A stretch of DNA of 64,000 bases. Source: Gracilariopsis chorda. Its lineage: Eukaryota > Rhodophyta > Florideophyceae > Gracilariales > Gracilariaceae. The DNA lies in the NCBI GenBank assembly GCA_003194525.1, contig NBIV01000262.1:53524-117523 (forward strand). The letters are read 5' to 3'. This document shows, in pieces, positions 1-64,000 of this stretch; positions within the stretch are counted from its first letter, which is position 1; every line of letters starts with the position of its first letter. The notes beneath the pieces are model-generated. The model made no database searches and had not been told where the DNA came from. It saw nothing but the letters and a program-made list of their open reading frames with translations. The position numbers and the translations under genes were made by a program.

Positions 1-962
1 CCGAGATCGTTGCTGCAACTCACCATTACGAATTCGTCCTCAAGTCTTCGCTCGTGAATAAGTTCTTCACCAATTGAGTTCGTCTTGTTATTGTATGTGA
101 AGAAGACTAACTGCTAAGCAACAATGAGGGGAAGGAGGAAGAGGGGATGCTTGTTCGCTCATGGTTAAATAGGCTTGAGAAAGAGCTTCCAAAGCGCCGA
201 TTCCTCCCCTCAACATCACCTGATACCCTTTAGGGAAGCACATACTTAATTATTGCAAGACAGTTGAAGATGATTTCGATTATTTCCGAGTCACCCTTTG
301 CCTACTATCACATTGCATCATCAGAGTATGTTTGCAGCATAAACATACTGTAACATTCTACGGAGACGGTCGCCATATTACACCATCAAGGAAAGGCCAT
401 AATCATTTCATGGAGTCGGACTATCGCATTAAATTCAATAGTAAGCAATGATAGAAACATGCTAACGCTCGAAATGACAGGAAATGAAACAAAATCCCCA
501 GCGGAATATTGTGAGGAGTGTGAAATGAAGTTTGCTCAAGCATCATCACACAGTCTCTGCTTTAGGCTTTCCTTTATGATCAGCAATGAGAGAGGTGAAC
601 AAAACTGCCTTCATTATTTTGTCGATTACGTGTCTTTACCATGAGTCAGTTGCTAGGAGATTCGTGACAATCCGAACGATCACGTCGCATCATTATGCTG
701 GTGCAGCGATTCGTTGTTTTCTTGAAGAACAGAGGGGCATTAATCTCATTACCCTATTTTCACAGTGAGAGCAGCGAAGAATCCATATATTGTGTTGCAG
801 CGAAGTTCTTTTGTGAGGAAAAGATATGTCAAAGTCGTCAAAGTGTATATGCAACACCTCTTTCGCTGATAAAGAACGATGATATTTAGATAATATTCGT
901 GTTGTATTGTATTCGTTGGGCCTACGAAATTTCATACTGGGTTCGGTGTAACGTACTTGCTC
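1..962. other. No gene recognised
   Basis: I see no convincing coding region. Short open frames on both strands have no recognisable motifs. The segment may include the decayed upstream part of the non-LTR element that becomes recognisable from about 963. Confidence 0.5.
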
Positions 963-1742
963 TGACCACATCCTGCTGTCGAAGGCAAAGAATACATAGT
1001 ACAGTATAGGTGTCCAGAGAGTTTCTTTCACAGTGCGACCGCAACACACACGCCAGAAGTCACCGCTGCAAAACACGCGCTTCAAAAGGTTTTGCAAAGA
1101 TGTGAAGAAGGATGGAAAGGACGAATCAGATTTGCAACGGACTCCAGAAGTATGGTAGATGGGTTGCAGAGCTCGCTTCGACAGCAACCCTCTTCGTTAC
1201 AAACTGTTTCACGAATACTAAGTTCCATTACCGACAAAAGAGGCTGTTTCGTTGATATCGTTTGGATACCCGGGCATTGCGGCCTTCCGCAGAATGAACG
1301 GGTGGATAGCCTTGCTAAGCAAGGTTTGAGCACTCCTTTGAAAGATCAATTCAGAGTACTGGTCTACTTTGAGGACGCCAAGACACGAATAATGGCTGCC
1401 TCTAGAGCCAAGCCTTTGATCAATGATGTCCCAGAAGAACTACAAAGCATCATATCGCCACGGAAAGCAGAAGTCACACTGTCTCAGATCTATGTAGGAC
1501 ACACGCCGAAGCTTCACCCTGTTGCAAGCTACATAGGAGGGAAACCATCATAATGTGACTGTAATACGCACGCTAACAACAGCGCTGAACACTATGTGCT
1601 TCGTTGCCCTAAGCGGACAGATTCTAGGAGACGCGAGCTTCCTGCCGCAGCAGAGAGAAAAGGTAAGACTTTGGCGGAGATAGTCCGCCAGTGGCCACAG
1701 AAGGTGTTAGCCTTTCTTAGGAGAGAGAGGGTTTTCTCATAA
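963..1742 (+). pseudogene. Non-LTR retrotransposon 3' end: RNase H domain and C-terminal Cys/His tail
   Basis: The frame reads ATDSRSMVDGLQ, then VDIVWIPGHCGLPQNERVD followed by SLAKQG. These are the Asp and His/Asp blocks of the RNase HI domain found at the end of LINE-type polyproteins; an upstream TPEVTAAKHALQKVL stretch fits the Glu block. The frame meets one in-frame TAA at 1551-1553 and continues as C-D-C, then EHYVLRCP and a basic region, to TAA at 1740-1742. That Cys/His tail is typical of LINE ORF2 C-termini. The reverse transcriptase and endonuclease are not visible upstream, so this is a truncated, dead copy. The first RNase H Asp block is missing or out of frame. Confidence 0.75.
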
Positions 1743-2008
1743 AAAGGAAAAAAACCTCTATCAATATGCCGTAATCAGACATATTGAACCTTTTGTGCTG
1801 CGTTGCGTCAAGCGGACAGAATTTAGAAGACGCGAGCTCCCTGCTCCTGCAGAAAGAAGAGGTAAGACTTTAGCGGAGATAATCGGCCAGTGGCCACAAA
1901 AGTTGTTGGCTTTCTTGAGGAGAGAGACGTTTTTCAAATTAGAAACCACTATCAGCGTGCCGTAATCAGGCATGCTGAACCCACAATAAAGAAGAAGAAG
2001 AAGAAGAG
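1596..2008 (+). repeat. Tandemly duplicated LINE 3' tail ending in (GAA)n
   Basis: The end of the LINE coding region (from about 1596) recurs diverged from about 1795, a shift of 199 bp. A further tail motif (CTATCA..TGCCGTAATCAG) occurs at 1758 and again at 1949. The second copy ends in (GAA)n at 1991-2008. Either two 5'-truncated copies inserted in tandem or the tail was duplicated locally. Confidence 0.7.
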
Positions 2009-2589
2009 AGTTTCTTGGGTTCCTGCGAAGAGAAAACTATTAAAAAACATCCAACTCGTGATACCCCCAAGTATCTCTAAAGTAGATGCTAGTAGGTGTC
2101 TCTCCGTCTGGGCGGGTATGCTTTCCTTCTTTGCGTGAACGTGGTGATTTATCAATTGCAGAGATTATTAGACGATGGACTGTGAAAGTGTTCGTCTACC
2201 TGGTGAGAGAATGTTTCTTTGAACGGAAACGATCTGCGCTATGTTGGAATTATACATAGGCACCTATAAAGAGAGAGAGAGAGAGTCCCTCCGCTAATGC
2301 CGCTATGGGGCATTAGAAGCACCCAGTAAGTTTTTTGTTTGTTGTTGTTTGTCGTTGTTTGTTTGTGAGCGTACGCTAATAATTCTGAAACCGTGGCGGG
2401 AGTACTTATCAAAGAACTTCTATCTCTACAAGTATTCCAATACTCCAGCCGACACTTTTTAACTGGCGCTGAACTGCAAGCCCTTGGTGTTCTTTTGTAG
2501 TCGATAATATCTCCCACCTGGACACACATAAGATATAACAAAAAATTCAATTGTAGAACCAACCTGACCTCGTTCTTTGGTTATTGAAC
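2009..2589. other. No gene; simple repeats
   Basis: No coding region recognised. Contains a (GA)n microsatellite at about 2270-2285 and a TTG/TTTG-rich run at about 2331-2368. Confidence 0.5.
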
Positions 2590-3413
2590 CTGTCTCGGAC
2601 CCAGGATGTCCGTAAAATCGACCCGGCAGTCGGCGCACCGACAGCCTGAAGACCTGGGCGGTAGCGTCGGAAAAAGACCCCCGCTTATCTGTGCGAAACA
2701 GAAGGGACGAGGCACGTGCAACTCTGCGGATCTTACCAACCTTTCCCTAACTTTTCCCAGAAAGGTTCATGGAGGTTCCCACGGAAACTCTGGCGGGATC
2801 GCGGTGGGTCTCCAACGGAGACCAGGGATTTTAGGAAGCGACAACACCGCCTGTACAAGGATCTGAATGGTTTTACATGGTTTTTCTGGACTTACGCTGA
2901 GATCTACAGCACACACGGGCCCCAACCCGATCTTACCGCCCTTTATCGCCAAGGATAAAGAGAAAAGGGAGGGTAAGATGTCACCAGATCTTCTGGGTGG
3001 CGCGAACGTGGTACATGGAATCCGCCTTGTCGTGGTGTACCCCTTACCTGGCGTTCTCTCGAGTTGAGGAAGGATTAGCATAGCAAAGTCTGGAAGAGGC
3101 GAAACGCGCCAGTACGAAATGGATTATACATTCGGGTCTCCCCGCAGAAGTTTTGTACCATTCTAATACGTCTTGGAATACCAGTTGGTGAGCGTAACAC
3201 GGCTGCAGCATGGTGGGAGCAAGCAACAGCCACCAACAATATTTTGAGTCGGAAGTTAAGACTGGTGTAACGGGGTAGAGAGAACTTGTCATTCACGAGG
3301 AGTAGCTAGCGGTTAACCTTAGTTGTTGAGAGACTGAGAAGGAATTATGATAGGCTCTACCACAGCGTCGCAATTAGACAATGTGCGCCCATAAAGAAGA
3401 AGAAGAAGAAGAA
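2590..3413 (+). repeat. Dispersed (GAA)n-tailed repeat, copy 1
   Basis: This stretch aligns with 3985-4842 along its length. Shared blocks include the start (GGCAGTCGG..CCGACxGCC, then CTGTGCGAAACAG at about 2690), the middle (CTGAATGGTTTTxCA at about 2862) and the 3' end (GTGAGCGxAACACGGCTGC at about 3187). It ends ATGTGCGCCCATAA followed by (GAA)n at 3396-3413. No conserved protein was found. The simple 3' tail without terminal inverted repeats suggests a non-autonomous non-LTR (SINE-like) element; that class is inference. Confidence 0.65.
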
Positions 3414-3984
3414 CCTGTCTGAAAGATGCACGTCACACTTCTACAGTTCAAACATGCCGTTAGTCAGAAACCATTGCAAGTATCGGAACATATCCAATGG
3501 TATGGCGGACTTCCTAATTATTAGTTTGCTTCGGAGCTCTTCATTGTCTTGCGATGTGAAATCAGACTTTGATTCATGTATGAAAGAGGAAAACTAGGAC
3601 ATCAGCTCTTTGGCGGAAGGCATGAACTGGTAGGTGCAGAGTGCATAACTGCTCCTCTGACCAAGAAAGAGAAATGGAAGAATCCAGTAGTTTTAAAACC
3701 AACAATGACAGGAAAGGCTTCTTCGCGAAGGAACCCCTACGGCGTTTTCGGAATTCCGAACGCGGCCTGGATAGACGCTTAGTACCAACAAGCGAGCTAT
3801 ATCGCAAAACAACTAAAAGGTTTACTACTACCAAATCAGTACTAGGGTTCCTAACCTTCTAATCGGTGCATACCAGGGACAGCACAATGACAAAGACAAG
3901 GATTTAGATATGTTGCGACGAGCGACTATGACGTTGACCCGAGATGTCGTTAAACTCGCCCAGGCGATCGGCGGACTGGTCGCC
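3414..3984. other. No gene recognised
   Basis: Unique-looking sequence between two copies of the GAA-tailed repeat. Only short frames without motifs. Confidence 0.5.
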
Positions 3985-4842
3985 TTCGTCGACCCGGGAT
4001 CTCTCTAGGAGCGACCAGGCAGTCGGCAGACCGACGGCCCGAAGCGACCTGGGTGGCAGTGTTCAGAAAAGGTCCCCGCTAAGCTGTGCGAAACAGTAGG
4101 CACGACGCACGCGCTTCCAGGAAGATCTTGCCAGCCTTTCCCTGAATTTTCCGGGAAGGGTTAGGAGTTGCACAAGGAAACTGAGGCGGCAGTCTTACCT
4201 CACGCAGCATCTCAGCATCGCATGGATGATGGAAGAACACAAGCCCGCCCGTACAGGGACCTGAATGGTTTTGCAGGGCTTTTTACGGAACTTACGCCAG
4301 GATCGAAAGACAGCACGTGTTTTAGGCCGGGTTTACTGCCCAAAATCGCCAACGGTAAAGAGGAAAGGGTGGGTAGAACGTCGTTAGTGCTTCTAGACGA
4401 CGAGAACGAGGCACATTAGAATCCGCTTTGTCGTGGTGTGCCCCTTAGCTGACGTCCTCTGATGGAAAGGGAAGGAATAGCAGAGAAAATGATGGAAAAG
4501 GCGAGCCGCGTCAGAACGAAATGGATCCGATCTCTGGTCCTCCCGTAGAAGCTTGGTGCTGATCTTTCAATGTTCCGAGATAGTAGCCAGTGAGCGCAAC
4601 ACGGCTGCTGCAAGATGAGAGCGAGCAGCAGTCATCGGCTACATTCCGGGGACATGAATAGAGATTGGTACTACAGGACGGAGGAAATCTTTCTTCTCCG
4701 AGGAGCTTTACGTAATACATAGAGTTTAGCGTGCTCGACGAAGAAAAGCTCCCTTGTAATGTTAGATTCTATCACAATGAAGTAGTCAGGTAACGTGTGC
4801 CCATGAAGAAGAAGAAGAAGAAGAAGAAGAAGAAGAAGAAGA
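3985..4842 (+). repeat. Dispersed (GAA)n-tailed repeat, copy 2
   Basis: Second copy of the repeat at 2590-3413, same orientation. Its 3' end reads ACGTGTGCCCAT followed by (GAA)n at 4805-4842, twice as long as in copy 1. The longer pure tract suggests a younger insertion. Orientation and tail type match the LINE remnant at 963-2008. Confidence 0.65.
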
Positions 4843-5632
4843 CTATGACGCCACTCCTGGAGTTATGGCAGGTGCGGGTAATTCTACCGCTGCAGTTGCG
4901 CACCTTCGGTACCTATGTTAAAGAGCGTCTGACTGGCTCACGCGCAAGAGAAGGCACGAATGATCTGAAGGGCTCGGTGAGAAAGTCCTGGTAAAAGTCC
5001 CTTCTACTCGAAGTGGGAAACCGATGCGTGCATTGATATATGTAAAGTCTGCATTTGAATAATGAAGATGAGCTAGCATAGATCCTAGGACTTAAGCTGT
5101 TGAAGTTGTGCTCAACAAGAACACATTCAGGTAGCGGTGGGGCATCCAGTTCCTGAAGAAAAATAAAGAAATGACATGTGAAGAAGGCCTCAAAGAAACA
5201 TTTCAAAGCGGGGTTGGGAGGGAAGCAACGGATACACGGAGTAGCAAGTGCAGGCCGATGTATCTTCGCGTTCTTTCATACAGATAGTACTTCTGGGTCT
5301 CGCTTCTCGTCTTTCCTTTCCACGCTTGGAGGTTGCAACAGGTACATCTCGGACAGCCCGCTAATCCTGCCTGTACAGAGTACTGTTAATATGTTCTGAC
5401 AACGATCCTAGAGAACGCTCGACTTCGCTCGCTACTCCCATTTTCTTAAGACTTCATACTCGTATTCTTCGAGACAATTCCACGAAGTTCGCTCTTAAAG
5501 CATTCGCACCTTACGCAACCGTTCCCCGCGCATCAGCTCGCCATTCTTTTCAAAGCGGATCACTCGATCGCCAGCTCTATGAGCTTCAGAACGGCAACCT
5601 CGTAACTCAAGAGTTTAGCCCCACTCTTTAAG
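4843..5632. other. Intergenic, no gene recognised
   Basis: No conserved coding region. It lies 3' of the minus-strand methyltransferase gene and probably contains its 3' UTR. Confidence 0.5.
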
Positions 5633-6505
5633 TCAGCTTTCATCACTCAAATGCACTTCATCGTCGTCCCGTTCACTGGAGAACAGGTTCAGACGGTACT
5701 GATCCATGAACCTTCTCGCAAACCACGGGAAGAACTTCCACAGTAGCCAGTGTGGCCACCGCGCTCTATGCCAAAACTCGTCCGGCGCTTCCATGAATGT
5801 TTTGGAGCTCATGAGCTTCAACTTTCCATCGGTCCAGCCCTCTATTTCTTTTGGCTCGTCACAGATCCAGCGGAAATGACTCTCCTTTGGCAGGTGCCTC
5901 ATAGGACCATTGTGGCTCTGTCCTTCCACCATTCGTCTGGACGTCGTATCTGTGAAGAACCATACGGGGTGAAAGTTATCACCAATCTGTGAGATGGCTT
6001 TCTGCGCTTGCTCGCTGTCCAAGAAAATGATGGTAGCTTCCGACACAATGAACCACGGTCCACCGGCTTCCTTGACAACATGTATCCACTCCGTATCCGC
6101 CACGCTACCAGCAAACATCCTCCTGCGCTCCTCATCCTGAAAAAACCTGCGGCGCAACTCAATCACATCCGGCAGATCAAGGTCGAACCATCTAACAGTA
6201 CCGTTGTCAAGGCGCTCGAAGCGCGTATTCAGCCCGCATCCAACTTCGACCACTGTGCCGTTTGGAAAGCGATGGAGAAAGTTATTGACCTCGTTGTCGA
6301 TCATCAGTGTGCGACATACGGTTGCTAAAAGGTCGTCGTTGCACTGCTCCCACTCGGGGAAATGGTAGCTGAGCGAGTCTATGATTTCGACCGACTTGGG
6401 GTCGGAAATCATGCCGTCTGGGAGCCGCGTTTGTTGCGCTCTCCCTAGGAGCGGGAGGAAGAGCGTTTGCTGGACGGGCCCTAGCTCGACGGTGGTGTTG
6501 GCCAT
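5633..6505 (-). CDS. LCM-family (TcmP/leucine carboxyl methyltransferase-like) O-methyltransferase
   Basis: Single exon, 290 aa, ATG at 6505. The SAM-binding motif VVEVGCGLNTRFERL (about residues 86-100) is followed by WFDLDLPDVIELRR, the signature of the LCM family of class I methyltransferases. That family includes PP2A leucine carboxyl methyltransferases and bacterial TcmP-like enzymes acting on small molecules. A later hydrophobic strand, WFIVSEATIIFLDSEQA, fits the 'EG..MYL' block of the family. The length is normal and no break is seen. The sequence resembles the bacterial TcmP/COG3315 branch more than eukaryotic LCMT1, so the substrate is unknown. No signal or transit peptide is evident. 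Confidence 0.85.
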   Translation of the reverse strand: MANTTVELGPVQQTLFLPLLGRAQQTRLPDGMISDPKSVEIIDSLSYHFPEWEQCNDDLLATVCRTLMIDNEVNNFLHRFPNGTVVEVGCGLNTRFERLDNGTVRWFDLDLPDVIELRRRFFQDEERRRMFAGSVADTEWIHVVKEAGGPWFIVSEATIIFLDSEQAQKAISQIGDNFHPVWFFTDTTSRRMVEGQSHNGPMRHLPKESHFRWICDEPKEIEGWTDGKLKLMSSKTFMEAPDEFWHRARWPHWLLWKFFPWFARRFMDQYRLNLFSSERDDDEVHLSDES

Positions 6506-7062
6506 CGCGATGGGCGGGATGGGATCGCGGCTGGGAGATTGGGACGGTGACAGCGAAGACTACAAAAGATGATGTGAAAGGAATCGAGTCGTGCTCACAG
6601 ACGCCTTCGAAGCTTCGCTGGCAACTATTTCTATGTTTTCTACCTTCGGTAATCACAACGCTCTATACAGGGTAAGCGAAGTTCGACCCCACAAAAGCAC
6701 CAGGGATAATCGTTGCGCGTGAACAAAGGTTTGACGTTATCCGCGCAATTATGGTCCTGACCCTGCAGCGATCCTGCAGTCTTTACGAAACCACATCCAT
6801 CCACTGAGGTGCGTTTTGTGCTGGTTGATATACGTGTACCAGCTGCGACTATCATCAGTTCACACCACACATGTGGCCTAGTCGTTTTGACCATGACACG
6901 TTTTACCCTTCATAATCAGCTGCTCTGTTCGAAGAGATGGAGAAAATCTTCAGCTTGCGTGCAACTCCACTGTGTCTCTGTGGACGCGATAGTAAACCTG
7001 CCCCTTCCTTCTACAACACTACTTTGCAGTGGCGGCAGGAGTCTTTCCAAAACCAGGAATCG
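6506..7062. other. Intergenic between methyltransferase and WD40 pseudogene
   Basis: Should contain the promoter of the minus-strand methyltransferase. I see no clear TATA box or other element. The left part may include more decayed WD40 sequence but shows no readable repeat. Confidence 0.4.
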
Positions 7063-7960
7063 TCAACCCGGCCAATCCGTCCTTCGTATGTTCCCAACCC
7101 CTTTCGTTCGATCAAGCTGCTCGCAAGTCACCTCATTCGAGTACTCCCAGTTTGGTTCCATCGAAAGCCCAAGGGCGCCGACCGCCGTCTGCCGCGCAGC
7201 GTCACCAGATGTTATCACGCACTCCCCATCCGCCACGCTCCAAATCCGTCGAATACCTCCAGTCTCGAACGACACAACTCGCGAGCCGTCCTCGTTCACA
7301 TTCACACCAACCACGCATAAACGGTGAACGAACGGTGGTGCAATCACGCTGCCACTGTAGACGTCTCAGACGCGAACCATCTAGTCGTATGAACCAGAGA
7401 CCACTCGAGATCCGTTACGGGTAATTGCGTACCCAACCCGTGTGACCGACGAGAGGCTGCCCCACACCCGAGGCCACTCGAGTTCCGTCCTGGATGATTG
7501 CAACGCACCGCACTGTGTCCGTATGACGGACGAAAGTCTGCGGTACCTGCTTTCTGTTCGCCACATCCCGCACCCGAACCGTCCCGTCCGCCGAATCCGA
7601 AACCACTCGACTCCCGCCTCAACTAAACCCTACACACACAACTGCATACTTCTGTCCAACAAGTGACCGACCTACTGGATCTCCACTTCTCACCTCCCAC
7701 ACCTGCACCCCTTATCGTATGAACCGGAGACTACTCGATTATCTTGACTGATTGGAGCAGACAGCACCAAATGCATGTAACCGGCGAGAGTCGTCCTTCC
7801 GGCTCTCTGCTGCTACCTCCCACACTCGAATAGTCTTACCCATTGAACCAGATACCTTTCGATTTCCGTCCGGGTCCATCGTAACACAATCCACCCCACC
7901 CGTATGGCCGCCCACAAGAGGTTTGCCCACTGGCTCTCCCCTGCCCACGTCCCACACTCG
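7063..7960 (-). pseudogene. WD40-repeat protein pseudogene (NACHT/HET-E-like repeat style)
   Basis: Read on the minus strand, WD40 repeats follow one another but jump frame several times. Recognisable blocks are VGGHTGGVDCVTMDPDGNRK with VSGSMGKTIRVWEV (near 7920), GSRVVSDSADGTVRVRDV (near 7600), RHTDTVRCVAIIQDGTRVAS (near 7520), NGSRVVSGSYD (near 7400) and EDGSRVVSFETGG with IRRIWSVADG (near 7280). In-frame stops and single-base shifts separate them, for example between the blocks at 7620 and 7740. The 'PL.GHT..V..V....G.RVVSGS.D.T.RVWD' style is typical of repeat-rich regulatory WD40 proteins. No N-terminal effector or NACHT domain is visible upstream. Non-functional as it stands. Confidence 0.8.
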
Positions 7961-9272
7961 TCATCACCAGCATGATGTTACGATAGGGTAAAGTTGAGAA
8001 ACAAGGACGCAAGCTTTCACACTTTGTTGTCGGGTGGTGATTCTTGCGCCAGCCGACTCCATTACGTGGGACACCCTGTTCAACTCAGAAAATCTCTGGA
8101 GATCACGTCATTTCCTCTCGTGTGTGGTGCTTTGGGCTGCACAGAGCGTGGGGATCGAATGAAGTGATATCCGTGTGGTTCTGCAAGTAGGAGTGCCTTG
8201 GTGTGGCCCGGCGAACGAAGATACACCTTGGGAACTTGACGAAAAGGGTGGGATCTTGAAAGAAAACTGAAAACGGCATTGGAGCAGAAGTTCATACTGA
8301 TGTTGTGCTTGTTCACAGTACGCGACGTGGCTGCGATGTAATAGCATCGTCGTGTAAGATGAGCAATTTGACGGAGTTTGTCAAGAAAAAAGACGCCAAA
8401 TGTGCCATAACAAATCGCCACACGCAGACTTCAAAGGGTTCGTCGAACCAAAAGCGTGACAAATTGTCGTCGTCCCCAATGCCGAACCTTCCACCTTTAT
8501 CATGATGGTGGCCATAGATCGCTGCTTAGTTTTTGTCTTGGAAAAAGGGCGGAGGGTTAGAAATCTATCCCTTCCTCTCCCTTTAGTACAATTCGGTCCG
8601 CTTTCCCAAGAGCGTTTCATTGCTTCGGAATGATTCTTGCCCAAGCATATCGCGCTGGTTCTTATCAGTGACCTGCTGTGGATCGCTTGTTGTCGAGCCA
8701 TAATGAAGCGTTAAGGGCTTTCTATGACAGATGTAGATAGTACATGCGTACAATAAGGGCGGTTGCTCGAAACTGGCAAAATAAAGGAGCAGACTCCACC
8801 GTACTGATAGCATATCTCTCCCTTTCCCCTTAAATGGTTATGGACTTCAGGTAAAGGGTTAACACGGTACAGTACTCGAAAACGGCACCCGTGCACCCGT
8901 GGTGTGATTTCTGCTACAATGATTCGTCAGAGCAAAGCGCAACTGAAATCAGCACACCTGCTCACTCTAACACCGTGCATCTCCCTAAATCACACGCTCG
9001 CTTCATTTATTTATATAAATCACAGCGTCAGCCGCATAAGTCCCGTACTTCCCTGCGCGCTTCGGCTTTCTTCGACTAATTTACTTCTGCTATGCTGCTC
9101 TCCCCTTTCAGGGCCTCCCGCTACAGACCGAACGCGGAAACAGGTAGTCGTTCCCCATCGACTACGTTCCGCAGCTGAGCATACGTCTCATCTCTTTTGC
9201 ATACCTTGTTATCCGCGCGTCGCGGGTTTGACGCGCAACACTTACACCCCTCTATCCCCAGACCCCAACACC
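7961..9272. other. Intergenic; probable 5' region of the WDTC1-like gene
   Basis: No conserved gene. An open frame continues upstream of the chosen ATG of the next gene from 8904, but its translation has no homology signal. An AT-rich TTATTTATATAAAT run at about 9007-9020 could be a TATA-like element; its distance to the ATG (about 250 bp) leaves this unproven. Confidence 0.4.
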
Positions 9273-11510
9273 ATGGATTTGGGCTTAAGAAGCGTGTCCT
9301 CTATCCTTCGTCACCAGGAGCAGGATATGATTACGCATCCCGCTCAGTTTCTACATGGACATCATGCGCTCGCTCGTCGGATGGCGTGTACAAGTGAACT
9401 CACTGGTCACCACGGCTGTGTTAACCGTTTGGCCTTCGACGACGAGGGTAAGCTTTTGCTCTCCGGCTCAGATGACTGCTCTCTTCGTATCTGGTCTGTG
9501 GAACATGACAATCTCGTCGTACCGAAGGGGGTCATTACGCCAGGACACGTTGACAACATCTTTGGTGTTGCCTTTATGCCTAACACCGGCAACTCTTATG
9601 TGGCATCAGCTGGCCTTGATCAACAGGTTCACTTAACAAACGTAGAGACTTCAAAGAGCCTTCGATGGTTTTGTCACACCGACTCCGTCAAGACCGTTGC
9701 CCCGCTTGATGCAAATGTATTCATCACAGCTTCAAAGGACGGAACCTCGCGTCTATTCGACGCCCGCATACCTCCAACGAGTCAAAACCCCTCCGAGTCC
9801 TCAATAATTGTGGTCAGTGTACCGTACACCAATCCATACTCAAATGGAATCAACTCAGCTATTCCATCACCCACCTTTCCCAACCATATCTTGATCTCCT
9901 CCGGAGAGGCGTTCTTGCGTGTATTCGATTTGCGTTTCAATGCATGCAATCGCCTCAACTCTCCACGAATGAAACAACTCAAGTCGCACGCAAGCTGTAT
10001 TGAGTCGTACTGTCCCTCACACCTACATGACTTATCCCCAGAACGTTGCTCTTCGAGAGGGAATATTCAACCAGCTTACGTCACTTTTGCTACCTTTTCA
10101 CCTGACGCAAATCAGATAGTTGCTTCATACTATATGGACGCTGTCCATGTCTTTGATCGCCGAATACAAAGTCCTACCGCTTCATGTCTTTCTGGATTCA
10201 GAACTAACTCAGAAAAGAAACGCGTGATCTGGCATTTTATTCAGGAAGCCTCAAACGCTATTGTGAATGGGTGTGTCAAGGTGACTATAGCATTGGCGAA
10301 TCGCGTTCTTAACCTGGAACCTAACAACATCCTTGCATTACTCTATAAAGCAGAGAGTTTGCTTAGGCGCAAGAACTGTAGCGATTTTCGAGTGGCTTGT
10401 GAGTGCTTGCAACAGATAATAGCCATCGTTAAGGAAGATCCTCGATCCATCACTGCATTGTGGGGGTCTGATGGTCCCCATCTTCCTCAGTGCTTCCCAG
10501 TGTCGTTAGTATCATGGCAATTGAAAGCTGAAGTTTGGCTAATGATCTTCGAATTCCGACAAATAGTAGCGATGTATAGGATGATACCTCACCGTCTGGA
10601 AAGCCCGGGTTGGCGACCAGGAATAACAGGCTTAGTAACACGAAGACGCTTTGAATATCTTAGAGAACTTTGTCGTGAACTAATGGAGAGGAGGTCTAAG
10701 TTCTTTAGAAAGATCCATCCTACCAATGGGCAAACGTCTTCCAATTCTGTGCCTCCGGGATACATGAACGACTCAACGGCTCTTCGCGCGGAGATTTGCA
10801 AAGCGGCGACTGGGACAGAGAAAGAAGTTGCTCATCTCTATAAATCACGAGCATCGCAGCAAAGGAAGCAAGTGTTGGACGTTCTCGCAGATATGTTTGC
10901 AACCAGACTCAACGAGCTTTTCTTTGAGTTTAGTGACACAGTTGCTGATCTTCCTCCGCACGATGGGTGTTTGCATGGAACACTCCGCATGTCTTCTACG
11001 AAAGAAGTCTGGAGAAGAATAATGGATGGCGAAGAAGTACCAGAGCGATTTGCGAGGGAGTTGAAGGCCTTGGAAGCTGCAGAAAAACGACTTCTGGAGA
11101 AATTCGATTCTGAAGTGCTATGGGGAGTTCGCTCGAGTGATGATATACCGTGTCGACGCTTCCATGGGCACAAGAGTGAACAAACTGATATAAAAGAGGC
11201 AAGATTCTTTGGAAGTGACAATCAGGTTGTGTTATCTGGCTCTGATGATGGGTTTGTTTACATCTGGTCTGCAACAACTTCCGAAGTGCTCACCAGAGTA
11301 ATGGCTGATGAACAGATTGTTAATTGCGTTCTTCCGCATCCATATCGTTCGATGATAATTGCGTCTGGAATAGACAGCACTATAAAGGTATTGACCCCGG
11401 AGGGTTCAATTACGAGCACCGATCGTTCGATGAGAATCGGGTCTGGAATCGACAGCACTATCAAGGTATTGAGTCCGGAAGGTTCTAACAATGAAACAGA
11501 CGACGAGTAG
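9273..11510 (+). CDS. WDTC1: WD40-TPR-WD40 protein, WDTC1/DCAF9-like CUL4-DDB1 substrate receptor
   Basis: Single exon, about 745 aa from ATG 9273 (context ACCATGG). The frame is open upstream, but that part is unlike any protein, so this Met is preferred. N-terminal WD40 repeats start with ELTGHHGCVNRLAFDDEGKL and LLSGSDDCSLRIWS (about residues 41-75). WDxR-like motifs (LFDARI, VFDLRF, VFDRRI) are of the kind that contact DDB1. A central helical/TPR segment includes IWHFIQEASNAIVNG and LANRVLNLEPNNILALLYKA (about 315-365). C-terminal WD40 repeats resume at VVLSGSDDGFVYIWSA. This WD40-TPR-WD40 order is that of WDTC1 (ADP/DCAF9); human WDTC1 is about 677 aa. The last 26 codons are tandemly duplicated. 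Confidence 0.78.
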   Translation: MDLGLRSVSSILRHQEQDMITHPAQFLHGHHALARRMACTSELTGHHGCVNRLAFDDEGKLLLSGSDDCSLRIWSVEHDNLVVPKGVITPGHVDNIFGVAFMPNTGNSYVASAGLDQQVHLTNVETSKSLRWFCHTDSVKTVAPLDANVFITASKDGTSRLFDARIPPTSQNPSESSIIVVSVPYTNPYSNGINSAIPSPTFPNHILISSGEAFLRVFDLRFNACNRLNSPRMKQLKSHASCIESYCPSHLHDLSPERCSSRGNIQPAYVTFATFSPDANQIVASYYMDAVHVFDRRIQSPTASCLSGFRTNSEKKRVIWHFIQEASNAIVNGCVKVTIALANRVLNLEPNNILALLYKAESLLRRKNCSDFRVACECLQQIIAIVKEDPRSITALWGSDGPHLPQCFPVSLVSWQLKAEVWLMIFEFRQIVAMYRMIPHRLESPGWRPGITGLVTRRRFEYLRELCRELMERRSKFFRKIHPTNGQTSSNSVPPGYMNDSTALRAEICKAATGTEKEVAHLYKSRASQQRKQVLDVLADMFATRLNELFFEFSDTVADLPPHDGCLHGTLRMSSTKEVWRRIMDGEEVPERFARELKALEAAEKRLLEKFDSEVLWGVRSSDDIPCRRFHGHKSEQTDIKEARFFGSDNQVVLSGSDDGFVYIWSATTSEVLTRVMADEQIVNCVLPHPYRSMIIASGIDSTIKVLTPEGSITSTDRSMRIGSGIDSTIKVLSPEGSNNETDDE
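11346..11492 (+). repeat. In-frame 78-bp tandem duplication at the 3' end of the WDTC1-like gene
   Basis: The segment beginning CGTTCGATGATAATTGC (11346) is repeated at 11424 with a few substitutions, a period of 78 bp or 26 codons. Both copies encode RSM.I.SGIDSTIKVL.PEGS. The frame is kept and the gene ends shortly after the second copy. Confidence 0.9.
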
Positions 11511-12088
11511 CCATAGTCGGCAAAGAAAGAACACCATGATGCCGTCTGTTCCGAGAGAAAACTGGTTGAACTCTCGCTAGATGAAGTCGGAGCAAGTTCT
11601 AGCGATAGGTAACAAGAACTTGAGAGAAGCGCAGAGCTCCTATGAGATGCGACATAGAATAGTTGCCACCATTGTAAATTTTCCCGGTAGGCATTGTAGC
11701 TGAGTATTATAAAACACCGGATAATGAGTTACAAGCAAGGGTGGTGGTCTGTTCTTGCTCACCAGCCCGGACTACATATAAGGGTGGACAGCTTCAGAGA
11801 GCTTGAGTTGCAGTTGTGATACACAGGACTTCATCAGCGAACTCGTTCATGCTACGGTCGCAATACCTTTGCTCGCAGCAGACACAAATGGAATCGAGCA
11901 CGTCGACAACTAGTGTTGTCTTGTTTTGCTTCGCACACTGCGTGAAATCTTTAACGACCAACTTCCTGTTCGTCCTGCCTATCGTAACCTTTTACCCGTT
12001 ACATTTATATCTTATGAGGCATATTCGTACTGTTCGATAAGGGGGGCAAGCTTTCTAATATTGTGGACTCCTTTACAGAGAATCATAT
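11511..12088. other. Convergent 3' intergenic region
   Basis: Lies between the 3' ends of the WDTC1-like gene (+) and CCT7 (-). No further gene is recognised. Confidence 0.5.
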
Positions 12089-13908
12089 TCAGCGACCTCC
12101 ACGGCCTTTGAATTTTCTCACCCCTCTACCTGCCCCAGCCATCATTCCTGGCATACCTCCCATTCCGCCACGCCCCATTCCTCCGCCTGGTGCTGATTGC
12201 GTTTGGTCGTTTTGCGGGTTCTGAACCGTTTCGTCAACTGACAAAATCATGCACGCCGCTTCAGTTGCTGCGCTGATGGCATTAACCTTCACAAGGGCCG
12301 GTTCCCAAACAAATGATTCCCAGGTGTTGCAAATACCTGCTTCCTCTATGTCTACTCCATACCACTTTCCGTCCTCACCAGTAGCATGTTTAGCTCTGAG
12401 TTTGTTAAGAATATCCGTCGAGTCAAACCCAGCATTATCACAAAGGGTTCGCGGAATAACTTCAAGCGCTTTCGCAAACGCGAGAATCAAAAGCTGTTCC
12501 TTGCCATGCACCTTTAGTGAGTAATCACGCAAGTAGCGGCTGAGTTCCATTTCGACAGCACCACCTCCAGCCACCGCTGTAGAATGCTTAATAGTTCGAC
12601 GAGCAATCATGATGGAGTCATGCAGAGAGCGTTCGGTTTCAGCCATGAACTGTTCGGATCCACCTCTCACAATTATGGTTGCTGTCTTGGCCTTCGGACA
12701 CCCCGTGAACATATTATAACGCTCGTTTCCGATTTGTACTTCCTCGAAGATTTCGCAAATTCCCACAATTGTATCGTAGTCAGATTCTGCCACACTGTTC
12801 ATTGTAGTCTGAATGACGCCACCAACTGCCCTTGAGACACGATGTAAGTCCGCTTCGTCAACTCTTCCAGCGCAGAAGATGTCTCTGTCTGCAAAGTACT
12901 GAGTAGCAAGATCTCCAATTGCCAAACGAGACAGAACAACTTTGGCACCGGTTTTTACGATCTGGTTCAACTTTTCATAGATAATGTCCCATTCTGCATC
13001 CACAATGGCCTGATATTCCTTTGTCGAGTCGACACGCACTTCAGCATTCTCCTTTTCTGCCTTCAGTTCCAGTTCAATGTTCAGCATGATAACTTTTGGG
13101 TTCACAAACCTCTTCGGCTGTTGCTCGAATCCAGCGTACGAGAATGTCTTCTTAAACGCCACGCCTTTAACGAGCATTGAGTCCGTCGCGGATCCCCCTT
13201 GAATCTTCTTGATTCCGATCATCGAAAGATCTAGATCTTCATCTAATGCCAAAACTGCATCAGTAACAATGCTTGAGAAGAATTCCTTATGATGAGCTAT
13301 CAGTTTTGAATTCAAAGTCGTAGCTGCACATCGCTGCAACAGCAAACGAGTTTCTTCAGCATCCTTCCCATGAATATCAATGGCAAGCTCTCGTACCCGC
13401 TTGACTGCCAACGTCGCAGCCTTCCGATATGCGCGGATCACAGTGCGTGGGTGAAGGCCATCTTGCAAGTAGTCCTTGCAGTTTTTAAGCATTTCTCCCG
13501 CCAAAAGGGTAACAGAGGTTGTGCCATCGCCGACTTCGGCATCTTGAGATTTTGCAATGTCCACTAACGTACGGGCTGCCGGATGAGTTATGTCTAACAA
13601 TTTCAGAATTGTGGCACCATCATTTGATATAGTTACCTTGTCTCGACCCTCATGGATGAGTTTATCTAAACCACGTGGACCCAGCGTTGTTCTCAAGATA
13701 TCGACGACAGCAAGACATGCGTTTATGTTCGAGACTGTGATTATGAATGTTAGTATCGAGAGTTATTTGATGTCTCGCATATTCTTCCTGTACACGGATT
13801 TCGAACGTCGCTAAGGGATCCGAAGAACGTACCGAGCTGGCCAAGGCCCTGGCTTGTATCTGTTCCCTCTTTGAGAAACAAGATCTGCGGAGCAAGAAAC
13901 TGACTCAT
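12089..13908 (-). CDS. CCT7: Chaperonin TCP-1/CCT subunit eta, two exons
   Basis: Exon 1 is 13908-13833 and exon 2 is 13734-12089; the product is 573 aa. The N-terminus ends [14 protein letters not shown], as in CCT-eta, and the intron splits the next Val codon (G|TC). Exon 2 continues [14 protein letters not shown] and [12 protein letters not shown], the ATP-binding entry, then [13 protein letters not shown], and the catalytic loop [16 protein letters not shown]. The C-terminus is a Gly/Met-rich tail ending in basic RKFKGRGGR. The eta subunit is one of eight in the cytosolic ring that folds actin, tubulin and WD40 proteins. Length is close to human CCT7 (543 aa) plus the longer tail. No frame break. 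Confidence 0.95.
13735..13832 (-). other. Spliceosomal intron of CCT7 (98 nt)
   Basis: The donor GTACGT follows exon base 13833. The acceptor CAG ends at 13735. The intron carries a perfect TACTAAC branch site (complement of 13749-13755), about 15 nt from the acceptor. Removing it joins GQL to VSNINAC, giving the conserved CCT-eta N-terminus. Confidence 0.93.
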
Positions 13909-14592
13909 TTTCACCGAGCAGTCAGAAACCAGAACAGCTAATTTACCCTGTAGATCCAATCTGCCTCCTCAAAGCTGTTGTTTTTGATGCAAGTTTCTCA
14001 CAGTGAGGCTCGTTGAACAGTCTACGGCAATAGTAGTGCAGACACAAACAATACGATGCGCCTAACTCGACTACGACAACAGCGTAGATATGGTACCGTG
14101 GGTAAGTCCCAAGGGTTACGCGGCCGATTGCGCCGATCTTTAGCGATACACCGTGCAAGTCCACAGTATGGGGTCCACAGTGCTGAATCCACAGGAAGGG
14201 ATCAAACGAATTCCATTGATCCAGGAATGAATGAATTTCTGTTCCAACAACCTCTTTTTTGGTATCGGTCGAAGCCTATCCCTGTGTAGGCTAACACGTC
14301 ATGTACGTGTACATGGCTACGCCCAGAATACTGTACCGGTTAAGGGTTACCAAGGGTACTAGAGCATGAGCTACAGCATCGATAAAAACTCCAACTGAAC
14401 TTATCCATCTGTGCAGGATATTCGTCAGCCCATTATTCCATTCCTCTTTCTCGTTTCTGGAAAGAGCTCAAGACGCTGTTGCCTACCTAAACCCATGTAG
14501 TAAACACAGTTTACCAACAAAGCATCACGGCGCAAGCGTGAAACAGGCCACCGCAGAACTCAAAACATTCCTGGAAACCACTGCAACAGTCT
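13909..14592. other. Divergent intergenic region between CCT7 and ORC3
   Basis: The two genes diverge from here, so it should hold both promoters. No clear TATA box or repeated motif was picked out by eye, and no other gene. Confidence 0.45.
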
Positions 14593-16599
14593 ATGGCCTT
14601 CAAAGCAAAGCGAAACAGAGCAACAGAGTTGATATCAGCTCCAACCACCGCATTGTGCAAACGACCAAAGCATCACCAAGCAAAACGACAAACCAACCCA
14701 GCCAGAGATGCATGGTTGCGCTTTGAGTCTTCTGTCCAGGATGAGCTCAACTCGCTCTACAATTCTCCCCTGTCCGAGCTTGCGAAATACATCGACTATT
14801 TTTCTGAAGATGGTGAGATTGTAACTGTGTGTGTTCTAATGGGCGCAGCTGCAGCTGCCGGAGACCGGGAACAGACATTTCAACGTATCGTTCATTTCTT
14901 AAAAAGAAGTGCAGATGTTGAAGTAGTTCCCCTAAAAGCTGCGGACCATGCGCAGATCGATTTGGTAATTCATCAGCTTGAGTCTATTGATTTCTCGCGT
15001 CCCGCAATTATCGCGGTTGATGATGCCGATAGGTTTCCGGAGTCAGTGATACGAGATATGATATACATATGTGACAAGGTCAAGACTTGTGAAGAAGCGA
15101 GAGCCCTAGCTGAAAAAAGCATTCCACCTCTAACCTTAGTGCTGGGGGTGGGAATATCTGATTCACGATTTCATTCCGCCCTTGGGATTGGAGAAGCAGC
15201 TGTGATCCTTCCAGCAATAATCCGGATGCCTACTGCAATAGATTGCTTCCGCAGAGTAGTGAACGCGCTTTCCCAGAGTGGCCTCGAGTTATCGAGAAAT
15301 GTGTTTGACTTGCTTTGCGGTGAGTTCATTCATCATGATAGAACTATTGCGATGGTTATGAGATCATTGCGACTTCTGTTCACTCTTCATTTTTACCGTG
15401 AGCCACTGGCAGCTGTCTTTTGCCGAGTCCTCAACGAACGCGAAGGGCTTCATGCAAAAGACCAACAAATTATGAGACGTATGCTGCAAACTTGGTTAAA
15501 CAAGCAACTATTAATGGAAGTTGACAAAAAGGATGTTCCTTTTACGGGTTTGTTGGATGTTCCGGTACAAGAAGCAAACCGATTCAAGTGTTTGGAAACG
15601 TTTGGTCAACTTCAGAAATGGAAAACAAGACTCAGGCTTCTGCAACGATTAGTCCTGACTTCTTATAGAGCATTTAATGTGTCCCCGCGTTGGGATACCT
15701 CTGAAAATCTGCAGCACAATGAGATAATGGATGATTTACAAATTAACATATTCAGAGGCTTCCTTGTGGACGATGAGACTCTAGATGTAAAGGTTGACCG
15801 ACTCATTGCTCCAATACTTGGTATTGTGCGGAAAGCTGGTCGTCCATCTCTGCGACAAATGATAGACATCGCCCAGAAAGAAATTTCAAAAGCACCGATT
15901 CATTCATTCGACGAAGACATTGGAGAAATACACCACGACCTCAGCCTGCTCCATGATGAAGTAAATAAGAAGACCGATGTTCACCAAGGACAGCCAAAAT
16001 ACCCACCCCGAAGAGCGAGTTCTAGCAGATACGCAAGGGGTGGAGGTGCCGCGAGAGATCGTAGGGATCAGCTTATTTCGGCAGTGAGGTCTGAAGTACA
16101 CAGCTCTGATTCTCTGGTACCGATTAGAAAGAAACTCGAAACAATCATAATGCGAATGGTAAACCTCATAATCCCTTTGAAGGATATTGCCATGCATGAG
16201 ACGATACTGGTATCGAATATTGAGGAGCTGCAGTCATTCTCCGGTGGTATGGGAGGGTCTGCAGAACCTAGAACGTCTTTGTTTACTGCGATGCGACAAC
16301 CGTCTAAGCTAATGGAGGCCATACCGCCACATGCTCACCCTGATGTGGCAACCGCGTACCGCATTCTGGCTGAGGGGGGCAGGCTAGTTAGTCTTTATGA
16401 CTGGTATAACAATTTTGCTTCCATTGCCACTGCGGCTTCAAGGAGAAAAGATGAAGAAGGAAACGTTCAAATAGTACCAGTCCCTCCAGCCGAACTTCAA
16501 GCGCGATTTGCGCGAGCGTGCTCGGAATTGGAGTTCTTGGGTGTCATGAAGTACACAAATCGCAAATCAGATCACGTTGCAAGGCTGGTCTTTGAATAA
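14593..16599 (+). CDS. ORC3: Origin recognition complex subunit 3
   Basis: Single exon, 668 aa, ATG at 14593. The N-terminal part has the degenerate AAA+-like fold typical of ORC3, with PAIIAVDDADRFPESVI in place of a working Walker B and no Walker A. The middle block GEFIHHDRTIAMVMRSLRLL followed by FTLHFYREPL matches the ORC3 'HD.S...F.K.L......HFY..PL' signature. The C-terminal winged-helix end (GGRLVSLYDWYNNFASIA, then ARFARACSELEFLGVMKYT, KSDHVARLVFE) is diagnostic of ORC3. ORC3 is a structural partner of ORC2 in the complex that loads MCM at replication origins. A basic low-complexity insert (RRASSSRYARGGGAARDRRD, about residues 475-495) is probably disordered. Intact. Confidence 0.9.
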   Translation: MAFKAKRNRATELISAPTTALCKRPKHHQAKRQTNPARDAWLRFESSVQDELNSLYNSPLSELAKYIDYFSEDGEIVTVCVLMGAAAAAGDREQTFQRIVHFLKRSADVEVVPLKAADHAQIDLVIHQLESIDFSRPAIIAVDDADRFPESVIRDMIYICDKVKTCEEARALAEKSIPPLTLVLGVGISDSRFHSALGIGEAAVILPAIIRMPTAIDCFRRVVNALSQSGLELSRNVFDLLCGEFIHHDRTIAMVMRSLRLLFTLHFYREPLAAVFCRVLNEREGLHAKDQQIMRRMLQTWLNKQLLMEVDKKDVPFTGLLDVPVQEANRFKCLETFGQLQKWKTRLRLLQRLVLTSYRAFNVSPRWDTSENLQHNEIMDDLQINIFRGFLVDDETLDVKVDRLIAPILGIVRKAGRPSLRQMIDIAQKEISKAPIHSFDEDIGEIHHDLSLLHDEVNKKTDVHQGQPKYPPRRASSSRYARGGGAARDRRDQLISAVRSEVHSSDSLVPIRKKLETIIMRMVNLIIPLKDIAMHETILVSNIEELQSFSGGMGGSAEPRTSLFTAMRQPSKLMEAIPPHAHPDVATAYRILAEGGRLVSLYDWYNNFASIATAASRRKDEEGNVQIVPVPPAELQARFARACSELEFLGVMKYTNRKSDHVARLVFE

Positions 16600-16779
16600 A
16601 CAATTGGTTTGAAAGTAGCAAGGAGACCCCCTTATGCTTCAGTGGGTCCTTTTTCTTACACACAATTCCCGTGCATCTCCCGCACATCTGCAACCATCCA
16701 CATTCATGGATTATATATCACATTGTTAACGAACGTTCCTGTGTCGTATCTTAACTCGTAAGCCTCGTAGTATCTATAT

Positions 16780-17850
16780 TCAAGCTTGCTTGAGCAACAC
16801 GCGATACTGGAAAGGCCTACCGGAATTGCTTCTGGGGCTGCGGCGGTGGTTGCCCCCGGGAGGCATACCCGGTGGCATAGGCTGGTTCATTCCTGGGTTT
16901 ATTCCTCCTGCACCATGCATGGCTAAGAACTGCTTAAGCTCGAGCACGTAATTACGATGCTCTGCGGGTAGCTGATTAATCTCTTCTTGACTCATATTCA
17001 TAACGCCCTGCAGCAAGGCTTCCTGTTCACCCATTCCTTGTGCAAAGGGTAAGCCCGGCATCTGCATGAGTGCATGAGGCATTCCACCTTGCGGAGGTGG
17101 GCCGTTTTGAGGTGGGGGCGCTGGGGCCACATGGGGCGGAGGGGGTACGTGCGGAGGGGGGGGAGGCGGCTGATTACGTGGTGGAGGTGGGGCAGGTTGT
17201 CTTTGACGCGGCGGTGGTTGAGCTCGCGGCTGCATCGGTGGATGAGCCTGTGGTGCAGGCATCATTGGAGGAGGTACCATTCCTAGCATGAGCTGACCCT
17301 GCATGATAGCTTGGGCAAGACGAGGATTTGCAAGAAGCAAGTCGCGCATCTCGTTCGGGTTTTGCACGATAGCCTTCTTTAAATGAAGCATAGTCTGGTG
17401 AACTTCTGGAAGAGACATGCGCTCCATACTTGGATTGGCAGACGCCAAAGCTGGTGGTAATGCAGCATGTTGAAGGTGCGGGTGTGGCACTTGATGGACA
17501 TTTTTCTGCCCAACATTCTGCCCACCCTGCTTTGAAGCTGGAGGAGTAATGTTCTGAGCGATGTTCGGTCCATTGCGCGCAGCGATCTGTTTGTCACTAT
17601 CAGTGAAGTCGACGCGGAGAGGCCGACCGTTAAGCATAGTACCGTTCAAGTTGCGTCTTGCGCTCATCGCAGTTTCTTTATCCTCATACTCACAAAAACC
17701 GTATCCTTTTGCTCGTCCAGTTTCGCTGTCGTGCATGAGACGAAAATTGACGACATTGCCAACTTGGGAGAACACCTCATGTAGCTGTTCCTCTGTAGTA
17801 TCATATGAGATATTTCCGACGAAAACCGTAGTCCCCGGTGGACGACCCAT
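16780..17850 (-). CDS. CSTF2: Cleavage stimulation factor subunit 2 (CstF-64)
   Basis: Single exon, 356 aa, ATG at 17850. N-terminal RRM: RNP2 VFVGNI (about residues 9-14) and RNP1 KGYGFCEY (about 48-55). The CstF-64 hinge follows (LPEVHQTMLHLKKAIVQNP, then LLLANPRLAQAIMQGQLMLG, about 145-190), which binds CstF-77 or symplekin. A Pro/Gln-rich linker (about 195-260) leads to the C-terminal helical domain EALLQGVMNMSQEEINQLPA with YVLELKQFL. The protein binds GU-rich downstream elements in pre-mRNA 3'-end processing. It is shorter than human CstF-64 (577 aa), mainly in the linker. Convergent with ORC3; the genes end 180 bp apart. Confidence 0.93.
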   Translation of the reverse strand: MGRPPGTTVFVGNISYDTTEEQLHEVFSQVGNVVNFRLMHDSETGRAKGYGFCEYEDKETAMSARRNLNGTMLNGRPLRVDFTDSDKQIAARNGPNIAQNITPPASKQGGQNVGQKNVHQVPHPHLQHAALPPALASANPSMERMSLPEVHQTMLHLKKAIVQNPNEMRDLLLANPRLAQAIMQGQLMLGMVPPPMMPAPQAHPPMQPRAQPPPRQRQPAPPPPRNQPPPPPPHVPPPPHVAPAPPPQNGPPPQGGMPHALMQMPGLPFAQGMGEQEALLQGVMNMSQEEINQLPAEHRNYVLELKQFLAMHGAGGINPGMNQPMPPGMPPGGNHRRSPRSNSGRPFQYRVLLKQA

Positions 17851-18574
17851 TGTGTCGATGTGAATCTTCCTTTGGTATCAGATTAGACAGACGTGCAAAA
17901 ATATATGTACGCCCAACGCTTACGGCCTCGTGGAAGATCGAGTTGTGCCGATAGTTTTCGCGAAGTCAAGTGCTTTCTCGACAGGCAAGTAAAGCAAGTG
18001 CAGAATCGAGCAGAGCGAATTGCCGTATACCCTTGGAGTTAAAGAGGCGTTTGGCGGGCGACGGATATTCTTCTATTGTAGCAAACTCTGCAGTTCAAAG
18101 GTAAACGTTAGCAGGATGAAGTAGGAGACCCTGCTTCACTACCTTCGTACTGAGCAGTCCGGAGTTGGCCAAACGTTGCACGACGGAGGAAGACTATAAC
18201 CTTTACAGGCACAGTGGCCTACAACTTATTTCTGCATTGGATCTTCGTTCTACTGTGTTTCCTTTTTAGAGTTAATTAGAATTCTCCAGCTTCATGGGAT
18301 GTCAGACCGCGCACAGTACGATGTGGCATGGGCTTCTTTTAAATGTGAGAAGTTCATGGTAGCGCAGTGTAGGGGGACCTCCATCACGAGCAAACACAGT
18401 CGGCACAGGAATCTGCCGGGAGCCTGTCTAGGACTCCAGGGGGATTTGGGTTTACTTAAGTAGGGATACTACGCGACATTTCGGGATACTAAAGTCTGTC
18501 AGTAGAGGTATTGTCAGCGTAAAGCAGTACGTCAATTCTCCGTTCTTTGTGACGGACTTGTACGTGTTCTGACA
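17851..18574. other. Intergenic; possible 3' LTR of the copia remnant at its right edge
   Basis: Upstream region of CSTF2. On the minus strand, TGTCAGAACACG starts immediately after a G-run (complement of CACCCCCC, about 18575), which looks like a polypurine tract followed by an LTR start at 18574. A matching second LTR was not found, so the LTR is only a suggestion. No gene. Confidence 0.35.
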
Positions 18575-21430
18575 CACCCCCCGTCGCGTAAGTGTCCACT
18601 ACAACATCATGCGTTAATACCAGGTGACAGAATGGTGCGTCATGCCTTTTGAGATATCAATCGCCCAGTGACCATCGCAAACATTTGGTTGGTCTTTCTT
18701 GAATGATTCAGCCTTCGTTTTGTTAAAACATCTGCAATGTTCAGCAGTTCTGGTATCCAAGTCAATATGTCGAGGTCTCCGGCCTTGAAGGCGTCTCTTA
18801 TCACCGTCATAGTTTTTCGAATGTGGAATTCCCGTGACTCGTGTAACTCAGTGATTTTATCAAAGAGTGTCTTAGAATCTACGAGAATGTGGTGTAGGAT
18901 GTTGATGTCAGGAAGATGTTAGAAAGTGTGGTCTTCATGACAAAACCTCTATTCTTTGCTTCAAAACAGGCAAGTATCTCCGCGCCAAATGACGAATAAG
19001 TGACTTTGCGCTGTTTCGTACTCTTTCAGTATATTGAATGGAAGACGGGTTCGTCATCGAATGTTTTAATCAACTTCATCTCACATATTACTCTGGTCTG
19101 TCCGTAAGCTTTCGTCTTACTCCCATATGATGCATCAGAAATATTGATAAAGGCCGCATTTGTAAGACGGAGTTGTGACATGTACTTGATCGTTGGGCGT
19201 AACGTAAGTACCTCCAAAAGCATAGCATTTGCTTCTACCAAATGTCTAACGGTCTCCGAGGTCTTGCTGCATGCGCGATGTGATGGATGATGCTTGTGGT
19301 AGGACGGCTGATCCCAAATACATCAGCGTGCCTGCGAGAGAGCAGTATTTTTTCGTTTCATAATCAGTGGCACGATGGTTTCTTTCACTGCGTTTCGCTC
19401 TGAATAGTTCGATCGGATATAGTCGGTTCATATAGGATTTCATCGACATTGTAGTACTGCCATTTTCCTCTTTCTCGATATCGTACCCTGCAAAAGCTAT
19501 TTTTCGTCCGATGCACACTTTTCAAATCTCAAACTCTAACTGCAACGATTTCATGAAATTGCCAATGTCGCTCTTTGACGCAGCAACCAGCAGGTCATGT
19601 ACTACCTTTGCTACCAAAAGAATGATGCTTGCCGATCCATTGCTTTTAACGAAGAGTTCCTTAACGCCAAATACGCGTTCTAGTCGTGCCGGTCCAAGCA
19701 TTCATGCCTTGATTCTTTTTGCCCAATGTTGGCCTGCCTCTTCGATTCCGTAGGGTAGTTTCGTGAGTTTTCACAGAACTCCTTTTCTCTTCCAAAATTC
19801 GGGCGCCGGTCTGACGAATATTTCTCGCAAAATGGGACCGCTCTGAAGGAATGCACTTTTAACGCCTGCGACTCCGAAGCTAAATCCGATACATAGTGCG
19901 ATGCCGATGAGGAGCCGAACGATGATCATGTCAGCGTTTGAAAAATCCTTGCGAATCTCATTCTTCATGTCGTCTCTATTTACATGCGTGACGAGCCTGG
20001 CCTTAAGCTTGCGCACCTTTTCGTCGTCTTCTTTCACCTCAAATATGGTATGTGACGAGATGATGATCGCATTTCGTGGGACTGAATTTTCGAGTACTTC
20101 TTCGTAGGCGTGAGTCCAGTTGTCACTATGCCCCTTTTCTACAGCTTTTTGAATAATCCACGGTGTGGCGAAGAGCAGCTCTCCAGCTCAGACTTGGCGG
20201 GATCTAACGACGTTTTGGATGTTTTTAAGTATCGCCTGTTCGTTGGATTGTATTTCGTGTGTGCCCTTGAGCTCTGGGTTTTCTACGAGCTCCATGCTGT
20301 AGTCACCCATGTCCTTGTACACACTCTTTTGGTTCATCAAGTTACATTTCATCAGAGATCCATCTGCTATGGGTTCAATTTCCGTGTCGCTGTTGCAACC
20401 TGGACTTAGCTTTAGGTCTATGTAGTCTTCCATTAGCCCTTCAGCTAAAACCTGTGCGAGTTCGGAGTTCAGTCGTAAGCGCAAGTCCTCGTAGGCTATC
20501 TTTGAGAGGTGTTTTCCTCCTTTTCGACGTATCTCAACGTAGTGGTGTAGTGCCTGCACTACTTCAACCGATCTCCACTCGTCTGGTTCGTTCTGCTTCG
20601 AGGAACGGTAGAATTTCAACACCTCGTCGCCGGCTTTTATGCATCTTGATGTCAATGATGTATGTTTATGTGCCTTCAAGGCCTTCTGAAGGGCGGTTGT
20701 GGCTGTCTGTTTGGTTTATACATCCATCAACTCTTGCGTCACCACTCTCCGTGGTGCTTCCGGTAGCGAAGGTGCGTAACCTTCGGCGAATTCGAAAGAG
20801 CTCAAGAGCTTTGATCCGGTAAAATAATTTGAAAGAAAAACGGCTCTGGACAAGATTGTCTTATCGGAATCGAGTGTCCCTTCTTATTGTAGCTTCTCCA
20901 GTATCTTTTTAACCACTACATTTTTTCTTTCTATGATCCCTGTTTTATTATATCGTCGAACTGGGCATGGTTTGAATTGAACATTCCTTCCTGATAGAAA
21001 CCTTTTGTCTTGACTTTTATTGAATTCATCATCAGCCGAGAGTGCCTCCGGCTGCCCGTGTCTGTTGAGCCATTCAGTCTCTATCGCTGCGATATTCGTT
21101 TGTAACTCCCGATCGTTTGTAATGCACACCTAAGAGTACCCTGTCCCGCCATCAACGATATGAAGCATCGTATATTTTGTACCTCAAATAGTGCACACCA
21201 TGAAGTCCACCTGAATTTTGACGTTGAATGCCTGATTCACGTGACTTGTAGAGATCTTCCTTGAAGGTACCGGGGGACCTGATCCGGCATATATCACAAA
21301 GTTTGAGGCTATTTGCCTTATCTCTCGTTCTAATTCCTGAGACATGTCTCCCGCTCTTCGACAATGGCCAAGATTTCGTCTGATGGAGCATGCGTCAAGC
21401 GATGTATCCGCTTCGCTAGAGTTTACCAAG
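18575..21430 (-). mobile_element. Decayed Ty1/copia retrotransposon (integrase-RT-RNase H)
   Basis: Minus-strand blocks in order: integrase Asp in KIQVDFMVCTI followed by KYTMLHIVDGGTGYS (about 21150-21240), second Asp SADDEFNK, then Glu in GIIERKN (about 20900-21050). Reverse transcriptase: RLLIGIALCIGF, GVAGVKSAFLQSGPI, REIFVRP (about 19800-19960), then KLPYGIEEAG; the YVDD equivalent reads VVHDLLVAA (about 19590). RNase H: GTLMYLGSAVLPQA (about 19330), INISDASYGS (about 19140) and the terminal ADVLTK block at about 18725-18745. This is copia order (integrase before RT). Many stops and frameshifts. Gag, protease and the 5' LTR are absent. Confidence 0.85.
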
Positions 21431-21433
21431 GAC

Positions 21434-21910
21434 TTAACGCGTACTTCCTTCGATTGAGAACTGTCCAGAACAGATAACGTGCCCCAGATACTTGACAGTA
21501 TCTGTGAAGAAGTCGCAGTTCCTCAGTTTTAGTTGAATGTCTGCATCCTGTAATACGGTCATGACTTCTCTAACGTGAATGAGATGGTCGTCCAGATTAT
21601 CTGAGAAAACGGTAATTTTATCCAGATATATAAGACAAATCCGCCACATGATGAAGCGAATGTTTGAGATTTCAACAGCACGCTGGAAAGTAGCGGGGGC
21701 ATTCAGATGCAAGTATTGCAGTTGTGTTGTGCTTGGGAAAGAGACCACCGGAGTGTGTTGTGGAATGTAAAGAATGTCGGGATGGGTCTTCACGTTCCAC
21801 AGAAGGCATAGTAACGAGTTGGTTTGCAGTCTGTATAGCCTGAGACCATTTCGCTCCCATTTCCTCACCTTGAATACACGCTTCGCGACGACACAAGCGT
21901 TCATGGACAT
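21434..21910 (-). pseudogene. Ty3-type reverse transcriptase fragment
   Basis: The frame contains NAPATFQRAVEI, CLIYLDKITVFSDNLDDH (the YLDD catalytic site reads YLDK here) and LRNCDFFTDTVKYLGHVI. It is close to the RT of elements A and B, for example FFTDTVKYLGHII. Only the palm/thumb region survives, abutting the copia remnant. Confidence 0.8.
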
Positions 21911-22440
21911 TTCATATGTGACAGAAGGTGGTCCCTACTTTCTCATACTTGAGGGCAAGGCAGCTCTTGCTCTCCTTACGCAGAAAGAGAAGAACACGCG
22001 CTCCAGCTTTCTGTGAGGAACTGGTCCGCCTTCGTTGAACCCATTGCACTATGCGCGTGCTAATCTGCGTTCGATCCTTCAAGACATCAACGTAAGGGAC
22101 GTCATGCCCAATTTGTACGATGTGATCCACCCCAAGCCAGATGTGGTGTTCGAGTGGTACCGATCCGTGCTAAGCACGCCACAATAGTAACAGAATGCGC
22201 AGACTGTAGTGGAAATCACCGCGCAAGGAGCAGAACAAGGAGTAGTCGTACGTGGATACAAAGGGACCCGAAGTGCCACAGTCAGTGCTCCTCATGCAAA
22301 TGCAGGTGCTCTCCTTGAAGATGTTCTTTGTAGGGGGCCAACCATGAGGGGAACACTCGTCGGGAATCCGACTCGCCAGTACAGAGTGGAGTCTCAAGTA
22401 ACGCGCTTGGTAGAAAGAACCGTAACAAAAAAAAGCCGTA
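21911..22440. other. No gene recognised; possibly upstream Helitron sequence
   Basis: The plus strand leads into the Helitron Rep frame at about 22440, but no Helitron 5' TC terminus or N-terminal motif was identified. Confidence 0.35.
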
Positions 22441-25400
22441 GTGATGGCTGCTGCTTTTACTGATGCTGGAGATGGTGGGACTGTGAATGCCGCAAACAAT
22501 GCGCAAGTGCGGTACCTACTTCTAAAACCGGCATCCAAAATGGCAGAGAAGGGCACTTTCCCTCTGCTTTACCCGTACAGCGATCAGTACGAATCGTTTG
22601 GCATCGGCGTGTTTCTGGACGCAAGGAACTCCACACAGCAGAGCTCAGATCTCAGCGGCAACGAGTGGAAGCTCTGAAAGCTCACCTGGGCTGCGAACGC
22701 AAGGAGACGACTGTACTCAGACGACATACTCCTACACAATGGACCTTTGATGCAGATGTGGATGCTTCGCACCCACACAAAAATTGAGGACATGCGACTG
22801 CGTTTACTGGAGAGAGAGCAACTGGCGCGCATGGTATAGAAGCAGGAGATCCAGCAAGCACAACAGAAAACTGGCCAAGTGTCACCATCCTAGTTCGAGC
22901 AAATGGGACGTATCTTTCTGCCCGATGACATGGTCAACTCAGCAGCGTACGGGAAAAACAAACGCATGGATGTAGAGTCGATGGTGACGCAGAGAGGATG
23001 TCCCTCTCTCTTCATTACAATAACCATGAACATCCGGCGAGAAGACATCAAGCGCCTTGGGATGGACACCAGCAATCGTAGCGCATTTACAGCACAGAGT
23101 AGCCGCCCTCGACCATTTGACCGACCCGATCTGATTGCAAGGGTGTACGACCAGTACGCCAATGACTTCATGAAGGACTTGGAGACGAACTCGGAGCAAA
23201 TCTATGTAATGAATTGCTTGGGGCTTGCATCAAAGCTTGAGTTTCAAGAACGTAATGTGCCTCATCACCACATGCTCGTGTGGCTCGAAGGATGCGTGAT
23301 TGAGGATATTGATTTGATCGACGAACTGATTCGTGCAGAAGTTCCCCTTCCGTGTGAAGACAACGTGTTGGGTGGCCTTATTCAGTCCATGCACACAGGC
23401 ATCACCACTCCCCCTGTTGCCGAATTTGCGCTGGGCGGTGCACGTTTGGATACAATAGCAACATGGTTGTGATGAATACGTACAGTGAAGAAGGCACGAA
23501 TCGCGTGATCTACCGCAGAAGAAGGCAACGAGACCTCAAGATTGTGCCGTACAACCCAACTCTCACCAAGAAGTACCGCTCCAGTATCAACGTAGAGCGC
23601 ACGCCAGTGTATTACAGTGGGTACGATACATGCTCCTAGGGATGCGCTGTTACGAAAGATTCTTAACGGAGTATCTGTATTTTCTAACTGATGCCACGTA
23701 GCACACCACCCCAGAAGAATCGTTCCAGCGGACTGTAATTCGATTAGGTAGAATAACCTAACTTCGATTTTTATAGGGTACAGTAGATAGTTTCCGTCGC
23801 GGTCAGCTCGCGGCACTGTATATAGTGCGCCACTGGAGGTCCACCTCTGGGGAAGTAAACTAAGAACCCTCGAGGCTTGTTCTAGTTCGTCTGGTTCAAC
23901 CTCGTGGTACTCATCTTTAGGTACACTATTACGTCACCCTCTATGTGGGGTTTCTAAGCCACCGATACCCAGTGAGTCCCATAGCAGCGCCTGTAGGATC
24001 ATCTTCTGCCCAGTGAACCTGCTCTCCGCTTGGTGCGGATCTACTTTCAGGATTCCCCCAGTCGCCGCTCTTATATTAGGCAGACCACCACCTATTGGAA
24101 CCCTTCTGCTACACCAACTCTAAAAGTTTTATTTTACGGACGTTATGCTCACCACTGGCTGTGCCACAGCCAGGAGGGGGCGCAGTGGCCTATCTGGTGA
24201 AGTACGCCTTTAACCATCCAAAAGCTCAGGAGGTGGTGCTGAATGTGAGTGGTGCTAATGAAAGGGGCACACGGAACGAGCAGCAACAAGAGCCGCAGGT
24301 GCAGAACGACATTCGTGCATGCATGCGATGGCGTGTGGTGGGCGCCGTCAACGCAGCTTGGAGAATTTTTGAGTTTTGTCATGTTAACATCATACCCAAA
24401 GTAGAGCGACTGGCCATTCACTTGGAAAGATAGCGGACGTTTCTGCTGAGAGGTCAAAACCAGCTCCTTTCTTCATCGCAGCAGTCTACGCTGGAAAGAT
24501 ACTTTGCCAGGCCCGAAGCATATGCAAATCTTGACTACCATTCGTATTTTCAAAGGGTGGGTTTGTAAAGCACGCTTCCTGCACGTGTGCTAACTCAACA
24601 CGACGGGGACAGCAGTCAGGTGCCAGCAAACGACTGTAATCCGCCCATGTACATGATAGAGCGCACGGAACACGAGCAGTGCATCGCAAGGATCAGAAGT
24701 ATGTCAGCGTCTGAAATTGAGCTGTTTACTTTTCGCTCGCTGCTCATGAATCACGGCTATAGCTCTTATGAAGACGTAAGGACTTTCAATGGACAGCAGT
24801 ATGGAACGTATCGTGAAACAGTGATTGCAAGCGGACTGCTCGTGGAGTGATCCGAGTTTGATATTGCGTTCCAAGAAGCAGTGCAGATCTACAGCACGCC
24901 CTCTGAGCTACGACGTCTGGTTGTCACACTATGCCAACAAGGCGCAGACGCAGAGAAAATGGCTTTCGACAACTGGGAGGCGCTATGTAACGACATACAT
25001 ACAGGCAATGAGCAGCAACGGATGCAAGAAATTTATTGACGTGTGGTGGAGATCTCAGACCGGCACGGTGGGCGACTGCTTCGAGATCACAGCTTCTTCT
25101 CCCAAGATCTGCAGCAGGAGGATGCAACATTGACTGAGGCGAATCGAGCTACAACAACTCGAAACCCGCGAGTGGTGTGAAATGCTTCAACGTTGCAGTC
25201 AAGGTACGCCACCTTAAAACCTCGCCAAAGAAAAGTCCTTAACACCGTCATTGTCAGATTGAAACAAAGACAAGCACTGCAGGAGAGAATAAGCACTCCT
25301 AGAAAGGTTATCTTTGTGCAAGTAGCCCCAGGAACCGGAAAGACATACGTGCTGACCCTCCTCTGCGATATCGCTGAGTGGGAAGGAATGCACGACGAAA

Positions 25401-25529
25401 TAGCTGCTACAACAGGCATTGCAGCTTCTTTGTACGAAGGTGGCTGCACTTTAAATAGACTGCTCGGACTAGGTGTAGCTGATACGGACAGCACAAACAG
25501 CACTACAGCCACGTTTTCGTAGTACGATC
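22441..25529 (+). pseudogene. Helitron Rep endonuclease and N-terminal half of helicase
   Basis: Blocks in order: RYLLLKPASKMAEKGTFPLL (about 22510), GRIFLPDDMVNSA (22905), RGCPSLFITITMN (about 22995), the HUH motif PHHHMLVWLEG (about 23260), DLKIVPYNPTLTKKY with INVERTP (about 23530-23605), then after the solo LTR the two-Tyr motif GGGAVAYLVKY (about 24175) and AAWRIFEF. Further on come FRSLLMNHGYSSYEDVRTFN (about 24730) and RYATLKPRQRKVLNTVI, then the helicase Walker A VAPGTGKTYVLT (about 25325) and AATTGIAASLYEGG. HUH and tandem Tyr are the nicking and joining residues of rolling-circle transposition. Frameshift near 23455 and several in-frame stops. Confidence 0.85.
23608..24168. mobile_element. 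Solo LTR (561 bp) inside Helitron Rep, TSD GCCAG
   Basis: Begins TGTATTACAG and ends GTGCCACA, flanked by GCCAG at 23603-23607 and 24169-24173. Removing it with one TSD copy joins INVERTP directly to GGGAVAYLVKY in frame. TG..CA ends with a 5-bp TSD and no internal genes identify a solo LTR. Confidence 0.88.
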
Positions 25530-26464
25530 TGCAGTGCAAAACCCAAAGGTTGGGTATCACACTCAAGGTGTCCGGGGCCTTGCTCCATGTGGAGGCGGAC
25601 CCACTGACAGAGTCCTCTGTATATCTGTAATACGGGCGTAACTCCGTAGGTATTTCGGGTTGACCACAGAGGTGGATAAAGAAAGGTGAACCGAAGCCAG
25701 AAAGACGGTGAGACCAGAGATCGGTGTGCCACGCGATGCGGCGGTTTAGAATTTACCCGGTGATGGGTACTTTCCGAGGACGGAGAAACACCTCGTTCCT
25801 TACCAATGTTCTATTACCCGGTGTGTTACCTATTGACATAGTCGAATCCCCCGATTGGATAGGTAGCATATCGATCGACCCGCATCTGTTGAGGATCCAT
25901 GACCACAAAAGTGAAACCTTAGACAAGGCACGTGAAGAGATTACGACGTTTGGGTACAAACGGCTAAGCCGTGCGTGGAATGCGAGCCCAGTCCGTACTG
26001 GTATAGATTCGACGTATCGAGATACCGAATCTACAGTGAAGTATCGTATGGAGACCAATTGGCTGCATTCGACCCCTCGGTGTTAAACGGGAATATCATT
26101 TGTATCGAACCCGATATGCTCTGCTGGGCACGGCCCCTCCTTCGAGCGAAGTTCAGATACATACGGCGAGCCGTTACACTCGACAGGGTCGGGAGTTATA
26201 TCCGGTTTGAACAGAAAGCGCGATCCTGTCACAGATACTTGATCCCATACGTGAACATCAAAACAGAATGATACCAGCCACAGGCTTTCGACGGGTGGTT
26301 CGTACCCTTACCAACTTGGTGGTCTCGTGTTGAAGTACCCAAAGGGTGTTACCCGGAACTCCCTACTTGTCTTACGTACGTCGCGTCTTGCATGCTCATC
26401 AATCCGAAGTCTGGATACTGGTCGTTATTACTCGTGGAGTGGGCTGCCCGCGTTGCATTTTTCA
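25530..26464 (-). repeat. Element C 3' LTR (left)
   Basis: Starts TGCAGTGC and ends CGTTGCATTTTTCA. Only about the first 260 bp (25530-25790) align with the right LTR (45023-45285), at clearly reduced identity. The remaining 670 bp do not align by eye although total length and terminal motifs agree. A recombinant LTR is likely. Confidence 0.65.
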
Positions 26465-26756
26465 CTCTTTAGGAAGCATATGACCATTGTGGGGTTTGGT
26501 GCCTACCTTCGTACCTCCGACAGTTAATGCGAACAGTGAATCTCCAAACCGTTCTCGGTTCCAAAGAGAACGTGGATGAACTGTATTACATCTTAGATGT
26601 AGTTGATCAGGTTAACTGGAACACCGTGTCGTACGGTAATCGCGCGATGGGTAACCGTTCTCTCTATGACCTTTGGGTTGTTGGCATCCAGGACCTCGAC
26701 ATTTCATCTATTACAACCCGTAGGAAGGGTGCGAGACGCCACGTTCTCAAGCGATA

Positions 26757-27074
26757 ATGTTAAGCAGCGCCCCACGCGTGATTCCTCAGGATCACCCCAC
26801 TGGGTTTGTCTTAAGTGATGATAACCATGCTCCGGTTGGCCTCGAAGATCCAATGTTGAATGATGAAGCGAAGGTGCTCGGTGGTGCCGACCCCATGGCA
26901 GTTTTGGACCCTTCGGGTGGCAGCGTTGCTCAATCCTGCGCTACAGGAGCCGTAGCACCATCCGGATGGAATCTGGGAACTCAGAAGTGTACTCCACCAC
27001 CAACTGCAGTATCCACGGAATTTGCGGCATTGCGAGCTAACCTGTTGAATCCCAGTTCCACCTGGTATGAATGA
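26757..27074 (+). pseudogene. Antisense ORF remnant of element C
   Basis: This lies on the strand opposite C's gag-pol, between the 3' LTR and the chromodomain stop. It reads IPQDHPTGFVLSDD and GLEDPMLNDE, matching VPEDHPVGYVDSDD and GGDDPMVDNE of the intact antisense ORF in element B (49675-50424). The 5' part is frame-broken; DNA similarity begins near 26725. No known domain. The position is equivalent in both elements. Confidence 0.7.
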
Positions 27075-27477
27075 CGTGAGCCAGCTACTAGCGTTTGCAG
27101 CGCAGCATACGCCAGAAGCGTCAAATAAAGGTACTGCCGGTCTCTCACTGGGAGTGTAGCAACATGGCGGTACTTGATCACATATTGATAGATCTTCTGA
27201 ACAGAAGGTAAACAAACTTGTGCTTTCATATTTCATCTTCTTCTTATTTCTTGCTTCTTCTTCTTACTTCACACTTTTTCTTCTTCGAGTACTTCATAAC
27301 CATGATGCCTATCCTCATATATCATTAATTCGGTCAAACCGTCAACTCGGTGAGTAAAGGGGAATAATCCTGGAACCTCCACTCCTATCAGAGTTCTCAA
27401 CTCGTCATTCTCCTTGAGTTCCTCCACATACTGCGTCACGATAATATCAACGTCCTGCCTAATCTCACCAAGTGTGG

Positions 27478-30400
27478 TTACCCAACTTGGGCATTATCCA
27501 AGATGGATGGGAGAGCCGAGCGTATCCTACGGTGATAAGATATAATCTTGGACCTTTGGAGGTGCTCTATAGGTTCCCATGTACCTTCCTCGGGTGGATA
27601 TACATACCAAGGGATGAGATACTGCAGTACTCCATCGCGAGTTACATGACGTATGATACGTTCCACGACGAACTCCTGTGAATACAATTCTGTGTTCTGC
27701 ATCACCATGACGCGTACCGTGGCCCAGTGTCCCTTTCTCGACCCAAAGTAGGGCTCGAGGTGCCATCAGGGGGGATACTAACCCTCTCGGGGAGCGGTGA
27801 CAGCCTCAAGACTTCGTCGTATATCGTCGTGGCAACGATATGACAACTTAAGTCATAGACGTCCAAATGGCGGTCTGGGAAGCTCCTTTGAAATTATTCA
27901 CTCTCATGATTACAACAAGCTAAATAACGTTCATCATGAGCGAATACCCGCGGAACGGTGGCCGTGGTGATTCGAGAAATTCTCCTTATCCATGCATATG
28001 TACACTTGCTACGGAGAGACTCACACTCTGCACTAGGGTGGCGGGTCAATGAACAATGTGCTTTTGCCATCATATGGTTGCTTTGGGTGAAGCCCACGAA
28101 AGCCACAACATTACTGTGTGGCACCAAATGTTGTTGCATTTTCCTACGGTGGCCACGGAGCGTGTTCAAACGCTTCGGCATTCTCTGGCACTGTAACCCG
28201 GTTCTCTGTTCTCGCCACCAGCAAGGTTGTCACTGCCTACGCTATTGCGTCCAGGTTTACCAATGACGGTATGACTTATGCCCAAAAGTGCTCAGAATTG
28301 ACTTCAGTAATTTAACGGATCTTCGTTCTTCTCTACACCACGAGATCGACCAACGTAGGTTGCAATCGCCTTAAGAAGGCGCATATGAGTCTACAGAGAC
28401 CGCCTTCTCAGTGGGTTTCACAACTTCGCGAGTGCGATTGTCCTTCTTCGTTGAAGATGACGGTTCAAACACAGCATCGGTGGTACCAGTATTGTCTTCC
28501 CGTAGTGCGGTAGTCTGATCCTTACTGAAGTTACTCTCTTTGAGTTTAGGCCTAGCGTCTCTTATATCTCAAAGGTTCGGTTCGTTAGTAGAAGTTCCTC
28601 CCTCTGGAGCCAACGCAGTGTTGCCACGAGATCCAGCGAGCAGATTTCCCATTGACGGCAATACATCGAAAGCGATTTCACCAGCACCCACCCCCTCCTT
28701 AGCCGGGGCTGGCAGAGCGGAACCAACCTCAGGTGGGGGTGTTACTCGAGTGATTACTTGCGGATTATTTCGTTGTGTAACACCAGACTCAACGTGTTGA
28801 GAACTCGATTGCAAAGGTAGATCGGCTAAACCGCGATCCGTTGTGGGAAAAACCGCAGGGCGCGAGGCGTAGAATCCGTACGACGCGGTTCATCCGATTG
28901 GGATACCACTGAAATCGTTGCAGGAGCGATAACCACTTCCATGTTAGGATTAGGAGCGTGGGTGACGCTATCGCGTCATATCCGTTCGTTTTGATTGTTA
29001 ATATCCAACACAACTGTGTTCGCATCAGTAGATACCACTTGATAGGGTCGATCCACAATTGGGGAGAGCTTGTGACGGCGTTCCTCCTCAAGATTGTAGT
29101 AGTCTTTGCGTACGAATACAAAGTCGTTTGTAGCAACTTTTGGAAGAGGTGTACGAGCTTTGCTATCGAAATTACGCTTGTACGCGTCCTGAGATTTCTT
29201 CATAGCTTTCCAAGCCATCGGTACTATCGTTTTTAGCCATCGCTTCTACGATTCACGGTATTACCCTGGCGAAGGGTACTTCGAGAGAGAAGTTTGTGCC
29301 TCGGTAGCCACGGGTGGTGGGATATGGGACAAGACTAGCTCAAAAGGTGAAAGCGAAGTAACCTGATGAACCTGGGTATTGTAGGCATACGTGATAGTAT
29401 CGGTGTATAAGTCCCATTCTTTGGGGTGATCCGTCACATAGGATCTTAATGCATTAAGCATTGTACGATTAAATCGTTCTACCTGCCCATTGCTTTGGGA
29501 TTGATAGTTCGTTGTGAACAAGTTACTGATCGTCAACATTTGACAGACATCCTAAAAAATCTTAGAAGTGAACTGGCCTCCATTATCTGAGAGCAGATTC
29601 GCGGGTGGACCGTATACGAAGAACCCGTGAGTCACAAAAGCTTGCGCCACTGCAATAGCATTAATCCGTTTCAATGGCACTGTCCGTACCAGTTTAGAAA
29701 ACCGATCAGTTATGACAAGTAAAAACTTGTGTACTCGAGGTGTTCGAATAAGCTCTCCAAGTATATCGCTGGGGTCGAATTCCAGTGGTGCCCGATGTGG
29801 GAATAACGTTAACTTCTTAGAGTACTTACGTGGCTTCACGTTCTTCTTAGCACACTCCGTATAAGAACGGCGAACTGCATAGCAGTCAAATGCCATAGCT
29901 GGACAGTAGAAATTCCGTCTGGGGGTTAAGTATAACTTTCGAACTCCAGGATGAGCTCCTAACTTTACATAGTGGGATATATGTAAGACTCACTGTTGCT
30001 ATGAGTGCAGTACCACAATTTGTGGTGTAGATTCGACCAAATGAACAAGATATCCCTAATCATTCACCACGCACGAACGGTATTCGATCTCCTCCATTTA
30101 GGCGTGCTCGAATCTGCGTGCAGAACGAATCCAATGGGTTTTCACGGATATGTGATCTGAAATAGTCCACAACCAACCTGGTTATCACTGGCATCAGTGT
30201 CCACTTCATAGCGGAGCCCAAGTTTGGGAAGAGCCAAGACTGGTGGTGAGGTAACAGCACCTACAAGATTGGAGCAAGCAGTAGATTCTGCGTCACCAAA
30301 AGGTACCAAGTTCACTAGTTTTCCCTTGATTAGGAGCCTGTTAAGCGGAGCTGCAATATTCGCAAAACCGGGTATGAAACGTCGGTATGCGTTACAAAAT

Positions 30401-32481
30401 CTAAGGAAGGATCGTAGTTCCGTCTGCATTAGTGGATACTTCGGTTTCTTAAGCGAGTTTACTTGAACTTCATTTACAGACAGCTGACCACGACGAATGA
30501 TATGTCCAAGGTATTTCACAGAACCTGTAAAGAACTCGCATTTCTTCAACTTAAGAGTTTTTCCTGCATCGCACAGTACACGCATGACGTCGCCTACATG
30601 GTTCAAGTGGTCATTTGCGTTATCCGAAAACACGATAATATCGTCCAGGTATACCAAGCAGTTTTTCCACTTGAGTCGAGCTAACGTTATATCCATAGCA
30701 CGTTGGAACGTAGCGGGTGCATTATTAAGCCCGAACGGCATCCGTTTGAACCGAAAAAATCCTTGGTGATACACAAATTCGGTTTTATCGCGATCATTGT
30801 CTCGGATTGGAACCTACCAAGAACCCCAGTTGGCGTCTAAGGCGGTGAACAGCGTATCATTACCAAGTGAGTCGAGATACTCGTCCATCCGAGGAATTGG
30901 ATAAAAGCCTTTGACGATAACCGCATTAAGACGTCGGTAATCAATACCAAACCTCCAAGATCCATCGGGTCTCGGAACCAACACGAGTGGTGAAGCCTAT
31001 GACGATTGAGCGGGCTCTACCACGCCAGCACGTAGCATCTTCTCGACTTGAGATTTCTCTTCTTCCCAAGCTTTTGGCCCTGCTTGATCTGGGTGTTGTG
31101 CGATTGGCCTTGTATCTGGAAGGAGATCAATATGGTGTTCCATGATTCCTATTTTTCCGACGGAGTCATCCCAAATGGAGGTAAACTCCCGCAGCCTATC
31201 TCGCAATCTTTCGCGATGTGCCCCAGGGAGATGATTTAAATCCAAGTTTTCCAACTCCTCGACATTGTGCTTCTGTTCACAACCGGGCGGTACAATACTC
31301 TTTCGAAGTTCCATTGGTACTGAAGCCGAGTATGTGGTCTTCGCTTGCGCTATCTTGGCTTCGCCAGCACTTTACCCCTCCTTAGGTTCTGCGATAACGA
31401 GAACCTCAGCAACATGCAACTTCATCGGACCGATTGCTGCCAGGTGCGGAAGAACGGAACCAAGTACTTGGTTTTTGCCTAACCACTGCGTTGTTTGGCC
31501 AAAGTTAGCAACCAAGACCTGAAAAGGTTTCTCGGGTTCAGCCGAGACAACACCATTCCCAAGTGCGAGTTGACGATTGTCGTAAAGTGAAGGTAATGGT
31601 TGAACGATGTGCACAGCATGCTGTTCGTTAACAACTGACTCCCAGGTCTGTGACTCCGGTGGTATTGCAACAGAGTTGCAAATACAAAGCTTCGTGGAAA
31701 CAGGATTTATATCGTTAACTTCCTGTGCAGCGGGTATTGGAATGCGCTTAAGCGTAGCGCGTTTCAACGGTTTCGGTACAATCGGCACGGTGGATCCGCT
31801 CTCCATCTCCACTGTTTTCGCACGAGGGCGAATAGCTTCACCAAAGCGATCAAAGAAATCACAACCGAGTATTACCTGTGCTGCGAGCTTTTCTGATACA
31901 ATGAAGTTCAGTTGTACCAGACAGGTTCCTAATCTCATGACGAGAGATATATATCCAGACGTTTTCAACGGGTTATTGCTCACGTCGGCGATATCCATCG
32001 TAGGTCCAAAGCAAATGTTACCGCGAAGGTTCGGTGCTACCAAATCCGCGTGGAATAAGTTGGGGGCTGCTCCAGTATCAAGAATAGACAACTGTCGAAC
32101 CATGAAATGGTTGGAGAGGCCAAGGTGGGCATAAAAGTTATAGTTTCTCTTGGTCATCACCGAGACTCTATCCGGGATACAGAGATTACGGGAATATAAC
32201 CACGGTCGACATAAAACCATTAAATGGTCTGAGTCAACGTCTGTTTCAGCCATCCTCCATGTAAGGGTTTTAACAGCTGGGGAACGAGGCTGTGCCGCCT
32301 TGGGCGTCTTCAACTTTGGCTCGGAAGACGCCCCACACGAAGCGGAAACTCCCGAAGTTAGTTTTTCGAAACGGATTGCACCGAATTCGGTGAAGCATCC
32401 ACCTCGATGTATTCTTGACGAACCCCAATCACGGGTAAACCTTCTCCACCTGGTTACCAAGGTTAGGTGCTGGAACTGCAT
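27478..32481 (-). pseudogene. Element C pol (protease-RT-integrase-chromodomain), decayed
   Basis: Protease LDTGAAPN (about 32080), RT VYLDDIIVFSD (about 30640) and KKCEFFTGSVKYLGHII, RNase H start VDTDASDNQVGCGLFQ (about 30190). Integrase: SDILGEL (about 29770), LSDNGGQF (about 29580) and NGQVERFNR (about 29480), which contain the DDE residues, then GPY/F-like DRPYQVVS. The chromodomain FVVERIIRHVTRDGVLQYLI with TWEPIEHLQRSK ends at 27478. RNase H after GCGLFQ jumps to a segment equivalent to IRARLNGG, so several hundred bp are missing near 30160. At least six frame breaks. The integrase-chromodomain spacer (27710-28970) is low complexity. Confidence 0.85.
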
Positions 32482-33217
32482 CGTCTGCTGACACCTGATT
32501 CAGGTATGCTTTCAGGAACTTCTGCTGTTCGTATGACGCAGTCCTAACACGAACCTTCTCCTCTGGCGTGAGGAATTCGTACTGTGCGATGATCTTCAAC
32601 CCATCCAGCATGGGGAATATGCATTTGGGTGCAACATGACCATGTAGGTAGCAGATGAAACATATCAGCTGGGCTGAAGCATCGGATGGTCAATTGTCCA
32701 CCCGACGTTGTGTTGTGTCCTTCCAACCCTGACGGGTGTGACGCTTACCGCTGTTCGCATAAGCGAGTGGAGCTGCCAGAACTTAAACGCCTCCATAACA
32801 CGCAGGGTATCCATCCGCGGTCGGAGTCGATGTTGGCCGGAGATACGTAGTTCCCAACGAGTCTGGGTCACTTCCAGCAAAATGGCTGTTGTCGTTATCA
32901 CTGGTTGCGGTTCTATCGCGCAATAGCGATAAAGAGGATGGTCTTTCTACCCTGAAGAGCTCTCGATGGTGTAGTTCTCGACGGATGTCGAGCACGATAA
33001 GTATCTCCCTCGGCTTGGGCAAATTGAACGAATTCGAGGTAGGTAACTCTCCGTTTCTTTTCGCGATGGCGAGCAACCAAATCTCTGGTAGCAGCATCAA
33101 GACCATCAACAGACATGGTGCAGCGTTCTTGGGCAGAATAAATAATACCAAAACGGTGAAACGCCTTTTTCAAATGGGTCAAATAAACCGTTTCGGTCGC
33201 TCCAGGCTTCTGCATTG

Positions 33218-33743
33218 TGTAGGAGAATAACCATTGGGCAGGTGCAGTGGTGAAGTAACCATGGGGCTGGGCTGGCAGAGGTCAGAGCATTGCTGGCTGA
33301 AATATTCCACGTGGCCAAGCCGGGTGCCTATGCAGGAGATACGAGGGGACAGTGCGAGTGCCAAGGCACTGTGGCCATAGGTTTAATTATGTAGCTAATT
33401 TTATGTAATTTGTCAGGATAGTGTCCGGAGGTCAGAGCGCCTCGCCAGCCATATAGGTTGAATTGAGTGCAGCCGATCTCTGAAGTGTAAGGACAAGCAC
33501 CCTCACCGTCTTCTTGCCGTCATATGCAGCCAGTAGGACTGCAAAGGCCTCCAAGCCATGGCTACCATTCTCCCAACCTGTAGGGACTTGAAATAGCGCC
33601 CAACCATTGCGCCTCGCTGCCAGTTGGTTCCCGCGTCACTAGTAGACCCAGTGGTTTGTCACCCCAGTGGTTTGCTCTCTGCTGCTACTAACCCCTAGTA
33701 GACTACTACCCCAGTTGACCAAAGGACGTAGTATTCTACTACA
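33218..33743. mobile_element. Solo LTR (526 bp) in element C gag, TSD CATTG
   Basis: Begins TGTAGGAGAATAACC, ends GTAGTATTCTACTACA; the ends form a short inverted repeat TGTAG..CTACA. Flanked by CATTG at 33213-33217 and 33744-33748. Removal with one TSD copy rejoins gag (DTMQKPGATETVY, compare DTRQRAGETETDY in element B). No homology to the A/B LTR family was seen. Confidence 0.85.
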
Positions 33744-34435
33744 CATTGTATCGCGCATAGTGAGTATCACATCTTGTATAGCATTACCAGTTGCATAGGA
33801 CCTGGGAAGGTATTGAACCGCTTCTGGTCAACAGGTTACCCCACCCTCCAATGCAAGGGAAGATCCAAGAACGGAATTGAACTGATCTTCAGCCATACCG
33901 GACAGAAAGTACGGTAGAGCGACATACGCTTTCGCTTCACTCATCCCGAGTATAGCAGTGCCCTGAACGAACTTCGCGAGGAAGTCAAGAACCAAGATTG
34001 GGTCTTCACCAGTAAGGTGACTCCGTCTCATTCTTTTGATACACTCCCTGACTTTCCCAGTTCCTCGTGACGATCGATCATTCGATGAATCGTTATGGCG
34101 ATAATATCGATACGATAACATTTTCTTGAAAAGAGGATTCGTCGGCTTCAGCTCTTTAAGGGTAAGGTGGCGCCGTCCCTTCTCGCAAGAGCGAATAACT
34201 CCCTGAGTGTGGTACGTAGCTTTAGAACGTGTCGCGCGAGATCTCCCATGATCGATATCGGAAATCGATGAATCCGAAGAGAAATCACTCGAGTGACTGT
34301 CACAGTCTGAACCTGATGAGTCCGAATGGATGCGAACTCCCTTTTTGGATTGAAGCTGACTTCGTTTGCACGAGCGGCGAATCGAAATAACCGATGCATC
34401 TTCTTCTTGAGCACGTGCGTCCACGGCTTCATGCT

Positions 34436-35259
34436 GTGGTGCAATGCCCCAAAAGGGAAAAACACCGAAAGACGTTCGGGATCTTCCTCTCACGAGGTGA
34501 ACCCAGTTGGGTAGAGCCCTCCCAGAGGTGTCACGGCGAAGCCGGTTTGTAGGACAAGGGACACCTGTCACGACTTGCGCAGGGAGGTGAAGGCGAAGAA
34601 TCGGTATCCGCGTGAGCGGGGTGTGATCCTCAGTAGAGGTATGTTTCCACGTAAGTGGGGGTGTGTGAGCGGATGCGCACACGAGGGCCGCGGATAGCGG
34701 GAGGTGCTACCCTAAAAAGGGGAAAAAGGAAGGGCGAAGAGGAGGAAGAGAGGGCGAAGTGAGGCGCGAGAGCGACGGGGACGAACGGCGATGCCGGTAA
34801 CAATATCCCTATACAGGGCGAAACACCAATGCAATTGGAACAATTATACTCCCAGTGATGGGTCCCTTTAGATGTGCAAGGGGGTTAGATGTCCCGTGGT
34901 TCACGGCGTTTCCCTCCAAGGAGGAGTAGAGCACGCGCACAAGCGGTAACAACTAGAGCCAATTCCCCAGGTTGGGGTCCCTTGTTGGGGAAGGTTTACT
35001 GGTGCGACGGCAGTGCGCCGTCGCACTAAGTACTAGCTTTCCAGAAATGGGTGTGAAAATAATAAATAGTATTAACTAAAGTACTCCACATTTCGTGGCA
35101 ACATCCACTACTGTGGCCAACCGCCAATTGACCCAAAACCGTGTCCCACGTGTCCATACCCACCATTGTTGGGCGTAGTTCATATACACACTACACAACC
35201 GATAATATCGGGAAAACGACCAAGTACCAGGAATCCCTCCCTGAGCGCGTTGCACTTCA
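34436..35259 (-). repeat. Element A 3' LTR (824 bp)
   Basis: Bounded by the TSD and by the polypurine tract. It contains a perfect 10-bp stem with 5-nt loop at 35002-35026 (GTGCGACGGC / GCCGTCGCAC) and many short stem-loops. Confidence 0.95.
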
Positions 35260-35272
35260 TATCCCCCCCTAA
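35260..35272 (-). promoter_or_regulatory. Polypurine tract of element A
   Basis: Minus strand TTAGGGGGGGATA immediately precedes the 3' LTR start TGAAGTGCAACG. It is the expected primer for plus-strand DNA synthesis. The same tract, one G longer, occurs in element B at 49619-49632. Confidence 0.85.
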
Positions 35273-35314
35273 GACGAGAAAACGACCGCGGACGCGGAGG
35301 ATTCCCAGACGAAA

Positions 35315-35365
35315 ATGGGTGATAAAAGCAAGTGCGCCGTCTCCGGTTCTTCTCTCCTGGCATAG
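35315..35365 (+). pseudogene. Antisense ORF stub of element A (internal deletion)
   Basis: The first 12 codons match the start of B's antisense ORF (MGDKS.CAVSGS). The sequence then jumps to the region just downstream of that ORF in B, leaving a 16-codon frame. Compared with B, about 740 bp (B 49711-50450) are missing. Confidence 0.85.
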
Positions 35366-35514
35366 CCAGCTATTGTAGTATAGTGTTGTGGGGAGCTAGC
35401 TGCTCCCTTGAATAAACTTTCCGGTTTAGAACGGTGATTCTCGTTTGAGTTCCCCGTTTTCGACGGACCTTGCCTTGTTATCCTTTCCTATCACCCTCCG
35501 CTCGCGCGGCAATG

Positions 35515-36612
35515 TTACCCAACTTGGGCATTAACCAGCGTAGCTGGGGCTGCCGTTCCCGTTTGAAGGTGGTATCGCACGACCTGCGACCGTGGGAGGT
35601 GTTCAATTGGCTCCCACGTATCCCCACTGGGGTCATACCCGTACCAGCGGACGCGGTATTGTAGAATACCATCCTCGTCCCAGGTGTGTCCGACAAGTCG
35701 GTCTACTACGAACTCTCGTTCGTAGACCTGCCGGCCGTGCCGGGTGGTGGTTGTATTCCCTTGCGAGGGCTGTCCGCTGTGCGGTGTATTGCCCCCATCC
35801 GGGTTGTCGGCGATGTCTCCGGCGTTGCCGTGCGCTGTCGTAGTGGCCAATGCTCATGCGGGAAAATATCCCTCAAGAGGGTGTGTGGCGTCACGGTTTT
35901 CACCCGCAAGTCATTCCCCAGAGGGGTGTCGTTGTTCCCGTCTTCACGGTAAGTCGGGCGAGCCGCCAGTCGGCGGGGGACTTGAACTCCGCGAGTGCGG
36001 TCTTCTTCGCGAACCGCGAGCTTGCGGGGTCTTTGCCGCGTATGCGGGAACGGCATTTGTGACATCCCTGCGGGGTCCCGTGCGACACGGTGATTGGTAA
36101 GCGTTCCGCCTCCCTGCCAGGTGCACGAGCGTGTTGCCTGGGGCTACCTCCGGTACACCGGTATTTTGGTCGGAATTCCCCTTTGGGGGGTGCCGGGCAG
36201 GTGCCGATGACACCCTTCTCAGGGGAATTGCCGCTAAGCGCGGTGCATCATCTCCATGAGGAGGAGCAGCGTCCGGTACGACCGGTTTCGAGCGTGCGAT
36301 GGCGCGCGTTTTTCCCGAGTTCCTCGGTTCTTCGCCGCAGCGTTGCGGGGGTTGGCGCAAATTATTCCCTGGAGCGGGGGCTTCGATTCCGTCAACGACG
36401 GGAGGCGTTTCCGTCGCTTGCGCGCCAGGGCCTGAAGCTTCGACTGCGGCTTGGCTGCCTTTTTCCCCAAGAGGGGTGTGGGTATTTCCCTGTGAGGCTG
36501 GCGTATCTGGGCGCCTCTTCTCCGGGGGGCGCGGGTCTGCTGGACCTAATTGAACCGCTTCTGCGGGGGCTTCTGCCAATGGCGGCTTCGATGCATCGCT
36601 CTGCCCAGGGGA
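35515..36612 (-). pseudogene. Element A pol C-terminus: spacer and chromodomain after a premature stop
   Basis: Pol reading resumes in the same frame directly after the TAA at 36613-36615 (SPGQSDASKPPLAEAPAEAV), shifts frame near 36000 and again near 35850. The chromodomain FVVDRLVGHTWDEDGILQY followed by RVRWYGYDPSGDTWEPIEHL is readable at 35515-35720. Chromodomains of chromoviruses bind histone marks and steer integration. In B the equivalent region is one open frame. Confidence 0.85.
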
Positions 36613-39600
36613 TTAGGGGCAATCGTCACCATACTCCCTTATCGGGGATCCTTCCCTGACAGGGTTGTGCGGTAGTTGCGCTTCAACTTCCCGTGTAGCA
36701 CGGTATATTTCCCGCGTTTGTGGCGATGCCTCCGGGGATGGATCGGGCGATTGCATTTCCGCTGCTGCGGTATTGGAGGGAGGCTTCTCGTTTTCCCGTG
36801 ACAAACGGTGTATTTGCCGCTTTTGCGGGGCCTGCGCGTCTGGTTCCTGTTGCACAGCACTACCGGGGAACGGAGGATTAGTGTCGCGTGACATACTCCG
36901 TGCTCCACGGTCAGTGTTCCGTATGTTACGGTGTGTTTCCCGTTGCGACGGCGATATCGTTCCTCGAAAACGAGTGTTCTCCTCCCCCTCCTTAGACGGA
37001 GCGGCGAGATAAGGGATAACATTCCCCGCTTGGCGGGTATAAATGCGCGCCAGTGGGGCGGGCGTGGTAGAGGCGGGCGCTGAGAGGCCCGAATTACCCG
37101 GCTGAGCCGGTGAGTCCGACAGGGTCGGTAGGTCTGAGAGTCCCCGGCTGGGGTGTGGTAGTACCGTAGGCCTAGTACTCCTGGATGATTCCGGTGTTTC
37201 AGAGTCCGAAGAAACGGGGTTGCCTGGATCCAGGAATACCTCTGACGAGGGAGGAGGGGCAAGGACAACACGATCACGGGAAATCCGTTCGTGCGTGTCG
37301 CCCATCTCTACCACGACCGTGTCGGTGTTCACAGAGATGACCTTGAATGGTCCATCCGCCACAGGCGAGAGTTTGTGGCGCTTCTCCCGTTCCGGGTTGT
37401 AGTACTCCTTCCTGATGAAGACGTAGTTATTCGCCCGAATCGGGGACAGTTTCCCTCGCAAGCGAGCATCAAAATCCCGCTTGTAAGCGGCTTGGGCCCG
37501 TGCCATAGACTTCCGCGCAGCGGGGACCAGCCTGGCAAGCCATTGCTTCCATTGCTGCCGGTAGATACCCACTGATGGGAAATTGTCCAAGGTAGCTTGG
37601 GGTTCCAGCGCCACAGGCGGGGGTGTTCTAGATAGAACCAACTCGAATGGCGAAACTCCGATAGTCCGGTGTACCTGCGTATTGTACGCGTAGGTTACCG
37701 CATCAGCGTACATGTCCCAGTTCTTTGGGTGGTCTGCGACGTAGGAACGTAACGCCGCGAGTAACGTCCGGTTAAACCGTTCAACTTGCCCATTACACTG
37801 GAGGTGGTAGGTAGTCGTGAAAAAGTTCTTGACATCCAGGATGCGACAAACACCCTGGAAGAACTTGCTCACCAACTGTTTCCCGTTATCGAAGAGCACC
37901 TCCACAGGGGGACCGTAGACGAAAATCCAGTGCGTCACCAGAGCCTGGGCCACCGTGAGAGCGGTTATCCTCCGAAGAGGGACAGTCCGTACCAGCTTAG
38001 AAAAGCGGTCGGTAATGACAAGTAGAAACTTTTTTCCACGTTTCGTGGTGAGTAGTGGTCCGAGAATATCGATCGCGATAAACTCCAGCGGCGCCCTTGC
38101 GGGGAATAGTTTCATCTTCTTCGCATTTTTGCGGAGCTTGACGCGATTCTTCGCGCATTCGCTACAAAACCGCACGGTTGCGTAGCAATCCACCGCCATG
38201 GCGGGCCAATAGAAATCCCTTCGCAGGGTTAGATAGAGTTTCCTCCCACCTGAGTGACCTCCAATGGGGGCGTAGTGTGATAGATGTAACACCCGCGACT
38301 GCAGGGAATGAGGTACCACGATCTGTGGGCGGGCTTCAACCTTCCTTACGAGGTAGCCTTTGTCGTTTACCCCGAAAGGGAGATCTTCACCACCGTTAAG
38401 ACGGGCACGAATCCTCGTAAAGAATGGGTCGCCGAATCGTTCTCGGATCATTTCTTCCGGTGATACCGGTACAAAGTTTCCCGGTAACGGGTTCTCAGAT
38501 TCATCTGGCGATCCGAGTAGTTCGTCAAAGTCAGCATCCTCGTCCCAGTTTTCTGGCCCAGCCTCGACGGCACATTCCGGATCATCCGGGTCTATGGCTA
38601 TGAAACATGGGACTTCATCATCCACCGTTGGGAGTGCTTCCCCACTTGTGGGTAACCGCGACAGGGCGTCGGCTTGGGTGTTCTGCGCGCCCTTTTTAAA
38701 AATGACTTGAAAGTCATATTCCGCCAGGCGGAGTCTGCAGCGCATGAGGCGTCCCGACGGGTCGGAGATATTCATCAACCACCTCAGCGAGGAATGATCC
38801 GTGTACACGGTGAAGTGAACTCCCATAAGGTAGGGGCGCAGATTGGTCATCGCCCATACGACGGCGAGGCACTCTTTCTCCGATACGGAGTAGTTCCGCT
38901 CATGAACATTGAGCGAGCGCGACCAATAACCAATTGGGTGTCGTTCCCCCTCGGGGGTGGTTTGAAAAAGAGCACACCCGACTTGGTAGTCGCTCGAGTC
39001 CGTATCTACGGAGTATGGCAACCCAAGTTTTGGGAGATGTAGGATTGGTGCTGATGTGACAGCCTCCTTCAAGGAGTTAAAGGCTTCCGATTGCTCGGGC
39101 GTAAATGTTCCCAGTTTTGGGGGGTTCCCCTTTCGCAACAACGCGTTCAGGGGCGCCGCGGTATCCGAAAAGTTCGGGATAAACCGTCGATAGACGTTGA
39201 CCAGCCCCAAAAAGGAGCGCAGTTCCGTTTGAGTACGGGGCTCTTTCGCCTCAACGAGGGATTTGACTCGAGCTTTCTCGATTGCTAACCGTTCAGGACG
39301 GATAATGTGACCCAGATACTTCACAGCATCGGTGAAAAACTCGCATTTACTCAACTTGAGGGTAATTCCCGCATCGCGAAGTACGCTCAGCACGTCTCGG
39401 ACGTGAGTGAGATGGTCGTCCAACGAGTTGGAGAAGTTGATAATATCATCAAGGTAGACCAGGGAACTCCGCCACTTAAAGCGGTTGAGTAGAATATCTA
39501 CTGCACGCTGAAAGGTGGCGGGGGCGTTGGTTAACCCAAATGGCGTCCGCTTGAAGCGGTACGTTCCTGCGTGGCAGGTGAATGCGGTTTTGTCGCGATC

Positions 39601-41172
39601 CTCCTGTCTGACAGGTACTTGCCAATATCCCCAATTGGCATCAAGGGCCGTGAACACGGTGGCGTCTCCAAGGGAGTCAATGCACTCGTCCATACGAGGG
39701 ATGGGGTACGTGTCCCTAACAGTCACGGCATTGAGCCGGCGGTAGTCGACACAGAACCTCCAGGTTCCGTCGGCCTTTAAAGCCAGTACAACTGGGGATG
39801 CCCAGGGTGATTGAGCGGGCTCAATCACATCTGCGTGGAGCATCTCGTCCACTTGGGACTGCTCCTCTTCCCGAGCTTTCGGACCTGCCCTGTAAGGGGG
39901 TTGTGCAACCGGTCGCGCACCGGGGATTAAATCAAACCGGTGTTCCGTTGCATTAATCTCGCCAAGCGAGCCATCCCACATTGTGGTGAATTCCCGTAAC
40001 ATTGTATGGAGCTTGTCGCAGTGCGACTCTGGCACGTGGCTGAAGTCCAGCGCTTCAAGTGCCTTTTCCGGATCAATCCGGTCGTTGCTCGATGGAGCAT
40101 TGTCCTGTGGAACAGGTGTGGTTCGCAATTCCGAGTTACTCGGTATTTTCGACGCTGAAGTAGCGCTTTCCTCCCCCTCCTTAGACTTGACGTCTTCGGA
40201 TGGCGGGGCGAACTCCTCAGAAGAGGTAGTAACTCTGAGTACATCGGCGGCTGTCATCTTCGTTGGCAGCATTCCCATAGGATGGGGGGTTACACTCCCA
40301 ATTACTTGGTGTTTTACCAGATACTGGGGGTGTTTGCCAAGGTTGGCAACCAATATCCGGAAAGGAACATCCGGGGAAATGGAGACAATTCCATTAGCCA
40401 GCGCCAGCTGGGATTTCTCGTACAACGAGGCGAGGGGTTGTATAACCCGAAGACCGTGTTGACGGGAATTTACCTGCACCCAGATTTGGGACTCAGGTGG
40501 TATAGAAACCAAGGCAGCGACGCGGAGCTTGGTGGACTCGCGGGACGCGGGTGGTGGTTCCTGCGCAGCAGGGAGCGGAACTTGTTTCCGAGAGGACCGC
40601 TTTAACGGGCGGCGAACAATCGGAACCGACGATCCGTCGTCAAGTTCTACACGCCTGAGGCGGGGCCTGATTGCGTCGACAAATCTGTCGCAGTAATCAC
40701 ATCCCAGTATGACTGGTGCTGCCAATGAACGGCAAACGATGCAGTCCAACTTCACCACAGAGGTACCAAGTCTCACGACGAGGTCTACTGTGTCCTCCGT
40801 TTGTAACGGATTGTTGTTCGCATCCGAAATGTCAGGGACCGCGTCAGAGCGGATACGAGACCGCACAAGCGGGGGTAACAATGATTCCACAACAAAGTTG
40901 GGGCCTGCACCTGTATCCAGGACGGTGAGAAACCTCACCATAAACTGGGGATCAAGACCAAGGTCGGCATAGACCTTATAGTTGCGCTTGGCCAAGACCA
41001 AGACTCTACCGGGAATCCGGGGATTTTTACTCCGTATCCACAGGCGACGCAACACACCGAGGTGCGCAGAGTCCGCGTCAGCGGTGTCTTTCCTCGAGAG
41101 GACTTTCACCGGGGAGCGAGGCGAGGACGCCTCGGGCGCCAACAGCCTCGTTTTTGAGGACGCCCCTCCCAA
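36613..41172 (-). CDS. Element A pol polyprotein (protease-RT-RNase H-integrase)
   Basis: 1519-residue open frame with no ATG at its 5' end (it opens at TTG and is open further upstream into gag), in the -1 frame relative to gag. Protease LDTGAGPNFV (about residue 86). RT: DYRRLNAVTVRDTYPIPRMD, PFGLTNAPATFQRA and catalytic YLDDI (about 574). RNase H: VDTDSSDYQVGCALFQ and VYTDHSSLRWLM. Integrase: HHCC zinc site with CSEC, DDE residues in FIAIDILGPL (about 1032), LFDNGKQ and NGQVERFNRTL, then GPFKVI. A Pro/Ser/Arg-rich spacer begins at about 1300. Stops at TAA 36613 before the chromodomain. Compared with B, RT reads IINFS for IIIFS and integrase HLQC for HPQC. Confidence 0.93.
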   Translation of the reverse strand: MGGASSKTRLLAPEASSPRSPVKVLSRKDTADADSAHLGVLRRLWIRSKNPRIPGRVLVLAKRNYKVYADLGLDPQFMVRFLTVLDTGAGPNFVVESLLPPLVRSRIRSDAVPDISDANNNPLQTEDTVDLVVRLGTSVVKLDCIVCRSLAAPVILGCDYCDRFVDAIRPRLRRVELDDGSSVPIVRRPLKRSSRKQVPLPAAQEPPPASRESTKLRVAALVSIPPESQIWVQVNSRQHGLRVIQPLASLYEKSQLALANGIVSISPDVPFRILVANLGKHPQYLVKHQVIGSVTPHPMGMLPTKMTAADVLRVTTSSEEFAPPSEDVKSKEGEESATSASKIPSNSELRTTPVPQDNAPSSNDRIDPEKALEALDFSHVPESHCDKLHTMLREFTTMWDGSLGEINATEHRFDLIPGARPVAQPPYRAGPKAREEEQSQVDEMLHADVIEPAQSPWASPVVLALKADGTWRFCVDYRRLNAVTVRDTYPIPRMDECIDSLGDATVFTALDANWGYWQVPVRQEDRDKTAFTCHAGTYRFKRTPFGLTNAPATFQRAVDILLNRFKWRSSLVYLDDIINFSNSLDDHLTHVRDVLSVLRDAGITLKLSKCEFFTDAVKYLGHIIRPERLAIEKARVKSLVEAKEPRTQTELRSFLGLVNVYRRFIPNFSDTAAPLNALLRKGNPPKLGTFTPEQSEAFNSLKEAVTSAPILHLPKLGLPYSVDTDSSDYQVGCALFQTTPEGERHPIGYWSRSLNVHERNYSVSEKECLAVVWAMTNLRPYLMGVHFTVYTDHSSLRWLMNISDPSGRLMRCRLRLAEYDFQVIFKKGAQNTQADALSRLPTSGEALPTVDDEVPCFIAIDPDDPECAVEAGPENWDEDADFDELLGSPDESENPLPGNFVPVSPEEMIRERFGDPFFTRIRARLNGGEDLPFGVNDKGYLVRKVEARPQIVVPHSLQSRVLHLSHYAPIGGHSGGRKLYLTLRRDFYWPAMAVDCYATVRFCSECAKNRVKLRKNAKKMKLFPARAPLEFIAIDILGPLLTTKRGKKFLLVITDRFSKLVRTVPLRRITALTVAQALVTHWIFVYGPPVEVLFDNGKQLVSKFFQGVCRILDVKNFFTTTYHLQCNGQVERFNRTLLAALRSYVADHPKNWDMYADAVTYAYNTQVHRTIGVSPFELVLSRTPPPVALEPQATLDNFPSVGIYRQQWKQWLARLVPAARKSMARAQAAYKRDFDARLRGKLSPIRANNYVFIRKEYYNPEREKRHKLSPVADGPFKVISVNTDTVVVEMGDTHERISRDRVVLAPPPSSEVFLDPGNPVSSDSETPESSRSTRPTVLPHPSRGLSDLPTLSDSPAQPGNSGLSAPASTTPAPLARIYTRQAGNVIPYLAAPSKEGEENTRFRGTISPSQRETHRNIRNTDRGARSMSRDTNPPFPGSAVQQEPDAQAPQKRQIHRLSRENEKPPSNTAAAEMQSPDPSPEASPQTREIYRATREVEAQLPHNPVREGSPIREYGDDCP

Positions 41173-41220
41173 AGGGGAGACTCCCTCAGTTAGTTTTCCG
41201 CCTTCGGCGGTGGGTTGGTT
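41140..41220 (-). promoter_or_regulatory. gag/pol junction: candidate -1 frameshift site with flanking hairpins
   Basis: Gag ends GCG GAA AAC TAA; pol is open in the -1 frame through this point. The heptamer GGAAAAC sits at the stop. A stem CCGCC-TTC-GGCGG lies just upstream and CTCCC-CTTT-GGGAG about 15 nt downstream. The layout is the same in element B (56166-56225). A downstream stem fits -1 frameshifting, but the heptamer is not canonical; stop-restart or a separate mRNA remain possible. Confidence 0.55.
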
Positions 41221-43346
41221 TCCTCGACAACGAGTGCTTCATCCCGTTGACGGGGGTTTCTATCCGCATAAGCGGGGGTTGCAACGGATGGTTGCGTGAT
41301 CTCTCGAATCGGGGTGTATGAAGCTTGCCACGCACGCGGGGTCTGTGGTAGGGCATGGGAAAAGTCCGTTCTAGCACGGAGGTAGGAAGCCGTCGGGACG
41401 GAACGTTTCTCTTCTGGAGTGAGGGCCTCATAATTGGCCACTACCTTGGCCATATCCTTCAGTGAACAAATACACTGAGGTGAGGTATGGCCATGGGCAT
41501 AGCACAGGTGGCAAATGAGAGCCAATACCGCGACACGCGGATTATTATTCCGAGTATCGGAGAAGCGAACCGCAAGGCGGGTGTAAGTCCATGCAGGCCG
41601 TTGATAACGGGAATGACCGTTTGAAAACGGGAGTCGTTGGGGTTGGACCCGACTGTTACCACCGTACAAAACGGAGTCTTCCGTTCCCGTATCACGGGTC
41701 ATCTCCGTCGTTGACGGCAAATCACTGGTGGGTATCGACAAAACATCCCCCTGCACTAAATGCACGGTATCAAATCCCTGTCCAGGGTTCCCATCCGCAG
41801 TGAGCGGGAGTGAGGAAGCTTCGCTTTCCAGCAACAACGCCTTGGCGGATTTAGACCGATTGTTCGGAGTTCTTGCACGAAGTGCATCCCCTTCCACTCG
41901 GGCGTGTTGGACCGGCTCGAGATAGGTGATCCTCCGCTTGTCCTCCCGATAACGGGTAACTGAACTCCGGATTGCCGGGTAAAGACCATCGATGAACATG
42001 GTACTGCGCTCCCCGGCGGGGTATACGTTACCACATCTGTGGAAAGCCTTGTCAAGGCGCACCGAGTAATCGGTCTCGGTCTCTCCAGCACGCTGGACGA
42101 TAGCCTGCTGAATAGCGGTGTTTGTGGCATAGGAGCGCAGAAGATACTGCACAGCCTCCGGCCAGCAAGTAACCCCTCCCTCGGAGGCACGAGAAGATCC
42201 TCTGATAGAGTTGTATTGGTCCTCCGCCACTCCCCGTAAGAAATACGGTAAAGCCAAATAGGCTTGACCCTCATTCATACCGAGGATATCGGCCTCCGCT
42301 ACAAAGCGGGATAGGAAATCCAGTACTAGGACTGGATCCTCTCCAGTAAAATACTGGTTGCGGAGCGAGAGCTGCATTCGCTTAATGCATTCTCGCACAT
42401 TTCCCGTACCACAGGGCGTACGTCCAAGTGACGAATCTCCGAGCCGGTAGTACCGGTATGATGAAAGCTTCCGGTAATCCGGGTTTGTCGGTTTCAATTC
42501 CCGGAGACCGGGGTATCTTCTCCCCTTCTGGCGGACTCGGATCACACCTTCAGTGGCCGATGACCGCTTCGAGCGGGAGGAGTAGTCTCGCTTCTCGTCC
42601 TCCGAGTCGGAGTCCGAGGAGCTCGAGCTAACCAAATGGTTTCGGGATGAGTCCGACGATGTCGAAGAATCAGAGTCCGAATATTTTGGGTGGTGTTTCC
42701 GTCGATGACGGCGTTTCTTCTTCCCAGCAAGCTGGTCTTTGTGCGATGCCTCGCTTACTGGATCATCCGGGGATGGTTTGTCCATGAGGACGAACTGCTC
42801 CAGCGTCTCCAGGCGGGCACCAATCCGATCAAATCGGGCTTCAACTCCTTCGATGAAGGTGGCGGGTTGTCCCAAACTCTCCAACACGGAGTTGACGTCA
42901 GACCGTAAAATACGGAGTTCCTCGGCGACCTCCTTTACGGGGCTTGCCAAGACCACCTCTTGGAGGGATTTTAGTTCCCTTACAAGGGTGTCATGGGCGG
43001 TCCACAGTGCGCGGACCTGGGATTCCAGGGAAATCCCCTGGGGGGTGTTATCGCCCGTTCCACGGGGGCTTGAAGCCGCGACAGCGGGAGCAGGCTGGGG
43101 TGCCTGGGGCACTGCGGCAACAGCCGGAGTCGATGCTGCATTCCCCTGCGGGGGTGATAACGAGGGCAAAAGGAGGTTCCGGGGTTCCCGGTCGGGGGTA
43201 TCATTCCGCAATGAAGCGGCGCCAGCACGGCTGGAACTTGTCCGTATAGGGATACGGGGTACAAACCGAACTTCGGAAGTGTCCGCGTTGTCGCGGGAGC
43301 GACTACGCGTAACCATTGGCTTCGCATCGGAGGGATTTCTCGACAT
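41190..43346 (-). CDS. Element A gag polyprotein
   Basis: 718 aa, ATG at 43346. N-terminal basic and disordered segment, then a coiled-coil-like region (SQVRALWTAHDTLVRELKSL), a Ser/Asp-rich linker, and a conserved capsid-like core (ECIKRMQLSLRNQYFTGEDP, VLDFLSRFVAEADILGM, ALPYFLRGVAEDQYNS). Near the C-terminus a CCHC zinc knuckle, CHLCYAHGHTSPQC, should bind RNA. The start codon lies in the loop of a 6-bp stem (43336-43352). Gag forms the virus-like particle in which reverse transcription occurs. Intact, though B's copy has DTRQ-type residues missing here (IVQRAGETETD). Confidence 0.92.
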   Translation of the reverse strand: MSRNPSDAKPMVTRSRSRDNADTSEVRFVPRIPIRTSSSRAGAASLRNDTPDREPRNLLLPSLSPPQGNAASTPAVAAVPQAPQPAPAVAASSPRGTGDNTPQGISLESQVRALWTAHDTLVRELKSLQEVVLASPVKEVAEELRILRSDVNSVLESLGQPATFIEGVEARFDRIGARLETLEQFVLMDKPSPDDPVSEASHKDQLAGKKKRRHRRKHHPKYSDSDSSTSSDSSRNHLVSSSSSDSDSEDEKRDYSSRSKRSSATEGVIRVRQKGRRYPGLRELKPTNPDYRKLSSYRYYRLGDSSLGRTPCGTGNVRECIKRMQLSLRNQYFTGEDPVLVLDFLSRFVAEADILGMNEGQAYLALPYFLRGVAEDQYNSIRGSSRASEGGVTCWPEAVQYLLRSYATNTAIQQAIVQRAGETETDYSVRLDKAFHRCGNVYPAGERSTMFIDGLYPAIRSSVTRYREDKRRITYLEPVQHARVEGDALRARTPNNRSKSAKALLLESEASSLPLTADGNPGQGFDTVHLVQGDVLSIPTSDLPSTTEMTRDTGTEDSVLYGGNSRVQPQRLPFSNGHSRYQRPAWTYTRLAVRFSDTRNNNPRVAVLALICHLCYAHGHTSPQCICSLKDMAKVVANYEALTPEEKRSVPTASYLRARTDFSHALPQTPRAWQASYTPIREITQPSVATPAYADRNPRQRDEALVVEETNPPPKAEN

Positions 43347-43430
43347 GAGAAAATACCGTTACGACGGGAAACGATCACGGAACTTCCGGTGAATGGAAAC
43401 AAACCTCGTAAGAGGGAAAACAAAAACCGA

Positions 43431-43448
43431 TTCTAGGTCGGGAGACCA
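43431..43448 (-). promoter_or_regulatory. Primer-binding site of element A
   Basis: Minus strand TGGTCTCCCGACCTAGAA, two nt inside the 5' LTR end. TGG complements a tRNA 3' CCA. B has the identical site (58443-58460) and C a diverged one, TGGTTTCCTGACCTAGAA (45003-45020), so the family uses one primer tRNA. Confidence 0.85.
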
Positions 43449-43450
43449 CT

Positions 43451-44272
43451 TGTGCAATGCCCCAAAGGGGAAAAACACCGAAAGACGTTCGGGATCTTCC
43501 TCTCACGAGGTGAACCCAGTTGGGTAGAGCCCTCCCAGAGGTGTCACGGCGAAGCCGGTTTGTAAGACAAGGGACACCTGTCGCAACTTGCGCAGGGAGG
43601 TGAAGGCGAAGAATCGGTATCCGCGTGAGCGGGGTGTAATCCTCAGTAGAGGTATGTTTCCACGTAAGTGGGGGTGTGTGAGCGGATGCGCACACGAGGG
43701 CCGCGGATAGCGGGAGGTGCTACCCTAAAAAGGGGAAAAAGGAAGGGCGAAGAGGAGGAAGAGAGGGCGAAGTGAGTCGCGAGAGCGACGGGGACGAACG
43801 GCGATGCCGGTAACAATATCACTATACAGGGCGAAACACCAATGCAATTGGAACAATTATACTCCCAGTGATGGGTCCCTTTAGATGTGCAAGGGGGTTA
43901 GATGTCCCGTGGTTCACGGCGTTTCCCTCCAAGGAGGAGTAGAGCACGCGCACAAGCGGTAACAACTAGAGCCAATTCCCCAGGTTGGGGTCCCTTGTTG
44001 GGGAAGGTTTACTGGTGCGACGGCAGTGCGCCGTCGCACTAAGTACTAGCTTCCCAGAAATGGGTGTGAAAATAATAAATAATATTAACTAAAATACTCC
44101 ACATTTCGTGGCAACATCCACTACTGTGGCCAACGGCCAATTGACCCAAAACCGTGTCCCACGTGTCCATACCCACAATTGTGGGGCGTAGTTCATATAC
44201 ACACTACACAACCGATAATATCGGGAAAACGATCAAGTACCAGGAATCCCTCTCTGAGGGCGTTGCACTTCA
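43451..44272 (-). repeat. Element A 5' LTR (822 bp)
   Basis: Right copy. Differs from the left LTR by scattered substitutions and small indels, including loss of TGG near its inner end (TGTGCAATG against TGTGGTGCAATG). Carries the 10-bp stem at 44015-44039. An AT-rich TATA-like run (about 44070-44095) precedes that stem in the direction of transcription. Confidence 0.95.
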
Positions 44273-45022
44273 CATGCATACGGATTGTTTCTTCAAGAAT
44301 ATCCAGACGTGAGTGCATTCGAACTGTCGCTTCACTAAGTTCATCGTTAAATATCTGATAACCGTTCATAAAATACTCGGGTGTACCAAGATGTTCCAAA
44401 ATAGATTTCACGTCCTGTCTCAAACGACGTAGATCGTTAGAGAAATCCCGAACCTGGACGTCTTCAACCTTACGCCTAAGCTCGGTTACAATCTGCAATA
44501 GTTTCACATGTGTTGCAGCAGCGACATCCAGGCGAGACTCGAGCCGAGATAACTCCGAAGCAACATTGCGACCCGGAATAACCGCTGACGGTGTCACAAC
44601 CACAGGTTGATTAACCATTGCGACTTCTCGCAGACCTGAAGCAACTGAAGGTGCTCTCTAATCATCCGAAACGACCTCATCAGTAGGTGTATTCTCGACA
44701 GTAGAACCACGCGAGTGCGGTGCAGCAGACTGAGGAATGCCTGACGATCTGGCACGAGAACCCTTAGAGGGTGGTGGCATTTCTCAATTGGCCAGCCAAT
44801 CCACTCAGAGTACTGAAGAGCTCAATTACAAGATATCCGAAGAACGGAGCACAAAACACAAAACAAATCCCCACCAAGAACACTCGAACACCACACGATG
44901 GTCCAAATGATCACCAGTTCTTCGACTTCCACGTGAGTCTTCCTTCTGCGAATTGATCCAATTATGGTTATTCCGTTGAAGTAACCACGCACGTTTCAAC
45001 CTTTCTAGGTCAGGAAACCACT

Positions 45023-45957
45023 TGTAGTGCAAACCCCGAAGGTTGGGTATCACACTCAAGGTGTCCGGGGCCTTGCTCCCTGTGGAGGCAGACCCAGTAA
45101 CAGAGCCCTCTGTATACCTTTAATAAGGGGGTAACTCCGTAAGTATTTCAGATTGACAACAGACGTGGATAATGAAAGGTGAACCGAAGCCAGAAAGACG
45201 GTGAAACCAGAGACCAGTGTGCCACGCGATGCAGTGCTTTGGAATATAACCGGTAAAGGGTGCCTTCCGAGGACGGGGAAAAACCACCCGATGGGTCGTG
45301 CGGAAATCGGAAATAGACCCGACGGAGGGTGCAAATTCACGAGATGTAGCGGACAAATTACCCATACAGGGGCGAGACCAGTACCACACGGTAGATAATG
45401 TCACCCGACAATTATAACAGAGAGTATCTGTAGGTTTAACGAGCAGGTGAATTGGGAGAACCGAATGCGGTGACGCTCTGCGAGGAGTAGTACATGGTGC
45501 AACGACGTCACAATCCAAAGCCCGATACCTCAGATCAAACTGAACAGTTATGAATGACCAAAGTCTCGGGTTAACTTTACTTAGTGATCGCGACGATGAG
45601 GTCGCGCTCACCTTAGTAGGTACACTACCATAATAAATTATTATAATTAACTACAATAGTGCAAACCTCCTCAGGTCCACAAACGTGGCCAGGCCGGTGT
45701 CAGGCACCCTGAGCGGTCAAACCACGTAAAACATAACAGTACAGCATAGTGCTGTCGCACATGCGCACACGCGTCCACTCATCCTGCAATCAATTCTAGA
45801 TTCCTACCTTCCTATGTGAAAATTCACACAATAAACCATCCCATTGGCATCAACTCGTACGGGTCCAACTCATATACGGTAGAGCCGTCACGGTAACCGC
45901 TTTGCACTCCTATGAGTAGCATCATCGCAATTTACACGCATTCCGCGTTGCGCCACA
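45023..45957 (-). repeat. Element C 5' LTR (right)
   Basis: Starts TGTAGTGC beside the primer-binding site and ends CGTTGCGCCACA against the TSD CGATC (45958-45962). The interior is distantly alignable with A/B LTRs (CCATACAGGGGCGAGACCA against CTATACAGGGCGAAACACC; AATAATAAATTATTATAATT against AATAATAAATAATATTAACT). Confidence 0.8.
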
Positions 45958-45962
45958 CGATC

Positions 45963-47131
45963 CGCGATCGCAACGTGCGGATCTGTTACGTTAAATACAA
46001 CTGCTTGACTGGGCTGAGGTTTCCATGCTCTCACGAAAGCTCTTTGAACTCATGGATGCCTTTCGAAAAGATATTCGCTGCAGTGGAACGGAAAAACCGC
46101 CTCCGTTTGGGGACTTGACCATCGTTCTATCCGGCGACTACTCCCAGCTGCTTACAGTTGTGCTGCAATTATACATGGAGGCTCAGCCGAGTGGAAATAT
46201 GAGACGAGTGTACACAAATATTTTCAACGAATTGCCATGGAAGAGTGATATATGTAGATTGTACTCGTTTCAAGTGATGTGCCTCACCGAACAAGTACGC
46301 CAAATCGATGAACCGGCATTTGCATCGCTGTTACATTCCATTGCACGCAACAAATTATCCAACAACGCTTCACTACCATTCAGATGTACTGGTCGCATGA
46401 AAACCGCATACGAATCCCTGTGGAAGTGGCTCACAGCACGACGCCAGGAGAATGTGGGTCTCAGCAGAATGCTCATTGCGTCCACAAATCATTTGATCTA
46501 TGAACATAATGCGGCGACACTGGACCTGTTTCCTTGTGAGCACCTCACTCTTCCTTTAGCGACGACTGCAAAAACTGATCTTGGACAGAACCCAGATCCC
46601 GACGTCACAAATACTTTTGTTCCTGAGTTTGCATATCAGTATGCACCTACTAAAGTACAAACTCATAAATTGGACTTGAAGATTGGTATACCAGTTATGG
46701 TCATTCGGATCGTGTTGTATCGTGCTCTGGTCAATAGAAAGCTGTTTTCAGTCGTGCATGTCGATCATTCTTTTCGATGCAGATGGCTTCATTCGACGAA
46801 AAACGACAGATGCTGGTATGAAAGATCTTGCATCGTATCAAATTTGAGTTTTCTTTCTCAAAAACTCGAATTATTCGAAGCTAGCTCTCCAGTCGTCTCG
46901 TTCATGCAGGTATCGTTGCTAAAAGACAGGGAAAGAAATAAGATGGATTTTTTGTGGATGTAAGAGCCAAATTCTTCTGGAATGGTCAGTTGTATGTCGC
47001 ATTGGCGTGATTTTCAAAGAATGAACATATGCTGTTTCGGCACCTTCCGCAGCTTATATTGTCAAATGCAGACAAAGTTTAACCTATGTCTGTGGCCATT
47101 ACAAACTCGGTATTTCCTGAAGCCATTTAGT
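45963..47131 (+). pseudogene. Helitron helicase C-terminal half
   Basis: Continues the frame broken by element C. SQRADLLR and LLDWAEVSMLSRKLFELMD give the Walker B/motif II region (about 45975-46055). FGDLTIVLSGDYSQL is motif III (about 46108). Then LTEQVRQ and a decayed middle. Near 46975 NGQLYVALA, the 'GQLYVALSR' motif near the PIF1 C-terminus, is legible in another frame and is followed by NSVFPEAI and a stop at about 47131. Two in-frame stops and later frameshifts. Confidence 0.8.
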
Positions 47132-47728
47132 TCTGTATTTCTCCGCAACTGTAATCATATTTATTGCGTTTTTCAGTCATTTAATTAAACTAATTGCTTT
47201 TTTGCGTTTGTTTTCTCTACCCTTTTTTTCTTCCCCCCTTCTTTTTTCACTCTTCCACCGCGACACGCAGCGCCACCCGCGGCTGAAGGCCGCTTCCTCT
47301 TTTCTCTCTTCTCTCTTCTCTTCTTTTAACCTAACTAAGGATTTGTGCGACAACGACCTTCGCACCCCTTAAAAATAAGTAAAATGCACGATTTCTTTTT
47401 TTTGGCGCAAACTGCGCCAGCACCCAAAATCGTGCTTCACGCTCATTTTTTGAGCCTTTTGGTGCGCCAGCTCTTTGCACCAATGATAATCAAACGTTTT
47501 GGACAACCAAAACGTTTCATTCTCAGGTTTGTGATCTCTCAAGCTCCGGCCCTATCACTCTTTCCTGCAGGCAAGATGCAGACTTCACCACTGCAGGAAA
47601 GAGTGCTAGGGCCGAAGGCCCTTCTTAAACTTGTTCGATCTTAAAGACTACCAGTTTTAGTCCACATCAGCCTTGCACAATAATCATATATATATGCAGT
47701 AGGATTGATTTTTCTACTAAAAAGGGTA
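47132..47728. other. Non-coding, rich in hairpins
   Basis: No gene. Pyrimidine-rich at 47200-47330. Contains the hairpin cluster described separately (47386-47621). Could include the Helitron 3' end, but no CTRR terminus is certain. Confidence 0.5.
47386..47621. repeat. Cluster of six to seven stem-loops
   Basis: Stems by position: GCACGATTT 47386-47394 with AAATCGTGC 47427-47435, enclosing GGCGCA-AAC-TGCGCC (47404-47418); GCTCA-TTTTT-TGAGC (47441-47455); TTGGTGC/GCACCAA (about 47458-47482); AAACGTTTTGG-ACAA-CCAAAACGTTT (47492-47517, perfect 11 bp); a 24-bp stem with one mismatch, 47547-47570 with 47591-47614, 20-nt loop; GGGCC-GAA-GGCCC (47609-47621). Confidence 0.9.
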
Positions 47729-48811
47729 CAGGGGGGGGGCTCCGTAATAGTTCGCAATTCAATAGTTCGTTACGCCGATAGTTCGCCATTTCGGCGATGT
47801 CACGGATGTCCCTACGTGTACACGTGTACACGAAACCCCTGCTGTAGCCCAGATCCCCGACCGTAGAACTGTACCCGCCCGCATCACATCCATTCCATTT
47901 TCATCGCGACCGCGCCTACCAACATCTCCCGCACAATGGCGTCACTTCCTACCACCTCCGCGAAGGTCAGACGCAAACGTCTAACCCTGGCTGAGAAAAG
48001 GGACATCCTCGATGATCTATCGAACGGCAATACTGTGAAAGAAACAGCGATCCGCTTTGGATGCACGGAACGAACGATACAAAAGACACGCGCGCAGTCT
48101 AAAACCGTTCTACCTGCTTTCCAACAGAGCGCATCGAACACGCAGTTTAAAGCGCTTCAAGCTCCACGCTTTCCGGACATCGAATCGGGATTGTACAAAT
48201 TTGTGCAAATTGCACGTTTTGCGAAACTACCGCTCTCAGGTTCCGTCCTACGTTGTCGTGCACTTCACATTCGTGACGTTCTCCTGAAGAAGGAGCATCA
48301 TGACGCCAAGCGACTTCAACTGGAGGCATTTTCCGCCTCCGCTAGGTGGCTCACAGCCTTCACGCGACGACACGCATTACGTTCGATACGGTTGCATGGG
48401 GAGGGTGGCAACGTCGTGGTTAAAGATGTATCAGAGGGGATAGCACGTCTACGGGAGCAGCTTGCCGACTTTGACGAAGTATTTATTTTTAATATGGATG
48501 AGACGGGCCTCTTTTACAAGCTTTTCCCAAAGAAAACCTACTTCCTGTCTTCCGAGAACGACAAAAACCTGAGGGGGACGAAGGCCATGAAGGCAAAAGC
48601 ACGCGTTTCTATCTACGTCTGCACAAATGCGACTGGTACCTTGAAGGTGCCGATGAGTATCATTGGGACCGCAAAAAATCCTCGTTACTTCCGGAAAGGT
48701 CGTCCCGCAGTGAAGTACTTCAGCCAGAAGAACGCATGGTCGGACTCTACAACGTTTCGAGAATGGTTTTATTCTGTGTTCTTGCCTTTCATACGCGGTA
48801 AAACTTCGGAG
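47729..48811 (+). mobile_element. 5' half of a pogo/Tigger-type DNA transposon
   Basis: The terminus reads TA|CAGGGGGGGGGCTCC (TA target at 47727-47728), as in pogo/Tigger elements, which start CAG. The leader has four ATAGTTCG repeats and an 18-bp perfect palindrome CGTGTACACGTGTACACG (47815-47832). The transposase follows. The 3' half is missing: sequence right of element B does not continue it. Confidence 0.75.
47936..48811 (+). pseudogene. pogo/Tigger-like transposase, truncated by element B
   Basis: ATG at 47936 opens a frame of about 292 residues before the LTR. An N-terminal CENP-B/psq-type helix-turn-helix (KRLTLAEKRDILDDLSNG, TVKETAIRFGCTERTIQKTR) is followed by a second Tc5-type HTH (SASARWLTAFTRRHALRSIR) and the start of the DDE_1 catalytic domain (VFIFNMDETGLFYKLFP, first Asp in NMDE). 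The second and third catalytic Asp residues (normally in LLLDN and beyond) are absent because the gene is cut at 48811. The 5' half has no frame break, so it was young when cut. Confidence 0.85.
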
Positions 48812-49618
48812 TGTGGTGCAATGCCCCAAAGGGGAAAAACACCGAAAGACGTCCGGGATCTTCCTCTCACGAGGTGAACCCAGTTGGGTAGAGCCCTCCC
48901 AGAGGTGTCACGGCGAAGCCGGTTTGTAAGACCATGGACACCTGTCGCGACTCGCGCAGGGAGGTGAAGGCGAAGAATCGGTATCCGCGTGAGCGGGGCG
49001 TGATCCTCAGTAGAGGTATGTTTCCACGTAAGTGGGGGTGTGTGAGCGGATGCGCACACGAGGGCCGCGGATAGCGGGAGGTGCTACCCTAAAAAGGGGA
49101 AAGAGGAAGGACGAGTGGGTCGCGAGAGCGACGAGTAGATACGGCAATGCCGGTGGACAGGACTCCCTATACAGGGCGAAACACCAATATGATTGGAACA
49201 ATTAGTACTCCCAATGATGGGTCTCCTTTAGATGTGCAAGGGGGGTGAACTTCCGTACACTACGGTGCTTCCCTCCAAGGAGGAGTTGAGAACACGCGGA
49301 GGCGGTAAAGCTCAGAGCCAATTCCCCAGGTTGGGGTCCCTTGTTGGGGAAGGTTTACTGGTGCGACGGCAGTGCGCCGTCGCACTAAGTACTAGCTTCC
49401 CAGAAATGGGTGTGAAAATAATAAATAAAATTAACTAAAATACTCCACATTCCGTGGCAACATCCACTACTGTGGCCAACCGCCAATTGACCCAAAACCG
49501 TGTCCCACGTGTCCATACCCACCATTGTGGGGCGTAGTTCATATACACACTACACAACCGATAATATCGGGAAAGCGTTCAAGTACCCAGAATCCCTCCC
49601 TGAGGGCGTTGCACTTCA
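48812..49618 (-). repeat. Element B 3' LTR (807 bp)
   Basis: Left copy, next to the polypurine tract. Perfect 10-bp stem at 49361-49385. Its left end truncates the pogo-like transposase. Confidence 0.95.
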
Positions 49619-49674
49619 TATCCCCCCCCTAAGACGGGAAAACGACCGCGGACGCGGAGGATTCCCAGACGAAA

Positions 49675-50424
49675 ATGGGTGATAAAAGCGCGTGCGCCGT
49701 CTCCGGTTCTCCGGTAAATCCCTCTGCACCAGAGTCAATACCTCCTGCTACTGCAGCTGTCATTTCCTCGCCTCGCCTTCGCGCTTCCTCGTCACCGAGC
49801 GTACTCCGACAAACAACATCAACGACCCTCGAAGAGGGAGAAATGAACAACGACAACAACATCAACAACCACAGCCAACCTCCGAGGTCTCTCGGGCGAT
49901 ATACCACCGGTTTCCGGTCGGTTCCCCTGCCTCAGGGCGATCAACCTCCGGTACAACCGGGAAATACGGCTGCTGAAGCCGACCATCCCTTCGCATTACC
50001 ACCTTCGGTGGGATCCTCCGAGGAGGCGCGCGAGCTTCGCGATACGCCCCGGCATGTGCCGGAAGACCACCCGGTGGGGTACGTCGATTCCGACGACTAC
50101 TACCGCGCATACGGCGGGGATGACCCAATGGTCGATAACGAACCGGAAGAACCCGGGGAGATGGACGTAGAGGAAACCGGCGCTAGCGCGGAAGCTTTCC
50201 CAGAGGGGGCATCTCCGGCCGAGCCGGCTGCTGACCCTTCGGCGGCAAGTGCCGGACCTTCTATCCCCAGCGGGGTGACGGCGAATGAAAACGAAATCAT
50301 CGCACGTTTCCTCCGGGGTGCCGGTCTTAGCGCTGCCGAGGTATCGGGGGATGTCACCACCACGGCGGACGCGTTGGCCTACCGCCTCGCTGGTGGTTAC
50401 GCCCCGGACGATGGGGGTGAGTGA
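49675..50424 (+). CDS. Antisense ORF of element B (249 aa), unknown function
   Basis: ATG at 49675 (context AAAATGG), stop at 50424, on the strand opposite gag-pol. It lies between the 3' LTR (ends 49618) and the pol stop (50616) and does not overlap pol. Composition: N-terminal Ser/Pro/Asn-rich part, then a strongly acidic middle (VPEDHPVGYVDSDD, GGDDPMVDNEPEE) and an Ala/Gly-rich helical end (NEIIARFLRGAGLSAAE). No known domain, signal peptide or membrane segment seen. The acidic block and order are recognisable in element C; A has lost the ORF by deletion. The 3' LTR lies directly upstream and could supply an antisense promoter. Function unknown. Confidence 0.7.
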   Translation: MGDKSACAVSGSPVNPSAPESIPPATAAVISSPRLRASSSPSVLRQTTSTTLEEGEMNNDNNINNHSQPPRSLGRYTTGFRSVPLPQGDQPPVQPGNTAAEADHPFALPPSVGSSEEARELRDTPRHVPEDHPVGYVDSDDYYRAYGGDDPMVDNEPEEPGEMDVEETGASAEAFPEGASPAEPAADPSAASAGPSIPSGVTANENEIIARFLRGAGLSAAEVSGDVTTTADALAYRLAGGYAPDDGGE

Positions 50425-50615
50425 AACCTCTGGTCCAGTTTCCTGGTTCCTCTTTCCCTGGCTATGCCAGTTAGTGTAGTGTAGTATTGTGGGGAGCTAG
50501 CTGCTCCCCTGAATAAACTTTCCCGTTTAGAACGGTGCTTCTCGGTTGAGTTCCCCGTCTTCGACGGACTTTGCCTTGTTATCCTTTCCTTTCGCTCTCC
50601 GCTCGCGCGGCAACG

Positions 50616-53600
50616 TTACCCAACTTGGGCATTGACCAGCGTGGCTGGGGCTGCAGTTCCCGTCTGACGGTGGTATCGCAGAACCTGCGACCGTGGGAGG
50701 TGTTCAATTGGCTCCCACGTATCCCCACTGGGGTCGTACCCGTACCAGCGGACGCGGTATTGTAGAATACCATCCTGGTCCCAGGTGTGTCCGACAAGTC
50801 GGTCTACTACGAACTCTCGTTCGTAGACCTGCCGGCCGTGCCGGGTGGTGGTTGTAATCCCTGGCGAGGGTTGCCCGCGGTGCGGTATAATGTCCCTTAG
50901 CAGGGTGTTCGGCGATAACTCCGACGTTGCCGTGCGCTGTCCTAGTGGCCGCTGCTCATGCGGGAAAATATCCCTCAAGAGGGTGTGTGGTGCCACGGTT
51001 TTCACCGGCAAGTCGTTGCCCAGAGGGGTGTCGTTGTTTCCGTCTTCACGGTAGGCCGGGCGAACCGCCAGTCGGCGGGGGACTTGGGTTCCGCCTTCGC
51101 GGTTGAGCGCATGAACCGCGAGTTTGCGGGAAGATGACCGCTCCTGCGGGATCGGCATTTCCACAATCCCCTGGGGGGTCCCGTGCGACACGGTGATTGG
51201 GTGGCAAACCGCCTCCCTGCCAGGCGCACGAGCGCTCTGCACCATACGTTCCGGCGATGCCGTGGTGTCCCCGGCTACTGACGGGTTGCCTGGGGCTAAC
51301 TCCGGTACACCGGTATTTTGGTCAAAATTCCCCTCTGGGGGGTTCCGGGCAGGTGCCGATGACACCCTTTTCAGGGGAATTGCCGCTGAGCGCAGTGCAC
51401 CATCTCCATGAGGAGGAGCAGCGTCCGGTACGACCGGTTTCGAGCGTGCGATGGCGCGCGTTATTCCCGAGTTCCTCGGTTCTTCGCCGCAGCGATGCGG
51501 GGGTCGGCGCAAATTATTCCCCGTAGCGGGGGCTTTGATTCCGTCAACGACGGGAGGCGTTTCCGGTGCTTGCGAGCCAGGGCTTAAAGCTTCGATTGCA
51601 GCTTGGCCGCCTTTTTCCCCAAGAGGGGTGTGGGTATTCCCCTGTGAGGCCGGCGTATCTGGGCGCCCCTTCTCCGCAGGGCGCGGGTCTGATCGACCTG
51701 ATTGAACCGCTTCCGCGGGGACTTCCGCCAACGGCGGCTTCGAGGCATCGGGCGATTGCCTTTCCGCTGCTGCGGTATTGGAGTGAGGCTTCTCGTTTTC
51801 CCGTGACAAACGGTGTATTTGCCGCTTTTGCGGGGCCTGCGCGTCTGGTTCCTGTTGCACAGCACTGCTCGGGAACGGGGGATTAGTGTCGCGTGACATA
51901 CTCCGTGCTCCACGGTCAGTGTTCCGTATGTTACGGTGTGTTTCCCGTTGCGACGGTGATATCGTTCCTCGAAAACGAGTGTTCTCCTCCCCCTCCTTAG
52001 ACGGAGCGGCGGGATAAGGGATAACATTCCCCGCCTGGCGGGTATAGATGCGCGCCAGTGGGGCAGACGTGGTAGGGGCGGGCGCTGAGGGGCCCGAATT
52101 ACCCGGCTGAGCCGGTGAGTCCGACAGAGTCGGTAGGTCTGAGAGTCCCCGGCTGGGGTGTGGTAGTACCGTAGGTCTAGTACTCCCGGATTGTTCCGGT
52201 GTAGCGGAGTCCGTGGAAACGGGGTTGCCTGGATCCAGTACTACCTCTGACGAGGGAGGAGGGGCGAGGACAACACGATCACGGGAAATCCGTTCGTGCG
52301 TGTCCCCCATCTCTACCACGACAGTGTCGGTGTTAACAGAGATCACCTTGAAGGGTCCATCCGCCACAGGTGAGAGTTTGTGACGCTTCTCCCGTTCCGG
52401 GTTGTAGTATTCCTTCCTGATGAAGACGTAGTTATTTGCCCGAATCGGGGATGGTTTTCCTCGCACGCGAGCGTCAAAATCCCGCTTGTAAGCGGCTTGG
52501 GCCCGTGCCATAGACTTCCGCGCAGCGGGGACCAGCTTGGAAAGCCATCGCTTCCATTGCTGCCGGTAGATACCCACAGATGGGAAATTGTCCAAGGTAG
52601 CTTGGGGTTCCAGCGCCACAGGCGGGGGTGTTCTAGATAGAACTAACTCGAATGGCGAAACTCCGGTAGTCCGGTGTACCTGCGTATTGTACGCGTAGGT
52701 TACCGCATCAGCGTAGAGATCCCAATTCGTTGGGTGGTCAGCGACGTAGGAACGTAACGCCGCGAGTAACGTCCGGTTAAACCGTTCAACTTGCCCATTA
52801 CACTGGGGGTGGTAGGTAGTCGTGAACAAGTTCTTGACATCCAGGATGCGACAAACATCCTGGAAGAACTTGCTCACGAACTGCTTCCCGTTGTCAGAGA
52901 GCACCTCTACAGGGGGACCGTAGACAAAAATCCAGTGCGTCACCAGAGCCTGGGCCACCGTGAGAGCGGTTATCCTCCGAAGAGGGACAGTCCGTACCAG
53001 CTTAGAAAAGCGGTCGGTAATGACAAGTAGAAACTTGTTTCCACGTTTCGTGGTGAGTAATGGTCCGAGAATATCGATCGCGATAAACTCCAGCGGCGCC
53101 CTTGCGGGGAATAGTTTCATCTTCTTCGCATTTTTGCGGAGCTTGACGCGATTCTTCGCGCATTCGCTACAAAACCGCACGGTTGCGTAGCAATCCACCG
53201 CCATGGCGGGCCAATAGAAATCCCTTCGCAGGGTTAGATAGAGTTTCCTCCCACCTGAGTGACCTCCAATGGGGGCGTAGTGTGATAGATGTAACACCCG
53301 CGACTGCAGGGAATGAGGTACCACGATCTGTGGGCGGGCTTCAACCTTCCTTACGAGGTAGCCTTTGTCGTTTACCCCGAAAGGGAGATCTTCACCACCG
53401 TTAAGACGGGCACGAATCCTCGTAAAGAATGGGTCGCCGAATCGTTCTCGGATCATTTCTTCCGGTGATACCGGTACAAAGTTTCCCGGTAACGGGTTCT
53501 CAGATTCATCTGGCGATCCGAGTAGTTCGTCAAAGTCAGCATCCTCGTCCCAGTTTTCTGGCCCAGCCTCGACGGCACATTCCGGATCATCCGGGTCTAT

Positions 53601-53730
53601 GGCTATGAAACATGGGACTTCATCATCCACCGTTGGGAGTGCTTCCCCACTTGTGGGTAACCGCGACAGGGCGTCGGCTTGGGTGTTCTGCGCGCCCTTT
53701 TTAAAAATGACTTGAAAGTCATATTCCGCA
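50616..53730 (-). CDS. Element B pol, 3' part: RNase H end, integrase, spacer, chromodomain
   Basis: Open from the frameshift at about 53730 to TAA 50616; the frame is also open for about 146 nt further upstream. Integrase FIAIDILGPL, LSDNGKQFVSKFF, YHPQCNGQVERFNRTLL (all DDE residues) and GPFKVI, then a roughly 500-aa Pro/Arg/Ser-rich spacer with RQIHRLSREN and THRNIRNTDRG-like motifs. The chromodomain FVVDRLVGHTWDQDGILQY ends LVNAQVG. The frame is uninterrupted here, unlike in A. The spacer lacks about 135 bp present in A between GATGCATCG and GATGGATCG. Confidence 0.9.
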
Positions 53731-56176
53731 GGCGGAGTCTGCAGCGCATGAGGCGTCCCGACGGGTCGGAGATATTCATCAACCACCTCAATGAGGAATG
53801 ATCCGTGTACACGGTGAAGTGAATTCCCATAAGGTAGGGGCGCAGAGTGGTCATCGCCCATACGACGGCGAGGCACTCTTTCTCCGATACGGAGTAGTTC
53901 CGCTCATGAACATTGAGCGAACGTGACCAATAACCAATTGGATGTCGTTCCCCCTCGGGGGTGGTTTGAAAAAGAGCACACCCGACTTGGTAGTCGCTCG
54001 AGTCCGTATCTACGGAGTATGGCAACCCAAGTTTTGGGAGATGTAGGATTGGTGCTGATGTGACAGCCTCCTTTAAGGAGTTAAAAGCTTCCGATTGCTC
54101 GGGCGTAAATGTTCCCAGTTTTGGGGGGTTCCCCTTTCGCAACAACGCGTTCAGGGGCGCTGCAGTATCCGAAAAGTTCGGGATAAACCGTCGATAGACG
54201 TTGACCGGCCCCAGAAAGGAGCGCAGTTCCGTTTGAGTACGGGGTTCTTTCGCCTCAAGGAGGGATTTGACTCGAGCTTTCTCGATCGCTAACCGTCCAG
54301 GACGGATAATGTGACCCAGATACTTCACAGTATCTGTGAAAAACTCGCATTTCCTCAACTTGAGGGTAATTCCCGCATCGCGGAGTACGGTGAGCACGTC
54401 TCGGACGTGAGTGAGATGGTCATCCAACGAGTTAGAGAAGATGATGATATCATCAAGGTAGACCAGACAACTCCGCCACTTAAAGCGGTTGAGTAGAATA
54501 TCTACTGCACGCTGAAAGGTGGCGGGGGCGTTGGTTAACCCAAATGGCATCCGCTTGAAGCGGTACGTTCCTGCATGGCAGGTGAATGCGGTTTTGTCGC
54601 GATCCTCCTGTCTGACAGGTACTTGCCAATATCCCAAATTGGCATCAAGGGCCGTGAACACGGTGGCGTCTCCAAGGGAGTCAATGCACTCGTCCATACG
54701 AGGGATGGGGTACGTGTCCCTAACAGTCACGGCATTGAGCCGGCGGTAGTCGACACAGAACCTCCAGGTTCCGTCAGCCTTTAAAGCCAGTACAACTGGG
54801 GATGCCCAGGGCGATTGAGCGGGCTCAATCACACCTGCGCGGAGCATCTTGTCCACCTGGGACTGCTCCTCTTCCCGAGCTTTCGGACCTGCCCTGTAAG
54901 GGGGTTGTGCAACCGGTCGCGCACCGGGGATTAAATCGATCCGGTGTTTCGTTGCATTAATCTCGCTAGGGGAGCCATCCCACATTGTGGTGAATTCCCG
55001 TAACATAGTACGGAGTTTGTCGCGGTGCGACTCTGGCACGTGGCTGAAGTCCAGCGCTTCAAGTGCTTTTTCCGGATCAATCCGGTCATTGCTCGATGGA
55101 GCATTGTCCTGTGGAACAGGTGTGGTTCGCAATTCCGAGTTACTCGGTATGTTCGACGCTGAAGTAGCGGTTTCCTCCCCCTCCTTAGACTTGACGTCTT
55201 CGGACGGCGGGGTGAACTCCTCAGAAGAGGTGGTAACTCCGAGTACATCGGCGGCTGTCATCTTCGTTGGCAGCATTCCCATAGGATGGGGGGTTACACT
55301 CCCAATTACTTGGTGTTTGACCAGATACTGGGGGTGTTTGCCAAGGTTGGCAACCAATATCCGGAAAGGAACATCCGGGGAAATGGAGACAATTCCATTA
55401 GCCAGCGCCAGCTGGGATTTCTCGTACAACGAGGCGAGGGGTTGTATAACCCGAAGACCGTGTTGACGGGAATTTACCTGTACCCAGACTTGGGACTCAG
55501 CCGGTATAGAAACCGAGGCAGCGACGCGGAGCTTGGTGGACTCGCGGGACGCGGGCGGTGGTTCCTGCGCAGCAGGGAGCGGAACTTGTTTCCGAGAGGA
55601 CCGCTTTAGCGGGCGGCGAACAATCGGAACCAACGATCCGTCGTCAAGTTCTACACGCCTGAGGCGGGGCCTGATTGCGTCGACAAATCTGTCGCAGTAA
55701 TCACATCCCAGTATGACTGGTGCTGCCAGTGAACGGCAAACGATGAAGTCCAACTTCACCACAGATGTACCAAGTCTCACGACGAGGTCCACTGTGCCCA
55801 CCGTTTGTAACGGATTGTTGTTCGCATCCGAAATGTCGGGGACCGCGTCAGAGCGGATACGCGACCGCACAAGCGGGGGTAACAATGATTCCACAACAAA
55901 GTTGGGGCCTGCACCTGTATCCAGGACGGTGAGAAACCTCAGCATAAACTGGGGGTCAAGGCCAAGGTCGGCATAAACCTTATAATTGCGTTTGGCCAAG
56001 ACCAAGACTCTACCGGGAATCCGGGGATTTTTACTCCGTATCCACGGGCGACGCAACACACCGAGGTGCGCAGAGTCCGCGTCAGCGGTGTCTTTCCTCG
56101 AGAGGACTTTCACCGGGGAGCGAGGCGAGGACGCCTCGGGCGCCAACAGCCTCGTTTTTGAGGACGCCTCTCCCAA
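53731..56176 (-). CDS. Element B pol, 5' part: protease, RT, RNase H (ends at a frameshift)
   Basis: The 857-residue frame runs from 56176 and goes off frame near 53730, terminating at 53603. Protease LDTGAGPNFV, RT VYLDDIIIFSN, RNase H VDTDSSDYQVGCALFQ and VYTDHSSLRWLM. The break is loss of one C within ATTCCGCCAGGCGG (A) to ATTCCGCAGGCGG (B). Otherwise very close to A; catalytic residues are present. Confidence 0.9.
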
Positions 56177-56193
56177 AGGGGAGACTCCCTCAG

Positions 56194-58358
56194 TTAGTTT
56201 TCCGCCTTCGGCGGTGGGTTGGTTTCCTCGACAACGAGTGCTTCATCCCGTTGACGGGGGTTTCTATCCGCATAAGCGGGGGTTGCAACGGATGGTTGCG
56301 TGATCTCCCGAATCGGGGTGTATGAAGCTTGCCGCGGGGTCTGTGGTAGGGCGTGAGAAAAGTCCGTTTTAGCACGGAGGTAGGAAGCCGTCGGGACGGA
56401 ACGTTTCTCCTCTGGAGTGAGGGCCTCATAATTTGCCACCACCTTGGCCATATCCTTCAGTGAACAAATACACTGAGGAGAGGTATGGCCATGGGCATAG
56501 CACAGGTGGCAAATGAGAGCCAGCACCGCGACAGGCGGATTATTATTCCGAGTATCGGAGAAGCGAACCGCAGGGCGGGTGTCAGTCCATGCAGGCCGTT
56601 GATAACGGGAATGACCGTTTGAAAACGGGAGTCGTTGGGGTTGGACCCACCGTTTCCACCGTAAAGAACGGGATCTTCTGTTCCCGTATCACGGGTCATC
56701 TCCGTCGTCAACGGCAAATCACTGGTAAGTATCGACACACCATCCCCCTGCACTAAATGCACGGTATCAAATCCCTGTCTAGGGTTCCCATCCCAGTGAG
56801 CGGGAGTGAGGAAGCTTTGCTTTCTATCAACAACGCCTTGGTGGATTTAGACCGATTGTTCGGAGTTCTTGCACGAAGTGCATCCCCTTCCGCTCGGGCG
56901 TGTTGGACCAGCTCGAGATAGGTGATCCTCCGCTTGTCCTCCCGATAACGGGTAACTAAACTCCGGATTGCCGGGTCAAGACCATCAATGAGCATGGTAC
57001 TGCGCTCCCCAGCGGGGTATACGTTACCACATCTGTGGAAAGCCTTGTGAACGCGCACCGAGTAATCAGTCTCGGTCTCTCCAGCACGCTGGCGTGTATC
57101 TCGCGAAGCGAGGATAGCCTGCTGAATAGCGGTGTTTGTGGCGTACGAGCGCAGAAGATACTGCACAGCCTCCAGCCCGCAAGTAACTCCTCCCTCAGAG
57201 GCGCGAGAAGATCCTCTGACAGAGTTGTATTGGTCCTCCTCCACTCCCCGTAAGAAATACGGTAAAGCCAAATAGGCTTGTCCCTCATTCATACCGAGGA
57301 TATCGGCCTCCGCTACAAAGCGGGATAGGAAATCCAGTACTAGGACTGGGTCCTCTCCAGTAAAATACTGGTTGCGGAGCGAGAGCTGCATTCGCTTAAT
57401 GCATTCTCGCACTTTTCCCGTACCACGGGGCGTACGTCCAAGTGACGAATCTTCAAGCCGGTAGTACCGGTATGATAAAAGCTTCCGGTAATCCGGGTTT
57501 GTCGGTTTCAATTCCCGGAGACCGGGGTGTCTTCTCCCCTTCTGGCGGGTTCGGACCACACCTTCAGTGGCCGATGACCGCTTCGAGCGGGAGGAGTAGC
57601 CTCGCTTCTCGTCCTCCGAGTCGGAGTCCGAGGAGCTCGAGCTAACCGAATGGTTTCGGGATGAGTCCGACGATGTCGAAGAATCGGAGTCCGAATATTT
57701 TCGGTGGTGTTTCCGTCGGTGACGGCGTTTCTTCTTCCCAGCAACCTGGTCGTTGTGCGATGCCTCGTTTACCGGATCACCCGGGGATGGTTTGTCCATG
57801 AGGACGAACTGCTCCAGCGTCTCCAAGCGGGCACCAATCCGATCAAATCGGGCTTCAACTCCTTCGATGAAGGCGGCGGGTTGTCCCAAACTCTCCAACA
57901 CGGAGTTGACGTCAGACCGTAAAATACGGAGTTCCTCGGCGACTCCTCTACGGGGGTTGCCGAGACCACCTCTTGGAGGGATTTTAGTTTCCCTACAAGG
58001 GTGTCATGGGCGGTCCACAGAGCGCGGACCTGGGATTCCAGGGAAGTCCCCTGGGGGTGTTATCGCCCGTTCCACGGGGGCTTGAAGCCGCGACAGCGGG
58101 AGCAGGCCGGGGTGCCTGGGGCACTGCGGCAACAGCCGGAGTCGATGCTGCATTCCCCTGCGGGGGTGATAACGAGGGCAAAAGGAGGTTCCGGGGTTCC
58201 CGGTCGGGGGTATCATTCCGCGATGAAGCGGCGCCAGCACGGCTGGAACTTGTCCGTATAGGGATACGGGGTACGAACCGAACTTCGGAAGTGTCCGCGT
58301 TGTCGCGGGAGCGACTACGCGTAACCACTGGCTCCGCGTCGGAGGGATTTCTCGACAT
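56194..58358 (-). pseudogene. Element B gag with single-base deletions
   Basis: ATG at 58358, same start as A. Compared with A, one base is lost in a G-run near 58060 (after NTP), one near 57945 (GCGACCTCC to GCGACTCC) and one near 56790 (CATCCGCAG to CATCCCAG). Between them the core is readable: ECIKRMQLSLRNQYFTGEDP, ALPYFLRGVEEDQYNS, ASRDTRQRAGETETDY, and the zinc knuckle CHLCYAHGHTSPQC. Confidence 0.88.
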
Positions 58359-58463
58359 GAGAAAATACCGTTACGACGGGAAACGATCACGGAACTTCCG
58401 GTGAATGAAAACAAACCTCGTAAGAGGGAAAGCAAAAACCGATTCTAGGTCGGGAGACCACTT

Positions 58464-59270
58464 TGTGGTGCAATGCCCCAAAGGGGAAAAACACCGAAAG
58501 ACGTCCGGGATCTTCCTCTCACGAGGTGAACCCAGTTGGGTAGAGCCCTCCCAGAGGTGTCACGGCGAAGCCGGTTTGTAAGACCAGGGACACCTGTCGC
58601 AACTCGCGCAGGGAGGTGAAGGCGAAGAATCGGTATCCGCGTGAGCGGGGCGTGATCCTCAGTAGAGGTATGTTTCCACGTAAGTGGGGGTGTGTGAGCG
58701 GATGCGCACACGAGGGCCGCGGATAGCGGGAGGTGCTACCCTAAAAAGGGGAAAGAGGAAGGACGAGTGGGTCGCGAGAGCGACGAGTAGATACGGCAAT
58801 GCCGGTGGACAGGACTCCCTATACAGGGCGAAACACCAATATGATTGGAACAATTAGTACTCCCAATGATGGGTCTCCTTTAGATGTGCAAGGGGGGTGA
58901 ACTTCCGTACACTATGGTGCTTCCCTCCAAGGAGGAGTTGAGAACACGCGGAGGCGGTAAAGCTCAGAGCCAATTCCCCAGGTTGGGGTCCCTTGTTGGG
59001 GAAGGTTTACTGGTGCGACGGCAGTGCGCCGTCGCACTAAGTACTAGCTTCCCAGAAATGGGTGTGAAAATAATAAATAAAATTAACTAAAATACTCCAC
59101 ATTCCGTGGCAACATCCACTACTGTGGCCAACCGCCAATTGACCCAAAACCGTGTCCCACGTGTCCATACCCACCATTGTGGGGCGTAGTTCATATACAC
59201 ACTACACAACCGATAATATCGGGAAAGCGTTCAAGTACCCAGAATCCCTCCCTGAGGGCGTTGCACTTCA
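58464..59270 (-). repeat. Element B 5' LTR (807 bp)
   Basis: Right copy. PBS at 58443-58460, three nt inside. On the minus strand a TATA-like TTATTTATTATTTT (about 59066-59082) is followed about 30 nt later by the perfect 10-bp stem at 59013-59037, which would put the stem near the start of the transcript. Confidence 0.93.
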
Positions 59271-61765
59271 TCAAGAACCGTTTGCATACCCTTCACTTTT
59301 CTTACTAGATGTTCCCCGCCAGCTTTCTGTAGGGCATCTGAGATTCCAGTATCTGATGGTAGGACATTGTCCCACCAACGGATATTGTCACTGAATCATT
59401 GTTGGAACGCAATCGATTGCTAGCGATTGCGACATATACTTCTAGTATCATAAATTCATTACTTTGTAGCCTTGTTCTGCATTCACCAATACAATGGTCA
59501 AGTCAAGGTCCAATGGGGCATTTCGGCAGATCTACTCGCAATCGAAATGCAGTACAGATCTCACTCTTCGCAAATCTATAATCACACGATTGCAATTCTT
59601 CAAATAAACTACACCGCCAATAGCACTATACAACCACAAAAAAACAAAATGACTTCCAGAGTATATAAAACAGAGATGTTCTTTCCGTAACGTTTCGTTC
59701 TTCAAAGAGAAAGAATTCTCTGTAGCTGAACAAGTACGCCTTTTCTCAGCTCTGAACTTTGCGCAGTAGGTGATAGGCCTTACAAGATGTGTTATCATCC
59801 CAAAAACGAACGTTTATCTTCAAAATGATGATCTTTTCAAAAACAAGAAAAATCATTCTTTTTCCTATGGTTCAAAAAGAATGTAGCGTATAGATTCGGG
59901 TACCCTGTGGTCTTCTCAAAAACTTCTCTATTTTTCTTTGTTGTTTGCAGAAAGCATTTGGGCAGCGATGTACAAGATAAGCTTTCTGAAACTTCATACC
60001 AGATTTGTTCGTAAACGGCTTCGTTTCCTCTCTATGGAATGTGGAGGGAAGAAATGCAGTTTGATTTTGGATCCGGTAGCAGTTTTGTTGTGTACATATC
60101 GCCTGCGATAGCTTTGCTAAGAGGACCAGTCAATCAAAAGAGTGGCATAGAAGCAATGAGGCACAGCAAGACAAAATGAAGGAGGGATAGGGATGTTAGG
60201 TACTAAGAATGCTTAATGGTTCATTTGTTGAACGGAGGAGTTCGGTGAAAGGCACCTTCGGTTCAATAATAATGACTAATTGGAGTGATAAATTATTTTT
60301 GCAATCGGTAGCTACACGCATATATCATCCGAAAACTTCTTTTGAGCGTGCACAGAGTCACGCATTGGCTGACAATGTTGGATTACGAGCCAAAATGAAC
60401 CCCTCCTAGGTTCGCGGGTGTGATTCACCCTTACGTCACATTCTAAGTGAGTCCAAAACCACGTGACACATTGTAAACACCACTGTCGGCTTAGGCTACG
60501 CCAAAAAATGCCCAAAAGGTACTCAAAAATTAATCACTGACGTCAAAAGCAAATTGTACTAAACCAAATTATAGAAATAGATTATAATCCGCCAAGCAGC
60601 CAGTAAAACATTGTCTAGATAAGCTTAGCATATATATTACAACGTAATAAACTTTTAATAAGAACTACGTAGACCGCGATCTACCCCAGTAAAAAATCTA
60701 TCCGTTGAATGAGAACCATGTAAATTAATTGATTGCAATACAGTGAAGGGTTCAGAAATGGGTTTTGAAATTGGTTCAAACTGTCAAAATAGTAGCACAG
60801 ACTCATTATTTTGCCAGTTGGAACCGTACAATGCATTTTATAAGTAGAATATCTCCAATCATTTAAATGGCCAACATGTAACAACCAAGGTGACCTCCTT
60901 TATTCAAGAGCTTACAAAGCTACTACGACTATCTGTAAAAACCTGGAATGCCGTGGGTACGTTAAACCTATACAAAGAAGTGGGGATGGAATTGTGATTC
61001 AAACACCAAGAAAAGTAATAGAGCGTGAAATCTACGAAAGACGTAGAAATCAGTCGTGAGATTCCCAGTCAATCTTGCGCTTCGTCAAATAACAATGACG
61101 AAAGAATGAAAGTATGGAAACAAGAAAGAATTAGAACATCGACTGTTATTAATACGTTAACGAAGGCTTGAAGACAACCGTGCAACTAATACCAACTTGC
61201 AGCAGAAACGGCCAATCCGAAAGGGGTTCATGGTGGCTGATTGATAACCAAGTGACGAACAAGATGTCATTATTTTCGAATACTTCACAGAATGCTTTAG
61301 TTTCTACTAATGGATCCAACACAGGAAAAGAGATTCAACCTCGGACCTCGTCCATTGTATCTTCTAGAGAACAAAAGGAAAATCAGAATCTCAAGGCATT
61401 TGTTCGATTTATACCGTGGATGGGAAAGACAGCCGAAGAAGCCATAGAAGTTTAACGGAAAAGGTCTATTGACAAAGGTTAAAAAAGCATTCAGACTTTT
61501 TGGGAATGCAACAAATTGCAGGAAAGTATACTGTTGACTACGAATAGTGGATGTGGCCGAAAACGGGTCTACAAAACCTTTTTTCTACGCTATAGGGCTC
61601 CTATGGAACTATTTTCAAAGTTTAGTCCAGAGACCTTACAAGTCAAAGAAGACGGAACAGATGAAAATGAAAAGCACCTATTGACGGATTCAATCAGCAT
61701 CTTAAGCTGCGATAAAGACCTCAATGCATATCCGCTATGCTGAAAAGTAGCTAAAGCTTACTTTG
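59271..61765. other. AT-rich region, no gene recognised
   Basis: The right flank of element B does not continue the pogo-like transposase in any frame. A short minus-strand frame at 59271-59385 (WDNVLPSDTGISDALQKAG) looks protein-like but I cannot place it. The rest has only short frames (for example 61168-61455) without motifs. Confidence 0.5.
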
Positions 61766-61770
61766 TGTAC

Positions 61771-62545
61771 TGTGGTGCAATGCCCCGAGACGGGAGCTGA
61801 CACACAAGGGTGTTCAACCGTCTCCTCTGTAGGGTAGCGCCGCGATAAAACCACCTGTGGTGAGCACACGAAGCTGGGTGTAAAGCCGGGACTCACCGTC
61901 ACGACGGCGCGATCAGGTGTAAGAAGCAGAAAAGACCGAGAAGTCAGAAGCGGTAAAATGTGGCGACACACCTAGTGGTGGGCAATGCGCAAGGGCGGTA
62001 CGGTTATCCACACGAGTGGGGCGGTGGTGACCGAGGCAACGGTAATCAATCAGTAGCCGCGTACAACGACACCTGTATACGGGGGAACACAGCAATAGCC
62101 GCGGTAAAAGCGCACACGGAACCGAACACAATAGGGTTAAGAATGTGCTGAAAGCTCCACGAGGTGGGTAAATAAGCCTGCACTAGATGGTGTCTCTCCG
62201 GACGCATGAAAACACTCACCAGGGGTTCTGAGTCAGAGCTGACACTCGCCTGCTGCGTTTACTTCGACCCAGGCGACCGGAGCCCACACACATGAGTAGT
62301 GGTTGGTCGGCGCCCTGACATTACAGTGAAATTAACTAGTAATATCCCTAAGGGGGCGTCTAATAATACATACGTGTGTCACATGCCAGCAATGCTGTGC
62401 ACTACACCTGCAACCCATATTGGGGGCCTTCCAACGGAAACTGAATACCGGTACATTACTCATACTTCACAGTCTGGAGGTGAGCATCGCCAAAGTGGAG
62501 TATGAAACCCATTAGTGCTGATACCGCTGAAAGCGTTGCACTTCA
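61771..62545. mobile_element. Solo LTR (775 bp) related to the A/B/C family, TSD TGTAC
   Basis: Starts TGTGGTGCAATGCCCC and ends GCGTTGCACTTCA, the same terminal motifs as elements A and B. Flanked by TGTAC at 61766-61770 and 62546-62550. The interior differs strongly from the A/B LTRs, so it is another subfamily. No internal genes: a product of LTR-LTR recombination. Confidence 0.9.
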
Positions 62546-62659
62546 TGTACGACGTATAAAATATAACACACAAACGAACGACAATATCACTGCCCTTAGG
62601 CAATGAGTCTACATTCAATACTCATGCTGTGCTACCTAAATAGATCAAGATAGTCAAAG

Positions 62660-63085
62660 ATCACCAAGAGAGCTAAGCCCGCTTAATGTCCCATGGAAGG
62701 CTGGTTATGCCACTTCGAGGTTCATTCCATGGCGTCCAGCGGGATATGCCGGCTGCATGTCATAGCGAGGGCAGTTTAACCACCTCTGCTTTGCTTTCTG
62801 TGGCACCGAGTGGGCTACGCCCACTTAGTGCCACGAGGAAGGCTTGTTATGCCACATTTACGTTCATTCCATGGGGTCTGGCGGGTTATGCCCGCTGCAC
62901 ATGATGGCAAGGGCGGATACTCCACCTCGGCTCTGGCATCTGTGGCACTAAGTGGGCTATGCGCGTTTAGTGTCATGAAGAGGGTTGTTTATGCCATTTC
63001 TACTCCAATCCTTATTGTCTAGCTGGTTATGCCCTTGAGACGTCATAGAGAGTGTGGTTGAGCCACTCTTATTTCTTTTTCTGTA
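62660..63085. repeat. Tandem repeat, about 142-bp period, about three copies
   Basis: The marker GGxTGxTTATGCC recurs at 62699, 62841 and 62982 (periods 142 and 141). The third copy is diverged and shorter. Between copies 1 and 2 a long imperfect stem (62800-62834: 16 bp with two mismatches, TAC loop, GTGGCAC..AGTGGGC) spans the unit border. GCGGG-TTATG-CCCGC in copy 2 is another stem. Confidence 0.85.
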
Positions 63086-63560
63086 TAATGATATATGTAG
63101 CAAGCGTTGTATTGAAGTGGTTTGTTTTACGGCACTTACCTCTCCTGTTTTTCAGAGGCTCTTTTATGTACGCTATATGATTCTTGTGGCCACTCTTGTG
63201 CAATCATCTCCCTAACTTTTGAAATAAACGCCAGATCATGTAACTCTTACCGCTTTTCTTTAGTTTCTATGTATATAGCTGTTTCCAGTGTTAGCACTGA
63301 TTATGTAATGCAGATTTACATAGTCTCATCGTGGTTTAGATAGGCTTGCTACTTCACCTGACCAGACTGTAAGAAGTTTTTGTATTAGAAAACGGGTTTA
63401 ATGATGCTGTGCTTCAGTTTGCTCTTCACAAACGTCTGGCATGAACTTTTGAAAAGCAACACTATCATGAATAATGTCTTACTCTATGGATATCCTCTCG
63501 ACGTGCTTGATTTACTCTGACAGAGATGTAAAGCGAGGAAAAGATTGACGAGCACAGTCG
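63086..63560. other. No gene recognised
   Basis: AT-rich, only short frames with no motifs. Confidence 0.5.
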
Positions 63561-63857
63561 TTATATGCCGCAAAATAGTTTGCGTATGCGTGATGACCAG
63601 CCATCTGCAAATATCTCCATGATTGCTTGATCTCTGAAACCTAGCGATCGATACAGCTGAACTGCTCCCCTTTTGATGGAATGGCCAGAGTACATTTCAG
63701 CCTCACTTTCGCTGACCCCTATTGAGAGTAATCGCCGTAGAAGGAATTGCGTGTTTTTTTTGCGCTCCAGTGCCGAGAATGGTCAAGAATATTTCCACCT
63801 GCTGAAGTTCTTTAATCGCAAAACAAGTATCCTCGTGAGCTTCCACGCAAGATCAAC
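63561..63857 (-). pseudogene. Tyrosine recombinase C-terminal fragment
   Basis: The minus strand reads FSALERKKNTQFLLRRLLS, then MYSGHSIKRGAVQLYRSLG and FRDQAIMEIFADGW. YSGHSIKRG carries the H-x-x-R pair of tyrosine recombinases (63669-63686), and ADGWSS corresponds to the following Gly-Arg-Trp block. After a one-base shift the end reads HHAYANYFAAYND, which would supply the Tyr nucleophile. One in-frame stop precedes FSALER. Similar recombinases occur in Cryptons and in DIRS/Ngaro retrotransposons; which one this is cannot be told from a fragment. It may extend beyond the window's right edge. Confidence 0.6.
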
Positions 63858-64000
63858 CAGGAGTACGTTGCAATAAAAGGGTCCATGAGAAATTTGAATC
63901 GTAAAGCCGTGTTCCCTGTCCAGGTTTTAAGTTTGTAAATCTTCTGCTTGGTAAAGTTCTTTACAGAGTCATTTGCAATAAGAATGCATCAACCGGAACC

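Follow-up and report, generated by a model that had tools for sequence, protein, structure and literature searches.

How LTR retrotransposons select their own RNA from cellular RNA is only partly understood. In yeast Ty3 the NC domain of Gag is critical for packaging, and UTRs or POL sequences are needed (portions of PMC11381356 and PMC4974528); for both Ty1 and Ty3 the portion of PMC4974528 used here gives the sequences required for packaging as not precisely defined. In the phage MS2, the coat protein is taken to recognize dispersed stem-loops (PMC6281560, in excerpt). The Ty3 elements described here, named A, B and F, and their related families D and E belong to the same element class as yeast Ty3; the cited portions on the latter (PMC11381356, PMC4974528) give short palindromes close to the 5' end a role in dimerization and contain no account of hundreds of fixed-foot hairpins. 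Their likeness to MS2 lies in the many short stem-loops with a common recognition feature found genome-wide, coding parts included, but in MS2 (PMC6281560, in excerpt) the apical loop together with a bulge contains this feature, whereas here it is located at the stem foot, together with the flanks in A/B and D, and not in the loop. Free loops, a larger excess and a foot that varies by family are further differences from MS2, and the genome carrying these putative signals is that of an LTR retrotransposon; MS2 counted in the same way gave 124 stems against 64.3 expected, with CG as its top foot (12/2.9), a weaker excess than in A and B. Our literature search found no comparable hairpin-studded retrotransposon, and the hairpin array has the look of a label, so far undescribed, that the element carries on its own RNA.

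Element A occupies positions 34435..44272 of the window (the whole 64,000-nt stretch of DNA that was analyzed), on the minus strand like all of the features given below, and was recognized by self-BLAST, by Pfam matches to RT, RNase H and integrase, and by hairpin counts. It is flanked by the direct repeat CATGC, which was read off the adjoining sequence at 34430-34434 and 44273-44277, and its 5' LTR (43452..44272) is 98.05% identical to its other LTR (34439-35259). The gag ORF of 718 aa (41190..43346) has a CX2CX4HX4C motif of the CCHC type, spotted by eye (CHLCYAHGHTSPQC), with no Pfam match above the cut-off and no PDB relative. The pol ORF of 1519 aa (36613..41172) encodes RT, RNase H and integrase according to Pfam, and a spacer (35260..36612) separates it from the 3' LTR. 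Element B, of the same family as A, was recognized by the same means at 48812..59271, with LTRs at 48812-49619 and 58464-59271 that are 99.6% identical. Two LTRs around gag and pol and the RT-RNase H-integrase order identify these young elements as Ty3/gypsy LTR retrotransposons; Pfam detected integrase and a chromodomain (4e-10) in B and no chromodomain in the A pol ORF. Chromoviruses, the chromodomain Ty3/gypsy elements, share the LTRs, gag, this domain order and the chromodomain of B, but the present elements stand apart from them by their hairpin array and, in A, by the spacer of 1.35 kb that follows the pol ORF and precedes the 3' LTR. A is nested within an older, degraded Ty3 element, F, whose first part (25500..34434, left border approximate) includes an RVT_1 fragment and whose second part lies beyond A (44273..45960, right border approximate); 25530-25792 and 45023-45285, one in each part of F, match at 87% in self-BLAST.

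Perfect stems of at least 4 bp with loops of 2-6 nt were counted against dinucleotide shuffles. In A we found 430 such stems against 180.4+-12.3 in the shuffles (z 20), and in B 479 against 196.8 (z 20), perfect 4-bp stems being enriched 2.4-fold and 5-bp stems about fourfold in both; the host sequence at 9-18 kb had 170 against 156.7 (z 1.2). The excess was present in non-coding parts of A such as the 5' LTR (40 stems against 12.3) and the spacer (55 against 26.2), and hairpins ran along the whole of the gag and pol ORFs, where shuffles that kept protein and codon usage gave far fewer stems of at least 5 bp (47 in gag against 10.2, maximum of 60 shuffles 20; 73 in pol against 19.7, largest shuffle 28). 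Three of four host ORFs fell inside the range of such codon-preserving shuffles, and the TCP-1 ORF was slightly above it (35 stems of at least 4 bp against 24.9, largest 34). Hairpins of the CC type in A numbered 180, against 17.4 with 3-mer counts kept and 19.9 with 4-mer counts kept, and a simple composition, codon or k-mer effect is ruled out by these four kinds of shuffle. The excess in A lies chiefly in loops of 3 and 4 nt (114/31.5 and 111/28.8), with chance numbers at 7 nt and above, and stems of at least 7 bp are weakly enriched (8 against 3.5 in A, 10 against 3.9 in B). A preliminary description, made from the sequence alone, had claimed that the Ty3 elements are studded with short stem-loops and the host genes are not, and had proposed shuffled controls as a check. 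All 16 stems that it named are present and the controls bear the claim out for A and B, codon-preserving ones for A included, with little or no excess in the host. Its details needed adjustment: the stem placed near 25605 lies at 25607, three stems assigned to a pol spacer lie inside the pol ORF, and a 98-bp LTR stretch singled out for six stems does contain them with a modest excess when taken alone (7 against 2.0, z 3.2). The longer stretch that it had highlighted from the start of gag into the LTR (43054..43557) holds 13 non-overlapping CC-type hairpins.

Most of the excess, which the same description had put down to stems of 4-6 bp in general, comes from one unit of 12-13 nt (range of spans 11-14) that is composed of CC, 2-3 paired bases, a loop of 3-4 nt, 2-3 paired bases and GG. 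One LTR plus the internal part of A (9,013 nt) contains 171 non-overlapping CC hairpins, about 19 per kb or one in some 50 nt across LTR, gag, pol and spacer, and the array stops at the element ends; B has 220, a count that takes in both LTRs. For A and B together the CC foot was found 163 times against 8.5 expected at span 12 and 139 against 7.6 at span 13, and the GG foot 8/8.1 and 11/9.0 times at these spans and 15/6.5 at span 11; in A alone GG...CC feet are hardly enriched (19 against 11.7). Arms and loops are diverse, the commonest 5-nt arm being seen six times. The base 3' of the CC hairpin on the sense strand of A is an A in 84/171 cases (p 6e-14), and its mirror image, a T before the hairpin, is at background level (31/171). 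This preference is not a codon effect, because it is also found in the LTR, where A follows 10/19 hairpins in one copy. The commonest linkers are 5-14 nt long and the hairpin centers are about 20-21 nt apart in A and B, where the earlier description had a stem every 10-25 nt; this 20-21-nt mode exceeds uniform placement, but gap-permuted versions have one at least as strong, and no significant periodicity was seen in D, E or F. A has an excess of two further feet as well, and counts for A and B together gave 35/8.0 for CG at span 11 and 24/3.4 for CT at span 13, an observation that counts against the account favored below.

The foot differs between families, with CC in A (166/13.1) and D (51/3.4), TC (24/3.5) together with CC (21/3.7) in E, and AC in F (55/9.8). 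The flanks differ too, D having C at +1 in 24/51 and T at +2 in 23/51 hairpins and F having no clear flank preference. What had been taken for an older hairpin-bearing element C belongs to F, and the hairpins are there with mostly AC...GT feet: the first part of F has 206 stems of at least 4 bp against 126.8 expected, with 45 AC feet against 9.6 at 26-34 kb, and the second part has 50 stems against 24.7, with 16 AC and 3 CC hairpins. Between F and B (45960-48811) there is a moderate stem excess (66 against 44.0, z 3.3; 0 CC and 6 AC hairpins), and a slight one at 59272-64000 (z 1.6 and 2.1). Elsewhere in the genome all 60 loci of the same lineage that were counted (L009-L068, a set that leaves L001-L008 aside) showed 1.97-3.07 times the shuffled stem count. 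No hairpin excess was found in a Copia fragment, in two other Ty3 lineages (about 34% and 42-43% protein identity) or in a Helitron region of this genome, and together with the host sequence at 9-18 kb these rule out a genome-wide or host process. A search of viral contigs with a few peptide patterns, which may have left out near records, found no relatives.

The turnover of the hairpins was followed among 31 copies by sorting the variants outside a recombinant block by the number of copies that carry them. CC hairpins were broken by 62/297 singletons, by 10/77 variants in 2-3 copies and by 1/38 variants in at least four copies, a depletion (Fisher 0.0037) that rests on small numbers (1/38) and on copies of shared ancestry. 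Among synonymous variants only, the fractions were 24/111 and 1/27 (p 0.028); with five feet pooled the fall was weaker (78/297, 13/77 and 4/38), and control stems with a G foot were broken by 7.1, 9.1 and 5.3% of the variants in the same three classes. In the recombinant block, where the test is not polarized, the 289 variants in at least four copies included 24 that lost a hairpin, 24 that gained one and 10 that kept it. At about 25% divergence both arms were unchanged in 11/24 and 10/20 CC stems against 18-19% of matched positions, and between families in 13-22% against 2-4%. We relied on the comparison of singleton and shared variants; rates of substitution for arms, loops and linkers are biased, as one of the copies under comparison serves to define the stems. 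Compensatory changes, put forward earlier as a second check, gave a weak result: the pairs were few and uneven (13 against 4.0 expected in one direction, 2 against 5.2 in the other), with 19-26 against 11.6-22.3 between families. The ratio of one-off to perfect excess (A 0.85, B 0.61, D 0.16, E 0.35 and 0.69, dead F 1.20) runs in the direction expected from decay and is not decisive. The hairpins behave as if kept by selection during replication, although copying repair would give the same allele result, and spreading seems to be reduced in copies that have lost hairpins.

We tentatively favor dispersed recognition hairpins in the element's own single-stranded nucleic acid, with its Gag as the reader and packaging as the use, an account somewhat short of being probable outright. 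Each hairpin has 4-5 perfect base pairs, a free loop of 3-4 nt, a fixed family-specific foot and unpaired flanks (in A/B, CC...GG followed by A), and would most likely act in the genomic RNA. Single hairpins would be interchangeable, appearing and vanishing as the sequence drifts, and their density would be held by selection as hairpin-poor copies leave fewer offspring. Gag, the most likely reader, would bind the array cooperatively and package its own RNA, ignoring host RNA and that of sister families with another foot. An RNA-borne code for packaging or structure, suggested in the preliminary description, fits best because the stems are perfect, the flanks strand-specific and the feet family-specific, and because the hairpins occur in one Ty3 lineage of those examined and few of the variants shared by many copies break a CC hairpin; with compensatory change weak, the suggestion is partly supported. 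One competitor, which needs no function, is quasi-palindrome correction, in which a fold-back of reverse transcriptase at short imperfect palindromes lets one arm serve as template for the other, so that hairpins are made and repaired. Such copying accords with a clear excess confined to perfect Watson-Crick stems and with hairpins arising throughout the element, coding or not, and its repair would also make breaking variants rare among those found in many copies. It should however leave changes in one arm only, which were not in excess (29/190 stems differing at two or more arm sites, from two CC block comparisons, 4/19, and six family comparisons, 25/171; matched-position fractions 0.145-0.274), and GG...CC feet, which should be equally stable, are hardly enriched. 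It also leaves unexplained the family-specific feet and flanks and the lack of hairpins in other Ty3 lineages and in Copia; we regard it as distinctly unlikely.

That the hairpins act in single-stranded cDNA of either strand, where they might for instance be nucleocapsid sites and keep it ordered or protected until the second strand is made, appears unlikely, and the functional strand is probably RNA. One count gave more A.C than G.T near-misses on the sense strand of the living families (in A 36/18.2 against 23/15.8), A.C being G.T on the opposite strand, and folding energy is similar for both strands (mean z -1.09 and -0.97), but the difference is slight, a second count did not repeat it (in A 121/117.8 against 101/94.6) and D was reversed there. 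G.U pairs on the sense strand show no excess, and tolerance of such pairs is uninformative as a test of RNA against DNA, because MS2 RNA has no G.U excess either. A general pressure on RNA folding or stability with no specific reader recalls the genome-scale ordered RNA structure of RNA viruses, a pairing excess that is not tied to conserved positions; an RNA-wide pairing excess is shared, but here it consists of one short unit with a sequence-specific foot. Energies of 100-nt windows are indeed below those of shuffles in A, B and D (mean z -1.09, -0.94 and -0.64) and near zero in the host (-0.17 and 0.16), yet E (-0.37) and F (-0.18) are near host level despite clear hairpins, and such a pressure, which would favor any stable stem, sits poorly with the weak enrichment of long stems and of GG feet; it seems very improbable. 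Escape from small-RNA silencing, another suggestion of the preliminary description, whereby a hairpin in many 21-nt stretches would fold guides and targets on themselves, is in our estimation quite improbable; the center spacing and a density kept despite the turnover of positions between families would suit it, but a fixed foot and family differences in foot and flank are not predicted and the feet are left unexplained, short stems of all kinds cover 45-47% of A and B and so leave many 21-mers open, and Copia, for which at least 150 matches were scored in this genome, lacks hairpins in the fragment examined. Tiny mobile palindromes occur in some algal organelle genomes, and their spread by insertion, also raised in the preliminary description, would account for a density that is high whether or not the sequence is coding. 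It is scarcely credible here, since the arms and loops are diverse instead of near-identical, homologous sites differ mostly by substitution and not through an inserted unit, and other element lineages examined lack the hairpins.

A further version of the packaging account is possible, if doubtful: the hairpins would form an end-to-end barcode whose flanks and CC, TC/CC or AC foot identify the family. The matching Gag would read this tag and let each family package its own RNA and avoid being parasitized by related families, with the barcode written over coding sequence and selection acting on density and not on position. The pattern is strong enough to be searched for with a short script in any genome. 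If recognition by Gag is true, packaging specificity would become testable by comparing sister Gags and feet within one genome, and a retroelement would be employing the strategy of dispersed signals that has been proposed for small RNA viruses, with a second code laid over its coding sequence.

The two young Ty3 elements of one family in the window, A and B, carry far more short stems than their composition would produce. Counts of perfectly paired stems of at least 4 bp with loops of 2-6 nt, set against dinucleotide shuffles of 200-nt pieces (40 each), gave 430 stems in A vs. 180 in the shuffles and 479 vs. 197 in B; for stems of at least 5 bp the figures were 178 vs. 44 and 187 vs. 50, and the result for A was unchanged under shuffles keeping 3-mers or 4-mers. 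In a control that leaves protein and codon usage unchanged (60 shuffles) stems of at least 5 bp numbered 47 vs. 10.2 in gag and 73 vs. 19.7 in pol of A. The preliminary description had called these elements studded with stem-loops and the host genes at 9-18 kb unlike them, and both statements hold: all 16 stems that it named are present in the sequence, A and B exceed the dinucleotide controls as do gag and pol of A the codon-preserving one, and the host genes have 170 stems of at least 4 bp vs. 157 in dinucleotide shuffles, with three of four host ORFs within the codon-shuffle range and TCP-1 barely above it (35 vs. 24.9 at 4 bp, largest shuffle 34).

Element A spans 34435-44272 and reads in sense on the minus strand. 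Its LTRs share 98.05% identity, and it carries a gag ORF of 718 aa and a pol ORF of 1519 aa with RT, RNase H and integrase domains. It is flanked by a 5-bp duplication, CATGC, and nested within F, an older and degraded Ty3 element (about 25.5-34.4 kb and 44.3-46.0 kb). Element B (48812-59271) has LTRs 99.6% identical and a chromodomain; comparison of its flanks for a 5-bp target duplication gave no match between the sides. In the 91 Mb assembly (1,081 contigs) its RT-region protein has at least 53 scored matches at 94-100% identity, B itself counted, these counts being lower bounds. The genes of the window are eukaryotic in look (TCP-1 chaperonin, ORC3). An LTR of B starts within an ORF (47936-48877) with Tc5-type HTH and DDE_1 transposase domains, and a Helitron-like N-terminal domain (22903-23472) and a PIF1-like helicase ORF (46025-46963) are possible Helitron remains. 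The stretch 45960-48811, which holds helicase and transposase ORFs, has moderately more stems than expected (66 vs. 44.0), none with the CC foot described below, and is possibly a further part of F or a different family. At 62662-62996 there is a tandem array of a 142-bp unit holding short palindromes such as AAGTGGGC-TAC-GCCCACTT.

The excess in A sits in arms of 4-6 bp and in loops of 3-4 nt (114 observed against 31.5 expected, and 111 against 28.8), loops being at chance level from 7 nt upward. Stems aligned on their ends showed a 5' foot, or outermost pairs, of CC and a 3' foot of GG. Among maximal stems of at least 4 bp pooled from A and B, a CC foot was found 163 times at span 12 (8.5 expected), 139 at span 13 (7.6), 57 at span 11 (8.9) and 44 at span 14 (8.0); for a GG foot the same spans gave 8 (8.1), 11 (9.0), 15 (6.5) and 5 (8.8), and CG at span 11 (35 against 8.0) and CT at span 13 (24 against 3.4) were in excess as well. 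The arm letters and the loop are thus free to vary, and the foot and total span almost constant. In the sense strand of element A, adenine is the first base 3' of the hairpin in 84 of 171 cases and the second in 74 of 171 (background 0.23), and in one LTR 10 of 19 hairpins have A directly after them; the mirror-image flank, T before the hairpin, stands at background (31/171). The flanks are therefore strand-specific. No description of such an array in any retrotransposon was found in the titles and abstract openings of the open-licence papers searched.

CC hairpins (CC, two or three paired bases, a 3-4-nt loop and the complement ending in GG) number about 19 per kb in A, and their density falls to host level beyond A and B. 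Linkers of 5-14 nt make up 62 of 186 in A. Centre distances of 20-21 nt are favoured in A and B over uniform placement (0/200 nulls as high), though permutation of the gaps scored as high in 53/200 and 30/200; no significant period was found in F or in the related Ty3 families D and E. All four LTRs also share one identical hairpin of 10 perfect base pairs closed by a 5-nt loop, GTGCGACGGC...GCCGTCGCAC (35002-35026, 44015-44039, 49361-49385 and 59013-59037), the other stems being far shorter; it is perhaps a dimerization or 3'-end signal.

Elsewhere in the genome, 60 of 60 loci, 30 found by RVT_1 matches (L039-L068) and 30 by the A/B search (L009-L038; L001-L008 left out), had stem counts 1.97-3.07 times those of shuffles (five per locus). 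By CC density the RVT_1 loci were D-like (7/30) or E-like (23/30). The families were compared in detail on one locus each, L040 for D and L044 for E, whose protein is 67-69% identical to A and to one another, and both exceed the codon control (31 vs. 12.3 and 37 vs. 13.1). D keeps the CC foot (51 against 3.4) with other flanks, T before the hairpin in 20/51 and C (24/51) then T (23/51) after it; the feet of E are TC (24 against 3.5), CC (21 against 3.7) and AC (9 against 2.8), and a later fragment was E again, 98% identical. F has AC (55 against 9.8) and TC (28 against 10.4) and no clear flanks; at the borders of nested A the foot changes from AC to CC and back to AC. No excess was found in the same genome in a fragment of Copia pol (L069, 35 stems vs. 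33), in Ty3 lineages at about 34% (L072, 39 vs. 34.7) and 42-43% identity (L073, 22 vs. 25.9) or in a Helitron region (36 vs. 35.6), nor under the codon control in L069, L072 and L073.

Variants were compared among 31 copies of the A/B family, counting A and B themselves, with singletons, which would be mostly post-insertion, as the neutral yardstick. At sites outside a recombinant block, CC hairpins were broken by 62/297 singletons, 10/77 variants in two or three copies and 1/38 in at least four (Fisher p = 0.0037 for singletons against the last class, 0.0062 against all shared variants, 0.028 each for synonymous sites only); G-foot stems showed no such fall (7.1, 9.1 and 5.3%), and five feet pooled a weaker one (78/297, 13/77, 4/38). 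The copies form two haplotypes (17/31 and 14/31), about 25% apart in 3' pol and 0-3% upstream, which indicates recombination between lineages. The block, at about 3900-5496 in sense coordinates of L010 and L011, has equal CC-hairpin density in these two copies (29 and 28 in 1,596 nt). Across its divergence both arms are unchanged in 11/24 and 10/20 CC stems (matched positions 0.19 and 0.18), and between families in 5-8 of 28-55 scored stems (13-22% vs. 2-4% at matched positions), gapped stems being set aside. Most stems differ from family to family, and compensatory change, which the preliminary description had proposed to look for, proved scarce across families; density is thus kept and positions are not. 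A repair process in each replication cycle could mimic part of this conservation and of the allele pattern, and is kept as a rival explanation. Among stems with at least two differing arm sites, 29/190 had changed in a single arm alone, not above matched positions, so the hairpins do not seem to come mainly from one-arm copying.

As to what reads the hairpins, strand-specific flanks would not be expected from recognition of duplex DNA, and arbitrary self-complementarity would be readable solely in a single strand. Wobble pairs are not enriched in the element hairpins, and since the same is true of MS2 RNA, their count does not tell RNA from cDNA. Folding energies lie only moderately below those of shuffles, at a mean z of -1.09 in A and -0.37 in E, and pressure on structure alone would leave the foot unfixed. 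The Gag of A gave no family model above cut-off and no relative with a solved structure; inspected by eye, it shows a CCHC-type motif along with a basic stretch. Passages of a review of Ty1/Ty3 encapsidation describe the NC domain of Ty3 Gag as critical for packaging, and the sequences important for Ty1/Ty3 packaging as not precisely defined (PMC4974528). We therefore tentatively name Gag as the likeliest reader, with slightly less than even confidence. Among the lineages compared here a single one carries the hairpin trait, an indication that the element itself encodes the reader.
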